Assembly: GCA_002733705.1 (NCBI GenBank)
Contig: NVWP01000037.1
Coordinates: 1-54,019 of the forward strand
DNA: 54,019 bases
Source of the DNA: Henriciella sp.
GTDB lineage: Bacteria; Pseudomonadota; Alphaproteobacteria; Caulobacterales; Hyphomonadaceae
Direction: 5' to 3'
Shown here: positions 1-54,019 of the stretch, piece by piece
Layout: the number at the start of each line of letters is the position of its first letter
Position numbering within the stretch: the first letter of the stretch is position 1
Made by a program: the position numbers and the translations under genes
The notes under the pieces: model-generated
Told to the model about the DNA's origin: nothing
Seen by the model: the letters and a program-made list of their open reading frames with translations, nothing else
The model's database searches: none

Positions 1-257
1 TCGATCTCATCGAGACCTGCGGCAATGGTTTCGGGCTTGAGGCCCGCACTGCCATAGAAACCGACCAGACCTGCCGCAGCCGCGGCGATGACCATCCGGG
101 GTGTGGCGATGCCGCGTGCCATTTCTCCAACGACATAGGCGAAACGGCTGCCATGCGTGCGTGTGAAGGTGTGGTCGCCGAGCCATTCGGGATAGATGGC
201 GCTTTCGGCTTGCTCTGTCGGGCGGTTCAAGTGGGGTGTGCGCGTCTCAACCTTCAT
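1..257 (-). CDS. PfaD/nitronate monooxygenase-like protein, N-terminal part
   Basis: Only the first 85 codons are in the window; the gene continues past the left edge. The translation begins MKVETRTPHL and carries YPEWLGDHTF at about residues 21-30 and a conserved-looking FAYVVGEMARGIATPRMV stretch, followed by an alanine-rich segment ending GLVGFYGSAGLKPE. This resembles the N-terminus of PfaD-family enoyl reductases of polyunsaturated fatty acid/polyketide synthases, FMN-dependent TIM barrels related to nitronate monooxygenase. The ATG at 257 is the first good start. Seen: sequence similarity by eye. Inferred: PfaD rather than another family member, because the catalytic part lies outside the window. 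Confidence 0.55.
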   Translation of the reverse strand, partial: MKVETRTPHLNRPTEQAESAIYPEWLGDHTFTRTHGSRFAYVVGEMARGIATPRMVIAAAAAGLVGFYGSAGLKPETIAAGLDEI

Positions 258-437
258 GGCTGGGCCGCTGTGGCTATCGGAATTCCAGTGCTGAATCCTC
301 ATTCGCCAGCAATTCCCCTTCTGGTTGCGACTAGAGACTGATTTGGGGGGAACTGCAATGATCGGACCAGCGCTTTCTCGCATGTGCAGCATGAAATGCC
401 GTCCGATTTGGCACAGTTGCACGCCAGGCCGCCTAAG

Positions 438-455
438 CTGTTGCAAGTGCAACAG
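438..455. promoter_or_regulatory. 18-bp perfect dyad CTGTTGCA-AG-TGCAACAG
   Basis: Two 8-bp arms are perfectly inverted around a 2-bp spacer. The site lies in the 255-bp gap between the PfaD-like gene (starting at 257, minus strand) and the 3' end of the PEP carboxylase-like gene. The position suits an operator for the leftward gene, about 180 bp upstream of its start. No adjacent regulator is visible, so the binding protein is unknown. Confidence 0.4.
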
Positions 456-512
456 AATAAGGTCTTACATAGATATCCATCCATGCCGGTTTGGCACAGC
501 CGCCGGTGTCGA

Positions 513-3335
513 TCAGCCCCAGGCGCCGAAGGCGTGACTGGTCGCGATGGAAAGCCGGGAAATCAGGGCGGCGCAGAGGCGCAGTGGGGCGATCAGTTCT
601 TCATGCAGCCGGTCATAGCCCGACGCGCCCGAGGCCCCGCTTTCGAAACCCTTTTCTTCCATGCCCGAGAACAGGTCCGCTTCGCCGCGCGAGGGCGGGT
701 AGATCGTCTCCAGCAGGTCGGCCGCCTCATCGATCCGCATGGCAAGAACCAGCGCCATGATGTCCTCCCGGCTGGTGTCGTGGCGGGCCGAGACACCGCG
801 CAGGCGTCCGGTGAGGCTGAGCGCATACATCATGATGGCCTGGCGGATTGCGTGCAGGGCGTGGAAATTGAGCCGGTCCTCATGGCGCCGCTCGACACTT
901 GGCGCGTCGTCGAGCGAGGCGAGAAGGGCATCGAACTCGACAAGGTCCATGCTGAGCCGGTTGGCGATCTTCTGCAGGCTGGTCGAGGTATGCTGGGTGC
1001 CCAGAATGTCGGCGATCCTGCGCAGGCTGGAGGGCTGGCCGGTGTCGCCATGGCGCGAGACGGCCAGCCAGACATGCGGCTCGTAAACGCTGGCATAGCC
1101 GCGAAGGACGGGCAGGCTGGTCAGCATGCGTGCCCGAACGGCCAGCATGATAAGGGCATGAAGCCGGGGTGAGCGGTTGATGAGATCGCGCATGCGGGCC
1201 GTTTCGCGCGGCATGGCAGAACCGATGCCGCAGGCTGAGTTGAGCGGGACGCCAAGCTGCTGGAGCATGGCATTGTGGGAGATGGCGCGGATGGCGGACG
1301 GCCCGCTCGGGCCCCCGGCCCGCTTGACGGGCCGCGAGCCGGCCTTGACCAGAAAGCCGGAGGCAAACCCGCTCAGCATCTCGCCATAATCCTCATCGAC
1401 GAACAGCGACTCATGCCAGCTGCGCAGGGCGCGATAGGCGTCCCAGACAAAATCGGTCTGAGTGTAGAAGGCATCGTCCTCTGTCGGCGGCGGGTCCGAC
1501 AGGATGTGTTCGCAGAAGGCGGCATAGGTGGCGCGCGACAGCTGCGGCGTGGCGAAGTGAAGAAAGCCGTCGCCGCCCTGAAAGCTCACCTCATGGATGG
1601 GCTGGATGTCGCGGGCGAGGAGCTGGTTTCGGGTCCAGGGTGTCAGGAGGTGGTCGTGGCGCTGCTGGAAGCTGCCGGGATAGGCGCCGCGCCCGATGGA
1701 TTCGCCATGGGTGTTGAAGACCAGAAGGCCGGTGCCGGGCAGGACCTCGCCCAGGGCACGGCCGATCAGGCTGTGGATCCGCTCGATCGCCATATTGCCG
1801 GCGACCTGACCGATGAAGCGCCCGGAGTCAGAAAAGCCAAGCTGGATCGAGAGATAGCCGCGCGTTTTTACATAATCGCAGAAGCTCTCTTCCTCCAGCA
1901 GGCGTTCGACGAACCGCCCGCCTGTCTCAAGCGCTTCCGGGGTTTCGAAAAGGGGCGAGATATCGAGGGCATGGTCGACGCCGTACTGGCGGGCGAGATG
2001 GAGGGCGCCCATGACGGTGGCGGGGTTCTCGCTCTCTGCGATGAGGAAGCGGATGGGAGAGCCGGCATCGATATGTTTGAGGATCTGCGCGCACATCATG
2101 AACTGGCGGCGCGCGGTCGATTGCTCAAGGAAGAGGTCGGCGAAGTTGACGGGGCGCACCTCGGTGCTGTCTGCCATTTCAGAAAGCTTGCTGAGGGCGA
2201 GGCGGCCGAGCTCGCTGTCTTCGGTTTCAAGGTCGAGGTCGCGCTGCAGGACGGTACGGACCTGGGCGGCGTTGACACGCAGATGGATACGGGCGGTGCC
2301 GAGCTGAAGCGCATCGATCTCCGCGCGCAGGATCATCAGGGCGGCGGCGGTGTCGTCAGGTGTTTCGCGGTCTTCGATGAGTGTATCGAGCGGGGATGTC
2401 AGTTCGACCGCGTCGACAATCTTCGCGTCCGGGGCTTCGGTCAGGAAGTTGGCCGCATCGCTGAGGGTGTCGGGGTCTGAAAGGTCGCGTCCGAACTTTT
2501 CCGCCGCCGTTTCGGTATGCGCCTGCGCTTCGGCAAGGCGGTGTTCCAGCGCGGCGATCTGTTCAAACCCGGCGAAGTTCGACAGGCGCCCGCGATAATA
2601 GGCAAGCTGGGCGGCCTTTTCGCGCAGCCGCAAGGTGATCGACTGGGACCAGTGAATGTCGGTGCGCCCATCGAGGTCATAGCCGACCCAGCTTGCGAGC
2701 GTCGGCAGGACGGGGCGGAGGCTGCGCCACTCGTCGCCCAGATATTTACGTGCCGTTTCCACGATGAGGCTGGCATAGTGGCCGGCCGCGTCCTGTGCGT
2801 TCGCGATGGCGGCCTGGGCCTCTTCATGTTCGTGGGTCAGCGTGATCTGATCGGGCCAGTCCGGCTGCGGATCGTGGGCGGCGGACTCCAGCGCGGCGAG
2901 ACTGCTTTTGTCCGGCTTGCTCGCATAGGCAGCGAAGGCCTGGCGCAGCGAGAGGGACATGGCAAAGGTCGGATGGGCGGTGAAAACAATGCCGCCTGCG
3001 TGCCGGGTGACTGCATCGCGAAAGCGCTGCGGGTCCTTCTTCGCCGTGGCGGCGAGGTGGTCCCGGACAGTGGCGAACGGGTCTTTCCTGTCGCCGATGT
3101 CGGCGTGCTGGCGGCTGAACTGCTCGGCGCGCTCGCGCAGGAGGTCGAAGTGGAGCGCGTCGACCGTCTCGCCGATGCGGCCAAGATCGGTGCGCCCGGA
3201 ATCGAGATCCTGAAACAGCCCCAGCGCGAAAGAGAAGACCGAATTTGTGAGTGGATCGGTCTCGATACTGTCGGCATACCCTCTCAGCGTCTCGCGGATG
3301 CGAGCAGGGTCGAGCGGGGTCTGGGTTTTCGGCAT
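513..3335 (-). CDS. Phosphoenolpyruvate carboxylase-like protein (divergent)
   Basis: 940 residues, normal length for bacterial PEP carboxylase, which adds bicarbonate to PEP to give oxaloacetate. Family landmarks appear in order: FTAHPTF (around residue 118, holding the catalytic-type His), WVGYDLDGR (for GGDRDGNP), LGFSDSGR (for GYSDSNKD), THGESIGRGAYPG (for HGRGGSIGRGG) and KAGSRPVKR followed by GGPSGPSAIRAI. Several differ from the classical enzyme: the HGRGG loop loses its first Arg, and the usual C-terminal QNTG is absent (the protein ends HAFGAWG). It may be a divergent active carboxylase or a relative with changed catalysis. ATG at 3335; it stands alone, 139 bp from the DUF2855 gene upstream. 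Confidence 0.75.
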   Translation of the reverse strand: MPKTQTPLDPARIRETLRGYADSIETDPLTNSVFSFALGLFQDLDSGRTDLGRIGETVDALHFDLLRERAEQFSRQHADIGDRKDPFATVRDHLAATAKKDPQRFRDAVTRHAGGIVFTAHPTFAMSLSLRQAFAAYASKPDKSSLAALESAAHDPQPDWPDQITLTHEHEEAQAAIANAQDAAGHYASLIVETARKYLGDEWRSLRPVLPTLASWVGYDLDGRTDIHWSQSITLRLREKAAQLAYYRGRLSNFAGFEQIAALEHRLAEAQAHTETAAEKFGRDLSDPDTLSDAANFLTEAPDAKIVDAVELTSPLDTLIEDRETPDDTAAALMILRAEIDALQLGTARIHLRVNAAQVRTVLQRDLDLETEDSELGRLALSKLSEMADSTEVRPVNFADLFLEQSTARRQFMMCAQILKHIDAGSPIRFLIAESENPATVMGALHLARQYGVDHALDISPLFETPEALETGGRFVERLLEEESFCDYVKTRGYLSIQLGFSDSGRFIGQVAGNMAIERIHSLIGRALGEVLPGTGLLVFNTHGESIGRGAYPGSFQQRHDHLLTPWTRNQLLARDIQPIHEVSFQGGDGFLHFATPQLSRATYAAFCEHILSDPPPTEDDAFYTQTDFVWDAYRALRSWHESLFVDEDYGEMLSGFASGFLVKAGSRPVKRAGGPSGPSAIRAISHNAMLQQLGVPLNSACGIGSAMPRETARMRDLINRSPRLHALIMLAVRARMLTSLPVLRGYASVYEPHVWLAVSRHGDTGQPSSLRRIADILGTQHTSTSLQKIANRLSMDLVEFDALLASLDDAPSVERRHEDRLNFHALHAIRQAIMMYALSLTGRLRGVSARHDTSREDIMALVLAMRIDEAADLLETIYPPSRGEADLFSGMEEKGFESGASGASGYDRLHEELIAPLRLCAALISRLSIATSHAFGAWG

Positions 3336-3474
3336 GGGCAGGGCTCCGGCAGGTCTTGCGCTTGTCTCCCCTCTTATCTTGTTCAGAGGGAGGCCCTGAC
3401 CAGCGCGGCGTCAACAAGAGACGCAGTATCGGCCGGCGAAGGACCCGGTTTTGCCGAAAAGCTGTGCAGGCAAG

Positions 3475-4557
3475 CTAGAGGGAGGCCATGATCCCGCGGC
3501 TTGGCGCGACCTTGTTGTCGAGAAAGTCGCGCCAGATTGCGGCGACGGCATCTGCGCCCTTAAGGCGCTCGATCTCGATTTCCTTCGAGGCGTCCTTGGC
3601 AAGGCGGGCGCTCGCTTCACTGGCTTTCATGTAGAGGACACCCGGCCCCCAGTCCTTGTTGCGTTTGGCGATCTGCGATGGGGCGAAGAAGAAGCGCGGC
3701 TCTGCGCCGGGCAGGCCGGTGGCGCGCCCTGTGCTTTCCCAATGGGTGGCGCCGACCATGCAGCTTTCAACCATGTTTTCCTGGAGGTGATTATGCAGCG
3801 TGATGGTCAGATCGCGGTTGCCGGACATGTCGACATAGGCGGTCTTCACCGATGGGTCGATCTTCTCCTCCTCGCCATAGAGGAGAATGTCATCGCAGCA
3901 TCCAAGGCTTTCCACGAAGGCCTTGTTACCCGGTGACGTAAGACCGATCACCCGCTTTCCGGCTTTCTTGTCCTCATGGATGAACTGGGCGAGGCCGAAG
4001 CCGGTTTTCGAGGACACCGACCCGATCACGACCTGATCCGCGCCGAAATAGTCATTGTCGGTGAGGTAATCATAGAGAACGAAGGAGGTGATGAAGAGCG
4101 GGAAATAGAGGCTGCGCGCGTCTTCCATCTGCCGCAGGGCGTCTGGCTCTCCGGCGAGGCGGCGGTACTGGTTATAGACGGCGGCGAGGTCTGCGCGGTG
4201 CGGGGCGGCGTCCATGAAATAGTCGTCCTTGACGCTGCCCACGGTGAGTACGGTTTCGTTCGCCATCGGGAAAAAGCCATAGAGACGCTCGCCGACTGCA
4301 ATGTCCGGGCTGCGCGATTCCACGACATTGCCAAAGCCCCAGACCGTGACTTTGCCCCAGCCTTCCCCGGCCGGGAAGAACCGCCAATAGCCGATCGCGT
4401 CGCCGGATACGGCGTAGCTCACATTGTTCGAGGTGATCGCGAACTTGTCGATGGCGACACGGACCTGCCCGTCTTCCAGCCGCTTCTGCTGGGCGCTGAC
4501 GGCTTTTGTCTTGCGGTAGTCGCTGCGGTTGATCCAGAGTTCGCTGACATCGGCCAT
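3475..4557 (-). CDS. DUF2855 family protein
   Basis: 360 residues. An open frame extends much further upstream, to 5508, but that part is only the antisense shadow of the nitronate monooxygenase gene; the start chosen is the ATG at 4557 (MADVSELWINRSDY). The protein matches the DUF2855 family, which resembles a medium-chain dehydrogenase/quinone oxidoreductase fold: an N-terminal half with GYWRFFPAGEGWGKV, then VVIGSVSSKTGFGLAQF in place of the nucleotide-binding glycine motif at about residues 160-176. No reaction is established for the family. It is divergent from the nitronate monooxygenase gene across a 156-bp gap. Confidence 0.8.
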   Translation of the reverse strand: MADVSELWINRSDYRKTKAVSAQQKRLEDGQVRVAIDKFAITSNNVSYAVSGDAIGYWRFFPAGEGWGKVTVWGFGNVVESRSPDIAVGERLYGFFPMANETVLTVGSVKDDYFMDAAPHRADLAAVYNQYRRLAGEPDALRQMEDARSLYFPLFITSFVLYDYLTDNDYFGADQVVIGSVSSKTGFGLAQFIHEDKKAGKRVIGLTSPGNKAFVESLGCCDDILLYGEEEKIDPSVKTAYVDMSGNRDLTITLHNHLQENMVESCMVGATHWESTGRATGLPGAEPRFFFAPSQIAKRNKDWGPGVLYMKASEASARLAKDASKEIEIERLKGADAVAAIWRDFLDNKVAPSRGIMASL

Positions 4558-4704
4558 CGGGGCGGTCCTCCCATAAATCTTTTGTCTGGCGCAAGAATGG
4601 ACCGTCTGGAGACGAGTGCAAGGGGCGGGGGATTTGCTGCCGCGAGGGCAATCCTTCGCAGGGGCGAATGATTGTCCTATCAAGGGCGGGAAAACATGAT
4701 TTGA

Positions 4705-5694
<990 letters not shown>

Positions 5695-5717
5695 GCCGGC
5701 ATCTTCGCCATTTCATG

Positions 5718-5756
5718 AAGGCGTCCTGTTCACTCGCTGAGCAGGACGCCTTTTTT
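5718..5756. terminator. Bidirectional rho-independent terminator
   Basis: The arms AAGGCGTCCTG (5718-5728) and CAGGACGCCTT (5742-5752) pair perfectly around a 13-nt loop and are followed by a T-run. It separates the convergent nitronate monooxygenase and CoA transferase genes. The last codons of the CoA transferase lie in the loop. Confidence 0.85.
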
Positions 5757-6905
5757 CGTAAGACCCTCAAGACGCGCCGCATCTGCACCGAGCCAGTCCT
5801 TTAGCGCCTCGGCATTATGCTCACCGCGGCGCGGCGGGCGCATGCCCGTCTTGAGGCCGCTCTGCGAGCTTGAGAAATTGTAAGGAGACTGCACCGTGCG
5901 GCGGGCATTGCCCTTGTCATCTTCGACATCGACCAGAATGCCGTTCGGGCCGACGCTGGTCTGGGCGTAGGACTCCTCGCCGAATTTGCGCACCAGGCCC
6001 CAGGCAAGGTTCATCTCATCGAGCGCCTTTGTGAGCGCCTCGAAGCTCGGATAGGAGAGGATGTGGTCGGTGACCGCCTGATGGCGTGCGGCCACTTTCG
6101 TTTCAAGGTCAGCGCCTTTCGGGGTCGGGTCGACCAGGCCGGCCTTTTTCGAGAGGACGATCCAGATCCATTTCATGTCGGAAGCAATGAGGATCTGTTT
6201 GCCCTCCGGCGCGTCCCAGACGAGGTTTTCCTTCGGCTTCGGCCAGACGCCATCGAGCGCCCAGTGGGCATAGTCATCGGTGGCATGGACGACATTGATC
6301 ATGGCGATATCGACATGCTGACCCTCGCCGGTCTTCTCCGCGACACGCAGGGCGGCGAGGAGGCCGACAAGGCCGTGCAGGGAGCTGTAGGAGTCAGCCA
6401 GGGAGAATTGCAGGTCTGTCGCCGGGCCGCCGCTGATTTCGGCCTGGCGGGCGATAAGGCCGGTCTCGGCGTGGACGACAGGCGCATAGGCGGCGCGTTT
6501 CGCCTCCGGCCCCGTCTGTCCGAAGCCGGAAATGGACAGCATGACCAGTTTCGGATTGACCGCATGGACGCTTTCCCAGTCGAGGCCGAAGCGTTTCATC
6601 ACGCCGGGGCGGAAATTCTCGACCAGCATGTCGGCCTCACGGCAGAGGTCGAGTACAAGCTCGCGCGCGCCGTCTGCCTTGAGGTCGATGCAGACATTCC
6701 GCTTGCCGATATTCTGCTGCAGGTAAAAGCCGGCGACGCCGGTGTCCGACTTGCCGAAATGGCGGGTCACATCGCCTTCCGGCGGTTCGATCTTGAGGAC
6801 GTCTGCACCGAGGTCCGACAGCATGCGCGTCGCGAAGGGGCCTGCCAGGACACGTGAAAGATCAAGGACTTTCAGCCCTTCGAGTGGAAATCCCTTTATG
6901 TCCAT
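5730..6905 (-). CDS. CoA transferase, CaiB/BaiF family (class III)
   Basis: 391 residues. Class III CoA transferases move CoA between organic acids through an aspartyl intermediate. Visible signatures are LEGLKVLDLSRVLAGPFATR at the start, LGADVLKIEPPEGD at 32-45, VENFRPGVMKRFGLDW at 95-110 and SLADSYSSLHG at 168-178, where Asp171 corresponds to the catalytic aspartate of formyl-CoA transferase. The ATG at 6905 follows AGGGAGAA. The 3' end runs into the bidirectional terminator. The substrate acid is unknown; other acyl-CoA genes nearby suggest a role in acid activation. Confidence 0.9.
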   Translation of the reverse strand: MDIKGFPLEGLKVLDLSRVLAGPFATRMLSDLGADVLKIEPPEGDVTRHFGKSDTGVAGFYLQQNIGKRNVCIDLKADGARELVLDLCREADMLVENFRPGVMKRFGLDWESVHAVNPKLVMLSISGFGQTGPEAKRAAYAPVVHAETGLIARQAEISGGPATDLQFSLADSYSSLHGLVGLLAALRVAEKTGEGQHVDIAMINVVHATDDYAHWALDGVWPKPKENLVWDAPEGKQILIASDMKWIWIVLSKKAGLVDPTPKGADLETKVAARHQAVTDHILSYPSFEALTKALDEMNLAWGLVRKFGEESYAQTSVGPNGILVDVEDDKGNARRTVQSPYNFSSSQSGLKTGMRPPRRGEHNAEALKDWLGADAARLEGLTKKGVLLSE

Positions 6906-7025
6906 GGCGCGTTCTCCCTGCTGGTCTTTTCTTGTTGTCTGATCTCTAGACCGGGAGGGCGCCCGCGCACAGGCTGACCCGGCGTCGGGTCAGGGAAGCT
7001 GACGCAAATCTGCTGAGGCAGGCGG

Positions 7026-7718
7026 TTAGGAGGCGGCTTTCTCAAGCTCGCGGGCCAGAAGCTCTTCCCAGTGGTCGCCGAGCCAGAGAGAGCCGTCCGC
7101 CGCCGCCTCATCCATGGTGAGGGCGGTCTTGATGGCAGGCCCGACCAGGCCTTCGCCGACCGCGACGATGGCGACATTGTATATGATGAACTGCGCCAGA
7201 CGTTCGGAGGTATCAGGCGGAAGGTGCTGGCCCATGTGACCGGCGATGAGGGCGGCCATGGCGGGGAGCGGCCGGGTGAAACCTTCAAGCTCCCCCAGCT
7301 CCGTCGACAGGACGATCCAGCCGATCAGCTTGGCATAGCGCTCGCTTCGAAGGACAGAATAGACGCGTGACATGACCTTGCGGGCGAAGATGCGCGGCTC
7401 ATTGTCCGCCTCTTCGCCAAGGGCCGTCATGAGGTCACGGGTAAGCTCGTCGAACACCTTTTCGGCAAGGCCGCGCTTGATCTCCAGAACGCCGCCGAAA
7501 TGGTGGTAGACATTGGAGACGGCGACGTTCGAGCGGTCGGCAAGGGACTGGAATTTGAGCTCGGCGGGTCCGTCTTCAAGGATGAGGGCTTCGGCGGCGA
7601 GAAGGATCTCCTCGCGCGCCTCTTCCGGCGTCCGGCGCTTTCGCTTGGGTCTTGTGGTTGCCAATTCCTGAGTCCGCGCCGTCTGTCGATGGCCCGTGCT
7701 TACGTCATTGAACGGCAT
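7026..7718 (-). CDS. TetR/AcrR family transcriptional regulator
   Basis: 230 residues from the ATG at 7718 (MPFNDVSTGH); an upstream start at 7763 would extend it by 15 residues. The N-terminal HTH is typical of TetR: TPEEAREEILLAAEALI, then FQSLADRSNVAVSNVYHHFG, with YHHF as the recognition-helix end. The rest is an all-helical ligand domain with no recognised ligand. Its start overlaps the end of the COG3687 hydrolase gene by 14 bp, so the two are cotranscribed. It probably controls the hydrolase and the divergent DUF1254 gene through the paired palindromes at 8603-8640. Confidence 0.85.
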   Translation of the reverse strand: MPFNDVSTGHRQTARTQELATTRPKRKRRTPEEAREEILLAAEALILEDGPAELKFQSLADRSNVAVSNVYHHFGGVLEIKRGLAEKVFDELTRDLMTALGEEADNEPRIFARKVMSRVYSVLRSERYAKLIGWIVLSTELGELEGFTRPLPAMAALIAGHMGQHLPPDTSERLAQFIIYNVAIVAVGEGLVGPAIKTALTMDEAAADGSLWLGDHWEELLARELEKAAS

Positions 7719-8541
7719 AGGCCAAGGATTGCTCAACCTCTTGGACGTCCTTGCGGTTGTCATGGTCCCAAGGGTGGAAGCCGGGCCTGAAATAGGTGGC
7801 CCATCGCAGCATCATCCTGCGGAAAAGACCGGGGCGCCCCCAGAGAACCCAGTTGAGCTGCAGCCTTGCCCTCAGCGATCGCCCAAGCCCCATATCCTTG
7901 AGCATGACGTTGAATATGCGGCGCATGTGGTGGAGGAAGAGAAGGGTCACCATGAGCATGGTCCGCACGCGCAGCCAGTAGCCTTTGCCGCCGGTCACTT
8001 CCTGATAGACATCGAAGGCAACCGCCTTGTGTTCGGATTCCTCGATGGCGTGCCAGAGCCAGATGTCGCGATAGGCCTCGCGGGCGCCTTCCAGGAGGTC
8101 CGGCTCCGAGAGGAGTTCTTCGGCGAGGATGGCCGTGAAATGCTCAAGCGCGCACGTCGCGGCCAGGCGCTGAAGATCGGTGGTGTGCTTCTGGGCAAAG
8201 GCAAAGCGCGCCTCGGTTTCCTCATGCAGCAGTGTGGCCCGGTAGCCATGTTCGGCGAGGCGTTGATTGTAACGCACATGTTCGCGCGTATGCATGGCTT
8301 CCTGCGACATGAAGCCGGCCACTTGCGACTGGAGTGTCTCGTCGCGCACATCGCCGCGGAAAGCCTTCACGCTGCGGATGAAGAAACGCTCTCCGGCCGG
8401 GAAGGTGATCGACAGCGCATTGAAGACGAGCGACCTGAATGTATCGCCGCCGAGCCAGTCGCGCGTCTCGATATCGGCAAAGGAAAAGTTCTGGTCGCGC
8501 GGTGTGATCTCCACGGTGCGCGAAATATCCTTCGAATTCAT
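7705..8541 (-). CDS. COG3687 predicted metal-dependent hydrolase
   Basis: 278 residues. The protein belongs to the COG3687/PF10118 family, an all-helical ferritin-like fold expected to bind metal. Candidate ligands are in EAMHTREH (about 80-87), LEHFTAILAEELL (about 131-143) and WHAIEESEHKAVAFD (about 162-176). The substrate is unknown. The ATG at 8541 follows AAGGAG at good spacing. It leads a two-gene operon with the TetR gene and is divergent from the DUF1254 gene. A second family member is encoded at 13079-13882. Confidence 0.85.
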   Translation of the reverse strand: MNSKDISRTVEITPRDQNFSFADIETRDWLGGDTFRSLVFNALSITFPAGERFFIRSVKAFRGDVRDETLQSQVAGFMSQEAMHTREHVRYNQRLAEHGYRATLLHEETEARFAFAQKHTTDLQRLAATCALEHFTAILAEELLSEPDLLEGAREAYRDIWLWHAIEESEHKAVAFDVYQEVTGGKGYWLRVRTMLMVTLLFLHHMRRIFNVMLKDMGLGRSLRARLQLNWVLWGRPGLFRRMMLRWATYFRPGFHPWDHDNRKDVQEVEQSLAYAVQ

Positions 8542-8602
8542 AAGTCTGCTCCTTGTTGAGCCGCCCCGTCCGCCATTCAGCGAACCCGGTGAAGATATTA
8601 TT

Positions 8603-8640
8603 GAAAAATTTTTCTACAAGTATTGTCGAAAAATTTTTTC
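8603..8640. promoter_or_regulatory. Tandem palindromes GAAAAATTTTTC, likely TetR operator
   Basis: GAAAAATTTTTC at 8603-8614 is a perfect 12-bp palindrome, and GAAAAATTTTTTC at 8628-8640 repeats it with one extra T, 25 bp further on. Both lie in the divergent gap between the COG3687 hydrolase (start 8541) and the DUF1254 gene (start 8717). Two near-identical dyads on nearly the same DNA face are typical of repressor operators. The TetR protein of the hydrolase operon is the likely ligand (inference). Confidence 0.55.
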
Positions 8641-8716
8641 ATAGTAAGGTCTGCGTCATCCGGAGAGTCGCCGGAAGGCCCACCGCTTTTGCATTGCGTG
8701 AAAGGATCCAGATCCC

Positions 8717-10120
8717 ATGAAAAAGAGATATCTCGGCGCGGCCGCACTGGCGGGCCTGCTGCTTACCCAGACCGCCTGCCTGGCGGCAAAGGCGGATGAG
8801 GATGGTCCGGCGCTGCAGATGCGCACCAGCCTCATCGCGTCGGACGGCTATGTTTTCGGTTTTCCCGTCCTGCTTATGGATCAGACCTATCAGGCGGCGA
8901 CCGAAAAGCCGTATCTCTGCGGGCTTGGTGGGCCGGTGAACAGTTTCACCCACAAATTCTCTATACCCGGTCCGGATTTCAGGGCGGTGGTGCGTCCGAA
9001 TGTCGACACGCTCTATTCATCGGCCTTCCTAGACCTCGCGGAGGGCCCGATGGTGCTTGAGGTGCCTGAGGTGAAGGACCGGTTCTATCTGATGGCCATG
9101 CTCGACGCCTGGACCAATAATTTCGCCGGGCCGGGCAGTCAGTCGAATGGGGGTGAGCCTGAGACCTATCTGATTGCCGGGCCGGGCTGGACCGGCAAGG
9201 TGCCCGGCGGGATGACGCGGATCGATGCGCCGACAAATCTTGTCTGGATCATTGGCCGGACTGAATTGAAGGGCAAGGATGACGTCGCTGCGGTGAATGA
9301 GATCCAGAGGTCATACAAACTCCACCCGCTTTCGGGGAAGGCGCCTGCCCCGGCGGAGGGGCCTTGCCGGCCGATTGCAGGGGAGCAGGAGCCCGAAGAC
9401 GTCATCAAGGGGCTGTCCGGAGCCGAGTTCTTCAGCCGGCTGGACCGCCTGATCGACCTCTATCCGCCGACCCCCGCCGACGAAGACAAGCTGCAAAAGC
9501 TGGGATTGATCAATGTCGGCCCTCATGCGGGGGGGCGTGTCGAGCGGCTGTCCGCCTCGAACAAGGATGCCCTAAATGGAGGGATTGAGCGCGGGCAGAA
9601 GCTCATCGATGCGGCCTTCGGGTTCGGTAATCGAGGGGCCTGGGCCCCCGATCCGACGAAGGTGCCGCTAGGGGCTTATGGCGACAGCTATCTGGTGCGT
9701 GCAGTCGTGGCGCAGATCGGGTTTGGCGCGAACCGCAATGAATATGCCGTCTATCAGAATGCGCGCGAGACCGGCGGTGGCAAGACGCTCGACGGGTCGA
9801 AGGGCGTGTATGAACTCCGTTTTGCGCGCGGGAAAACACCGCACGTCAGCGGGTTCTGGTCCGTCACTGTCTATGAAAGCGATGGCTTCCTGTCGGAAAA
9901 CGCCATCGGCCGCTATGCGCTTGGCAGCAATTCCAGCCTCAGCGCCAATGAGGAGGGCGAGATCGTCATTACCTTTGCGGCCGAAAAACCAGACGGCGTG
10001 CCGCAGGAGAACTGGTTGCCTGTCCCCGAGGATACGTTCGAGGTGACCCTGCGCATGTTCGGGCCGGGCGAGGATATTCTGGACGGGACCTGGTCTGCGC
10101 CGCCGATTACAAGCCGTTGA
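8717..10120 (+). CDS. DUF1254/DUF1214 exported protein
   Basis: 467 residues. An N-terminal export signal is clear (MKKRYLGAAALAGLLLTQTA); a Cys follows at residue 21, but the -3 residue is Gln, so lipoprotein processing is uncertain. The mature protein has the DUF1254 region (YVFGFPVLLMDQTY, then VVRPNVDTLYSSAFLDLAEGP) and a C-terminal DUF1214 region (FWSVTVYESDGFLSENAIGR). The family is common in bacteria but has no assigned reaction. ATG after AAAGGA. The upstream paired palindromes suggest control together with the divergent hydrolase-tetR operon. Confidence 0.85.
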   Translation: MKKRYLGAAALAGLLLTQTACLAAKADEDGPALQMRTSLIASDGYVFGFPVLLMDQTYQAATEKPYLCGLGGPVNSFTHKFSIPGPDFRAVVRPNVDTLYSSAFLDLAEGPMVLEVPEVKDRFYLMAMLDAWTNNFAGPGSQSNGGEPETYLIAGPGWTGKVPGGMTRIDAPTNLVWIIGRTELKGKDDVAAVNEIQRSYKLHPLSGKAPAPAEGPCRPIAGEQEPEDVIKGLSGAEFFSRLDRLIDLYPPTPADEDKLQKLGLINVGPHAGGRVERLSASNKDALNGGIERGQKLIDAAFGFGNRGAWAPDPTKVPLGAYGDSYLVRAVVAQIGFGANRNEYAVYQNARETGGGKTLDGSKGVYELRFARGKTPHVSGFWSVTVYESDGFLSENAIGRYALGSNSSLSANEEGEIVITFAAEKPDGVPQENWLPVPEDTFEVTLRMFGPGEDILDGTWSAPPITSR

Positions 10121-10127
10121 AGGGGGC

Positions 10128-11006
10128 TCAGCCGCTCTGCCCAAGCAGGATGGCGCCGATCAGGCCGGCATCATCCCCAAGGCCCGGGGTCGCGATGAGC
10201 CGGCTTGAAGGGGCGTGTTCAAGATAGCCGCCCATCTGTTTGTCGAAGGCTGCGCGGATGCGCGCGATCAAATGCGGGGCAAGCAGCAGGCCCCCGCCGA
10301 AGATGATCCGCTCTGGCCGGAAGGTGAGGGTCAGGGCGCGGGCGGCCTGGGCGAGATAGTCGGCCGCGATGTCCCAGACCGGGTGATCTGGCGCGAGGGC
10401 TTCAGGGTCGCCAGCCCGGGCGCGTATGGCCCGGGCGGAAGCGAGGCCTTCAAGGCAGTCTGGATGAAAGGGGCAGACGCTTTCGAATGTGTCGTCATCG
10501 CGGTGGCGGCGAAGGGCGATATGGCCGAATTCCGGGTGAGAGGGGCGCCCGAGAAAGCCGCCATTCGCGTACAGACCGGCGCCGATACCGGTGCCGACCG
10601 TGACATAGGCCGCAGATGCGCAGCCCCGCGCGGCGCCTTTCCTCATCTCCGCCAGCAGGGCGCCGTTCACATCGGTGTCGACCGTGACGGGCAGGCCGAG
10701 GGTTTCGCTGAAGCGAGCCCGCAAATTCGTGCCCGACCAGTCCGGTTTGGCCGAGCCGGTGATTGTCCCGTAGCTCTCTGACTGAGGGTCCACATCGATC
10801 GGCCCGAAACTGGCGATGCCAAAAGATTTGAGTGTGGCGTTGGCGGCGGCCGCCATGACCCAGTCGAGGCAGACAGAAATCGTTTCATCCGGCGTGCTGA
10901 CAGGGATGCGGCGCGTCTCGATGAGCGCGCCTGTCCTGTCGGCCAGCCCGCATTTGAAAGTGGTGCCGCCTGCATCGATCCCGCCATGGAGCTTGTGCGC
11001 TGTCAT
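10128..11006 (-). CDS. ROK family fructokinase
   Basis: 292 residues from the ATG at 11006; the frame stays open to 11306, but the protein proper begins MTAHKLHGGIDAGGTTFKC. ROK kinases phosphorylate sugars with ATP. Visible features are the phosphate-binding GIDAGGTTFKCG, the catalytic DTDVNGALLAE segment, TVGTGIGAGL, and the zinc motif CPFHPDCLEGLAS with the preceding PEFGH. This C-x2-H-x2-C pattern is characteristic of the fructokinase branch. It is divergent from the acyl-CoA dehydrogenase (94 bp) and ends 7 bp from the convergent DUF1254 gene. Confidence 0.87.
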   Translation of the reverse strand: MTAHKLHGGIDAGGTTFKCGLADRTGALIETRRIPVSTPDETISVCLDWVMAAAANATLKSFGIASFGPIDVDPQSESYGTITGSAKPDWSGTNLRARFSETLGLPVTVDTDVNGALLAEMRKGAARGCASAAYVTVGTGIGAGLYANGGFLGRPSHPEFGHIALRRHRDDDTFESVCPFHPDCLEGLASARAIRARAGDPEALAPDHPVWDIAADYLAQAARALTLTFRPERIIFGGGLLLAPHLIARIRAAFDKQMGGYLEHAPSSRLIATPGLGDDAGLIGAILLGQSG

Positions 11007-11099
11007 ACGGTTTGAGACCTTTCGCCCTATCAGACCTGCCAGACTAGGCAGGACGCCGGGCAATGGATAGGTCTTGCGGCGATCAAGGAGAATTGCCCG

Positions 11100-12278
11100 A
11101 TGAGTTATGATGACCGCCAGAAAGCCGAAGAGATCGGCGCGCGTGTTGAAGCTTTTGTCCGCGATGTGGTGGCGCCCTATGAGCGCGATCCGCGACTCGA
11201 AAACCACGGCCCAAGCGAAGACCTGGTCAAGGAGCTCCGGGACAAAGCGCGCGCCGCGGGTGTGATGACGCCGCACATTCTGGACGACGGCAGTCATCTT
11301 TCCCAACGTGGAACGGCCTATGTGCTGCAGAAGACGGGCCTGTCACCGCTTGGACCGGTCGCGTGCAATACCGGCGCGCCGGATGAGGGGAACATGTTCC
11401 TGCTGGGCAAGGTGGCCACGCCGGAACAGCATGAGCGCTTCCTGAAGCCGCTGGTCTCCGGGGAGGCGCGCTCGGCCTTCTTCATGACCGAACCGGCCGC
11501 TGATGGTGGGGCAGGTTCTGACCCCTCGATGATGAAGACCACCGCCAGGCAGGACGGCAATCACTGGGTCATCAATGGCCGCAAGACCTTCATCACCGGC
11601 GCTGAGGGTGCGAAGGTCGGCATCGTGATGGCGAAATCGGATGAGGGGGCGTGCATGTTCCTCGTCGACCTGCCGAATGAAGCGATCCGGATTGAGCGTG
11701 TGCTCGACACGATCGACAGTTCCATGCCGGGCGGCCATTCGGAAGTGGTTATCGATAATCTGCGCGTGCCCGCCTCAGACATGCTGGGCAATCCGGGAGA
11801 GGGCTTCCGCTATGCCCAGATCCGGCTTGCACCGGCGCGTCTTTCACACTGCATGCGTTGGCACGGCGTGGCGACACGGGCGCAGGAAATCGCGACCGAA
11901 TATGCGTGCAAGCGTCAGGCCTTCGGCAAGCTGCTGGTCGATCATGAAGGCGTCGGCTTCATGCTGGCAGAGAACAAGATCGACCTGCAGCAATCTGCGC
12001 TGATGATCGACTGGTGCGCCGATGCGCTGGACCGCGGCGAGGACGGAAACGTTGAAAGCTCCATGGCGAAGGTCGCGGTTTCAGAAGCGCTGTTCCGGGT
12101 GGCTGACCGGTGTGTCCAGGTGATGGGTGGCATGGGCGTCAGCCGGGACACGATCGTCGAGCAGCTGTTCCGCGAGGTCCGCGCTTTCCGCATCTATGAT
12201 GGGCCGACAGAAGTGCACAAATGGTCACTGGCGAAAAAGATCAAGAAGGCCGAGCTGCAGCGAACCGGGGCCAAATAG
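11100..12278 (+). CDS. Acyl-CoA dehydrogenase
   Basis: 392 residues, with FAD-dependent acyl-CoA dehydrogenase regions: FFMTEPAADGGAGSDPSMM (flavin loop), WVINGRKTFITGA, KRQAFGKLLVDHEGVGFMLAE, and CVQVMGGMGVSRDTIVEQLFRE near the C-terminus. At the position of the usual catalytic Glu (YEGTSEI in medium-chain enzymes) the sequence reads YDGPTEVHKWSLAKK, with Asp, as in the ACAD10/11-like group. Substrate chain length cannot be read. ATG after AAGGAG. Confidence 0.9.
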   Translation: MSYDDRQKAEEIGARVEAFVRDVVAPYERDPRLENHGPSEDLVKELRDKARAAGVMTPHILDDGSHLSQRGTAYVLQKTGLSPLGPVACNTGAPDEGNMFLLGKVATPEQHERFLKPLVSGEARSAFFMTEPAADGGAGSDPSMMKTTARQDGNHWVINGRKTFITGAEGAKVGIVMAKSDEGACMFLVDLPNEAIRIERVLDTIDSSMPGGHSEVVIDNLRVPASDMLGNPGEGFRYAQIRLAPARLSHCMRWHGVATRAQEIATEYACKRQAFGKLLVDHEGVGFMLAENKIDLQQSALMIDWCADALDRGEDGNVESSMAKVAVSEALFRVADRCVQVMGGMGVSRDTIVEQLFREVRAFRIYDGPTEVHKWSLAKKIKKAELQRTGAK

Positions 12279-12382
12279 ACCGGCCCTGAAGGGCCAATAA
12301 AGAGAAAAGTTCCCTGCTTTCCCGCTTTTTGTCACAAGAACAGGAAGAGGAACGCTGGAAGCTGAGCGGCCGTTTATACGGC

Positions 12383-13069
12383 ATGAAACGCTCAAAGAGG
12401 GAGGCGAAAATTGAAAGATTTTTCGCCTCTGAAAGAAAAAGACTGGTGCGCCGCAAGATCAAGGGGCGCGGGATCCGCGACAAGGCGGTCCTGCGCGCCA
12501 TGAAAGCGGTGCCTCGTGAGCGTTTCGTGCCGGAGAATCTGCGTGAGTTTGCCTATGATGATGCGCCGCTTCCCATTGGTGAGGGGCAGACGATTTCCCA
12601 GCCCTACATCGTGGCCCTGATGATCCAGGCGGCCGCCCTGACCGCGCGCTCGCGCGTGCTGGAAGTGGGGGCCGGTTCTGGCTATTGCGTCGCCATCATG
12701 GCGCGGATTGCAGAGAAGGTGTTTGCGGTGGAGCGCAATGAGACGCTGGCCGCTGAGCTTGGGCCAAGACTGGCCGGACTTGGCTGTCAGAATGTCGAGA
12801 TTTTCGCGGGCGACGGCTCGGCGGGCTGGCCTGAAGAGGCTCCGTTTGACGCGATCATCGTGTCGGCCGTGGCGCCCCATATTGCCGATCCGCTCTTGCA
12901 GCAGCTGGCCCCGGGCGGCCGGCTTGTCATCCCGGTGAGCCGGGACGATGGCGAGCAAAGGCTTTTGCGCGTCACACGCCATGGCGAGGAGCGCTTTGAG
13001 GAAGAGGATCTGGGCGGCGTCAAATTCGTTCCGCTCATCGGCGAAGAGGCATTTGCCCCCTCGACATGA
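12383..13069 (+). CDS. pcm: Protein-L-isoaspartate O-methyltransferase
   Basis: 228 residues from the ATG at 12383. The enzyme uses S-adenosylmethionine to methylate isoaspartyl residues, starting repair of aged proteins. Landmarks: AVPRERFVPE, LPIGEGQTISQPYIVALM, SAM motif VLEVGAGSGY, APFDAIIVSAVAPHIADPLL and LAPGGRLVIPV. The start is ambiguous: a TTG at 12329 would extend it by 18 residues, and a GTG at 12446 (VRRKIKGRGI) would match the usual Pcm N-terminus. A 10-bp perfect hairpin lies between the ATG and the GTG. Confidence 0.88.
   Translation: MKRSKREAKIERFFASERKRLVRRKIKGRGIRDKAVLRAMKAVPRERFVPENLREFAYDDAPLPIGEGQTISQPYIVALMIQAAALTARSRVLEVGAGSGYCVAIMARIAEKVFAVERNETLAAELGPRLAGLGCQNVEIFAGDGSAGWPEEAPFDAIIVSAVAPHIADPLLQQLAPGGRLVIPVSRDDGEQRLLRVTRHGEERFEEEDLGGVKFVPLIGEEAFAPST
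12401..12429 (+). promoter_or_regulatory. Perfect hairpin near the pcm start
   Basis: GAGGCGAAAA (12401-12410) and TTTTCGCCTC (12420-12429) form a 10-bp perfect stem with a 9-nt loop. It lies inside the longer pcm reading frame and ends 16 bp before the in-frame GTG at 12446. If the GTG is the true start, this is a 5'-UTR stem that could affect initiation. There is no T-tract, so it is not a classical terminator. Confidence 0.35.
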
Positions 13070-13078
13070 CGCGGCGTG

Positions 13079-13882
13079 TCAGTGGGCGAGCCCATAGACC
13101 TCGACCGCGCGGTTCAGAAGAGCCGTGTCGTCAATGTCGTTGGGGTGGAAACCCTTGCGGAAGAATTTCCAGTAATGGCTCCAGTTCCCGCGAACAAAAC
13201 CGCCGCGCGCAAATAGAAAGCGGAAGGCCTGGCCGAGTGTGCGCCAGAAGGGCGGCTTATCCCGCCGGTACATGTGCACCAGACTGCGCAACTGGTAGCG
13301 CACCAGAAATTCCCAGCTCATGAGGATCATGGCCTTGCGCAGCATGCCTTGTGTACCGCCGGCCGCCTTGTAGACGTCGAAGGCCACCGACTTGTGCTCG
13401 ATCTCCTCCACCGCATGCCAGCGCCAGACCTGGGCGACTTCCGGGGAGGCGTTCCTGATCCAGCCATCCTGCCTGAGTAACTGGCCTGCGATGGTCGCGG
13501 TCAGGTGTTCATAGGCAACCGTCGTCGCCAGCCAGAACAGGGGGTCCATATCCTTTAGCGTCTTGGCGTCGCCGCGAATGGCGCCTTCAAGATAGTCGAG
13601 ATCATAGCCCTTCAGCTGACAGAGCAATTCGTTGAAACGCTGATGCTCACGGCGGTGGACATATTCCTGTGCCATGAATCCGCGCACCGCGTCGCGCAGC
13701 TCTTCGTCACTGACACATTTTTCGTGCGCCTTGACGCTGTCGATAAAGGACTTCTCCCCATAGGGAAAAAGGATCGACATCGAGTTGAAGAAGGCGGTCT
13801 GGAACCAGTCATCGCCGTTCCATTCAGCGGCGAGTTCTGAACCAAGCTCAAATCTGAGGTCACGGGGTTTGATGGGGGTCAT
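13079..13882 (-). CDS. COG3687 predicted metal-dependent hydrolase (second copy)
   Basis: 267 residues from the ATG at 13882 (MTPIKPRDLR); the open frame further upstream is shadow of the aminotransferase. It matches the protein at 7705-8541 in layout: EYVHRREHQRFNELL, YEHLTATIAGQLL and WHAVEEIEHKSVAFD supply the same presumed metal ligands, and both C-termini have KGFHPND or PGFHPWD motifs. It starts 5 bp after the aminotransferase stop, so the two form an operon. Function unknown. Confidence 0.83.
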   Translation of the reverse strand: MTPIKPRDLRFELGSELAAEWNGDDWFQTAFFNSMSILFPYGEKSFIDSVKAHEKCVSDEELRDAVRGFMAQEYVHRREHQRFNELLCQLKGYDLDYLEGAIRGDAKTLKDMDPLFWLATTVAYEHLTATIAGQLLRQDGWIRNASPEVAQVWRWHAVEEIEHKSVAFDVYKAAGGTQGMLRKAMILMSWEFLVRYQLRSLVHMYRRDKPPFWRTLGQAFRFLFARGGFVRGNWSHYWKFFRKGFHPNDIDDTALLNRAVEVYGLAH

Positions 13883-13887
13883 GTGGA

Positions 13888-15159
13888 TCAGTCCGAGAGT
13901 GTGGCCAGGATTGCGAGTTTCTCGACCGGCGGGAGAGGTCCGGCCTCCTTCACGACCTTGAACGCCTCGTCGGCTATTTCGAGCGTCTGGTCGATATCGG
14001 CGTCGGTCAGGGCGGCGCAGATGAACATGTTGTGCCAGGGATGGAAGTAGACGCCGCGTTTGATCAGGGCCTGGTTCCACGCATAGCCTTTGGAAAAGCC
14101 GGGATCGTCCGCGAACATGATCAGCGGCAGCTCTGCAGGGCCGCTCTGGCGCAGGGCGAAGCCGTGACGGTCCGCTGCTTCGTCCAGCCCGGTGCGAAGA
14201 CGCTGGCCGAGCGCCTGGGTGCGTTCGAGATAGTCGGTCTCACGGATGAGTTTCATCGTTTCGATGGCCGCCGCCATTGGCGCGGCCGAGAACCAGTAGG
14301 AGCCTGTGGCATAGATATGGGCGGCCGCTTCGCGCGCCTTGTCAGAGCCAAGAAGCGCCGAAAGGGGGTGGCCATTGGCAATCGCCTTGCCCCAGCTGGA
14401 AAGGTCCGGTTCGATACCGACGCGTGCCCAGCTGCAGTCACGGGCGAGCCTGAAGCCGGCGCGGACATCGTCCACGATCAGCAGGGCGCCGGTCTCGTCG
14501 CAAAGCTCGCGGGCACGGCGCGCATAGTCCGGTGCCGGGTCTTCCTGATCGACGAATGTGTCGTGCTTGATCGGCGAGGCGAAGATGGCGGCGAGGTCGT
14601 CGCCGGCTTCCTTGACCGCCGCTTCCAGGCTTTCGACGTCATTATAGGTGTAGAAGACCTGGTTGGCGCGGTCGCTGGGCGTGGTGCCGTTCTTCAGCGG
14701 CGTACACCAGGGCGCAGCGCCGTGATAGGCGCCTTTTGCCAGGACGATTGTCTTTTTCCGGGTATGCTGGCGGGCGATCATCAGCGCCATGGTCGTGGCG
14801 TCTGTGCCATTCTTGCAGAACATCGCCCAGTCTGCGTGCGTGACCATGCGCGTCATCTCTTCGGCGAGCGTCACCATGAGACCGGACGGGCCAGTCATCG
14901 TGTCGCCCTTCTTCATCTGCGCGATATAGGCGGCATCAATGCCCTCGTGCCCATAGCCGAACAGGTTCGGGCCGTAGGCGCACATATAGTCAGTATATTT
15001 GTTGCCGTCTGCGTCCCACAGATGCGCGCCGGACGCCCGCTCGAAGAATTGCGGATAATCGTCGGGTAGCAGCCGCACCGACTGGTGCCCGTACATGCCA
15101 CCGGGAATGACGGCTTCTGCCCGTTCGCGAAGCGCCTTGTCTTCAGAATTGGTCCACAT
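13888..15159 (-). CDS. Class III aminotransferase, glutamate-1-semialdehyde aminomutase-like
   Basis: 423 residues. PLP-dependent aminotransferase of the subgroup close to glutamate-1-semialdehyde 2,1-aminomutase: VIPGGMYGHQSVRLLP at the N-terminus, DADGNKYTDYMCAYGPNLFG, FCKNGTDATTMALMIAR, YHGAAPWC, and LLIVDDVRAGFRLA followed by SSWGKAIANGHPLSALLG with the PLP-binding Lys. Chromosomal hemL normally has GTEA in place of the GTDA seen here and stands alone; operon linkage with a COG3687 hydrolase suggests a different amine or keto substrate. ATG at 15159 after GAGGGGAAG. Divergent from the PfkB kinase gene. Confidence 0.85.
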   Translation of the reverse strand: MWTNSEDKALRERAEAVIPGGMYGHQSVRLLPDDYPQFFERASGAHLWDADGNKYTDYMCAYGPNLFGYGHEGIDAAYIAQMKKGDTMTGPSGLMVTLAEEMTRMVTHADWAMFCKNGTDATTMALMIARQHTRKKTIVLAKGAYHGAAPWCTPLKNGTTPSDRANQVFYTYNDVESLEAAVKEAGDDLAAIFASPIKHDTFVDQEDPAPDYARRARELCDETGALLIVDDVRAGFRLARDCSWARVGIEPDLSSWGKAIANGHPLSALLGSDKAREAAAHIYATGSYWFSAAPMAAAIETMKLIRETDYLERTQALGQRLRTGLDEAADRHGFALRQSGPAELPLIMFADDPGFSKGYAWNQALIKRGVYFHPWHNMFICAALTDADIDQTLEIADEAFKVVKEAGPLPPVEKLAILATLSD

Positions 15160-15192
15160 CTTCCCCTCGCTGTACGGCTAAATAAGATAGCT

Positions 15193-15221
15193 TTGACTAC
15201 CATACTTGACGTAGATATATG
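15193..15221 (+). promoter_or_regulatory. Sigma-70-like promoter for the pfkB-aldolase operon
   Basis: TTGACT at 15193-15198 and TATATG at 15216-15221 are separated by 17 bp, close to the vegetative consensus. The kinase gene starts 29 bp downstream, in the correct orientation. A GATAGC hexamer, a motif also found in other promoters of this window, overlaps the left edge. Confidence 0.6.
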
Positions 15222-15249
15222 CGCAAGATGGAATCTGGGAGAAAAGCGG

Positions 15250-16197
15250 ATGAAACTCGATCTTCTGTGTGTCGGCCTGACGACGCTGGATGTTGTGGGG
15301 CGGCCAATCACGGAAATCCCGCCGAATGAGGAAGGGCGCCTGATCGAGCAGATCGCATGCGCCCCGGCCGGCACGGCCGCAGGGGCGGCCTGCGTCGCAG
15401 CCCGGCTTGGCGTGCGCACCGGTGTGGCCGGGGCCATCGGCAGCGATCTTACGGGCAAGTTCGTCCGGTTCGCGCTTGAGGATGGCGGCGTGGATACAAG
15501 CCTTCTGACGACGCTTGAGGGGTATCCGACTTCCACAACGATCCTGCCCATCGATGAGCAGGGGCGCCGCCCGACGCTGCATGCGCCGGGCGCCGGGTCC
15601 GTGCCGCCTCTGAGTGATGAGCTGATGCATGCAGCAACCTCGGTGCGATGCCTACACTATGGCGGTATCGGGGCACCGACCCTGGATGGCGGGCCGGGCG
15701 AGTCGCTTCTGAAAGCGGCGAAATCGGCCGGCGTTGAGGTGGTGTGTGATCTGATCGCGCCGGGCCCCACGGCAGCTGAGGAGCTTGCCCGTCTGCTGCC
15801 TTATGTCGCCTGGTTCCTGCCGAGCGCCGAGGAGGCACGGCTGCTGACCGGTGAAGAGGATCTTCAGGCAGCCGCAGACGCCTTCCTTGCGATGGGCGCG
15901 AAGAATTGCGTCATCAAGGATGGGGGGCGCGGCGCTGTGCTGGCGGCGGGCGAATTGCGCGGACGGCTGCCAGCCTTCAGGATCGAGGTCGTGGACACGA
16001 CGACCTGCGGCGACTCATTCTGTGCGGGGTTCGTTGCCGCGCACCTTAAAGGCGCGAGCGATTTCGATGCGCTGAGGTTTGCCGCTGCGACCGCGGCCAT
16101 GGTCGCGCAGGGGCTTGCGACCTATGGCAAGCTGGAAAGCTATGAACAGGTGGAGCGGGCCATGAAGACGCTGCCTCTTGCGGAGACCGGAGCATGA
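15250..16197 (+). CDS. PfkB family carbohydrate kinase
   Basis: 315 residues from the ATG at 15250 (MKLDLLCVGLTTLDVVG). PfkB/ribokinase kinases transfer phosphate from ATP to a sugar hydroxyl. Seen: an N-terminal glycine-rich APAGTAAGAACVAARLG segment, FLPSAEEARLLTG, and the C-terminal DTTTCGDSFCAGFVAAHL motif with the catalytic Asp and anion hole (usual form DTTGAGD). It overlaps the class II aldolase by 4 bp (ATGA). A kinase followed by a phosphate-dependent aldolase suggests phosphorylation then C-C cleavage of a sugar or sugar acid. Confidence 0.88.
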   Translation: MKLDLLCVGLTTLDVVGRPITEIPPNEEGRLIEQIACAPAGTAAGAACVAARLGVRTGVAGAIGSDLTGKFVRFALEDGGVDTSLLTTLEGYPTSTTILPIDEQGRRPTLHAPGAGSVPPLSDELMHAATSVRCLHYGGIGAPTLDGGPGESLLKAAKSAGVEVVCDLIAPGPTAAEELARLLPYVAWFLPSAEEARLLTGEEDLQAAADAFLAMGAKNCVIKDGGRGAVLAAGELRGRLPAFRIEVVDTTTCGDSFCAGFVAAHLKGASDFDALRFAAATAAMVAQGLATYGKLESYEQVERAMKTLPLAETGA

Positions 16198-16850
16198 TAG
16201 ACGAACAGGAAGCCAAACTGCGCGAGCAGATTGTCGAGGTGATGGCGGCGATGGATGCGCGCGGCCTCAACCGCGGCACATCGGGCAATGTTTCGGCGCG
16301 CCTGGGGGAGGGCGCGCTGGTGACGCCGACCGGCATTCCGCCATCTGCCCTTAAGCCGGAGCATATTGTGAAGCTCTCCGCCGATGGCAGCTATGACCCG
16401 GCGGGCATGAAGCCCTCCAGCGAGTGGCTGATGCATCTGAAACTGTTGCAGCTTCGCCCGGATGCCAACGCTGTCGTTCACTGTCATTCGCGTCATGCCA
16501 CCATCCTCGCCTGCGCCAACATGCCCATACCGGCTGTGCACTATATGGTCGCCGTGAGTGGCGGGTCCTCCGTGCCGGTCGCGCCCTATGCCACATTCGG
16601 GTCTGCCGAGCTGGCGGAGGTGGTCTGCGAGGCGCTGGCGGGTCAGTATGCGACCCTGATGGCCAATCACGGGCAGATCGTTGCCGCGCCCAGCCTGCGG
16701 GCGGCCTTGCTGATTGCCGAAGAGGTCGAGGAGCAGGCCGCCATCTACTGGGGCACGCTGGCGATAGGCGGCCCGACCCTGCTTGGCGGTGATGAAATGG
16801 CGCGCATCGCTGAGCAATTTCGCTCCTATGGGCAAAAGAAGAAAAGTTGA
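16194..16850 (+). CDS. Class II aldolase/adducin family protein
   Basis: 218 residues. Zinc-dependent aldolase of the fuculose-/ribulose-phosphate type. Visible are NRGTSGNVSARLG (substrate phosphate binding), PSSEWLMHLKLL with the catalytic Glu, AVVHCHSRHATILA with two zinc His residues, and LMANHGQIVAA with the third. It starts at the ATGA overlapping the kinase stop, so the two are translated together and probably catalyse consecutive steps. The specific sugar phosphate is unknown. Confidence 0.88.
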   Translation: MIDEQEAKLREQIVEVMAAMDARGLNRGTSGNVSARLGEGALVTPTGIPPSALKPEHIVKLSADGSYDPAGMKPSSEWLMHLKLLQLRPDANAVVHCHSRHATILACANMPIPAVHYMVAVSGGSSVPVAPYATFGSAELAEVVCEALAGQYATLMANHGQIVAAPSLRAALLIAEEVEEQAAIYWGTLAIGGPTLLGGDEMARIAEQFRSYGQKKKS

Positions 16851-16873
16851 GCTCCGGTGCGGCGTCGCTGTGC

Positions 16874-16902
16874 TTGCTCATATAGTAATGATCGCTATCA
16901 TT
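16874..16902 (+). promoter_or_regulatory. Promoter/operator upstream of the dimethylformamidase-like gene
   Basis: AATGAT (16887-16892) and ATCATT (16897-16902) are inverted around CGCT. A possible -35 (TTGCTC, 16874-16879) and -10 (TATCAT, 16896-16901) with a 16-bp spacer place the dyad inside the promoter. The 11-mer TGATCGCTATC inside this site recurs, inverted, upstream of the TonB receptor gene at 22297-22307, suggesting a shared regulator. Confidence 0.45.
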
Positions 16903-16929
16903 GCTTTGTGACCAAGATCGGAGTTCCGC

Positions 16930-18495
16930 ATGCTCGCCTGCTATACAGACCGCCTCAGCCTCAGACCCGGTGAGAGCTTCGCGCTCCATATCAGCGTGGA
17001 GAACGGCCCCTGCCGGCTGGAGATTGCACGTGTCGGCCTGAACCGTGAAACCGTGCTGACAATGGAAGATATTGAGGCGGGCCATCATCCGGTGCCGCCG
17101 CATGCCGACCGGGACGGATGCGGCTGGCCAGCGGCGCTGGAAGTGACCGCGGGCGAGGACTGGCGGTCTGGCTATTACGATATCCTGCTGACCGACGCAG
17201 CAGGAGAGCAGACCCACCATTTCGTCTGTATCAAACCGAAGGCCGGTACGACCGGCTCGAAGGCCGTCCTGGTTCTCGCGACGAACACCTATCAGTCCTA
17301 TAACTGGTGGGGCGGCGCGAACGCCTATTCCAATGTGACCGGGCTGATGAGTGGCAAGGTTCCGTTCGATGAGGCGATGGATCAGGCGATCGGTGTGCTT
17401 TCGACCCAGCGGCCTTTTATCCAGATGATCGTCGCCGCGCCGGAAGGCGCCCCGCGCCTGATCAATATGCGCAAGCGGGACTTCAGGGAAAAGCCATGGG
17501 CGGCGGACCCCGAATGGATGCGTCACCACCAGATCTCGCCCTATGATGGCTCGGCCGGCTTTATGAACAAATGGGAGCACGCCTTCGCGGCCTGGACGGA
17601 GGCGGAAGGCTATGTCTTCGACTATGTGACCGATTACGATCTCGACACCGATCCGGACCTTCTTTCGGCCTATAGCTCGGCCTTCTTTGTCGGCCATTCG
17701 GAATACTGGTCAGGCGATGAACGTGCGCAGGTGGAGCAATTTGTCGACAATGGCGGCCATGCCGCGATCCTGTCGGGCAATACGTGTTTCTGGAAGGTCC
17801 GCTGGGAAAATGATGGCAAGACCTATGTCTGCCACAAGTGGAAAGGGTTCACGGCGGAGGATGCCGGGCCTGAGAAGGCAACGCATCTCTGGTCTCACCC
17901 GGCTTTCGGCGCGCCGGAGGCTGAACTGACCGGGCTGAGCTTCAATTTCGGGGGCTATCACCGGCTTGGCATGTGCGTCTCGCGCGGCTCTTCCGGCTTC
18001 ACGGTCTATAATGACAAGCACTGGGCCCTGAACGGGACCGACCTGTTCTATGGGGACCAGCTGGGCGCCGATGTGCCGCTCATCGGCTATGAAAGTGACG
18101 GGTGCCGGTTCGAGTTCGGTGAGGATGGTCTGCCGAAAGCCATCACCACTGGCGGCGTTCCGGAGAATCTCGAGATCATTGCCATTGCGCCTGCCACGCT
18201 CGGCGAGGATCCGGAAAGCGGCTATGCCCCGATGATCCCGCCGGAGAAGCTGGATGTGATTGCCGACTGCATCTATGGCGATGGCTCCCCTGCCATGCAG
18301 CAGCGCCTGCTCCGCGGGCATGCGGTGCTGGCGAGCTTCAAGCGCGGCGAAGGCGAGGTGTTCAACACCGGCACGACAGAATGGGCGCATGGACTGGTCG
18401 CGAAAGACCCGTTCGTTGAGACCATTACCCGCAATGTGATGGAGCGGTTCGATGTCACGAAGTCGGAAGCTGTGAGCGCTTCAGCCGCAAAATAG
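16930..18495 (+). CDS. N,N-dimethylformamidase beta-subunit family protein
   Basis: 521 residues. It resembles the large subunit of N,N-dimethylformamidase, an iron-dependent amidohydrolase with a beta-sandwich N-terminus and a large C-terminal catalytic domain. Recognisable stretches: LSLRPGESFALHISV, LVLATNTYQSYNWWGGAN, VTDYDLDTDPDLL, FVGHSEYWSGDER and NTGTTEWAHGL. No separate small subunit is encoded nearby, so it may act alone on another amide or N-containing substrate. The ATG follows CGGAG. The gene ends in a strong terminator before the convergent transporter. Confidence 0.8.
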   Translation: MLACYTDRLSLRPGESFALHISVENGPCRLEIARVGLNRETVLTMEDIEAGHHPVPPHADRDGCGWPAALEVTAGEDWRSGYYDILLTDAAGEQTHHFVCIKPKAGTTGSKAVLVLATNTYQSYNWWGGANAYSNVTGLMSGKVPFDEAMDQAIGVLSTQRPFIQMIVAAPEGAPRLINMRKRDFREKPWAADPEWMRHHQISPYDGSAGFMNKWEHAFAAWTEAEGYVFDYVTDYDLDTDPDLLSAYSSAFFVGHSEYWSGDERAQVEQFVDNGGHAAILSGNTCFWKVRWENDGKTYVCHKWKGFTAEDAGPEKATHLWSHPAFGAPEAELTGLSFNFGGYHRLGMCVSRGSSGFTVYNDKHWALNGTDLFYGDQLGADVPLIGYESDGCRFEFGEDGLPKAITTGGVPENLEIIAIAPATLGEDPESGYAPMIPPEKLDVIADCIYGDGSPAMQQRLLRGHAVLASFKRGEGEVFNTGTTEWAHGLVAKDPFVETITRNVMERFDVTKSEAVSASAAK

Positions 18496-18520
18496 GCGGC
18501 GGGCGCTGCTCTAGATGTTG

Positions 18521-18552
18521 AAAGGCGCGGGAGGGACTTCCCGCGCCTTTCT
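18521..18552. terminator. Bidirectional terminator
   Basis: AAAGGCGCGGGA (18521-18532) and TCCCGCGCCTTT (18539-18550) form a perfect 12-bp stem closed by a 6-nt loop, between the convergent amidase-like and transporter genes. Confidence 0.8.
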
Positions 18553-18584
18553 TATGGTCCTAAGTTATCGCGAGGAACGGCGGA

Positions 18585-19987
18585 TCAGTCCGGCACGGGC
18601 TCCTTGCCACCGCCCTTGACGAAAAGAAGCAGGATGAAGCCTGCTGCAAAGAGGAGTGTCACGGGGACAAAGCCGGCCTGCTGGGAATGAAAGACGCTGG
18701 TGAAAATACCGACGAACATCGGTCCGAGCCAGCTGGTCGAATTGCCGGCAAGGGCAGCAAGGCCGAAGAAGGCGCCCATCTGGCTGGCCGGGGCAAGCCG
18801 GGTCAGCAAGGTGCGGCTGGAGGACCAGGCCGCGATCTGGAACACGAATCCCAGAAAGCCGAAGAAGACGAAAACCAGTTCCGGCAGGGTGGTGAACATC
18901 GGACCGTCCCAGACCGCTTGCGGATCGGCGACGGTCATGAAGAGGATCTTGGTTGGCGAGGCGCCGATAATCCCGATCAGGCCCACCACGGATCCCGCGA
19001 TCTCTATCTGGAAGGCGATCTTGGGGCCGAATGTTTCGTCCAGCCAGCCGGCGAGGACGCCGCCGATCAGGCCGGCCACGCAGCCGAGCAGGCCATAGAT
19101 CAGCATCTGTGTGCCATCCCACCCCATGACGCCTGCCGCATAGACCCCGCAGAGGATCAGCAGGACGCCGCCGGCATCCTGTGCCAGCGTGCGGGCCAGA
19201 AGATAGATCATCGCGTCGGAATTCTGCTTCCAGTTCCGGATCAGCCAGAAAAGGGAGCCGACGCCGGCACGGACCGAAGCTGTGCTGGCCTTTGAGCCCG
19301 AATGCGGCGCGTCCTTGCTGAAGAGGAAGAGGGGGACGGCGCATATGGCAAAGTTGACGGCGACAAGGACCGGCACCATCCGGTCCGGCTCGAATGCTTC
19401 CTTGGAGAGGCCGAACAAGGGCTGGTCTGGCAACATCAGCGCGAAGAGGATGAAGAGAAGAAGAGCGATCGAGGTGACATTGCCGAGGGAGAGCGCCATG
19501 CCTGAGGCCATGGGCTGCATGCGTGGCTTTGCCGCCGATGTCAGCATGGAGGAGAAGAGGACCTCGCCGCATGACAGCAGGATGGAGATCAGGCCCAGGA
19601 TTGCGACGACGACCCAGGGGGACAGGATGGCCCGCCGGGCGCGGCGAACCAGAGGCTCATGATCAACGGAATAAGCAGAAGGGTCAGCAGGCCCAGCCAT
19701 GGCTTGCGTGGCCCGATTGTGTCGACCGTGGCGCCGAGGACCGGCGCCACGATTGCAACCGTCAGACCGGAAATCATGCCCATCTGGGCAATCATGGCCT
19801 GCCCCTTCACCCCGTCCCCGACCACCGTGGTCGCGAAATAGGGGGCGAAAAGAAAGCCGTTGACGAGACCGATATAGGGGTCCCGCCCGGCCTGATAGGT
19901 GGCCCAGGACCAGGCCGAAAGGTCCAGCTTCCTGGAGCCGGCGATGGCTTCAGAAGGGCTGGACGGTTCCGGCTGGCCTGCGGACAT
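18585..19987 (-). pseudogene. MFS transporter, UMF1/Atg22-like, frameshifted
   Basis: Two overlapping frames together encode one transporter. The first frame (ATG at 19987, MSAGQPEPSSP) contains YIGLVNGFLFAPYFATTVV and APVLGATVDTIGPRKPWLGL, typical of UMF1-type major facilitators, and reaches SLWFAAPGG. The second frame continues AILSPWVVVAILGLISILLS and supplies the remaining membrane helices to the end at 18585. The join is near 19631-19634, where one missing base in a C/G run explains the shift. It starts 13 bp after the TonB receptor gene stop, so it is the second gene of a receptor-transporter operon. Either a recent inactivation or a sequencing/assembly error. Confidence 0.8.
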
Positions 19988-20000
19988 GATCGCCACTGGA

Positions 20001-22259
20001 CTAGTACCGGTAGCGCAGGAACACGCCGACACTGCGCGGCCGCGAATAGGTCAGCAGGTCGACCCCGAGGCTGTCGATCGGGTTGGCAGAGGTCAGATAG
20101 GCCTCATCGGTCAGGTTACGGCCCCACAGGCCCCCTTCGATATGCCCGTCCGGGGAAAGGACCGCTAGCTCTGCGCCAAGCAGCCAGAGTTCCGGATCGG
20201 ACAGACGCTCGCGGTTGGTGCTGTCGAAATAGACCTTTGAGCGATAGGACGCATCAATGCTCGGCGTGATCTGGAAGCCGGAGTCGAGATCGAACGTATA
20301 GGACGCCCGGCTCGTCAGGCTGAATTCCGGCGATTGCGGCATCGTGTTTCCGGAATAATCGTCGCCCAGCGACTGGTAGTCGCCATATTCGGCATGCAGC
20401 CAGGCAAGGCCGAGTGACAGGTCGAGATTGGCAACCGGGCGGGCGACGAACTCAGCTTCGGCGCCGTACATTTCCGACGAGGCTGCATTGTCGAGCACCT
20501 GAACCGTCAGGCCGCCGCGTTCAACCGTCGAATAGGCCTGGATGTCCTGATAGTCGTAATAGAAGCCAGACAGGTTCATCCGCAGGCGGTTGCCGAGGAG
20601 GTCACTCTTCGAGCCAACTTCAAAGGCGTCGACTGTTTCGTTGTTGTAGGGCTCAATCTGTTCGGGGCTGTCGGCATTGCCGCCGAAGAAGCCGCCGGAC
20701 TTGTAGCCGCGGCTATAGCTCGCGAAGATATTCGTCGTATCCGTCAGGTCGTATTTCAGGCCGAGCTTGCCAGACCAGTCGCTGAACGTCTTGTCGGCCT
20801 CATAGGTGAACAGGGTAATCGCCTGTTCTGCCACGGTCGAATAATCCATCGACTTTTCGTCCGCAGACCAGCGAAGTCCGGCCGTCAGGAAGAGGCGGGG
20901 CGCGATTTCATAATCGGCCTGGCCGAAGACGGCATAGGAGTCTGTCTTCTGCGTGTACGGATAGCCCAGGAAAATCACCGAATCGTCCGGGCTGGCGCCG
21001 GTCGGGTTCGACGGTGAGACGAATAGCGGACGCAGTTCGCGCAGAATGTCATAGGCGCTGTCGCTGGTCGTTTCGTCATTCATGTAATAGGCGCCAAGCA
21101 CCCATTTCAGCTTGTCGCCATCTGATGCCAGGCGAAGCTCCTGCGAGAATTGCTTCTGATCGTTGAAGTAATAAGCCTCGATCATCTGGAGCGGGCTGGA
21201 ATCGGTATTCTCGTGAGCCTTGCGCTCGACGTCCTGATAGGCCGTGATCGAGGTGAGGGTGAGACGGTCGCCGATCTCCCGGTCGACGGTGAGGGCGGCG
21301 CTCCAGAGCGAGACCTTGTCCTTGCCCTCGAAGTCTGCGGTGATGTGATACGGGTCTGGATCGGTGTCGGCAAAGCCGAGCGCGTCGGTGCACAGGCCGC
21401 TGCGGTAAAAGCCCGGCGCGCAAACGCCGTCAGGGCCCGCAGCCGCCGGGTCGGTCGGGAAAAGCTGACGCGATTTCGGCTGAACAACGCCGCCGAGATT
21501 GGTGAAGGTGTTCATTGTGAACAGCACGTCTGTCCGGTCGTCCGGCGTGTAGAGAAGCGAGCCGCGCATAGCGTAGCGCTCGGCATTGTTCACCTTGTTA
21601 CCGGTGACGGTATTGGTGGAATAGCCTTCATCTTCTGCATACTGGCCGGCGAGGCGGAAGGCGAGCTTGTCACCGACCACCGGGCCGCCGACGCCGAACG
21701 TGGCTTCCAGAGCGTCGAAGCTGCCATACTCGACCGAGGCATAGCCCTCTGGGGTGAAGGTGGGCTTCTTGGCGATCACATTGATGGCGCCGCCCGTGGT
21801 GTTGCGGCCGTACAGGGTGCCTTGCGGGCCGCGAAGAACCTCGACACGGTCCAGGTCGTAAAAGGCGGCGAACTGGGCGAGCGGCGAGCCGATATAGACA
21901 CCGTCCGCATAAAGACCGACACCGCTGGAAGAGGTCGGGTTGAAGTCATTCAGGCCAGCGCCGCGGATGAAGATCTTCGGGTTCGCGGCGGCATCAGCCG
22001 AGGCAATGCGCAGGCTGGGGACCAGATTGTCGAGCGAGGTGATGTTGTCGACGCGTTGTTTTTCCAGGGCTGCGGAGGAAAGCGCCGTAATGGAAATCGG
22101 CACATCCTGAACGTTTTCGGCGCGCTTCTGCGCGGTCACGACAATGCTCTCAAGGCGCGCCGTGGCATCTTCTTCCTGGGGCTGCGCATCCGTCTGCGCC
22201 GAAGCGGCGCCGGTCCACATGAGCGCGGCGGCGCCCGTTCCGATCAAGAGTTTTTTCAT
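20001..22259 (-). CDS. TonB-dependent receptor
   Basis: 752 residues from the ATG at 22259 (MKKLLIGTGAAALMWTGA), chosen because AAGGA precedes it. A Sec signal ends at ASA-Q; a TonB-box-like ESIVVTAQKR follows, then the plug (VPISITALSS, RGAGLNDFNP, VLRGPQGTLYGRNTTGGAINV) and a 22-strand type barrel ending in FLRYRY. Such receptors import large or scarce compounds across the outer membrane. Its divergent TetR neighbour, the transporter behind it and the surrounding catabolic genes point to an organic substrate rather than iron. Confidence 0.92.
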   Translation of the reverse strand: MKKLLIGTGAAALMWTGAASAQTDAQPQEEDATARLESIVVTAQKRAENVQDVPISITALSSAALEKQRVDNITSLDNLVPSLRIASADAAANPKIFIRGAGLNDFNPTSSSGVGLYADGVYIGSPLAQFAAFYDLDRVEVLRGPQGTLYGRNTTGGAINVIAKKPTFTPEGYASVEYGSFDALEATFGVGGPVVGDKLAFRLAGQYAEDEGYSTNTVTGNKVNNAERYAMRGSLLYTPDDRTDVLFTMNTFTNLGGVVQPKSRQLFPTDPAAAGPDGVCAPGFYRSGLCTDALGFADTDPDPYHITADFEGKDKVSLWSAALTVDREIGDRLTLTSITAYQDVERKAHENTDSSPLQMIEAYYFNDQKQFSQELRLASDGDKLKWVLGAYYMNDETTSDSAYDILRELRPLFVSPSNPTGASPDDSVIFLGYPYTQKTDSYAVFGQADYEIAPRLFLTAGLRWSADEKSMDYSTVAEQAITLFTYEADKTFSDWSGKLGLKYDLTDTTNIFASYSRGYKSGGFFGGNADSPEQIEPYNNETVDAFEVGSKSDLLGNRLRMNLSGFYYDYQDIQAYSTVERGGLTVQVLDNAASSEMYGAEAEFVARPVANLDLSLGLAWLHAEYGDYQSLGDDYSGNTMPQSPEFSLTSRASYTFDLDSGFQITPSIDASYRSKVYFDSTNRERLSDPELWLLGAELAVLSPDGHIEGGLWGRNLTDEAYLTSANPIDSLGVDLLTYSRPRSVGVFLRYRY

Positions 22260-22296
22260 TGCGGTGTCCTTTCCTTCCATCCCAATCGGAAGAATG

Positions 22297-22335
22297 GATA
22301 GCGATCACTAGCACTTTTACAATAGTTATAATTAT
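22297..22335. promoter_or_regulatory. Regulatory region between TonB receptor and tetR
   Basis: GATAGCGATCA at 22297-22307 is the reverse complement of TGATCGCTATC, found in the promoter of the dimethylformamidase-like gene (16890-16900). Further right, ATAGTTATAATTAT (22322-22335) is a near-perfect AT-rich dyad centred on TTATAA. Both lie in the 141-bp gap between the divergent TonB receptor and TetR genes, the natural place for a TetR operator. Confidence 0.4.
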
Positions 22336-22400
22336 GGTTTTGGGATGTTTTTCTGCTGTGGATGCTCTATGTGCAACAAAGGCACGGAGACCGACAAAAA

Positions 22401-23075
22401 ATGAGCACACAGAGTAAAGCGCGCTCGCGCAAGACGGTCGAAAAGCGCAAAGTGGCGACAGAGGCCAAGCAGCAACCGCAGCAGACGCGCGCGCAGGACA
22501 CCTATGAACTGATACTCAAAACGACGGGCCAGCTTCTGGACGAGGTGGGGCTGGAGCGCCTGTCGACCAATCTGGTGTGCAAGCGGGCCGGGCTGACGCC
22601 GCCGGCCCTCTACCGCTATTTCCCGAATAAGTATGCCATCCTGCGCGAACTGGGCGACAGGCTGATGGCGCGGCAGGACGAGGCTGTCCTGCAATGGATC
22701 GACGAAGGCGGGCTTCAGTCGGCAAGCCATGAAGAGGCGGTTGCCAGCAATGTCCGCCTGCAGGAGCGGGTAAATGACATCACGCGCCAGTTTCCCGGCA
22801 ACATCTTTGTGCTGCGGGCCCTGCGGGCAATTCCGCTCCTGCGTGAGGTGCGCATTGCCTCGCGGGACATGGTGGCCGAACGGATGGCGGATGCGATCGC
22901 CGCTACCGGGCACAAGGCATCACGCGAGCGCTTGCTGGAGGCGGCCTGCCTGACGACGGAATTGATGTATAGCGGGATGGAAATGGTCCTCGAAGAACCG
23001 TCACGCGACGGACATCGCATATGCGTCGATCTCGCCCGGATGATGGTGACCTATTACGACCAGCTTGAGAGCTGA
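22401..23075 (+). CDS. TetR/AcrR family transcriptional regulator
   Basis: 224 residues from the ATG at 22401 (MSTQSKARSRK). After a basic leader, a TetR HTH is visible: TYELILKTTGQLLDEVG, then LSTNLVCKRAGLTPPALYRYFPNKYAIL. The C-terminal ligand domain is helical without a known ligand signature. It resembles the TetR at 28752-29345 in the HTH region (RAG-TPP-Y-YF-NK). It is divergent from the TonB receptor and probably controls it and itself. Confidence 0.87.
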   Translation: MSTQSKARSRKTVEKRKVATEAKQQPQQTRAQDTYELILKTTGQLLDEVGLERLSTNLVCKRAGLTPPALYRYFPNKYAILRELGDRLMARQDEAVLQWIDEGGLQSASHEEAVASNVRLQERVNDITRQFPGNIFVLRALRAIPLLREVRIASRDMVAERMADAIAATGHKASRERLLEAACLTTELMYSGMEMVLEEPSRDGHRICVDLARMMVTYYDQLES

Positions 23076-23085
23076 CGCAAAGCCG

Positions 23086-23102
23086 GCCCGGAGAGGCCGG
23101 GC
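23086..23102. terminator. Hairpin between convergent tetR and P450 genes
   Basis: GCCCGG (23086-23091) and CCGGGC (23097-23102) pair around AGAGG in the 29-bp gap between convergent genes. The T-tract is poor, so termination strength is uncertain. Confidence 0.45.
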
Positions 23103-23104
23103 GT

Positions 23105-24415
23105 TCAACCGGCCTGCCGTTCCAGTGTAACCGGCAGGTGCCTCATCTGGCACATCGCATGGTTGCCGATCCAGTCATCGATATCCCCGGCGGCCTGGAT
23201 GCGTATCCCGGATTCGATCAAGCCTGCGAGCAGGCATTGCGCGGCCAGACTGGCGGCGAAACGGCCCGGACAGATATGAGCGCCCCCGCCAAAGGTTGTG
23301 GCGCCTTGCTGGGACCGGTCTGGATCAAAGCGGGCCGGTTCCGGGAAGGCCTCAGGGTCGCGATTGCCGGCGCCCCACATCATCAGGACATTCGTGCCTG
23401 CGGGAATGGTGAGCCCCGCATGTTCAATATCGGTGCGAACATATCGGTTGAGGCCGATAACAGGCGGCTCGATGCGCAGACACTCGGCCACCACTGCGGC
23501 GAGCCTTTCCGGCGGCGCATCCTGCAGGTCAGCCATGACGTCCGGGTGATCAAGGAGTGTGCGGACGGTATTGGCGACAGCAACGGCTGCGGTGTGGAAA
23601 CCATCGAAGAGGTTGCCGGCGACGAACGCGCCTGCCGTCTCTGGGACATGGCCGCCATAGTCGAGGTCGTCGGGAATATCCACGCCTTCAAGATCCGTTG
23701 CGATTTCTTCGACGAAGGGACAGCCGCCGCGCTGCAGTGATCGCATGCTGGCTGTCTCAACGATAGCGCGGTAGGTTTTTGCAGCGGCGTCGGCGCGGCG
23801 GAACGCCTCTCCGCCTGGCTGGAGATACAGCATTGGCGTCATCTTGCGGGCATGGACCGCAGCTTCAAGCGCCTCTTCATCTGTCATGCCGAGCTGATTG
23901 CCCCAGAAGCGGCCGATCAGGGGCTCGGCGATGTCTTCCACAAGGTCTATGGTTTCGCCGACAGGCAGGTTTTGCAGAAGACCGGCCGCAATAGCCTGGG
24001 TGCCCTCACGCCTTGCGCCGACCGGCCTGGGGCCGACCTGTTTGAGCAGGATACGGCGGAGGACCGGATTCAGGGGCGCGTTGCTGCTGAAGAGCTGGTT
24101 CTGGATGAGATTGGCGATAGCATAGCCGACAGGTTCTTCGCTGTCGGGGCGGTCCTCCAGAAGACCGGGAAATAGCTGGTTCGGCGCGAGCGCGGACAGT
24201 TCCGGCATCGCGGCCGTGGCCCGAAGATCCGCTTGGCGGAAAATGACAAGCGTACCATCGTTGCTGCGCAGAAAGCGCGGACCGCCGGGCTGGAAAACCC
24301 TGTCGCAGAACTGGCGGAATGCGATCCGCCCGCCATCGAAGCCATAATCTTCCAGTGTCGCGAGCGTCTCTACGTTCAGGATTGGCGGTTGGTCGGCTGT
24401 GACGTCCTCCGGCAT
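23105..24415 (-). CDS. Cytochrome P450
   Basis: 436 residues from the ATG at 24415 (MPEDVTADQPP), preceded by GGAGGG. A soluble bacterial P450 without a membrane anchor. Heme loop FGGGAHICPGRF carries the Cys thiolate ligand; the K-helix ExxR is ECLRIEPP; the I-helix reads GNLFDGFHTAAVA, so the usual acid-alcohol pair is altered (F-H-T). It would need ferredoxin and reductase partners, which are not in the window. The substrate is unknown; its place in a TonB/amidohydrolase cluster suggests oxidation of the imported compound. Confidence 0.9.
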   Translation of the reverse strand: MPEDVTADQPPILNVETLATLEDYGFDGGRIAFRQFCDRVFQPGGPRFLRSNDGTLVIFRQADLRATAAMPELSALAPNQLFPGLLEDRPDSEEPVGYAIANLIQNQLFSSNAPLNPVLRRILLKQVGPRPVGARREGTQAIAAGLLQNLPVGETIDLVEDIAEPLIGRFWGNQLGMTDEEALEAAVHARKMTPMLYLQPGGEAFRRADAAAKTYRAIVETASMRSLQRGGCPFVEEIATDLEGVDIPDDLDYGGHVPETAGAFVAGNLFDGFHTAAVAVANTVRTLLDHPDVMADLQDAPPERLAAVVAECLRIEPPVIGLNRYVRTDIEHAGLTIPAGTNVLMMWGAGNRDPEAFPEPARFDPDRSQQGATTFGGGAHICPGRFAASLAAQCLLAGLIESGIRIQAAGDIDDWIGNHAMCQMRHLPVTLERQAG

Positions 24416-24483
24416 GTGCTCTGTCCCTCCGTGGGTGTCTGCCTTCCTTTGGAGAGGCGGCAAAATATCGGTCGCAATAAAGA

Positions 24484-24495
24484 TAGCTATAGCTA
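24484..24495. promoter_or_regulatory. 12-bp palindrome TAGCTATAGCTA upstream of P450
   Basis: A perfect palindrome 69 bp upstream of the P450 start, in the 192-bp gap before the enolase-family gene. Its left edge reads GATAGC, as do other regulatory sites in this region. A probable repressor operator. Confidence 0.4.
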
Positions 24496-24607
24496 CCTTA
24501 CGGGTCTTGTACAGCCCGGGTGCCGGGTTCTCCGTCCGCGGGAAGGGCCGGACCGGCGACACCCGCCGGAAAGTTATCGTTGTTTGTGAACAAGCAGCTT
24601 CAGGGTT

Positions 24608-25786
24608 TCACGCCTCTATCGTGACCGTTGGGTGGGTCTGATATCTGTCGACCGCATCCATATCGACCTCTACGCCCCAGCCGGGCCCATCCGGCAGATG
24701 GGCGTAGCCGTCCTCATAGGTGATGCGTTCTCTAAGAAGGTCATGCTCCAGCATTGTGTGGCCCTGAAGCTCGGTCGCATTCCGGATATTGCGGGCGCGG
24801 GCTGCATGCGTGTGCAGGATGACCGCGCTGCCAAGGCCCGAAGGCTGATTGTGCAGGCAGACATCGATGCCTCTGGCGGCAGCATAATCGATGGCCTTGA
24901 GCGCATGCGTCAGCCCGCCCGGACGTTCGGGATTGATGCCGAACGTTCTGACCGCCCCCATTTCGGCAAGGGTAATCATGTCGCGCAGGCCGAAGCAGCC
25001 TTCATGCGCCATGAGCGGCACGTCTGTGCGTGACTGGACCCAGGCCATGCCGGCAAAGTCGTCGGCTTTTACGGGCTGTTCGGCAAAATCGATACAATAG
25101 GGCTTGATGGCCTCAATGCATTCAAGCGCCTCATTGGGATTGTAGGCCTGGTTATAGTCGACGCGCAGGCCGGCATCCGGGCCGATCAGGTCCCGCACGG
25201 CGCTGACGATCTCGACATCGCGGCGCCGTCCGTCCCCAAGCTTGCAGCGGAAGGATTTGATCCCGCTTTCCATTCCGGCTTTCACAAGCTCGAGAATGGT
25301 ATCGGTGGCGGTCAGCGGCAGCACCATGCTGAGCGGGATACGGTCTGTCTGTTGCCCGCCGCAAAGGTCGTGGACAGGCCGGCCGATGGAGCGCGCTGCG
25401 ACATCGAACAGGGCGAGGTCCAGCAGGCCCTTTGCCATTTCATTGCGGGCGACATTGTTATCGAATTTCTGATGGATCAGCTCACGGTCAAAGGGCGACC
25501 GGCCAAGGACGAAGCGGCCAAGCTGGGTCTTGATCACTTCGGCCATGAGCGCCGGAGAGGTGGAGCTTTCGACAAGCCAGACATAGACATCGCCGAAACC
25601 GACCACGCCGTTCTCGGTGGTCATCCGGCAGACAAGGAAGTCCCCGCCGAGCCAGTGATCGTCGACATCCAGCCCCATTGCCACCTTGCCGGTGCCCCCC
25701 TGAAGGACCTGGCGCACACGTTCCTGGAAGGGCACGAAGACCGGAAAGAGCTCGATCCTGGTGATTGGGTCGTGGGCCTGTTTCAT
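24608..25786 (-). CDS. Enolase superfamily enzyme (mandelate racemase/muconate lactonizing type)
   Basis: 392 residues. The superfamily abstracts a proton alpha to a carboxylate using Mg2+. The N-terminal cap is followed by a barrel with FRCKLGDG (Lys as base), LRVDYNQAY (first metal Asp), DFAEQPV (second metal Glu), MAHEGCFG (third metal position), NPERPGGL and CLHNQPSGLGS. The reaction (racemase, dehydratase or cycloisomerase) cannot be told. ATG at 25786 overlaps the DUF2817 stop by 4 bp, so the two are translationally coupled. Confidence 0.87.
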   Translation of the reverse strand: MKQAHDPITRIELFPVFVPFQERVRQVLQGGTGKVAMGLDVDDHWLGGDFLVCRMTTENGVVGFGDVYVWLVESSTSPALMAEVIKTQLGRFVLGRSPFDRELIHQKFDNNVARNEMAKGLLDLALFDVAARSIGRPVHDLCGGQQTDRIPLSMVLPLTATDTILELVKAGMESGIKSFRCKLGDGRRRDVEIVSAVRDLIGPDAGLRVDYNQAYNPNEALECIEAIKPYCIDFAEQPVKADDFAGMAWVQSRTDVPLMAHEGCFGLRDMITLAEMGAVRTFGINPERPGGLTHALKAIDYAAARGIDVCLHNQPSGLGSAVILHTHAARARNIRNATELQGHTMLEHDLLRERITYEDGYAHLPDGPGWGVEVDMDAVDRYQTHPTVTIEA

Positions 25787-26886
25787 TGCGGGTACCTTTT
25801 TTCAGGAGAGAGGCTTTGAAGTCCGGCCAGCGCACGGTCGAAGACGTCGCGGGCGCGGGTGAGGACCGCGTCTTTCCAGGCTTTGTCATCTGGATAGAAG
25901 ACGCGCAGGAGCCGCTGGCGGATGTCGCGGCCGCGCTCGCTTTCGACATCGCCGTGATGGGTGAGCCAGTTATCCTCGATCAGCATGCCGAGGACGGCTT
26001 TGGCCGGCTCTGTGCCGTATTCCAGGGTCATGGGGATGACCCATGTCCGGGCGCCCAGATGGTTTTCCATCCCCGCATTCATGTAGCCGCCGAGGATGGT
26101 ATCCGAGGCGCTGTGCGGGCGCGGGGTCACGAACATGTCGCCGAACCATTCAGCCGTCAGTGCCTTATGGGGCTCTTCATCGTCTGCCGCCATCATCAGG
26201 AGGCCGAGGCCGGACGGGCCGAGACCGGTGTGCACATCTATCTGAACCACGATGGCCGCATGGGAGAGATAACTGTCCCAGATCTTTTCCATCGTCCGGC
26301 GCGACCAGGCAGGTTCCCGTCCGCCAAACTGGATGCCATCGGGAAACTCATACTGGCCGCCGGTCACCGCTTTCATGAAATCGAGCGCTTCCATGGAGGC
26401 GCGCAATTCCTCGACCCTGGCAATAATCGTGTCTGCGCCCTCGGGCGGCAGTTCATCCGGGTTCAGGAGGTCGTAGAGCTCGCGGTATTTTTCATTCTGA
26501 GGCAGGCCCGCATCGAAATCGATGAAGTTGCGGTTGAGGTCCACATTGTTCTCGTTCACGCGGCGCAGGTGCGAGAAGCCATAAGGGTTCACCGCATGGA
26601 TGAGCAGGATAGCCGTATCCTCTGCAAGTGGGGGCGCATCCTCAATGAACTGACACTGGGCGGCTGAGCCGCAAAACCCCTCCACCCCGTGGATGCCGCT
26701 GGAAATGGTCAGCACACGGGTGGCATCCTTTGGACCTTTCCAGAAGACGTCCGTGTAGACCGGCTCACCGTCACGGCCCGAAACGGGGTGCTTAAACGCC
26801 TCATGCGTCCAGTCGCCCGCCGCAGCGGTCTTCTGCAGGATGAGCTTCCTTGCGGTTCTGTAGTCCGGTGAAAAACAGGATGTCAT
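25783..26886 (-). CDS. DUF2817 family, M14-like metallopeptidase
   Basis: 367 residues. The DUF2817 family is related to M14 zinc carboxypeptidases. SSGIHGVEGFCGSAAQ at about 61-76 supplies the zinc His and Glu (HxxE), NPYGFSHLRRVNENNVDLNR is a strong family motif with substrate Arg residues, and VQIDVHTGLGPSG holds the third zinc His. No signal peptide is visible, so it acts in the cytoplasm. It is first in a pair with the enolase-family enzyme (4-bp overlap) and could release an amino acid or amide group from the cluster substrate. Confidence 0.83.
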   Translation of the reverse strand: MTSCFSPDYRTARKLILQKTAAAGDWTHEAFKHPVSGRDGEPVYTDVFWKGPKDATRVLTISSGIHGVEGFCGSAAQCQFIEDAPPLAEDTAILLIHAVNPYGFSHLRRVNENNVDLNRNFIDFDAGLPQNEKYRELYDLLNPDELPPEGADTIIARVEELRASMEALDFMKAVTGGQYEFPDGIQFGGREPAWSRRTMEKIWDSYLSHAAIVVQIDVHTGLGPSGLGLLMMAADDEEPHKALTAEWFGDMFVTPRPHSASDTILGGYMNAGMENHLGARTWVIPMTLEYGTEPAKAVLGMLIEDNWLTHHGDVESERGRDIRQRLLRVFYPDDKAWKDAVLTRARDVFDRALAGLQSLSPEKRYPQ

Positions 26887-26928
26887 TTTCCGGTATCTCC
26901 GTAGGGGGCGGGAGGGGGCGTTCCGACT

Positions 26929-28527
26929 TCAGCGACTGACGAACTCACCGCGGATTATTGTCTCCCGGACTTTCAGCCCGGCGATTTCCTGCGGGGATAC
27001 AGAGAGCGGATCGGCGTTGAGGATGACGAGGTCGGCCTGCTTGCCGTGTTCAAGCGTCCCCTTGAGGTCTTCCTCGAACTGCAGCCAGGCGGCGTTACGT
27101 GTGTACATGGCGAGGGCATCCTCAATCGAGATGCCCTGCTCGGGGTGGAAACCGCCGCGATTGACGGCAAAATCGAGGGCGGCGACGACATCGGTCGACT
27201 CGATGGGCGCGTCCGATGAGCCAGCCACGACAATGCCGGCGTCAATGAAATCGCGGAAAGGGTAGGCTTGGGCGGCGCGGGCTTCGCCGAGCCGCCGGGG
27301 CAGCCAGTCGCTTTCCGAGCGGATAAAGAGGGGCTGTGTGCAGATGCTGAGCCCGGCTTTGGCGATCCGCGCGACGAGGTCTTTCGAGGCGATCGAGGCA
27401 TGTTCGATCCGGTGGCGGTGACCGGGGCGCGGATGTGCGTCGAGAAGCCGCTCGAACAGGCGCACACAGTTTTCGATGCCTTTGTCGCCAATGGCGTGGA
27501 TGCAGACCTGATAGCCAGCGAGATGCGCCGCTTCCATACGCGCATAGATCTCGTCATCCGAGAGCGTCATATAGCCATGCGAGCAGGTCTTGTCGGCATA
27601 GGGTTCGGTCATGCAGGCGGTGCAGGAGCCGAAAGTGCCGTCTGCAAAGATCTTGAAGGCGCGCGTAACCGTATGCTGGTCCGGATCGTTGAGCGGCGAC
27701 TCGATAGCCGACTTTATGCCTTCCATCGTCTTGCCGATGATGATCGCATAGACCGATTGCGGGATAAGGCCGCGAAGCTGAGGGAAGAGCAGCGCTTCCA
27801 TTCTGCTGGAGGCACCGCCGGGGCCTTCCTCGTCACTCTGAAGCATGGCCCCGATCGAGGTGATGCCGGCCTCTGCGAGCTGGTCGAAGACCCCCTGGCT
27901 GGCGGCGAGCATGCGTTCGGGGCGAGGCGAGGGAAAATGCTGCATCGGCAGGCCGATGGCTTTTTCCTCAAAGATGCCGTTCAGGCTGCCATCCTGATAG
28001 CGCCCGATCACGCCGCCATAGGGTGCCTCCACGCTCTCTTCTATCCCAGCGGCATCGAGGGCCTTTGTGTTGACGATCACGCTGTGGCCATCGCGCGAAT
28101 AGATGAGCACCGCTTTCCCGGGAAACATCCCGTCGAGTTCGCGGCGGGTCAGTTGTTCACCGGCGGGCAGGGATTTGGCTTCGAACTGCACGCCCATCAG
28201 CCATTCTTCCTCAGACAGGTCAGCGAGTTTCGAGGTGAGACGGACCTTTACCTCTGCCAGGTCCCTGGCATGCTCCAGATCGGCATTCATCGCGAAGAAA
28301 ATCATCGGCATCGGGTGCAGGTGCGGGTCGATGAAACCCGGCAGGAGCGCCTGGCCCTCAAGGTCGTGCTCTGTGAGGTTCACGCCGTGCCGGTGCGCCC
28401 AGTCGAGCGCTTCCTGACGGGGGCCGGTAAAGGCAATGCGTCCTTCATGCGTCACCAGGCTTTCAGGCGAGGTTTCGCCCTTCGCCATCGTCACAATCGG
28501 ACCATTGAAAAAGAGATAGGCGGTCAC
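26929..28527 (-). CDS. Amidohydrolase family protein, YtcJ-like
   Basis: 532 residues. Metal-dependent amidohydrolase of the YtcJ/amidohydrolase-3 group: LPGFIDPHLHPMPM supplies the first metal HxH, YQVCIHAIGDKGIENCV and HRHRIEHASIAS the later His residues, and VAGSSDAPIESTDVV the catalytic Asp. The C-terminal QADLVILNADPLSVSPQEI strand closes the small beta domain. Start is GTG at 28527 with AGGAGG 8 bp upstream. Its own promoter region (28528-28751) holds a strong dyad. Possible role: hydrolysis of an amide or cyclic compound in the cluster. Confidence 0.88.
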   Translation of the reverse strand: MTAYLFFNGPIVTMAKGETSPESLVTHEGRIAFTGPRQEALDWAHRHGVNLTEHDLEGQALLPGFIDPHLHPMPMIFFAMNADLEHARDLAEVKVRLTSKLADLSEEEWLMGVQFEAKSLPAGEQLTRRELDGMFPGKAVLIYSRDGHSVIVNTKALDAAGIEESVEAPYGGVIGRYQDGSLNGIFEEKAIGLPMQHFPSPRPERMLAASQGVFDQLAEAGITSIGAMLQSDEEGPGGASSRMEALLFPQLRGLIPQSVYAIIIGKTMEGIKSAIESPLNDPDQHTVTRAFKIFADGTFGSCTACMTEPYADKTCSHGYMTLSDDEIYARMEAAHLAGYQVCIHAIGDKGIENCVRLFERLLDAHPRPGHRHRIEHASIASKDLVARIAKAGLSICTQPLFIRSESDWLPRRLGEARAAQAYPFRDFIDAGIVVAGSSDAPIESTDVVAALDFAVNRGGFHPEQGISIEDALAMYTRNAAWLQFEEDLKGTLEHGKQADLVILNADPLSVSPQEIAGLKVRETIIRGEFVSR

Positions 28528-28600
28528 GTTCTGGCCCTCCTGTCATTTCACGTCTTCGGCGCGCCACGAGGGGAAGATGTCAGGACGCTTCCGAAAAGTC

Positions 28601-28616
28601 TATAGTAAAAACTATA
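28601..28616. promoter_or_regulatory. Dyad TATAGT-AAAA-ACTATA upstream of the amidohydrolase
   Basis: Perfect 6-bp arms around AAAA, 74-89 bp upstream of the amidohydrolase GTG start. The TetR gene at 28752-29345 lies just beyond on the same strand, making it the likely ligand. The rest of the 224-bp gap shows no gene. Confidence 0.45.
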
Positions 28617-28751
28617 TTCAGCAAAAAGTCGGGGCGGGCAGGAACGAACGGCGCGTAAATGCGAGGCATGGAAGCGAAGTGCGGGCTTTGCTCAGACGGA
28701 TGTGCCGGGGAGGGCGGCTGATGAGCGGGAGGCCGTTTCCGGCGCTCTGCT

Positions 28752-29345
28752 CTAGAAGAATCCATAGACGCTGGTGAGGGCGTCGGCTGTATGATTCAGG
28801 ACATCATCTTCATGCCTGAAACCGGTCTCGAAGAGCATTTCGATGGCAGCATAACGCAGCTCGATGCCGAGACGGGCCCGCACAAGCGTGCCCTCGAAAT
28901 CATCGGTCAGGCCCTGCTCGACCATATACCGTGCCAGAAGCTGGGCCATCTCCTCATGCGATTTGAGGCGGACATCGATCAGTTCGGGAATGGCGCGAAG
29001 CGACACCAGCAGGGCGTAGCCACCCCTGAAATTCTGCGTCATCCGGTAGGATTGCCTGACCGATGTAAGACAGGCGGCGCGCAACTCTGCCTCGGTCGAG
29101 ATGGTGAGGCCCGTATCGCGTTTCAGGACTTCGTTCTGCGCATCCATCATGCGCGTGCCAAGCTCGCGCAGGACGACATGCTTGTTTTCAAAATAATGAT
29201 AGAAGGTCGGCGGTGTGACGCCCGCGCGTTCGACAATGGCATTTGAGTTGAGCGCCTGCAGGCCCGCTTCGGCAAGAATATCCTGCGCAGCTTTCAGCAA
29301 ACGCTCACGGGTCGGGAGTTTTTTCTGTTTGCTGGCATCGCTCAT
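28752..29345 (-). CDS. TetR/AcrR family transcriptional regulator
   Basis: 197 residues from the ATG at 29345 (MSDASKQKKLPTRERLLK); the longer frame to 29543 has no supporting features. The TetR HTH is clear: LLKAAQDILAEAGLQALNS, then AIVERAGVTPPTFYHYFENKHVVLRELG. It resembles the TetR at 22401 in the HTH. It sits upstream of the amidohydrolase on the same strand and is divergent from the dusA remnant; it is the last intact chromosomal gene before the mobile element. Confidence 0.87.
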   Translation of the reverse strand: MSDASKQKKLPTRERLLKAAQDILAEAGLQALNSNAIVERAGVTPPTFYHYFENKHVVLRELGTRMMDAQNEVLKRDTGLTISTEAELRAACLTSVRQSYRMTQNFRGGYALLVSLRAIPELIDVRLKSHEEMAQLLARYMVEQGLTDDFEGTLVRARLGIELRYAAIEMLFETGFRHEDDVLNHTADALTSVYGFF

Positions 29346-29553
29346 GGGCTGGCCTCTACTACGCCTTGGCCGGACGGAACATGCGCGGGCCGGCAGGCCG
29401 GGAACTGGAATGTGAAGGCGGTAAAGGGTTTGGACTGAACTCACAATCTTCCGATGAGGTGCGATTTCACCGTACAAACCGACCGCAGACTGTACACATC
29501 CTTTCCGAACAGGCACAGCACACCCGGTATAAAGCTCTCGCAAGCCATTTCGT

Positions 29554-29628
29554 ATGACAATGACCCTGGATTACACATTCTCCGTTGCACCCATGATGGA
29601 TTGGAGTGACAGTTCGAAAAGTCTGTGA
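29554..29628 (+). pseudogene. dusA: dusA 5' fragment, cut by the mobile element
   Basis: ATG at 29554 (or 29560) opens MTMTLDYTFSVAPMMDWSD, the conserved N-terminus of tRNA-dihydrouridine synthase A, which reduces uridines in the tRNA D-loop. In intact DusA the next residues are typically RHCR; here the frame changes to SSKSL and stops at 29626-29628. The break right after the MMDWSD codons is the known target of dusA-associated integrases, which normally restore a full dusA at the far end of the element. That copy would lie outside this window. Confidence 0.85.
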
Positions 29629-29928
29629 TTTTTCAATTTTCTAAGGTCGTGTTGTAACCCGTGTTGTAAATCATGTTGTAAGTCCGCCCCGGTCGTGCGC
29701 ACAAAAAGTAGGCAAAAAATCTGATAGGCCATCGTCGAGCGGCCACGTTTTCGAACTTAATTTCAGAGGGTTGGGGTCGGGCTGGAAAGTTTTTGCCCAG
29801 TTTTTCACCGACGAAGCTTTGGCCGGCTGGATTGGACGGATCGATGCGGTGACAAAACCCCTTGCCAGATCACTTCCAGCGGGTGTTATGGGCCACAGGA
29901 CGAGCGTCCTCTGAAGAGCCGAAGATCA
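29629..29928. other. Element left end, no gene seen
   Basis: About 300 bp between the truncated dusA and the prtN-like gene. It holds the three direct repeats near its left side. A short open stretch on the plus strand, EALAGWIGRIDAVTKPLARS ending at a stop near 29912, looks coding in composition but has no start or recognised homologue. No integrase fragment could be recognised on either strand. Confidence 0.5.
29649..29681. repeat. Three direct repeats RTGTTGTAA, 12-bp period
   Basis: GTGTTGTAA at 29649-29657 and 29661-29669 and ATGTTGTAA at 29673-29681 are spaced by exactly 12 bp, starting about 40 bp inside the dusA core. Short direct repeats close to an attachment core are typical of tyrosine-integrase arm sites. 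That role is inferred. Confidence 0.55.
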
Positions 29929-30186
29929 CTACTTGAAGGCGTCCCGCTCGTACAGCGCGACCTCGCGACGCTTGTCGAGATAGGTGGCGAGATCCGAGAG
30001 GTGGACGCCCTTCGCGCTTTTCTGACTTCGCTCCGATCGCACCAGCGGCAGATCGATTTCACCGGAACTGACCTTCCTGAGGAACTTCGGCAAGGTCAGA
30101 TGGGAAAAGTAGTCTTTGCAGACCGCATCGACCGGCACGACCGCGCGGCCATCATATTGAGCCATCAGGAGAAAAAGCGTGTTCAT
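29929..30186 (-). CDS. Pyocin activator PrtN family protein
   Basis: 85 residues: MNTLFLLMAQYDGRAVVPVD, then VCKDYFSHLTLPKFLRKVSS and GVHLSDLATYLDKRRE. This matches the PrtN family, small DNA-binding activators first known from pyocin gene control and frequent near the ends of alphaproteobacterial islands. In this setting it probably regulates element genes such as an integrase or excision factor (inference). It is the only backbone gene seen on the minus strand, reading toward attL. ATG at 30186. Confidence 0.85.
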   Translation of the reverse strand: MNTLFLLMAQYDGRAVVPVDAVCKDYFSHLTLPKFLRKVSSGEIDLPLVRSERSQKSAKGVHLSDLATYLDKRREVALYERDAFK

Positions 30187-30413
30187 CGGTCAGTCTCGGT
30201 GGTTTTTCTGCTCAGCATCCTGACCTCAGCCGCGTTGTTCATCAATGCGAGCGGGCGGCGGCGTTTGGCGGCATCAGGAACTTTGATCGTAAAAAGGGCG
30301 GCAATCGGCGGCGAAAGGTGGCGAACAAATAGGACAGAATGTGATCAAAACGGCGGACTTCCTGCGGACGTTCACCGGGTTTCAGAGGGTCAGAGGCGGG
30401 CAGGGAGGGCCGT

Positions 30414-30467
30414 GACGGGTTGAGGGCTGGAGGAGAGGCCTCCGGCGCCCGTTGCGGGAGAAAACCC
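30414..30467 (+). promoter_or_regulatory. Structured 5' leader of the DUF932 gene
   Basis: GACGGG (30414-30419) can pair with CCCGTT (30448-30453), enclosing an inner stem GGAGG/CCTCC (30429-30433 with 30439-30443) whose loop is AGAGG. A 14-nt GCGGGAGAAAACCC segment with the ribosome site then leads to the ATG. The parB gene at 33560 has the same architecture, with the same loop and a different but still paired inner stem. Confidence 0.6.
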
Positions 30468-31661
30468 ATGAATACCGAGATTATCGAAGCCGGGCGTGAC
30501 ATCAGCGGCGGCTACAAGGTGGATGTGTCGCGCGGCACGAATGTGGACCGCGTGTCGTCCGAGTGGTTCTCGCGGCCGGATGACGAGCGGTATCTGGCGC
30601 TCGACGACCTTTTCGCCTCGGTGAAGGGCCGGGCGGAGCGGAGCCGGACGCGCACGGTGGAGAGTGCGGCGATCCGGGTCGAGGCGCATCGGGACAACCC
30701 GGAAAAGCTGGGGCTGGTCCTGCCGGGCGCGGATGAGCCCATCGCGCCGACGCATTGGTCCTTCGGCCAGCTCTCCAGCCTGGTCGGCGCACCCGCGGCC
30801 TATCTGCGGCAGCTGCCCGCGCCGCTGGCGGGGATCAACCTGCAATACGGGCTGACCAATCACCGGGCCGAGCAGATCAAGACGATGGAGGTCGCGGATG
30901 GCCGCACTGAACTGCGCGCCGTGACCGGCCCCGATTACGGCCGCATCTACGACCACGAACTGGTTTCCGCCGTGCAGCGCATCGCGGGCAACGGGACAGG
31001 CGACACGCGTTGGAAGGTCCCCGGCGTCCTCGACTGGTCCACCGGCATCTACAACCCGCGCGTGGACGTGACGAAGGAGACGACGACGCTCTACGCCTCG
31101 GACCGCGACGTGTTCCTGTTCCTCGTCGACGATCTGAACCCCATCGAAGCGGGCCTGCTGCCCGATGGCTCGCCCGACCTCTACTTCCGGGGGTTCTACT
31201 GCTGGAATTCCGAAGTCGGTGCCAAGACGCTCGGCATCGCCAGCTTCTACCTGCGCGCGGTCTGCCAGAACCGCAACCTCTGGGGCGTCGAGGATTTCCA
31301 GGAGATCACCATCCGGCATTCTAAATACGCCGCCTCCCGTTTCGCGCATGAGGCCGCCCCGGCGCTCAGCCGCTTCGCCGAGTCCTCGCCCGCGCCCTTC
31401 ATCGACGGCATTCGAGCGGCGCGGGAGAAGATCGTCGCACGGTCGGACGAGGACCGTCAGGATTTCCTGCGCAAACGCGGATTCTCCAAGGCGGAGACGG
31501 GGCGGATCGTCGAGACGGTGCTGGCCGAGGAAGGCCGCCCGCCCGAGAGCGTCTTCGACTTCGTGCAGGGGATCACCGCGGTGGCCCGGTCGAAGCCGCA
31601 GCAGGATGCGCGGCTGGTGATGGAGGGGAAGGCGAAGGCTTTGTTGGAAAGAGCGGTTTAG
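30468..31661 (+). CDS. DUF932 domain-containing protein
   Basis: 397 residues from the ATG at 30468 (MNTEIIEAGRDISGGYKVDV). The body is the DUF932 domain of plasmid- and phage-borne proteins: SSLVGAPAAYLRQLP, YGLTNHRAEQIKTM, AVTGPDYGRIYDHELVSAVQ, YASDRDVFLFLVDDLNPIE and RGFYCWNSEVGAKTLGI. The biochemical function is unknown, but it is a constant neighbour of ParB- and Toprim-type genes in such elements. Its structured leader is shared with parB, indicating joint control. The next gene, downstream and opposite, is cargo. Confidence 0.85.
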   Translation: MNTEIIEAGRDISGGYKVDVSRGTNVDRVSSEWFSRPDDERYLALDDLFASVKGRAERSRTRTVESAAIRVEAHRDNPEKLGLVLPGADEPIAPTHWSFGQLSSLVGAPAAYLRQLPAPLAGINLQYGLTNHRAEQIKTMEVADGRTELRAVTGPDYGRIYDHELVSAVQRIAGNGTGDTRWKVPGVLDWSTGIYNPRVDVTKETTTLYASDRDVFLFLVDDLNPIEAGLLPDGSPDLYFRGFYCWNSEVGAKTLGIASFYLRAVCQNRNLWGVEDFQEITIRHSKYAASRFAHEAAPALSRFAESSPAPFIDGIRAAREKIVARSDEDRQDFLRKRGFSKAETGRIVETVLAEEGRPPESVFDFVQGITAVARSKPQQDARLVMEGKAKALLERAV

Positions 31662-31736
31662 GAATAAGCCCGTTGGGGGCGGTCAGCTGCAGAACCGCCG
31701 CCAACGATACTTCACGTAACTTCGCATCGAGAGTTC

Positions 31737-33017
31737 CTATTCAAAATCTGGGTCGAGCCACTCTCTGTCTGGTCGAGCCAATAGTCTGGCATTGTTGTAT
31801 GCTTGATCAAGCGTCAGTACGGTTGCGCTGCGATACGCATCGTCGCTTGCCGTCTTAGCAACCGTGATCGCGAGGTCTGCCCGGGAAGGCTTTTCCAAGC
31901 AAATGGGAAGCAGTAGCTGCAATTCGCCCTTGCCACCCTTGTCACGGAAATACTGCGGGACCGCCACTTTGTAGTTCCGGTAAGCGCGAAGCTCGGCTCC
32001 AGCCTTCGCGGCTATGACGGCATTTCGTGCCATATGCTCGTTTTCCCTTAGTATATCCGGGAAACGGTCCAATCTAGCCAATATATGAGTTGTGTCTATT
32101 TCCAGGCTCAGCCGTGGGTCAAAAATCAGTTGTGCGGGATCGTCCCAATAAGAAGCCAGTGGCGGCTTCTTTCCTCCGAATATCTCTGAATACGCCCTCT
32201 CTCCCTCCCTCAAGAATCTCTTGAGAACCCATGGGCGCAGCCCTTCGCCATTCGATTTGGAGGCGAACCCGAAGATCTGCTCTTGGCTATCAGTGACGAG
32301 GCCGGTGTTGAAAGCGAGCGAGCTTCCGTCGTTGCTGAAAAGAAGGCCATTGTCCATCTCTTGGAGCCGACGAACAGTGTGTTCAATATAGCTGGAGAGA
32401 ACTGGGAAATCTGTGTGGCTATCCCCGTTCTTGAATTCCCAAGACTCCTTCTCGGCAAGCTCGGCAAGCTTGCGCTTCCAGTCACCAGAACTGAACTCAA
32501 AGAAGTCGTTGAAAGGGTCGCCCCATTGGGGACTTGGCTCATGCCCGACACGGGTTATTGCGCGGGCGGTTTTGCCTCGGTCGCCTTCTGCATACGAGAC
32601 TTCAACAATATCGCCACCCCTCAGAGGTGTGCCTGAATGGGAGGCGGTGCGCCCCAGCCCTCCGACATGAACGTCACCTTTATCGGTCTCGACAAACCCG
32701 AACCCAGTCTTGTCATTGAAGAACTTCACGATGCCTCGAACCGTATCGGATTTTTCCACAGCTTGCGGGGCACTGAGCACTCGGACATTGGCGGCGAAGT
32801 AGGACGCTTGACCATCAGTCTCATCTCTATGCTGGAGATCGAACTCCACCTCTGCGCCCGGGAATGGGGTCGGAGACAACGGTGCATTATCGTCGCTCTT
32901 AAAATAGACATTTTCGCCTGCACTCGAATCGTCATTTGGACGAATGAATCCGAAATGGTAGGGAAACCTAGCGTGCCTCTTCCAATTGAGTACTTTCCCG
33001 CGCGTTTTTTCGGTCAT
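31737..33017 (-). CDS. Double cold-shock domain plus DUF3825 protein
   Basis: 426 residues. Two N-terminal OB-type cold-shock domains are visible: GKVLNWKRHARFPYHFGFI (about 8-26) and RGIVKFFNDKTGFGFVETDK (about 94-113), both with the FGF RNP-type core. The C-terminal half is DUF3825: WKRKLAELAEKESWEF, VLSSYIEHTVRRLQEM, AFNTGLVTDSQEQIFGF, RNYKVAVPQYF, LQLLLPICL and TLDQAYNNARLLARPDREWL. An RNA- or ssDNA-binding role is inferred from the cold-shock folds; DUF3825 itself has no function assigned. It opposes the backbone direction and sits between DUF932 and parB, so it is cargo. A tiny basic gene lies upstream on the same strand. Confidence 0.82.
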   Translation of the reverse strand: MTEKTRGKVLNWKRHARFPYHFGFIRPNDDSSAGENVYFKSDDNAPLSPTPFPGAEVEFDLQHRDETDGQASYFAANVRVLSAPQAVEKSDTVRGIVKFFNDKTGFGFVETDKGDVHVGGLGRTASHSGTPLRGGDIVEVSYAEGDRGKTARAITRVGHEPSPQWGDPFNDFFEFSSGDWKRKLAELAEKESWEFKNGDSHTDFPVLSSYIEHTVRRLQEMDNGLLFSNDGSSLAFNTGLVTDSQEQIFGFASKSNGEGLRPWVLKRFLREGERAYSEIFGGKKPPLASYWDDPAQLIFDPRLSLEIDTTHILARLDRFPDILRENEHMARNAVIAAKAGAELRAYRNYKVAVPQYFRDKGGKGELQLLLPICLEKPSRADLAITVAKTASDDAYRSATVLTLDQAYNNARLLARPDREWLDPDFE

Positions 33018-33081
33018 GGTTTTTACTGATCCCTGTCTCAGGCGTGTGACTGCGTAGCCATTGTCGGTGAATGCTATAATG

Positions 33082-33115
33082 GTGTCGCAGGCGAGCCAAG
33101 GCTTGCCTGCGACAC
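33082..33115 (-). other. Long hairpin between the small basic gene and the DUF3825 gene
   Basis: GTGTCGCAGGC (33082-33092) pairs perfectly with GCCTGCGACAC (33105-33115), and after one G-T pair the stem continues as AGCC/GGCT with a 2-nt loop, giving about 16 bp. No T-tract follows in the minus direction, so it may process or attenuate the transcript between the two cargo genes rather than end it. Confidence 0.55.
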
Positions 33116-33124
33116 ACTACGACG

Positions 33125-33295
33125 TCACCGCCAGGTTCTTGGAACCCGCTGGCTTCTCTTGGCTTGGGCCTCGGTCCGCGGCTTCCACTTGTCCGGGTTC
33201 GAACTCGCCGAACCTTTTCCGTAGCCTCTGCCAGGCTTGCCAGCAGTTCCGGACTTTGCGTACCGCCCGCTTGAACCTTTAAACGTCAAACGCAT
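33125..33295 (-). CDS. Small basic glycine-rich protein (56 residues)
   Basis: A short gene easily missed because it is under 60 codons. ATG at 33295 is preceded by AAGGAG at 11 bp. The product begins MRLTFKGSSGRYAKSGTAGK and is rich in Gly, Ser, Lys and Arg (GRGYGKGSASS; PRTEAQAKRSQR), with no hydrophobic core. Composition suggests nucleic-acid binding or a disordered partner. It lies upstream of the double cold-shock/DUF3825 gene on the same strand, separated by the long hairpin, with its own promoter. No homologue is recognised. Support: Shine-Dalgarno, clean frame and cargo context. Confidence 0.55.
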   Translation of the reverse strand: MRLTFKGSSGRYAKSGTAGKPGRGYGKGSASSNPDKWKPRTEAQAKRSQRVPRTWR

Positions 33296-33343
33296 CTTCC
33301 TGTCTCCTTTGTCTTAGGAATAATTCGCGGAGACAGAAGTGTG

Positions 33344-33372
33344 TGGATATCTGCACCCACCAGAGGCGTCAA
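33344..33372 (-). promoter_or_regulatory. Probable promoter for the small basic gene and DUF3825 gene
   Basis: On the minus strand TTGACG (33372-33367) and TATCCA (33349-33344) have a 17-bp spacer and point toward the small gene starting at 33295. The -35 is near consensus; the -10 is weaker. The 33296-33502 gap otherwise shows no gene. Confidence 0.4.
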
Positions 33373-33502
33373 GCTTTCTCAGGGCCTGAGCCACAGCAAA
33401 GAGCATAGTTGAGTGGTTTGTTATCCAACAAGACTTCGATGGTTTTTGCCAGAATTGACTGTCTTGCCGGTTCCAGAGTGAGAGGGTGGGCGGGTTTTCC
33501 GT

Positions 33503-33559
33503 GACGGGTTTGGAGGTCGGGAGAGAGGCTCCCGGCTGGCCCGTCGCGGAGATATCCCG
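33503..33559 (+). promoter_or_regulatory. Structured 5' leader of parB
   Basis: Outer stem GACGGG (33503-33508) with CCCGTC (33540-33545); inner stem CGGGAG (33518-33523) with CTCCCG (33529-33534) closing the loop AGAGG; then a 14-nt GCGGAGATATCCCG with the ribosome site before the ATG. Loop and layout equal those of the DUF932 leader at 30414, while the inner stem bases differ but remain paired. Confidence 0.62.
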
Positions 33560-35689
33560 ATGACCAAGCAACAGAAAATCACCCTCAGCGCCTCGCGCGA
33601 CATCCCCTTCAACAAGCTGATGCTCAGCCAATCGAACGTGCGCCACGTCAAGGCGGGCGTGTCGATCGAGGAACTGGCCGAAGACATCGCGCGCCGGACT
33701 TTGCTCAGTTCCATCACCGTGCGGCCCGTGCTGGACGAAAGCGGTGCCGAGACCGGCATGTACACGATCCCTGCCGGCGGGCGGCGGTTCCGGGCGCTGG
33801 AACTGCTCGTGAAGCAAAAGCGCATGAACAAAACTACGCTGGTGCCCTGCATCGTGCGCACCGACGGGCTCGCCGAGGAGGACAGCCTTGCCGAGAACGT
33901 TCAGCGTGCGCCGCTGCATCCGCTCGACCAGTTCCGCGCCTTCCAGGCGATGCGCGAGAAGGGCCGGACCGAGGAGGAGATCGCAGCCGCCTTCTTCGTC
34001 TCGGCCAGCGTGGTCAAACAGCGGCTGAAGCTTGCCGCGGTCGCGCCTTCTCTGCTCGATGCCTATGCCGAGGAGGAGATGACGCTCGACCAGCTCATGG
34101 CCTTCACGGTCAATCCCGACCATGCGCGCCAGGAACAGGTCTGGGAGGCGCTGCAGCGGCACTATTCCCGGCAGCCCTATGAAATCCGCCGCATGCTGAC
34201 CGAGGGTGCTGTGCGGGCGTCGGACAAACGGGCGCAGTTCGTCGGGCTCGACGACTACGTCGAGGCCGGGGGCGAGATCCTGCGCGACCTGTTCCAGCAG
34301 GACGACGGCGGCTGGCTGCAGGATACCGCCCTCCTCGACGTCATGGTGCGCGAGAAACTGGCCGAAGAGGCCGAGGGGGTGCGTGCCGAAGGCTGGAAAT
34401 GGGTCGAGGTCGATACTGAATTCCCCTATGGCCATAACTTCGGGATGCGCCGCGTCCATGGCGAGGCGGTGCCGATGAGCGACGAGGAAGCCGCCAGCTA
34501 CCAGGCGCTGAAGGCCGAATACGACGCGCTCGAGGCCGAGTATGCGGAGGCCGACGAGCTGCCCGACGATGTCGATGCCCGGTTGGGCGAGATCGAGGAG
34601 GCGATGGAGGCGCTCGAGGCGCGTCCGATCCGGTTCGAGGCGGAAGACCTCGCGCTGGCTGGGGCCTTCGTCAGCATCGACAGTTCCGGGCGGTTGCGCG
34701 TCGAACGGGGCTATGTGCGGCAAGAGGATGAGCCGGTCGAGGAGGTGGAGGACGCCGACGAGGTCGCACCGCAAGCGGCGCCGGTCGAGGACACCGACGA
34801 TACCGTCACTTCCACCAAAGACGAGGAGGAAGAGGATGACGGCCTGAAACCGCTCTCCGACCGCCTCGTCATGGAACTGACGGCGCATCGCACCCTGGCA
34901 CTGCGCAATGCGCTGGCCCAGGACTCGCAGGTCGCCTTCCTCGCGGCCTTGCACGCGATGGTCTTGCGGCTCTTCTATCGCTACGCGGTCGACAGCTGCG
35001 TCGAGATCGAACCGCGCAATTCCGCCTTCGGATCGCAGGTGCCGGGCCTTGGCGATAAGGCCTATGCGCAGGCCATCGACCAGCGCCACGAGACCTGGGC
35101 GCGCAACTTGCCGAAAGCGCCCGAGGACCTCTGGGAGGCGCTGACCGAGTTCGACAGCTGCAGCCGCGAAGCGCTCTTCGCCCATTGTGTGGCGATCAGC
35201 GTGAATGCCGTCCACGACCCCTATCAGCGCCGCCCGCGCGCCATTGCGCATGCGGATGTGCTGGCCGGGACCGTCGGACTCGATATGGCCAAGGCGGGCT
35301 GGACGGCGACGGGCGACAGTTACCTCGGCCGTGTGACCAAGGCCCGCATCCTCGAGGCCGTGCGCGAGGCGAAAGGCGAGGACGCCGCTGATCGGATCGC
35401 AGGGCTGAAGAAACCGGAGATGGTGACCGCCGCTGAGAACCTGCTCGTCGGCACCGGCTGGCTGCCAGACCCGCTGCGCACGCCGCCCCTGCCGGAAGAG
35501 GACGCAGCTGAGATCGAGTTGATCGACGACGCCGACACCGCAGATGGAGGACCTTCGGACGACGATCCCGACACCGGCGAAGTGCAATCGGCGGAAGACG
35601 GCGGCGAACCGGCTATCGGAGACTCCGAACCTTTGGGCGAAGATGATCCCATCGCCGGTGACGCCTTCGCCAAGACAGCCGCCGAGTGA
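33560..35689 (+). CDS. ParB/RepB/Spo0J family partition protein
   Basis: 709 residues. The N-terminal ParB/sulfiredoxin-like domain shows VSIEELAEDIARRTLL, PAGGRRFRAL at 71-80 and SLAENVQRAPLHPLDQFRAF at 109-128 (CTP/clamp motifs of ParB); an HTH follows (IAAAFFVSASVVKQRLKLA). A long acidic middle and tail (VEEVEDADEVAPQAAP; DDADTADGGPSDDDPDTGE) is unusual for a chromosomal ParB but typical for large plasmid/ICE versions. No ParA is next to it. It likely helps maintain or regulate the excised element. Expression is through the structured leader. Confidence 0.88.
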   Translation: MTKQQKITLSASRDIPFNKLMLSQSNVRHVKAGVSIEELAEDIARRTLLSSITVRPVLDESGAETGMYTIPAGGRRFRALELLVKQKRMNKTTLVPCIVRTDGLAEEDSLAENVQRAPLHPLDQFRAFQAMREKGRTEEEIAAAFFVSASVVKQRLKLAAVAPSLLDAYAEEEMTLDQLMAFTVNPDHARQEQVWEALQRHYSRQPYEIRRMLTEGAVRASDKRAQFVGLDDYVEAGGEILRDLFQQDDGGWLQDTALLDVMVREKLAEEAEGVRAEGWKWVEVDTEFPYGHNFGMRRVHGEAVPMSDEEAASYQALKAEYDALEAEYAEADELPDDVDARLGEIEEAMEALEARPIRFEAEDLALAGAFVSIDSSGRLRVERGYVRQEDEPVEEVEDADEVAPQAAPVEDTDDTVTSTKDEEEEDDGLKPLSDRLVMELTAHRTLALRNALAQDSQVAFLAALHAMVLRLFYRYAVDSCVEIEPRNSAFGSQVPGLGDKAYAQAIDQRHETWARNLPKAPEDLWEALTEFDSCSREALFAHCVAISVNAVHDPYQRRPRAIAHADVLAGTVGLDMAKAGWTATGDSYLGRVTKARILEAVREAKGEDAADRIAGLKKPEMVTAAENLLVGTGWLPDPLRTPPLPEEDAAEIELIDDADTADGGPSDDDPDTGEVQSAEDGGEPAIGDSEPLGEDDPIAGDAFAKTAAE

Positions 35690-35730
35690 CCTTCGAGCAG
35701 CACGGGACCTTCCACCCAGGTTCCTAACAC

Positions 35731-35758
35731 AGGGGCCCGTCAGTCATGGCGGGCCCCT
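35731..35758 (+). terminator. Terminator-like hairpin after parB
   Basis: AGGGGCCCG (35731-35739) and CGGGCCCCT (35750-35758) form a perfect 9-bp stem around a 10-nt loop, 41 bp after the parB stop. Only a short T-run follows, so read-through into the Toprim gene is possible. Confidence 0.6.
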
Positions 35759-35787
35759 GATTTCGTCCAAGCATGATGGAGGTCGAC

Positions 35788-36825
35788 ATGACAAGCCCCG
35801 CCGCCGATCTCTCGCGCCAGCTTGCCGAAAATGCCGAGGCTGTGTGCCAACACTATCTGTCGAACGGGCGAAAGCAGGGCCACTACTGGCTGGTTGGTGA
35901 TGTTCGGAACACCGCTGGGCGGTCCATGTTCGTACGCTTGTCCGGGCCACCCACCGGCACCCGTGCTGCCGGAAAATGGACTGATGCGGCCACGTCCGAG
36001 CATGGGGACCTGCTTGATGTCATCCGCGAAAGCTGCGGATTGCTCGACTTCAAGGACGTCGCCGACGAGGCCCGACGCTTCTTGAGCCTGCCATTGCCCG
36101 ACCCGGACCGACATCATTCTACACGGTCACAGCGACCAGCTTCCACAGGATCTCAGGACGCGGCGCGGCGTCTGTTCGCAATGGGTGTGCCGATCCGCTG
36201 CACTCCAGTGGAAACCTATCTGCGCGGGCGCGGCATCGGAACGACCGACCAAATGCCAAGCCTGCGGTTCCATCCTGCCTGCTTCTATCGGCCCGCGGGC
36301 GGCGGGCCGGTTGCGCGGCTTCCGGCCATGCTCGCTGCCATCACCGATCTCGAGGGCCAGCAAACCGGGACCCACCGCACCTGGCTACGCTCGGATGGGA
36401 GCGGCAAGGCAGACATCGACACCCCGCGGCGCGCAATGGGGGCTTTGCTCGGGAACGGGGTGCAGTTTGGCGTGCCCGGCGACATTCTCATTGCGGGCGA
36501 GGGGATCGAGACGGTTCTCTCCGTGCGCTCGGCCCTGCCAGACATGCCCGTCCTCGCGGCGCTGTCGTCGGGGCACCTGGCCGCCATCCGGTTTCCCGCA
36601 GGACTGCGGCGGCTGTACGTGTTGCGCGATCGCGATCCGGCGGGCGCGGTGGCAAGGGATCGATTGGCCGCGCGCGCAGCCGAGGCCGGGATCGAAGCAC
36701 TGACTCTCACGCCGCGACTGGCCGACTTCAACGATGATCTCCGGCGCTACGGTCTGGCGGCCTTGCAAGCGCGGTTGCGGCTACATCTCCACGCCGAGGA
36801 CGTCGCGCGGTTCGTGCCGGTGTAA
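35788..36825 (+). CDS. DUF7146/Toprim domain primase-like protein
   Basis: 345 residues from the ATG at 35788, chosen because GGAGG stands 5 bp upstream; an ATG at 35773 would add 5 residues. The N-terminal region (WLVGDVRNTAGRSMFVRLSG, KWTDAATSEHGDLLDVIRES) is of the DUF7146 type. The C-terminal Toprim domain shows GEGIETVLS with Glu238 and LRDRDPAG with Asp281 and Asp283, the metal-binding acids of primases and topoisomerases. It probably makes primers for element replication, in line with ssb and repA downstream. No separate helicase domain is visible. Confidence 0.82.
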   Translation: MTSPAADLSRQLAENAEAVCQHYLSNGRKQGHYWLVGDVRNTAGRSMFVRLSGPPTGTRAAGKWTDAATSEHGDLLDVIRESCGLLDFKDVADEARRFLSLPLPDPDRHHSTRSQRPASTGSQDAARRLFAMGVPIRCTPVETYLRGRGIGTTDQMPSLRFHPACFYRPAGGGPVARLPAMLAAITDLEGQQTGTHRTWLRSDGSGKADIDTPRRAMGALLGNGVQFGVPGDILIAGEGIETVLSVRSALPDMPVLAALSSGHLAAIRFPAGLRRLYVLRDRDPAGAVARDRLAARAAEAGIEALTLTPRLADFNDDLRRYGLAALQARLRLHLHAEDVARFVPV

Positions 36826-37154
36826 CAGGGCGGCAATCCGGCTGGCGCTGGACGGCTCGCAGCATCGCTTTCGGAGGTGTGACTCGTGCGTGTCCCATCC
36901 ACGGGAAAGGCCGGCGCGCACGGCCTTCTCAGAGGGCAGGGGGCCCACAAGCGGAACGGCCCGGCAATGGCCGCGCTCTGGCTATTTTCCGCCGCGCCCC
37001 GGTGGGGCGCTTTGCATCGCGAGGCAAAATAGCCGGGCTTGGCGATCAAGGCCCTCGCGAAGGGCTCGGGCTGCCCGGCCGTCCCGCCGGTGGGCGTGTT
37101 CCTGCCACGAAGGCCGCGTGTGGCGCGCGGCTCCCCCGAGGAAGGAACCCGCAG
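36826..37154 (+). other. Structured 329-bp gap upstream of the DUF2493 gene
   Basis: No gene seen. GGCTATTTT (36980-36988) and AAAATAGCC (37026-37034) form a 9-bp perfect outer stem that encloses GCGCCCC (36994-37000) paired with GGGGCGC (37004-37010) around GGT. The rest is GC-rich with further short inverted repeats. It may be a long regulatory leader or a replication/transfer site; no direct evidence distinguishes these. Confidence 0.5.
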
Positions 37155-38090
37155 ATGACCCTCGATCCCGAAACCGATGCCCATGAGCCGCAGCACAGCA
37201 CGTCCTCGACCGCCCATGTCCTGACCGAACTCCAGCTCTACGGCTGGCGCCCATACGAGGATGAACCCGATCCGCGCCCTTTGCCCGAGGGCAGCCAGAT
37301 CGCCGGTGCCGTCGCCGATATCCTCGACGCCCTTGTCGCGACGCTGGGTGATACGCGCCTCGAGCCTGATCTCGATGAACTGCTCTGGGGCGCGGTCAAC
37401 CTCTTCCACCGCGCGCTGACGCGGGCCGAGCGGCAGCTCGACGACAACGAACAGGCGCAGCGCCGCCTGCAGCGGGAACAGGATGGCTCAGAGGTCAAGT
37501 CCCTCGAACTCGAACGCCTGGTGGCCGAGGGGCAGAGCATGGTCGAACGGCGCACCGCGCTGGAGCTCTTCCGTGACCTCGCCGCCGAAGGCTTCGAACA
37601 TCACCTCGGCAAGCCCTGGCATCCCCGGACCGGCTCGCGCGTCAGCCATCGCAACCTGACCGCTGCGATGATCGACAGCCGGGATTTCCTAGCCGCCCGC
37701 CGCCGGGCCGAGGCGCAACTGCTTCTGCCCGAAGGACCCAAGGTGGCCGTGACTGGCGGGGCGGATTTCAACGATCACCGTCTGATCTGGGCGCGCCTCG
37801 ACCGTGTCCATGCCAAGCACCCGGACATGGTGCTGCTCCACGGCGGCTCACCCAAGGGCGCGGAGCTGATCGCCTCCCGCTGGGCTGATCACCGCAAGGT
37901 GCCGCAGGTCACCTTCCGGCCCGACTGGACCAAGCATGGCCGCTCGGCCCCGTTCAAGCGCAACGACGCGATGCTGGACGTTCTACCGATCGGCGTCTTG
38001 GTCTTCCCGGGCACAGGGATCCAGGAGAACCTCGCCGACAAGGCCCGCAAGCTGGGTATCCCGGTGCTGAAGCATGATGGCGGCGCGTGA
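37155..38090 (+). CDS. DUF2493 (YspA/SLOG-like) protein
   Basis: 311 residues from the ATG at 37155 (MTLDPETDAHEPQ), with AAGGA upstream; the longer frame from 36879 reads through the structured gap. The N-terminal 190 residues are helical and charged, including a possible coiled coil (RAERQLDDNEQAQRRLQREQ). The C-terminal 120 residues are the DUF2493 Rossmann-like SLOG domain: KVAVTGGADFNDHRLIW, VLLHGGSPKGAELIASRW, HGRSAPFKRNDAML and GVLVFPGTGIQENLADKAR. SLOG proteins bind nucleotides or nucleotide-derived ligands; the ligand here is unknown. A strong terminator overlaps the stop codon. Confidence 0.82.
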   Translation: MTLDPETDAHEPQHSTSSTAHVLTELQLYGWRPYEDEPDPRPLPEGSQIAGAVADILDALVATLGDTRLEPDLDELLWGAVNLFHRALTRAERQLDDNEQAQRRLQREQDGSEVKSLELERLVAEGQSMVERRTALELFRDLAAEGFEHHLGKPWHPRTGSRVSHRNLTAAMIDSRDFLAARRRAEAQLLLPEGPKVAVTGGADFNDHRLIWARLDRVHAKHPDMVLLHGGSPKGAELIASRWADHRKVPQVTFRPDWTKHGRSAPFKRNDAMLDVLPIGVLVFPGTGIQENLADKARKLGIPVLKHDGGA

Positions 38091-38105
38091 GCGCCGCATT
38101 TTTTT
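38080..38105 (+). terminator. Rho-independent terminator overlapping the DUF2493 stop
   Basis: GCGGCGC (38080-38086), loop GTGA, GCGCCGC (38091-38097), then ATTTTTTT. The stop codon TGA is in the loop. It ends backbone transcription just before the helicase cargo. The 271 bp from 38106 to the helicase start hold a 7-bp hairpin at 38107-38124 and no convincing gene. Confidence 0.85.
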
Positions 38106-38376
38106 GAAGCGACTCTTGTCGCTTGGCGTTGGTACACAAGCAGATCCCCAACATCGAAGAACGAAAGCTTGACCGAGATCATCGTCTAGTCTTCCGTACA
38201 GAGATGAAGGAGTTGGTAAGTCGACTTCCATCGCGAAGAAAGCGGCAAAAAGTATGCAGGAAGCGCCACGCGGCTTTGTCGGTGAACTGGAGAAATCCTG
38301 CAAATGAATCAAAGTGTCTTCGCTCGAAGATTTGTTAAAATGCAAAGAACCTGTTCTGCATAACGAAAGAGAAACC

Positions 38377-41300
38377 ATGTCTGTTCATTTGACGGCGCGA
38401 ATTGCTTGGCATGACAACGGTTGGGACGGCCGCATTTGCGAACACCCAGAACTGAACAGTTACTGTGTAGGATGCCAGTCCTACCCTGGCGATGTTATTG
38501 CCCGCGAGCGGCAAATTAATCAGGAAATGGCACATGCCGGAAAGCCGATTTTAGATTTAAAAAGTTCTGAGTTACCGCCCTGCGTCTATAGTGCCAACGC
38601 ATTCGGGCCGGACACAATACGTGGATATTCAAATCCACCCGACTTCTTTTTCGATGGCGCTAGCCGTGCGGAATGGGACATTCCTCCAGCAACAACATGT
38701 GTATGGCCATACGAGGCTATGTATAGCGAAGATGTCTACGAGAACGGGAAGCTGGACAACAACCGGCGCTCCGAGAACGCCGACGCATTCTTCGCAAGCA
38801 TTGAAGCTGCGAAGAGCTTGATCTTTTACTATGCGAACTATTCCAACCCCTTCAGCGAGGAAGAAAATCCTCGCTATGTGCTGGTCGGAGTTTCGCGGGT
38901 CAAGAACGTCTCCGATCGCCTGCTTTACGACGATGTGAGCGATGACATCAGCGAGAGATTTGCAGGAGGGATGATTTGGGGGCGCAACGTGACCTCACTA
39001 TACCCCGACGAAGGGTTGCGTCTCCCATATCATCTTTATCGAGATGACCCCGAGGCGCTCAATAAATTTGTGGTCTATCCGGACAATCCGCGGACTTGCA
39101 AGTATGGCGCTCGACTTCTAACCAACGATGACGCTATTGGACTGCTTGAGCAGTTTCTCGGATCCATCCGAGATTTGAGGGCTCTCGGCGATGAAAGCGA
39201 GAACTGGGACGAGCGGGAGCGCTGGATTCTTGGTTGCATTGCCGAGCTTTGGAACAAGCGCGGTTTGTACCCCGGTCTACTCAACGTCATGCGGTTTCTT
39301 GGAGCCGATCAGGCGACCGACCATGCCCGGCGTCTCATGGCAGAAGGTAAGTCAAAAGAAGCGCACAAGCTCTTCTTTGACGCTGTGGATCACAATGTCG
39401 AGGTGGCGCCTTATGGCCTCATGGGAAAACCGTTGTCCAAGCTGGCAAGGCAGTGGTTGCTGAAGCCGGACGATGCTAGGACCCTGCTCAGGGACGTGCT
39501 GCCACGGCTCGATCTGACTCTCGATCAGATCGAAAGGATTGTCAGCGAAGACGAACGCTTGCGGGCAGAGCATGGGCTGACAGGCGATTGCAGTTCCGCG
39601 GCGGAAAACCCCTACGTCCTCTCGGAGAGATATGTCGGCGATAGCCCCGACGACACCATTCCATGGGGGACGATTGATCGTGGGGTGCTGCCTTCGCCGG
39701 AACTTGGAGGCGAGCCTCTCGCGGACATGGAGTATGACGATGCGAGGCGCTTTCGGGCGCTTTGCGTGGAGCAGCTGAAAGGAGAGCCGAACCAGACCTT
39801 CAGGGCTGCGGATGGCATTCTTGCAGAAGTGAACGCGCGCCTGCAGAAGCTTCCCGAATGGAAGTCCGCACACTTCACGGCAAGATATTTCGAGGTCGAT
39901 CGCGCAACGCTTGAAGAAGCGCTGGTGTTGCGTGAGAAAGAAAACAGACTTTGGCTCTATCTGCAGGATGTCTATGACGATGAGAGAGACATTGAAGACG
40001 CACTAACAAAGCTGTCCGGGCGCGCTGACGTTCAGTTGCAGCGCCCGTTCTCCGAAAGCGATTGGCAGAATGAAATTCTGGACAAGAAAAGCTTTCTTCT
40101 CGCCAAAGCACGGGAGCTATATACGCAGGCGGTAACGGCTCAGGCAGAAGCCTGTGAAACAATCTTCCGCCGCCCACTGGCCGTCGTGACCGGCGCTGCT
40201 GGAACAGGAAAGACGACTGTCATTTGCGCGATCATACGGGCTGTCCGTCAGACCGAAGGAGACGGCGCGCCTGTTACTGTCATGGCACCAACCGGCAAAG
40301 CCTCGGACCGCGTCCGCGCAAAGCTTCATGAGCGCGGAATTGACCGCGTCGAAACCTCGACCGTCCACTCGTTTCTGGCCAAAGGCGGCTGGCTGAACAA
40401 CAACCTGACCTTCAGGCGAAGCGGAGGAAAGCGCGAGGGCGGCGGCACAATCATTGTGGACGAAGCCTCGATGCTTGACCTTGGGCTTTTGGCCAGCTTG
40501 GTTCGCGCAATAGATTGGCGACAGGTGCGCCGGTTCATCCTCGTTGGTGACCCCAATCAGCTTCCTCCTATCGGAAGAGGCCGGGTATTCGCGGATACGA
40601 TTGTCTGGCTCGACCGAAAGGACAACGGAAGTATTGCGCGTCTCGATCAGAATCTCCGGCAAATGGGGAATGCCATTTCGGGGCAAGGCACCGCCATACT
40701 AGACCTTGCTGACCTGTTCGTAGGTGCGTCGGCGCGTGAGGATGGAGACGCAACCTCACCGCGGGCTGAGGCCCTCCTATCCGCCGTTCACAAAGGCGGA
40801 AATGTCGATACAGACCTTCGCGTCATCTACTGGGACGACCCTGCAACGCTGGCAGACCGACTAATCAAAGAACTCGAAACAGATATGTCTACGCATACCG
40901 GCCAGGCATTGAATGAGGACAAGCCCTACGAACTCTGGCGAACTGCATTTGAGTGGATGCCGGAAAAATACCAAGTACTTACGCCGCACCGCGCAGAGCT
41001 TCATGGCGTTGAAGCTTTGAACGAAGCACTGCAGCAGCGGGTAGCAAGAGGGACGATGAATTGGTTTGGCGCTGTAGACGGTATCACGCTTTTTGACAAG
41101 GTGATCCAATATCGGAACAGGCCCAAGTCCAACCCGATCTGGGCGTACAACTTCAATACCCGAAAATCAGAGCGCTCAGAGATATTCAATGGTGAGATCG
41201 GCTTCGTGCAGAAGCATGGGTTTGACGCGAAGAAGAACCGGTTTCGAATGAAGCGGTTTCAGGTCAAGTTTGCGAGAAAGGATCACCTTGGATTTGCCTA

Positions 41301-41979
41301 TGGGCGCGATCTCCCAAAAGGCGGATCGGAAAGTGTGGAAAGCAACCTTGAGCTTGCCTATGCGATCTCAGTCCACAAAGCGCAAGGGAGCGAATTCCAG
41401 CATACCTATGTTTTGGTGCCGAAATCGAAAGCGCGCTCGCTATCATCTGAATTGATCTACACGGCGCTGACCCGCGCTACCAGACACTGTACCCTTCTCG
41501 TTCAGGGAGATATCTCGACTCTGTTATCGGCCAGGCGGCCTGAAAACACTCAGACTGCTTTGATCAACTCTTCGCTCTACGAGGGATACTTCCACGCCGT
41601 CCCAGACGAACTCGTCCACCGCAAGGACTGGTATGAAGAAGGAAAAATACATGAAGCGCTAAGTGGGGACATGGTCCGTTCGAAGTCTGAACTGATCATT
41701 GCGAACTTGCTTCACGAGCGTGGTGTCGCTTTTGAATATGAAACGCCATTGATCGCGCCCGACGGGACGATGTACCTTCCCGACTTCTCGGTGACTTGGA
41801 ACGGTGAGAAGTGGTATTGGGAACACTGGGGGATGATGTCATCGGAGAAATACGCAAAGCACCGGGACGAGAAAAAGTCTTGGTATGCAAAGCATTTCAA
41901 TGGAAAGCTTCTGGAGACTTTTGAGGGGCCCACTCTGAGTGCCGACGCAGCTCGGATTATAGATGGCCATTTCTTGTAG
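38377..41979 (+). CDS. Large helicase-nuclease: Cys N-terminus, RecD-like SF1 helicase, PD-(D/E)xK
   Basis: 1,200 residues from the ATG at 38377 (MSVHLTARIAWHDNGW). The N-terminus has ICEHPELNSYCVGCQSYPGD (Cys 21, 30 and 33) and a conserved-looking SLIFYYANYSNPFSEEENPR; about 600 residues precede the motor. The SF1 motor shows Walker A GAAGTGKT at 606-613, DEAS at about 695, GDPNQLPPIGRG at about 724, AYAISVHKAQGSEF and YTALTRATRHC, as in RecD-type enzymes. The C-terminus has a PD-(D/E)xK-type site: Glu1105 (RSKSEL), Pro-Asp1136-Phe and Glu1149 in WEHWG. Lone cargo gene with visibly lower GC than its neighbours. Likely DNA-targeting defence; the system name is unknown. Confidence 0.82.
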   Translation: MSVHLTARIAWHDNGWDGRICEHPELNSYCVGCQSYPGDVIARERQINQEMAHAGKPILDLKSSELPPCVYSANAFGPDTIRGYSNPPDFFFDGASRAEWDIPPATTCVWPYEAMYSEDVYENGKLDNNRRSENADAFFASIEAAKSLIFYYANYSNPFSEEENPRYVLVGVSRVKNVSDRLLYDDVSDDISERFAGGMIWGRNVTSLYPDEGLRLPYHLYRDDPEALNKFVVYPDNPRTCKYGARLLTNDDAIGLLEQFLGSIRDLRALGDESENWDERERWILGCIAELWNKRGLYPGLLNVMRFLGADQATDHARRLMAEGKSKEAHKLFFDAVDHNVEVAPYGLMGKPLSKLARQWLLKPDDARTLLRDVLPRLDLTLDQIERIVSEDERLRAEHGLTGDCSSAAENPYVLSERYVGDSPDDTIPWGTIDRGVLPSPELGGEPLADMEYDDARRFRALCVEQLKGEPNQTFRAADGILAEVNARLQKLPEWKSAHFTARYFEVDRATLEEALVLREKENRLWLYLQDVYDDERDIEDALTKLSGRADVQLQRPFSESDWQNEILDKKSFLLAKARELYTQAVTAQAEACETIFRRPLAVVTGAAGTGKTTVICAIIRAVRQTEGDGAPVTVMAPTGKASDRVRAKLHERGIDRVETSTVHSFLAKGGWLNNNLTFRRSGGKREGGGTIIVDEASMLDLGLLASLVRAIDWRQVRRFILVGDPNQLPPIGRGRVFADTIVWLDRKDNGSIARLDQNLRQMGNAISGQGTAILDLADLFVGASAREDGDATSPRAEALLSAVHKGGNVDTDLRVIYWDDPATLADRLIKELETDMSTHTGQALNEDKPYELWRTAFEWMPEKYQVLTPHRAELHGVEALNEALQQRVARGTMNWFGAVDGITLFDKVIQYRNRPKSNPIWAYNFNTRKSERSEIFNGEIGFVQKHGFDAKKNRFRMKRFQVKFARKDHLGFAYGRDLPKGGSESVESNLELAYAISVHKAQGSEFQHTYVLVPKSKARSLSSELIYTALTRATRHCTLLVQGDISTLLSARRPENTQTALINSSLYEGYFHAVPDELVHRKDWYEEGKIHEALSGDMVRSKSELIIANLLHERGVAFEYETPLIAPDGTMYLPDFSVTWNGEKWYWEHWGMMSSEKYAKHRDEKKSWYAKHFNGKLLETFEGPTLSADAARIIDGHFL

Positions 41980-41981
41980 GC

Positions 41982-42010
41982 TTGGGAAATACACAACCTT
42001 GGGGTATAAT
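41982..42010 (+). promoter_or_regulatory. Promoter for the small membrane protein
   Basis: TTGGGA (41982-41987), 17-bp spacer, perfect TATAAT (42005-42010), just after the helicase stop and about 98 bp before the membrane protein start. It restarts backbone transcription after the cargo. Confidence 0.55.
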
Positions 42011-42108
42011 CTTACGAGCAGAACCGGCGAAGCAGCATAGTCGCAGGCGGTGCGCACATTCGGGCAGCCTGTCGTGATCCCCTCAATCACCGACTACTGG
42101 AGGCGTCC

Positions 42109-42525
42109 ATGTCGCTTGTTCTGCTTGCCATCTCACTGTCCATCGCTCTTGGCGTGCTTGCCTTCCGCTTTGCGGTCTTCGCACTGCCGGTCATGGCCGG
42201 GATCGCCGCGTTCCTGCAGGTTCATGAGGGCGGTGCCGGTTTCGGCCTGTCCTTCCTCGCCGGGCTAGCGGGGGCTGCGGTGTCCGTCGCGCTCGTGATC
42301 GCCATTCTCGGTTTCGCTCGAAATCCCTTCTTGCGTCTCGGGGCGCTTGGCCTGTTTGCAGTGCCCGCTGCCGTGGCGGGATATGCTCTGGCCCATGCCG
42401 TCGCGAAACATGCGCTCGAGCCGGGCATCTTGCTGACGCTTCTCTGCAGCGGCTGCAGCGCGGTCGTCGCGGTTGCGGCGATGATCAACCTCAATGCGTT
42501 GGGGCAGGGGCTTCTCGACCCGTAG
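42109..42525 (+). CDS. Small integral membrane protein, unknown
   Basis: 138 residues, strongly hydrophobic: about four membrane segments can be seen (LVLLAISLSIALGVLAFRFA; a second near 48-68; LRLGALGLFAVPAAVAGYAL; LLTLLCSGCSAVVAVAAM). CSGC gives two Cys at a membrane face. ATG follows CTGGAGG at 6-7 bp. No family recognised. It sits between cargo and ssb and may be backbone; surface exclusion or transfer assembly are possible but unsupported. Confidence 0.7.
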   Translation: MSLVLLAISLSIALGVLAFRFAVFALPVMAGIAAFLQVHEGGAGFGLSFLAGLAGAAVSVALVIAILGFARNPFLRLGALGLFAVPAAVAGYALAHAVAKHALEPGILLTLLCSGCSAVVAVAAMINLNALGQGLLDP

Positions 42526-43083
42526 GCCTTGGTTGTCGTCGAACCTCGTCGCGTCGTCTCAGGGGCGGTTCTGAACTGTGTTGCAGAGCGGTCCTTGGGG
42601 GCCCGCAGGCCCGGGGCCCAGCAACATCCCTCTCTCACGGCAGAGCCTCTTACGCGTCGAACCCTTGTAGCAGGTGACGCGGCGACCGGCGCCGTATGGG
42701 TTTGGGGGTCCCTGCGGTCTTGGGACTTCGGATACGCGCAATGGTGGCAGGTATCAGGGTAATTGAGAGTGTCATCGCCGTTGGTTGCGCGATCTGCGGT
42801 CTGTGGTTGCCTTGAACGAGGATGATGGTTTTGCACTTGGTCCCCGTCCCCGCTCCCCCGAGAAGACCTGTCCCTCCTCCTGATTGATCCCCTAAGCCCG
42901 TCCGTCCGAGGCCGGCAACCCCGCGCGGCGGGACCCGTGTTGGCGTGTGCCACGCCTGCCCGCGCCACGTCCCGCCTTGGGGGTCGAGCGGACGCCGGAG
43001 CGTCCGTGCAGGCCACGTCCCGCGGTCTTTGACGGGCCTCATCGGAGGGACGGTCCCTCCGGATGAAGCAACGGAGACATATC
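42526..43083 (+). other. 558-bp noncoding region upstream of ssb
   Basis: No gene seen on either strand; the long antisense open frame here is GC-bias. Features: the direct repeat GCCACGTCCCGC at 42964-42975 and 43012-43023 (48 bp apart) flanking a perfect hairpin CGGACGC-CGGA-GCGTCCG (42989-43006). Size and structure fit a long leader or an origin (oriT or oriV), but no nick motif could be assigned. Confidence 0.45.
43043..43061 (+). promoter_or_regulatory. Perfect hairpin in the ssb leader
   Basis: CGGAGGGAC (43043-43051), one G, GTCCCTCCG (43053-43061); flanking TCATC and GATGA can extend the pairing with one bulge. It ends 22 bp before the ssb ATG, next to the GGAG ribosome site, so it may tune translation or act as an operator. 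Confidence 0.55.
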
Positions 43084-43485
43084 ATGCAGAACATCGTTAT
43101 CCTCGCCGGCAACATCGGCCAGACCCCCGAGACCCGCACCACCCAGGGCGGCACCTCGATCACCTCCTTCACCCTTGCCACCTCCCGCCCGCGCTATTCC
43201 GAAGGCCGGGTCGTCCGCGACGAGAACGGCTACCGCGTCCAGGACACCGAATGGCACCGCATCACCTGCTTCAACGGCCTCGGCAAAACGGTCCAGCAGT
43301 ATTGCGAGAAGGGGATGAAGCTCCTGGTCCGGGGTCGCATCCACTACACCAAGTGGACCGACGCCGCCGGGGTCGACCGCTACGGCTGCGAGATCATCGC
43401 CGAGACGGTCGACTTCCTGACCAAGGCCAAGCAGACCGAGGATGAGGAGCCCTCCTTCATCGACGATGAGGACGACCAGTCCTGA
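43084..43485 (+). CDS. ssb: Single-stranded DNA-binding protein
   Basis: 133 residues from the ATG at 43084 (MQNIVILAGNIGQTPETRTT). The OB fold is clear: ITSFTLATSRPRYSEGRVVR, DTEWHRITCFNGLGKTVQQY, MKLLVRGRIHYTKWTDAAGV and YGCEIIAETVDFLTKA. The tail is acidic (EDEEPSFIDDEDDQS) but lacks the usual terminal PF of chromosomal SSB, as in many element-encoded versions. It coats ssDNA during conjugation or replication. A long structured leader precedes and a strong terminator follows. Confidence 0.93.
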   Translation: MQNIVILAGNIGQTPETRTTQGGTSITSFTLATSRPRYSEGRVVRDENGYRVQDTEWHRITCFNGLGKTVQQYCEKGMKLLVRGRIHYTKWTDAAGVDRYGCEIIAETVDFLTKAKQTEDEEPSFIDDEDDQS

Positions 43486-43495
43486 CCCCGCAACG

Positions 43496-43523
43496 AAACC
43501 CGGCGGCGCGAGCCGCCGGGTTT
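43496..43523 (+). terminator. Rho-independent terminator after ssb
   Basis: AAACCCGGCGGC (43496-43507), loop GCGA, GCCGCCGGGTTT (43512-43523), starting 10 bp after the ssb stop. Confidence 0.88.
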
Positions 43524-43659
43524 CTCCGATGGCCCTGTCCGCCCCCGATCACAATTCGTATCATTCGGCGACATCCCGCCGCGCGCAGCGGCCGGATAGG
43601 CAGTGAGTCGCGCTTCGGTCAGCCCCCACGGGATCCCGCGCCCGAAACGCTCGCTGACC

Positions 43660-43755
43660 GTGATGATCACTGGCAAGCCACCGGAAATGCGACTAAAATA
43701 GTCGTAGTTCTGGCATGTGTGAATGGCCGGGTGGGAGGTGATCATCATGATCACC
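43660..43755. promoter_or_regulatory. Operators and promoter of the XRE regulator
   Basis: GTGATGATCAC (43660-43670) and GGTGATCA-TCA-TGATCACC (43737-43755) share inverted GTGAT/ATCAC half-sites. The second overlaps the ribosome site and start codon of the regulator. Between them, CGACTA-AAA-TAGTCG (43690-43704) is a third dyad over a possible -10 (TAAAAT, 43694-43699). The layout suggests autoregulation by the XRE protein. Confidence 0.55.
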
Positions 43756-43995
43756 GCCCGACAATCACGGGCCGCGCGCGCATTGCTGGGATGGACGCAG
43801 CAGGAGCTAGCAGATAAGGCCTTGGTATCACTGACCGCACTCAAAAGGCTCGAATCCGAGAAGGATCTTCGTGTCTACGAGTCGACAGAAGATCAGGTGC
43901 GCCGGGTGTTTGAGGATGCAGGGATCACCTTTCTGCGTTCGGACAAGGGTGAAGGCGTCTTGATCGATGTGACCAAGGCGGAAAAGGCCAAGTGA
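43747..43995 (+). CDS. XRE family regulator, QseC-like
   Basis: 82 residues from the ATG at 43747 (MITARQSRAARALLGWTQQ), preceded by GGGAGGTG. A single Cro/C1 HTH fills the protein: ALLGWTQQELADKALVSLTA, LKRLESEKDLRVYE; the tail GITFLRSDKGEGVLIDV is typical of short XRE regulators of mobile elements. By position just upstream of stand-alone and split DUF2285 genes, it corresponds to QseC of the ICEMlSymR7A switch, a regulator of qseM (homology by context). Palindromes over its own start suggest autoregulation. Confidence 0.82.
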   Translation: MITARQSRAARALLGWTQQELADKALVSLTALKRLESEKDLRVYESTEDQVRRVFEDAGITFLRSDKGEGVLIDVTKAEKAK

Positions 43996-44083
43996 TCGTA
44001 ATCGGTTGACGTGGCTTTCGGTGGCGCGCCTGTACGAAAAGGCAACTTCGGGAGGGGGGTCGTTTCTGCGATCCTGTAGGGAC

Positions 44084-44365
44084 ATGGCACAGGGCGAGAC
44101 GACATTTTTGGATGCGCCACCGGACAGCGATACGCTGACCGAGTATGACCGATCACACATGGTCCTCTACCTCCGCCTGTTCGATGCTGCCGAGGAAGGT
44201 GCCGATTGGCGGGAAGTGGTCGAAATCCTCTTCGGCCTCGATCCCAAGGCAGACCCCCAGCGCTGCAGGAGCGTCTATGATAGTCACCTCGCGCGGGCCC
44301 GCTGGATGACGGAGCACGGCTATCGGGAACTGCTTCGGCAGGGGGACGGCGGCCCGAATGGCTGA
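44084..44365 (+). CDS. Stand-alone DUF2285 protein, QseM-like antiactivator
   Basis: 93 residues from the ATG at 44084 (MAQGETTFLDAPPDSDTL). It consists of little more than a DUF2285 helix-turn-helix variant: HMVLYLRLFDAAEEGADWRE, VVEILFGLDPKADP, VYDSHLARARWMTEHGYREL. The protein is acidic at the N-terminus and has no DUF6499. In ICEMlSymR7A, QseM is such a lone DUF2285 protein and blocks the activator FseA by binding its DUF6499 domain. The gene order XRE, DUF2285, DUF6499-DUF2285 here supports the same role (inference from family and context). Confidence 0.78.
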   Translation: MAQGETTFLDAPPDSDTLTEYDRSHMVLYLRLFDAAEEGADWREVVEILFGLDPKADPQRCRSVYDSHLARARWMTEHGYRELLRQGDGGPNG

Positions 44366-44469
44366 GTCACGCCGAAACCCGCCGATACCGGCTGGGCCGG
44401 ACTCCTGAAAATCAATCAGTACGTGTATAGTTTCCGGCGTTTCAGAGATGTTGGCGAACGGGATTTGTC

Positions 44470-45235
44470 ATGCCGTCGGATCGGTCCGGCTGGCGTTCCA
44501 CGGCCGATTACGACTACGTCGAGCGCCTTGGCGCATCTGATCTGGCATGGGAATGGCTGCGCCGAAACAAGCACTACGCAAAGGACTACGCGACCCTCTC
44601 CAAGGCCGCACCGGACGACGCGTCTCTGAAGCAAGCGCTCCTCGACAAATGGGGGTTGCGATTTCGCGGCCGATCCCAACCTCCCGGCTCCAAAGGCCTG
44701 CGCACTCTGGGATCCCCGGATCGATCCCTCGGTGGTCGTGCTGCAGAAGGTTCCGAAGGTCCTGAGCGGTGCGGTGGAACCGACGATCCTGCCTGAAGGG
44801 ACGACCAGACGCGCCCAGGACGGCCTCCACCATCTTCTTGACGCTGGAGGGCAACGTCGCCTCCAGATTTTTCAAGAGGATCCGGACGCCAAGGCACTTG
44901 TGGCGATCGTCCCGCTTGATCAAGACGGCTTCGCCCGCCTCAATGCAATCTACAGGTTGCTCGCGCAGCTCCACGGCAGAAAGGTGCCTGTCGACAAACG
45001 CCTCACCCGCCAGAAGCGACTGCGTGCCAAACGCATGTTGCAGGCATATGACGGGCGCGTTGCCGGCGCGTCGCAGCGCGAGATAGCTGAAGTGGTCTTT
45101 CGGCTATCTCGGGTCAGCCGGGACGAGTGGCAAAGTGCGCCGGAGCGCTTCGCGGTCATGGCCTTGCTGCGCGATGCCCGAAAGATGGTTCAAGGTGGGT
45201 ACTGCACGCTACTGCGCTCGAGGCGCGTGTATTGA
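44470..45235 (+). CDS. Split DUF6499-DUF2285 activator (FseA-like), +1 frameshift
   Basis: Two frames encode one regulator. The first (ATG 44470) gives the DUF6499 domain: WRSTADYDYVERLGASDLAW, EWLRRNKHYAKDY, ALLDKWGLRF. At TTT-C-GCG (44662-44668) the protein continues only if the ribosome skips the C at 44665: then AADPNLPAPKACALWDPRID follows, with the DUF2285 domain (LQIFQEDPDAKALVAIVPLD, FARLNAIYRLLAQLHGR) to the stop at 45235, about 254 residues. Without the shift a 108-residue product ends at 44796. FseA of ICEMlSymR7A, which activates excision genes, is made by such programmed +1 frameshifting. UUU-C permits tRNA-Phe slippage to UUC. A one-base mutation is the alternative. Confidence 0.75.
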
Positions 45236-45420
45236 TGAAAACCCGAGCAGATTTCCCTGGGGCCGTGGTTTCCCCAGCGCTGAGCCGGAACGTCTTGCAG
45301 TGGCATCTATGGTCCGGCGCTGGTCTCACTGCCCCCTTGCGCAAGCCAGCCACGCGGCGCCGTGCGCATCGGCGGCGTTCGCAACGACTTCCCAAGCCTC
45401 TAGTCTATCATGCATCTGCT

Positions 45421-46950
45421 CTAGGAGATGGCTACTGGAAGGGTCAATGAAGGACGATAAGTTCGGTCTCGCGAGCCCTCGAAGTCATATTCATAGAGCC
45501 GAACACCTCCGAGCACTGGCGCCTGCTGACCTAGGAAAAATGTTAGCGCGTTTGGAGCTGCGATGAATAAGTGAACGCGAGCTTCATGTGACATTTCAAA
45601 CATCGCCGAACGCATGGCGTTCTTTGCGGCCTGAGCCAGCGCAAACGCATGCCGTCCAGCCGCGACAGAATGGTATCCTGCACCCGAAGAGGGGCCGAGG
45701 TTCAGCATCCGCCCGACAGCAGGCAAGTGGTCGTCCACATAGCTTCGGACATCTTTGGTGATGTCATGAGTGATACCCACTGCAACTGCAATATCAGGAG
45801 CGTCCGCGTTCAGAACTATGACTGACTGCTCCAGCCCCGGCCAGTTCGGATCCACCGGAACATCATCGGCGCTCCAGACATCTCGCCTCGGTGTTCTCTG
45901 CTCCAGCACTACGTGCCGGCCTGATTTCACATCGAGTATGCTCCCGGCAGCAAACGCCAAGGTCGTATGTGCGTCGAGAGCCAACCGTAGCTCGGGCCGA
46001 TCGCCTGCTGCATCCCGAAGAAACGCCGAGAGTTCTGGATAGAGCTTCGACGACCAATCAGTCTCGTCCTGAATGAACCGTTTGTCGAAGGCTGGCACCA
46101 GATTGAGAACACCGTCACATCGATCCTCAAGCCGATCAAAAGCGTGTTCGAATGACTTCACCCCATACACTTTCGGTCTCTCCGCGAGGCCGCTGAAAAG
46201 CCCCTCATCTTCGCAGATTGTTCTGAACACTTTTTCGTCAAACTCAACACGCCCTTGCGCCATCCACTGGAATGCCAAATCGTCGTAGAAGAAGACACTT
46301 TCGTGAGCAGGAACCCTGCGCAAACCAACCGATGCGAAGAGCATATCGAGCCAGCCACGGAGCTCTTCGAGCGTTCCCGATGTAGTGCCGAACGTTAATG
46401 TGTTGGCAAAAATACGCAGATCATGATCATCGATATCGAGGTGCTCTCTCCATAACTTACGGATCATCCCGGCTTTGCTATTGTCAGTTTTAGTGCCGAA
46501 CAGACGATCAAGATGAATGGACCCAGATCTCTGACTAATGAGCGGATTAAGGTTGTCGCCACGATCAAGATGCCAGTTCGTTACAAGTTTGAACTTGGCC
46601 CCCAAGCCATCAGGGGCGTTTGCTAGTTGAGCGTCACGTGCACGTTGCAGCAAAGACCGTGCGTTCGCATTGATAAACTCCGGATCAATCAAGTCGGCGT
46701 ATCCAAAGGTGCCAGGAGATGTATGCCATTTCGATTGAATGTGCTCTCGCCTTAGCGGCTGACCAGATGCGTCTTTCGGCTCTCGACCGGCTGCATACTC
46801 CGTCCAGACATCGTCGAAACTCTTCGGGCCGCTCTCAAAGCCGACACGGACGATGGGGCTCACCGGATCGAGCAACTGCGCTGCCCGGAGCCAAAATTGG
46901 CGGGCCTGGAAGGTATCGCCATCGCGTCGAACCGTAACTGCCTGAGTCAT
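45421..46950 (-). CDS. cap4: CBASS effector Cap4-like: nuclease domain plus SAVED
   Basis: 509 residues from the ATG at 46950; a GTG at 46956 is possible. The N-terminus (TFQARQFWLRAAQLL, Glu39, FDDVWTEY with Asp46-Asp47, HIQSKWH with Gln72 and Lys74) fits the D...QxK active site of DUF4297-type dsDNA nucleases of the PD-(D/E)xK fold. The C-terminal 200 residues match SAVED, which senses cyclic oligonucleotides: LALDAHTTLAFAAGSILDVK, VVLEQRTPRRDVWSADD, and EARVHLFIAAPNALTFFLGQ then RLYEYDFEG. Binding of the second messenger is expected to trigger DNA degradation and abortive infection. Last gene of the CBASS operon, 5 bp after cap6. Confidence 0.85.
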   Translation of the reverse strand: MTQAVTVRRDGDTFQARQFWLRAAQLLDPVSPIVRVGFESGPKSFDDVWTEYAAGREPKDASGQPLRREHIQSKWHTSPGTFGYADLIDPEFINANARSLLQRARDAQLANAPDGLGAKFKLVTNWHLDRGDNLNPLISQRSGSIHLDRLFGTKTDNSKAGMIRKLWREHLDIDDHDLRIFANTLTFGTTSGTLEELRGWLDMLFASVGLRRVPAHESVFFYDDLAFQWMAQGRVEFDEKVFRTICEDEGLFSGLAERPKVYGVKSFEHAFDRLEDRCDGVLNLVPAFDKRFIQDETDWSSKLYPELSAFLRDAAGDRPELRLALDAHTTLAFAAGSILDVKSGRHVVLEQRTPRRDVWSADDVPVDPNWPGLEQSVIVLNADAPDIAVAVGITHDITKDVRSYVDDHLPAVGRMLNLGPSSGAGYHSVAAGRHAFALAQAAKNAMRSAMFEMSHEARVHLFIAAPNALTFFLGQQAPVLGGVRLYEYDFEGSRDRTYRPSLTLPVAIS

Positions 46951-46955
46951 CGACA

Positions 46956-47903
46956 CTAATCAGTTCTTGCTGAAACGTCGCGGAAGGGCGGCGTCGGTTT
47001 CATTCCGCGCGCAATCTGGACCGCACGCGCACCATCCACCGGTCGCGACGGATATGCATCCAGAACGAGCGTTGGAATGAGCCGCTGCGTCAGATCGGAA
47101 AAGGTGAAACCGTATACCCTACCTTCCATTTCCCCTGTCGCGTCAACCAGCGCTCTTATTTGCTCCGGTGAAAGACCAAGGGGCTCGAGGCGCCTTGACA
47201 ATACGAAGTGTCGTTGAGCGTCGTCAGGACGTGAGAACTCGAGGATGTCGGCAGCGCGTCGGCGGACAGCCGGGTCGAGTGAATTCAATCGGTTCGTGCA
47301 CATGATGATGGCGGCCGGAACTTTGGCATTTGCGATTTGATCGACGCCTCTGATGAAAGCATTGACGCCTGCGCGGTCCTCATGGTGCATCTGGCTTGCC
47401 TCTCGTGATTGGGCCAATGCATCGGCCTCATCAACTAACAGGATAACAGCGCCGCGGCAGCGCCGATTGCCTGTCGTCAGCTTGCCTGCCTCCTGCAGAG
47501 TATAGTCGAACGCCGCTGAAATGAGCTGAGTCATTTCGCCGACGCGACCCTGGCCACGGGTCGACAAGCTTAGTGGTAAAAGCGTGATTTCGATCCTCTC
47601 TTGCCTAGCGACCGCATCGCCGATGGTTTCGGCAAGCTCGGTCTTGCCCGAACCGACATCGCCCGCAAGCACGACCAGAGGAGGCCTGCGTAGCACAGTA
47701 TCTAGAAGGGCATCTGCCCCCGGGTGATGGCGATTGGCCCAGTCAGTGAGACCCGTTGGATTGACCAATAGGCCGATGATTTTCGTCAGTCGGTCTTTCT
47801 GCTGATCGAGGCCAACCAGACGTGCGAGCCTCTCTTGCGGCTCAAAATCCGGATAAACAAGCCGACGGTCGAAAAGTTCATCAAGGGTTGGTGTAGTCTG
47901 CAT
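46956..47903 (-). CDS. cap6: CBASS TRIP13-like AAA+ ATPase
   Basis: 315 residues. AAA+ ATPase with Walker A GDVGSGKT (81-88), Walker B ILLVDEAD (154-161) and sensor region IIMCTNRLNSLDPAVRRRA (about 200-218). In type III CBASS the TRIP13-like ATPase (Cap6) remodels HORMA from its active closed state and so switches signalling off. The start overlaps the HORMA stop by one base (TGATG), so the proteins are made in fixed ratio. It is followed at 5 bp by the effector. Confidence 0.92.
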   Translation of the reverse strand: MQTTPTLDELFDRRLVYPDFEPQERLARLVGLDQQKDRLTKIIGLLVNPTGLTDWANRHHPGADALLDTVLRRPPLVVLAGDVGSGKTELAETIGDAVARQERIEITLLPLSLSTRGQGRVGEMTQLISAAFDYTLQEAGKLTTGNRRCRGAVILLVDEADALAQSREASQMHHEDRAGVNAFIRGVDQIANAKVPAAIIMCTNRLNSLDPAVRRRAADILEFSRPDDAQRHFVLSRRLEPLGLSPEQIRALVDATGEMEGRVYGFTFSDLTQRLIPTLVLDAYPSRPVDGARAVQIARGMKPTPPFRDVSARTD

Positions 47904-48415
47904 CAGAAGCTCCGCACGGTTGCACGTTCAAGGGCCCGCCCGCCGGAAGAGTAGGTTTTGTCGGTCGAGAGGTAGCCATTTACCGCCGGTTCGGCAGCAC
48001 CGGTTCTGACATACGGGAGGCCTCGTTCGAAGGCGTCGCGCTCAGCAGTGCTCAACTCGAACCACTTGGCGCTGTAGGTCAGATAGCTGTAGAAGGACGC
48101 GCCGGAGACATCAGCACCCGGACGGATCTTTCCCGGATCATCGTCGACCGATCCGCTGTAAAGGTCCTGCGCCGTGTATTTCAGCGTCGGTTCGATCCAG
48201 AGACCGTTGCGCTTGAACCCGTACCAGACGTAATTCAGATAGCCGGCCTTCATGAGCGCGATCGCCTCTGATTCATAGTCTGCGATTTGGCTGTCGCTGG
48301 GCGACCCATAGAAACGCTGCACGCGCTTGAGGTCTGTCGCCACTTTAGCCGCCATGTGACGCGCGTGCGTAACGGTGAAGGTGGAGCTTTCGGAAACTGT
48401 GAGACTGTATGACAT
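47903..48415 (-). CDS. cap7: CBASS HORMA-domain protein
   Basis: 170 residues. The N-terminus TFTVTHARHMAAKVATDLKR, then RFYGSPSDSQIADYE, YTAQDLYSGSVDDDPGKIRP and GADVSGASFYSYLTYSAKW closely match bacterial HORMA family 1 proteins of type III CBASS, known from E. coli and Pseudomonas. The C-terminal NGYLSTDKTYSSGGRALERA is the safety-belt-like region. Cap7 senses phage proteins, then binds and activates the CD-NTase; TRIP13 reverses this. 9 bp after the CD-NTase stop. Confidence 0.93.
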   Translation of the reverse strand: MSYSLTVSESSTFTVTHARHMAAKVATDLKRVQRFYGSPSDSQIADYESEAIALMKAGYLNYVWYGFKRNGLWIEPTLKYTAQDLYSGSVDDDPGKIRPGADVSGASFYSYLTYSAKWFELSTAERDAFERGLPYVRTGAAEPAVNGYLSTDKTYSSGGRALERATVRSF

Positions 48416-48424
48416 GCCGCTATC

Positions 48425-49390
48425 TCAAACCTGGAATGTTGAGCCGAAGACCTTCTGCCAGTAGGCGACGGTCAGCTGCTTTGTAGGGGCCGCCAGGGCG
48501 GCATCTATGGCATCGCCGGCATCAAGTGCGGCCTCCACGATCATGTCAACGTTGGACGGCGTATACAGGCGCGCGACATTGTTCTCAGCATTGACCGGGT
48601 CGATGATCTGCACTGGATGGCCGAGCGGCCCGACGCTGGACGGCGGGTAGTAGTCGGCGAACACTATACGCTCGCGCAAGTTGTTCCGCGCGATGTAGGT
48701 GAAGAATTGCTGAAGGGCTTCAGGGTAGTCGCTGAGATTGAGTCCATTGTCGCAGAGCTTGGCCATGATCATCTCGATCATGAATGACTTGAACCGAAAG
48801 TCGGGATTTTCGTTCTTGAGGCGGCGGGCCCAGAACTTCACGAGCCGCACGACCTGAGCGAAGTGTGTCTCCTGGGCCTTCTTACGTTTGGTCGCGAATT
48901 CGAGGTGCAGCGGAATGCTGGTCTTAAGGAAGGAGCCATCTTCCTGGCTCACGAGGTCGCCATACCACTGTGGATCACCGCTGTAGAGGATGGGAACGAT
49001 ATCGACGTCCAGCCCCGTCCCCTTGAAGGACACGGTTACCGAATAGGTCTGCGGCTGAACCTGGTCGGGCGAAAAATTAGGAAACGCCTTTCGCAAGCGT
49101 TCCGCGATATAGTTGAGTAGTTCTTCGATATCGCGAGGAGCGTCCGCTCCGCTGACGTAACAGGCGACATCGATGTCGTTCAGCGACCGAAGAGCGGTGC
49201 CTTTCGCCAGGCTACCGGACAGCAACATTTTCCGCAGCGTGAAGTTGGGATGTTCGTCGAGGTAGCCCTCAAGTTTCTCCCGAAGCCGACGAGCCTGGGC
49301 TCGGTACTCGTTCGCCTTTTCCTTCGGAAGGTTTACCCGATCCGTCGCAAACTGCTCGATTTCGCGGTGGCCTACATGATCTCTGCTCAT
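48425..49390 (-). CDS. CBASS CD-NTase (cyclic oligonucleotide synthase)
   Basis: 321 residues from the ATG at 49390 (MSRDHVGHREIEQFA), with AAAGG 7 bp upstream; the frame upstream is antisense shadow. Pol-beta-like nucleotidyltransferase core: GS at 59-60 (LLSGSLAKGTALRSLNDID), catalytic Asp72 and Asp74, and Asp130 in GLDVDIVPIL. The C-terminal helical part has LVKFWARRLK and MIEMIMAKLCDNG. With HORMA and TRIP13 partners it fits clades C or D, which make cyclic trinucleotides in characterised cases. First gene of the operon, divergent from capW. Confidence 0.93.
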   Translation of the reverse strand: MSRDHVGHREIEQFATDRVNLPKEKANEYRAQARRLREKLEGYLDEHPNFTLRKMLLSGSLAKGTALRSLNDIDVACYVSGADAPRDIEELLNYIAERLRKAFPNFSPDQVQPQTYSVTVSFKGTGLDVDIVPILYSGDPQWYGDLVSQEDGSFLKTSIPLHLEFATKRKKAQETHFAQVVRLVKFWARRLKNENPDFRFKSFMIEMIMAKLCDNGLNLSDYPEALQQFFTYIARNNLRERIVFADYYPPSSVGPLGHPVQIIDPVNAENNVARLYTPSNVDMIVEAALDAGDAIDAALAAPTKQLTVAYWQKVFGSTFQV

Positions 49391-49474
49391 CCTCCAGCCT
49401 TTCATGCTGCAGCATCTTTGTTTCGATCCGAGGCTCCTCCCGCCGACTCGCATCAACACTATTGAAACTATATG

Positions 49475-49491
49475 GGTATAGCTGCTATACC
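49475..49491. promoter_or_regulatory. CapW operator: GGTATAG-CTG-CTATACC
   Basis: A perfect 17-bp palindrome with 7-bp arms, in the 126-bp gap between the divergent CD-NTase gene and capW, 26 bp from the capW start. Its position and symmetry fit the binding site of the CapW dimer, which represses CBASS promoters until DNA damage or phage infection. Confidence 0.75.
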
Positions 49492-49516
49492 TGTCAAGAA
49501 CCGATAGGGGTAGACC

Positions 49517-50404
49517 ATGACTGACAACTTGCCACCTCCCGGCCGCAATCTCGCTCCTCGGTTTGAATTCATCGAGTGGCGTCTGTTCTGGGAGGGTCAT
49601 CTGAACCGAAGTGATCTCGAGGAGCGCTTTGGTATCTCCACGCCGCAAGCCTCCGTCGACCTTAGGAACTACCGGGAGGTTGCTGGCGACAACATTGAAT
49701 ACAATGCGACAGAGAGAAGGTTTGTTGCAACGAGTGGGATGAAGCCGCGCTTCCTGCGTGTCTCGGCTAACCGCCTACTGCTGCAACTACGGGCTTTGGT
49801 GAACGGCGTCGTGAAACGCGACGACCTCCCGTTCAGCGAACTGCCCAGCGTCGATGTTGCTCCAGAAATCGTTCGGGATGTGCGCGCCGCGGTCCTTCAA
49901 AAGATCCTGACTGCTATTCGGTTAAGGAAAGCCGTCTCCATTTACTACCGGTCCCTCACAAGCACGCGATGGCGCGATATCGCGCCGCATGCCTTGGCTT
50001 TCGACGGTCATCGCTGGCACGCGCGTGCATATTGCTGTGAGCGCAATGAGTTTCGCGATTTCGTCCTGACGCGGATCGAGCGATTGGGCGAACTAAAGCC
50101 AGCGCAATTCGACCCGGAGAATGACCTTGCTTGGCAAAACAAGATTGAACTTCTGTTGTGCCCTCATCCGGGCCTGAGTGAGGCACAGAGCGAAGCGGTC
50201 CAGTGCGACTACGATATGCGTGATGGGATACGCAGAATCGAGATGCGTCTGTCTTTGGCATATTATTTCATTAAGCGTCTGAACTTAGACATTGATATCC
50301 TCGAACCGGCTCGCGCCCAGATCTGTCTGGAAAATCTCTCTGAAGTCGAGGCTGCGATCGTCAAAGCGCGCGAGAAGTCTAAGAAACTATGCGCAGAGGC
50401 CTGA
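49517..50404 (+). CDS. capW: WYL-domain transcription regulator CapW
   Basis: 295 residues. The N-terminal winged HTH (RFEFIEWRLFWEGHLNRSDL, then EERFGISTPQASVDLRNYRE) is followed by a WYL domain at about 130-200 (SIYYRSLTSTRWRDIAPHAL, FDGHRWHARAYC, EFRDFVLTRIERL) and a C-terminal WCX region. This order matches CapW, the repressor of CBASS operons. It is divergent from the CD-NTase gene over a perfect palindrome. WYL domains may sense a nucleic-acid ligand released during infection. ATG at 49517. Confidence 0.88.
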   Translation: MTDNLPPPGRNLAPRFEFIEWRLFWEGHLNRSDLEERFGISTPQASVDLRNYREVAGDNIEYNATERRFVATSGMKPRFLRVSANRLLLQLRALVNGVVKRDDLPFSELPSVDVAPEIVRDVRAAVLQKILTAIRLRKAVSIYYRSLTSTRWRDIAPHALAFDGHRWHARAYCCERNEFRDFVLTRIERLGELKPAQFDPENDLAWQNKIELLLCPHPGLSEAQSEAVQCDYDMRDGIRRIEMRLSLAYYFIKRLNLDIDILEPARAQICLENLSEVEAAIVKAREKSKKLCAEA

Positions 50405-50598
50405 GAGTTTCATTGGCAGCTGCAGAAGCATCGGATTCTTAGTGCGTATTATTCTCGACAATACGTGCACAGCGGTGCTTGTGTATCTTTGAACGTGCGA
50501 TTTCGAAGATCGCGACGTAGTCACTAGCGTCTGCGGCAAAAATTAGCATTCCGCGCGACTCCACGGGTCTTACACCTAAAAACCAGCGCCACAAGCAT

Positions 50599-50641
50599 CC
50601 AAGGAAGGTCGGCACAAGTCCCGCCTTGGTCTAAGTTTTTT
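50599..50641 (+). terminator. Probable terminator after capW
   Basis: CCAAGG (50599-50604) and CCTTGG (50624-50629) with partial inner GC pairing are followed by a T-run at 50636-50641. The 195 bp between the capW stop and this hairpin show no gene. Confidence 0.55.
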
Positions 50642-50807
50642 GCATCGCCGCATCCTTAGCATATCGGCGATCGCCTCAAGCATACATCCTAGTGTGCGAT
50701 TTCTGCACCCCCATCTTCGCACTCCATCCCACCCATTTCACTTCGCCATCGTGGCCCCAATCAGCCGCCCTTACCCGGCGGCCTCACGGACCCCACGGAG
50801 GCCTTCC
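50642..50807 (+). promoter_or_regulatory. Control region upstream of the HTH_17 gene
   Basis: ATCGCCG (50644-50650) and CGGCGAT (50665-50671) are inverted with a 14-bp gap, and GGCGATCGCC (50666-50675) is a perfect palindrome. This is the natural place for the FseA-like activator to act on the excision/transfer operon (inference). GGAGG precedes the HTH gene start. Confidence 0.4.
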
Positions 50808-51092
50808 ATGCGACCGGATCACGCTCCCCTGCCGCCGCGCTATCTGCGCACTAAGGATGCCGCGCAGTTTCTCAGCCTGTCCGCGCGGACCCTTGAAAAG
50901 CACCGCACTTACGGCACCGGTCCGGCCTATCACAAGCTGGGTGGGCGGGTCGTCTATTCGATTGAGGATCTCGAAACCTGGGTCCAGCGCGGTGCCGTGA
51001 CCTCGACGTCCGATCCGCGCGGTGGCCGCGTGCTGCCCGCGAAGCGCCATGTGCTGACTGCGACCCCGCCTGCGGGCCGGGCTTTCCGCTGA
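50808..51092 (+). CDS. HTH_17 DNA-binding protein, possible excision factor
   Basis: 94 residues from the ATG at 50808 (MRPDHAPLPPRYLRTKDAAQ); upstream in-frame codons lack a ribosome site. A MerR-like HTH_17 domain is evident: YLRTKDAAQFLSLSARTLEK, HRTYGTGPAYHKLGGRVVYS, IEDLETWVQRGAV. Such small proteins include recombination directionality factors (RdfS, AlpA). Being first in the repA-traF operon, downstream of an FseA-like activator gene, it is a candidate RDF; a plain transcription factor is the alternative. Confidence 0.75.
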   Translation: MRPDHAPLPPRYLRTKDAAQFLSLSARTLEKHRTYGTGPAYHKLGGRVVYSIEDLETWVQRGAVTSTSDPRGGRVLPAKRHVLTATPPAGRAFR

Positions 51093-51111
51093 TCCGGTCG
51101 AGGCGTCCAAG

Positions 51112-52200
51112 ATGTCCCGCAGTACGTCAGAACGCGGCCAGCTCGATCTGTTTCACGCTCTCCCTGGCGAGTTCGCCGTGCGGGACGCGCAGGACCTCAT
51201 GTCTTATCCGTTTTTTTTCCTGTCCAAGAGCCATCGCACCCGGCCCATCGAGTTCGCGGCGGGCGGAGTCGAAATCCGCGTCGAGGCCGTGGCGGATCAC
51301 GGCATGGCCACGATCTGGGACGCCGATATCCTCATCTGGGCGGCCAGCCAGATCGTCGAGGCGCGCGATTCCGGATTGTGCACGTCGCGGCTCATGGCGG
51401 CGACGCCGTACCAGATCCTCACCTTCATCGGGCGTGGGACCTCGGCGCGGGATTATCGCCGGTTGAAAGCCGCGCTGGACCGGTTGCAGTCGACGACGGT
51501 CTGCACCTCGATCCGCCAGCCCGTCGAAGGGCGTCGTCACCGGTTCTCTTGGATCAACGAGTGGACGGAGCGGACCGATGCCACCGGTCGCCCCGACGGG
51601 ATCGAGTTGATCGTGCCGGACTGGTTCTACCGGGCTGTTCTCGATGACGCGCTGATCCTGACCATCGACCGTGCGTATTTCGACCTGACGGGCGGCGTCG
51701 ATCGCTGGCTCTATCGGCTCGTGCGCAAGCATGGCGGCCGCCAAAGGGGAGGGTGGCGGTTCGAGTTTCGGCACCTCCACGTCAAATCCGGCAGTCTTTC
51801 GCCCTTCAAACGCTTTGCCTTCGAGCTGCGGGACATCATCCGCCGCCAGCCATTGCCGGGCTATCGCCTGGCGCTCGAAGTCGAGGCGCGGGGGCGTCGA
51901 TTGCTCGCCTTCGAGCCCTGTGGACAAGCTGTGGATGGGCTCGTGCTATCGGGAACCCCCTGTATCGTGCCATCAGGAACCGGACCCTCGTGCTATCGGG
52001 AACCCGAACCTGGCTCATCCCCTTCAAATACTGGCAGAATTCGCGCCCGTAACTTTGAGTCTAACAAAGAATCTAACTCTTGTTGCGCTCAGCTCGCTGG
52101 GGACAAGTCCGCGGGCGCACGCGTTCAACCCCTCAAGTCGGGCCTTTGCGAGGACGTGCCTGAGCTGCCTCTCGGCACGTCGGGGAAGGCGACGATATGA
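51112..52200 (+). CDS. repA: Replication initiator protein A (RepA)
   Basis: 362 residues. RPA-type plasmid replication initiator: GQLDLFHALPGEFAVRDAQD, MSYPFFFLSKSHRTRPIEF, VRIEVEA-like VEIRVEAVADHGMATIWDAD, PYQILTFIGRGTSARDYRRL, LDRLQSTTV, and LTIDRAYFDLTGGVDRWLYR. The C-terminal 90 residues are low-complexity and encode three DNA repeats that look like iterons. It would allow replication of the excised element. ATGA overlap with the DUF2840 gene. Confidence 0.88.
   Translation: MSRSTSERGQLDLFHALPGEFAVRDAQDLMSYPFFFLSKSHRTRPIEFAAGGVEIRVEAVADHGMATIWDADILIWAASQIVEARDSGLCTSRLMAATPYQILTFIGRGTSARDYRRLKAALDRLQSTTVCTSIRQPVEGRRHRFSWINEWTERTDATGRPDGIELIVPDWFYRAVLDDALILTIDRAYFDLTGGVDRWLYRLVRKHGGRQRGGWRFEFRHLHVKSGSLSPFKRFAFELRDIIRRQPLPGYRLALEVEARGRRLLAFEPCGQAVDGLVLSGTPCIVPSGTGPSCYREPEPGSSPSNTGRIRARNFESNKESNSCCAQLAGDKSAGARVQPLKSGLCEDVPELPLGTSGKATI
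51941..52003. repeat. Three iteron-like repeats inside repA
   Basis: TCGTGCTATCGGGAAC at 51941-51956 and 51988-52003 and TCGTGCCATCAGGAAC at 51965-51980. Spacings are 24 and 23 bp, so the repeats are read in different frames and are conserved as DNA, not protein. They are candidate RepA-binding iterons, i.e. a replication origin within repA. Confidence 0.6.
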
Positions 52201-52715
52201 GCTCGTTCCGCACCGCACCGCGCCAGGTTGGTGCGAACAGCATTGGCAGAGACGATGATCTGACCTTGATCGAGCTGATCTGGAAAGAGGGCCAGATCGA
52301 GCAGTGGATTCGGTTCGGCCACCCGGTCAGCGAAGAGCACATCGATCAACTCCGGCGCTGCTTCGGCTTCCCGCCGGGCGCGATCTTCGGGGTTAATCGT
52401 TGGGCGGCCAACGCCTATGGCACGGTCCTCTCGCGCTTCGACATCCTGCGGGCCGCACGGCCCGGAATCCCCATGCAAACGCTGCCCTATCTGCGGACCG
52501 GAGGGACCTTGCTGCTCTCCACCCATGGCTGGCCCAAGGTCGAGCGCGTGTTGCAGGCTGTTGACGCCATCGAGGGGCTTGGCATCGATCCGGCGGATGC
52601 CTCGCCGGACTACTGGCGGCACCTGCACAATCGCTTGGCCTCCGCGCAGCCGGCCCATTTCTATACGCGGATGCAGCACCGAGCCTGGCTCAAGCGGCGG
52701 AGCTTCGGGCCATGA
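52197..52715 (+). CDS. DUF2840 family protein
   Basis: 172 residues. It matches DUF2840, found almost only between repA and traF in alphaproteobacterial conjugative elements: DLTLIELIWKEGQIEQWIRF, FGVNRWAANAYGTVLSRFDI, RAARPGIPMQTLPYLRTGG and HFYTRMQHRAWLKRR. Function unknown; constant linkage suggests a role in conjugation. It overlaps both neighbours by 4 bp (ATGA), so it is translationally coupled. Confidence 0.88.
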   Translation: MSSFRTAPRQVGANSIGRDDDLTLIELIWKEGQIEQWIRFGHPVSEEHIDQLRRCFGFPPGAIFGVNRWAANAYGTVLSRFDILRAARPGIPMQTLPYLRTGGTLLLSTHGWPKVERVLQAVDAIEGLGIDPADASPDYWRHLHNRLASAQPAHFYTRMQHRAWLKRRSFGP

Positions 52716-53302
52716 AAGCGCGGCACATCCTCGTCTGGGCGACAGCTCTGTCGGTCACTCTGACGGTCCTTCCCGGCGTCACGGCGTGGTCGCCCCGACT
52801 GATGTGGAATGCGAGTGCTAGTGTCCCGATCGGGCTTTATCGCCTCGATCCTGTCGATCACTTGGCTATCAGCGATTTGGTGGCCGTTCAGCCGCCACCG
52901 GCACTCTCGGATTTCCTCGAAGCGAGGGAATATCTGCCGCTCGGTGTGCCGTTGCTTAAGGATGTTGTCGCGCTGGAGGGCGCGTTGGTCTGCCGCTCTG
53001 GTGACAGGATCACCGTCGACCACCGCCTTCTAGGTCACGCCCATGCGCAGGACCGTAACGGCCGCGACTTGCCCATCTGGCACGGCTGTCACCGGCTCGG
53101 CGCCGGCGAAGTCTTTCTCATGAACCCGGATGCGCCCGACAGCCTGGACGGGCGGTATTTCGGCCCCTTGCCACGCACCGCGATCACCGCCCGGCTGACG
53201 CCGCTTTGGATCGTTTCCGACGGTGCCATCGCAGGGTCGGCGCATCCGGATCTCACACCGCACAACAACAGAAAGGAGGCACGCCATGCCCCAGATCGGT
53301 GA
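52712..53302 (+). CDS. traF: Conjugal signal peptidase TraF (S26 family)
   Basis: 196 residues. N-terminal membrane segment at about 7-25, then NASASVPIGLYRLD with the catalytic Ser37, and LLKDVVALEGALV with the general base Lys83; FLMNPDAPDSLDGRYFGPLP is a further S26C motif. TraF processes and cyclises conjugative pilin in the periplasm. It overlaps DUF2840 upstream and the DUF736 gene downstream (17 bp), within a conjugation operon. Confidence 0.9.
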   Translation: MKARHILVWATALSVTLTVLPGVTAWSPRLMWNASASVPIGLYRLDPVDHLAISDLVAVQPPPALSDFLEAREYLPLGVPLLKDVVALEGALVCRSGDRITVDHRLLGHAHAQDRNGRDLPIWHGCHRLGAGEVFLMNPDAPDSLDGRYFGPLPRTAITARLTPLWIVSDGAIAGSAHPDLTPHNNRKEARHAPDR

Positions 53303-53621
53303 ATTCACCCGCACGAAATCCGGTTTTGCCGGCTACGTCCGAACGTTGACGCTCGACCTCGAAGTGTCGCTGACCAAGGCCGAGGCGACCGAGGGCGAGA
53401 ACGGCCCGGACTACCGCCTCTTCCATGGCGATGGGGACCTCGCCCGCGAAATTGGGGCCGCCTGGGCGCGCACTGGAGAGAAGGCTGGGAAATATTTCTC
53501 GGTGCTGATCGACGATCCGATGCTGGCGCAACCGATCCGCGCGAACCTTTTCCGCAACGGCGAGAGCTCGGTCTGGTCGCTGCAATGGACCCGTCCGCCG
53601 AAGCGCAACGGGGCGGCGTGA
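53286..53621 (+). CDS. DUF736 family protein
   Basis: 111 residues from the ATG at 53286 (MPQIGEFTRTKSGFAGYVRT), preceded by AAAGGAGG inside traF. It matches DUF736: TLTLDLEVSLTKAE, NGPDYRLFHGDGDLAREIGA, KYFSVLIDDPMLAQPIRANL. The family is specific to alphaproteobacterial plasmids and ICEs and lies in the traF-transglycosylase operon; its function is unknown. Confidence 0.9.
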   Translation: MPQIGEFTRTKSGFAGYVRTLTLDLEVSLTKAEATEGENGPDYRLFHGDGDLAREIGAAWARTGEKAGKYFSVLIDDPMLAQPIRANLFRNGESSVWSLQWTRPPKRNGAA

Positions 53622-53624
53622 GCG

Positions 53625-54019
53625 ATGTCGCCGATCAGCCAAAAGCGCAGCAATCGGAGAACGGTTGAGCGACCCCGCATCGTTCATGTCTTCGCTGCGT
53701 TTCTTCTTTCCGGCCTTGCCGCGACGGGGCCAGTCAGCGGTCAGGCTCTTGCGGAAGCACCGACCGTTCTACGCGATCCGATGCGCGATCCCTATACGGC
53801 CGCCATTGCCGAAGCCTCTGCGCGCTTCGCGATCCCGGAGCACTGGATCCGTGCCGTAATGCAGGTCGAAAGCGCAGGCGATCCGGGCGCCGTCAGCCGG
53901 GCCGGGGCCATGGGGCTGATGCAGGTCATGCCCGGAACATGGGCCGTCTTACGGCAGGACCACGGTCTCGGCGCGGATCTCGCGCCCGATCTCGCCCTCC
54001 GCCTCGGCGGCCAGGGCGT
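53625..54019 (+). CDS. Lytic transglycosylase, conjugation-associated (5' part)
   Basis: Runs off the right edge; 131 codons visible. ATG at 53625, 3 bp after the DUF736 stop. A signal segment at about 18-38 (IVHVFAAFLLSGLAATG) precedes an SLT domain: AIAEASARFAIPEHWIRAVM, then VESAGDPGAVS with catalytic Glu82, and GAMGLMQVMPGTW. It would locally open peptidoglycan for the type IV secretion channel. The last 20 residues (GADLAPDLALRLGG) are unlike the usual DPxDPxxNI continuation, so a shift or divergence near the window edge is possible. Confidence 0.85.
   Translation, partial: MSPISQKRSNRRTVERPRIVHVFAAFLLSGLAATGPVSGQALAEAPTVLRDPMRDPYTAAIAEASARFAIPEHWIRAVMQVESAGDPGAVSRAGAMGLMQVMPGTWAVLRQDHGLGADLAPDLALRLGGQG

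Follow-up and report, generated by a model that had tools for sequence, protein, structure and literature searches.

The closest described system is the transfer activator FseA (Msi172-Msi171) of ICEMlSymR7A, in which a DUF6499 and a DUF2285 domain are joined by a +1 shift beside a WGL/UGGGGG sequence (PMC10359603). In the model drawn for R7A, a low-frequency +1 shift yields FseA, FseA activates rdfS, and the lone DUF2285 protein QseM blocks FseA by way of DUF6499; QseM binds Msi172, and FseA residues 15-55 suffice for this (PMC10359603). The first-pass annotation had likened the gene studied here to FseA as a +1 frameshift product of the same two domains, a mode of synthesis that is both published and widespread, as PMC10359603 counts 4709 homologues, of which about 61% have a +1 site. 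Two further comparisons are RovC, a Yersinia T6SS regulator (PMC10359603), and prfB (RF2), where an internal Shine-Dalgarno-like G run three nucleotides from the slip, the pyrimidine tetramer CUUU and UGA in the A site accompany a +1 shift (PMC12421855).

Here we describe a gene in a window of 54,019 nucleotides, which is the whole of contig C11 in a 3.37 Mb draft genome of Henriciella sp. We read the gene, with a probability of roughly 0.92, as an FseA-type transfer activator of an integrative and conjugative element (ICE) that would be made by +1 frameshifting, whichever tRNA slips. By analogy, the gene set of the window fits the published R7A model, sharing with it the two domains, a lone DUF2285 gene as putative antiactivator and a presumed rdfS-traF target with a candidate inverted repeat (PMC10359603). 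It differs in gene order, which is traI2-msi172-msi171 in R7A (PMC5882170) and tandem XRE and QseM-like genes followed by fseA here, and, unlike in ICEMlSymR7A, a CBASS insert lies between fseA and rdfS. Neither the family nor the shift nor the antiactivator is new, and the window adds another member.

The split gene and its relatives

The gene is divided as follows.

44470–44664, + strand: DUF6499 part of fseA in the 0 frame, last residue Phe65 at UUU (PF20109, 80.1 bits; AWEWLRRN motif)
44662–44665, + strand: slip site UUU-C with skipped base C44665 (TTTC in 134 of 136 split loci, best matches listed)
44665–44796, + strand: 0-frame tail past the slip, unconserved (2 to 236 codons in the 136 split loci listed)
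44666–45235, + strand: DUF2285 part of fseA in the +1 frame, stop codon included (PF10074, 108 bits)

The two domain frames lie one base apart, as the first-pass annotation had claimed: the 0-frame ORF containing DUF6499 spans 44470–44796 (108 aa), and the +1 frame has 201 open codons, from 44630 to 45235, with its first start codon in the window at GTG 44732, 22 codons past the slip. The junction reads TGG GGG TTG CGA TTT C GCG GCC GAT, and a one-base skip gives a 254-residue protein with ...WGLRF-AADPNLP... across it. Skipping C44665 in TTT-C-GCG does restore LRF followed by AADPNLP, as had been proposed, and a U before UUC could equally well be the skipped base; since both skips yield the identical protein, the peptide LRF-AADP is uninformative on which base is skipped. 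The proposed FseA-like identity is borne out by both domain matches, that is, an N-terminal DUF6499 with an AWEFLRRN-type motif and a C-terminal, positively charged DUF2285 (PF10074, now named RovC_DNA-bd), and by the +1 site beside WGL/UGGGGG that is found in split members. As to the expectation that standard annotation would report a pseudogene or two hypothetical genes, 42 plasmid records of relatives matched and, of the 40 listed, 29 name a 'DUF6499 domain-containing protein', 10 lack any feature at this place and 1 record is unannotated. The window holds no tRNA genes, and an Rfam scan of 42000–54019 gave no match at gathering thresholds.

Relatives were sought with PF20109 in genomes sampled at four taxonomic ranks around the window genome, and matches were obtained in 54 of 105 genomes of the family (E up to 1e-3), 32 of 398 of the order (1e-13), 13 of 385 of the class (1e-13) and 29 of 398 of the phylum (1e-10). 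The loci compared are the top-scoring ones, namely the best 30 per PF20109 search together with the best 80 of 560 confirmed named loci, these 80 having been retrieved with the DUF6499 alignment. This gave 169 sequences (L001–L170 minus L001 and L005, both of which are the window, plus the window itself), of which 150 carry both domains. Left out of the 150 were 14 without the motif pattern, L148, which had no row, and L081, L085, L087 and L089, in which the motif is present and the DUF2285 match is absent from the scanned stretch.

Among these 150 best-matching loci, DUF2285 lies in the +1 frame relative to DUF6499 in 135, in frame in 14 and at +2 in 1, a proportion that is not a family-wide rate because the loci are the best-scoring matches of longer lists (PMC10359603 gives about 61%). 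This alignment of related loci, the check that the first-pass annotation had proposed, came out in its favour: a +1 break in 135 of 150 loci, with TTTC marking the junction of 134 of the 136 split ones (the 135 at +1 plus L069), among the best matches listed, is not the work of chance. The two exceptions to TTTC are L135, which reads UUUUUUC and so has UUU-C one codon later, and L056, which has UGUC where the others have UUUC. In L069, counted as +2, the slip site is followed further on, inside DUF2285, by another shift that is unexplained; L069 and L056 are possibly decaying copies.

Clustering at 80% identity left 75 split representatives, and a tree of 88 representatives (75 split, 13 in frame) requires 3 changes of the split/in-frame label, compared with 12.4 in shuffles. 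Twelve in-frame members cluster with three split ones (L059, L079 and L080), and the remaining in-frame member, L046, falls on the opposite side of the tree, together with the other 72 split representatives. Close relatives with one uninterrupted frame, which had been named as grounds for abandoning the frameshift, did not turn up, as L091–L104 are all split and L046 is more distant. This natural single-frame member reads WGLRFPVDPALP across the junction, in agreement with the meeting point predicted for the two halves.

The RNA signal at the slip site and the probable mode of shifting

Two elements precede the slip codon.

44650–44656, + strand: internal Shine-Dalgarno-like run UGGGGGU, spaced 6 nt from UUU and 3 nt from CGA downstream of it
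44659–44661, + strand: CGA codon preceding the slip codon (E site, with UUU in the P site)

Codon choice around the junction departs strongly from that in the rest of the same genes. In the split representatives the Phe codon at the slip is UUU in 74 of 74 (90/420 elsewhere), Leu near the slip is UUR in 55 of 71 (267/2158 elsewhere), Arg before the slip is CGA in 53 of 59 (220/2068 in the rest) and Gly near the slip is GGG in 52 of 67 (169/1146 elsewhere). At the same place the 14 in-frame homologues use UUU for 1 of 12 Phe, UUR for 1 of 14 Leu and GGG for 4 of 14 Gly. Where Gly is substituted the codon is AGG in 12 of 13 cases, on separate lineages of the tree, and GGAGG is preserved. Pairing with the anti-Shine-Dalgarno sequence has a mean duplex energy of -8.89 kcal/mol in the 75 split representatives, compared with a synonymous null of -5.70 (sd 0.16, 200 draws) and with -6.11 kcal/mol in the in-frame homologues. 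On these codon statistics, the excess of UUU, UUR, CGA and GGG together with the pairing shows selection acting on the RNA, and the full signal consensus would be UGGGGGUURCGAUUUC. Its parts are not equally constant, as CGA is missing in 22 of 75 split representatives and a GGG or AGG second codon in 15 of 75. This codon-level signal was not found in the main text of PMC10359603, which contains UGGGGG and lacks the string UUU.

A downstream RNA stimulator was considered and rejected, since folding of the 60 nt past the slip has a mean z of -0.01 in the 75 representatives, with 0.24 for the 40 nt past the slip and -0.28 for a control stretch further on. Folding of the 60 nt upstream of the slip has a mean z of -0.68, with 23% under -2. 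Nor is the site of the prfB type: the internal Shine-Dalgarno-like G run, the pyrimidine slip tetramer and the +1 direction are shared, whereas UGA in the A site, CUUU and a spacing of 3 nt (PMC12421855) are replaced here by CGC, UUUC and 6 nt. The slowness of CGC as the 0-frame A-site codon is not obvious, which we count against the main reading.

Given an FseA-type frameshift, we think it probable that the P-site tRNA-Phe slips on UUU and re-pairs with UUC, as the first-pass annotation had suggested. The same gene and the identical product would result if the shift occurred one codon earlier, with CGA in the P site and tRNA-Phe reading UUC out of frame, a non-slippage mode resembling that of Ty3. 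The 3 nt between the Shine-Dalgarno-like run and CGA equal the prfB spacing (PMC12421855), CGA is among the few codons that can replace GCG in Ty3 (PMC5009743), and the signal strongly prefers both CGA and UUR, the first U of which lengthens the Shine-Dalgarno pairing. A shift at CGA would, however, leave the skipped base after CGA free, yet this base is U in 75 of 75 split representatives, and UUUC is kept where CGA is replaced by CGC, AGC, CTG, TGC, TCC or CAT. Because the base that would be free in the out-of-frame mode is invariant, and because UUUC persists where CGA does not, P-site re-pairing is favoured and we regard the earlier shift as unlikely. CGA is read by an inosine tRNA.

Selection, the predicted joined product and other explanations of the break

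Both halves of the gene evolve under constraint, with dN/dS of 0.13-0.33 between the window and 11 close relatives (11 of 14; L102–L104 were excluded for a one-codon length difference, and L093 is shortened by its contig). In the 66 bases past the slip (12 loci, 66 pairs), pN/pS is 0.33 in the +1 frame, 2.46 in the 0 frame and 1.16 in the third frame, so that, to judge by these ratios, purifying selection past the slip is on the +1 frame and not on the 0 frame. These bases (44665–44730 for the 0 frame) can be reached in the window only by a shifted ribosome.

The joined product, predicted from an input alignment in which the relatives' halves were left unjoined, has a mean pLDDT of 92.1 and a pTM of 0.88. 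Its predicted fold is RovC/FseA-like: in a fold comparison, RovC (6xz5) is the sole PDB match under E 0.001 (6.9e-6), sharing the predicted fold over nearly the whole length of the product (248 alignment columns) at 18% identity. The second match is QseM (7uqt), at E 1.5 and a probability of 0.84; this weak structural match shares the DUF2285 HTH variant, and QseM differs from the FseA model in having neither DUF6499 nor a frameshift. A sequence search against PDB chains (query P0002) returned a chance match only (E 0.91).

These results bear on whether the locus might instead encode two separate proteins, with DUF2285 initiated at GTG 44732 or another start. From GTG 44732 a 167-aa ORF is open, lone DUF2285 proteins such as QseM exist, and 23 of 74 split representatives have a +1-frame start codon upstream of the slip. 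Against this, the +1 frame is conserved over the 22 codons that separate the slip from GTG 44732 and that lie out of reach in the window without a shift, L046 is a natural single-frame relative beside which 13 other in-frame homologues exist, and structure prediction gives the joined protein a single confident fold, so that we consider separate synthesis very improbable. We give next to no credence to a pseudogene or sequencing error, for which the frame break itself speaks and nothing else, given that the same-junction +1 break recurs in 135 of 150 listed loci, spread over 75 split clusters at 80% identity, and that both halves are under purifying selection. Transcriptional slippage that yields a corrected mRNA is just as implausible, as it has no specific support, the run is of three U only, and the conserved Shine-Dalgarno-like and codon signals point to ribosomes.

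Putative switch genes, presumed target operon and cargo of the element

Upstream of fseA lie the presumptive regulators of the switch.

43690–43704, no strand: palindrome CGACTAAAATAGTCG, candidate operator just upstream of the XRE gene
43723–43995, + strand: XRE/HTH_3 regulator, QseC-like by position (PF01381, 26.5 bits; start codon uncertain)
44084–44365, + strand: lone DUF2285 protein, putative QseM-like antiactivator (PF10074, 40.6 bits)

The first-pass annotation had taken these genes to complete a QseC-QseM-FseA switch, and both neighbours recur in related loci: where the flank is 1200 nt or longer, all 76 of 76 loci have a lone DUF2285 gene ahead of fseA, and 73 of the 76 also have an XRE gene there on the same strand, the other 3 showing weak opposite-strand matches only. 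The equation of the XRE gene with QseC stands by position only. The product of 44084–44365 would be the acidic partner by charge and position, with a net charge of -8 vs +12 for the FseA DUF2285 domain. Ahead of the XRE homologue, 48 of 74 loci have GACTA-N2-4-TAGTC with exact half-sites, and GTAGTTCTGG follows the palindrome in 14 of the 18 upstream regions listed; the palindrome is likely, on this recurrence, to be an operator. In R7A, quorum sensing acts on the switch through TraR/TraI, a trait that is not known to be required of FseA family members; here a search for PF00765 (LuxI family) found no match in the genome, and control genomes were equally silent.

The presumed target lies further downstream.

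50695–50721, no strand: FseA-box-like inverted repeat TGCGA-N17-TCGCA upstream of rdfS, candidate
50764–50782, + strand: conserved hairpin in the rdfS leader, with covariation over 42 sequences
50808–51092, + strand: rdfS-like gene, HTH_17 excisionase (PF12728, 36.4 bits), presumed FseA target
51112–53621, + strand: presumed target operon of RPA-type replication initiator, DUF2840, S26 peptidase (TraF-like) and DUF736 (PF10134, PF11000, PF10502, PF05284)

In 72 of 80 loci fseA is followed on the same strand by an rdfS-like gene, at a distance of 123-186 nt in 60 of the 72 and of 0.9-5.6 kb in 12, the window included; in 6 of the other 8 loci the contig ends in less than 2.7 kb, and in L099 and L103 it continues for 7.4 kb. 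The genes after rdfS are similar to the R7A operon rdfS, traF, msi107 (PMC5882170). The inverted repeat before rdfS could be aligned in 50 non-redundant upstream regions, with half-sites that vary, and exact TGCGA/TCGCA half-sites are present in 11 of 48 rdfS upstream regions examined; as a pattern alone, TGCGA-N17-TCGCA is not significant, with 0.91 chance matches expected in the window. The repeat lies 87-113 nt upstream of the rdfS ATG, further away than the published hexamer at 62-67 (PMC10359603).

The hairpin begins 44 nt before the rdfS start codon, with 89.5% of cells paired over 42 loci (alignment A3) and 5 of 7 pairs changed on both sides. Its covariation score was reached by 0 of 500 shuffles; of the five measures in this shuffle test, four were matched by no shuffle and one, further pair types, by 49 of 500. 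RNAalifold on the entire rdfS upstream alignment gave no useful structure, the hairpin having been tested on a shorter alignment. This covarying hairpin may be either a leader RNA element or a DNA repeat.

Taken in order, the proposed events are as follows. Ribosomes that stay in the 0 frame would produce DUF6499 with a short tail ending at 44796. A minority, the low rate being taken from R7A, would slip +1 at UUU-C as the P-site tRNA-Phe moves from UUU to UUC, aided by the internal Shine-Dalgarno-like UGGGGGU and the E-site CGA, with no downstream RNA structure. The resulting 254-residue RovC/FseA-like product would bind the inverted repeat upstream of rdfS and turn on the rdfS-to-traF operon, whereupon excision and transfer would begin. 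The QseM-like lone DUF2285 protein would bind DUF6499 and block the activator, and the XRE gene, behind its own palindrome, would set expression of the switch.

The interval between fseA and rdfS, at 45421–50404 in the window, holds defence genes in 9 of 12 inserts of the window and its relatives, two of these being judged by DNA identity. The window insert contains a CBASS cyclase with HORMA, TRIP13 and a SAVED-nuclease, plus a WYL-domain gene, and that of L098 is 95% identical DNA. Other inserts carry another CBASS cyclase (L091), Gabija GajA/GajB (L092), Hachiman HamB (L094), two Thoeris-like TIR proteins resembling ThsB (L102), HEC-02 (L104) and RmrA (L097, with 94% identical DNA in L100); one L122 protein had no match, and L107 and L111 were outside the scan. 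On this gene content, the interval is a slot for many different defence systems in this lineage, and a literature search at the level of titles and listings did not find it described.

A 1221-aa helicase-like ORF (38314–41979, judged by eye) also lies in the element. TrbI and a relaxase domain are found on other contigs of the same genome (G000:C57:239-769 and G000:C56:14053-14265), and a search of the draft genome for VirB4 (PF03135) gave no match. Because VirB4 was not found though TrbI and a relaxase domain are present, the element may be incomplete or unassembled, with conjugation genes that may be interrupted by the ends of contigs or in part absent.

A more speculative use of the frameshift would be as a ratio device and not just a brake, in which a more abundant 0-frame DUF6499 module serves as a decoy for QseM and the frequency of shifting determines how much decoy is made per activator. 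We hold this to be doubtful, although it would fit a 0-frame product that is a complete DUF6499 module in the predicted structure (the last predicted helix ends at residue 61 and the slip is at residue 65), with a tail that can vary freely or stop after 2 codons. Neither a decoy nor titration is mentioned in the main text of PMC10359603. If this idea were true, the decoy/activator ratio would set the threshold at which the element fires.

The locus adds a further alphaproteobacterial element with a well-supported frameshift switch of the FseA type. Codon statistics define its RNA signal as an internal Shine-Dalgarno-like run, a preference for CGA and, almost without exception, UUU-C at a sense codon, with no downstream structure, and a signal so defined becomes searchable and testable. 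The defence slot between the activator and its presumed target links transfer control with the turnover of cargo.
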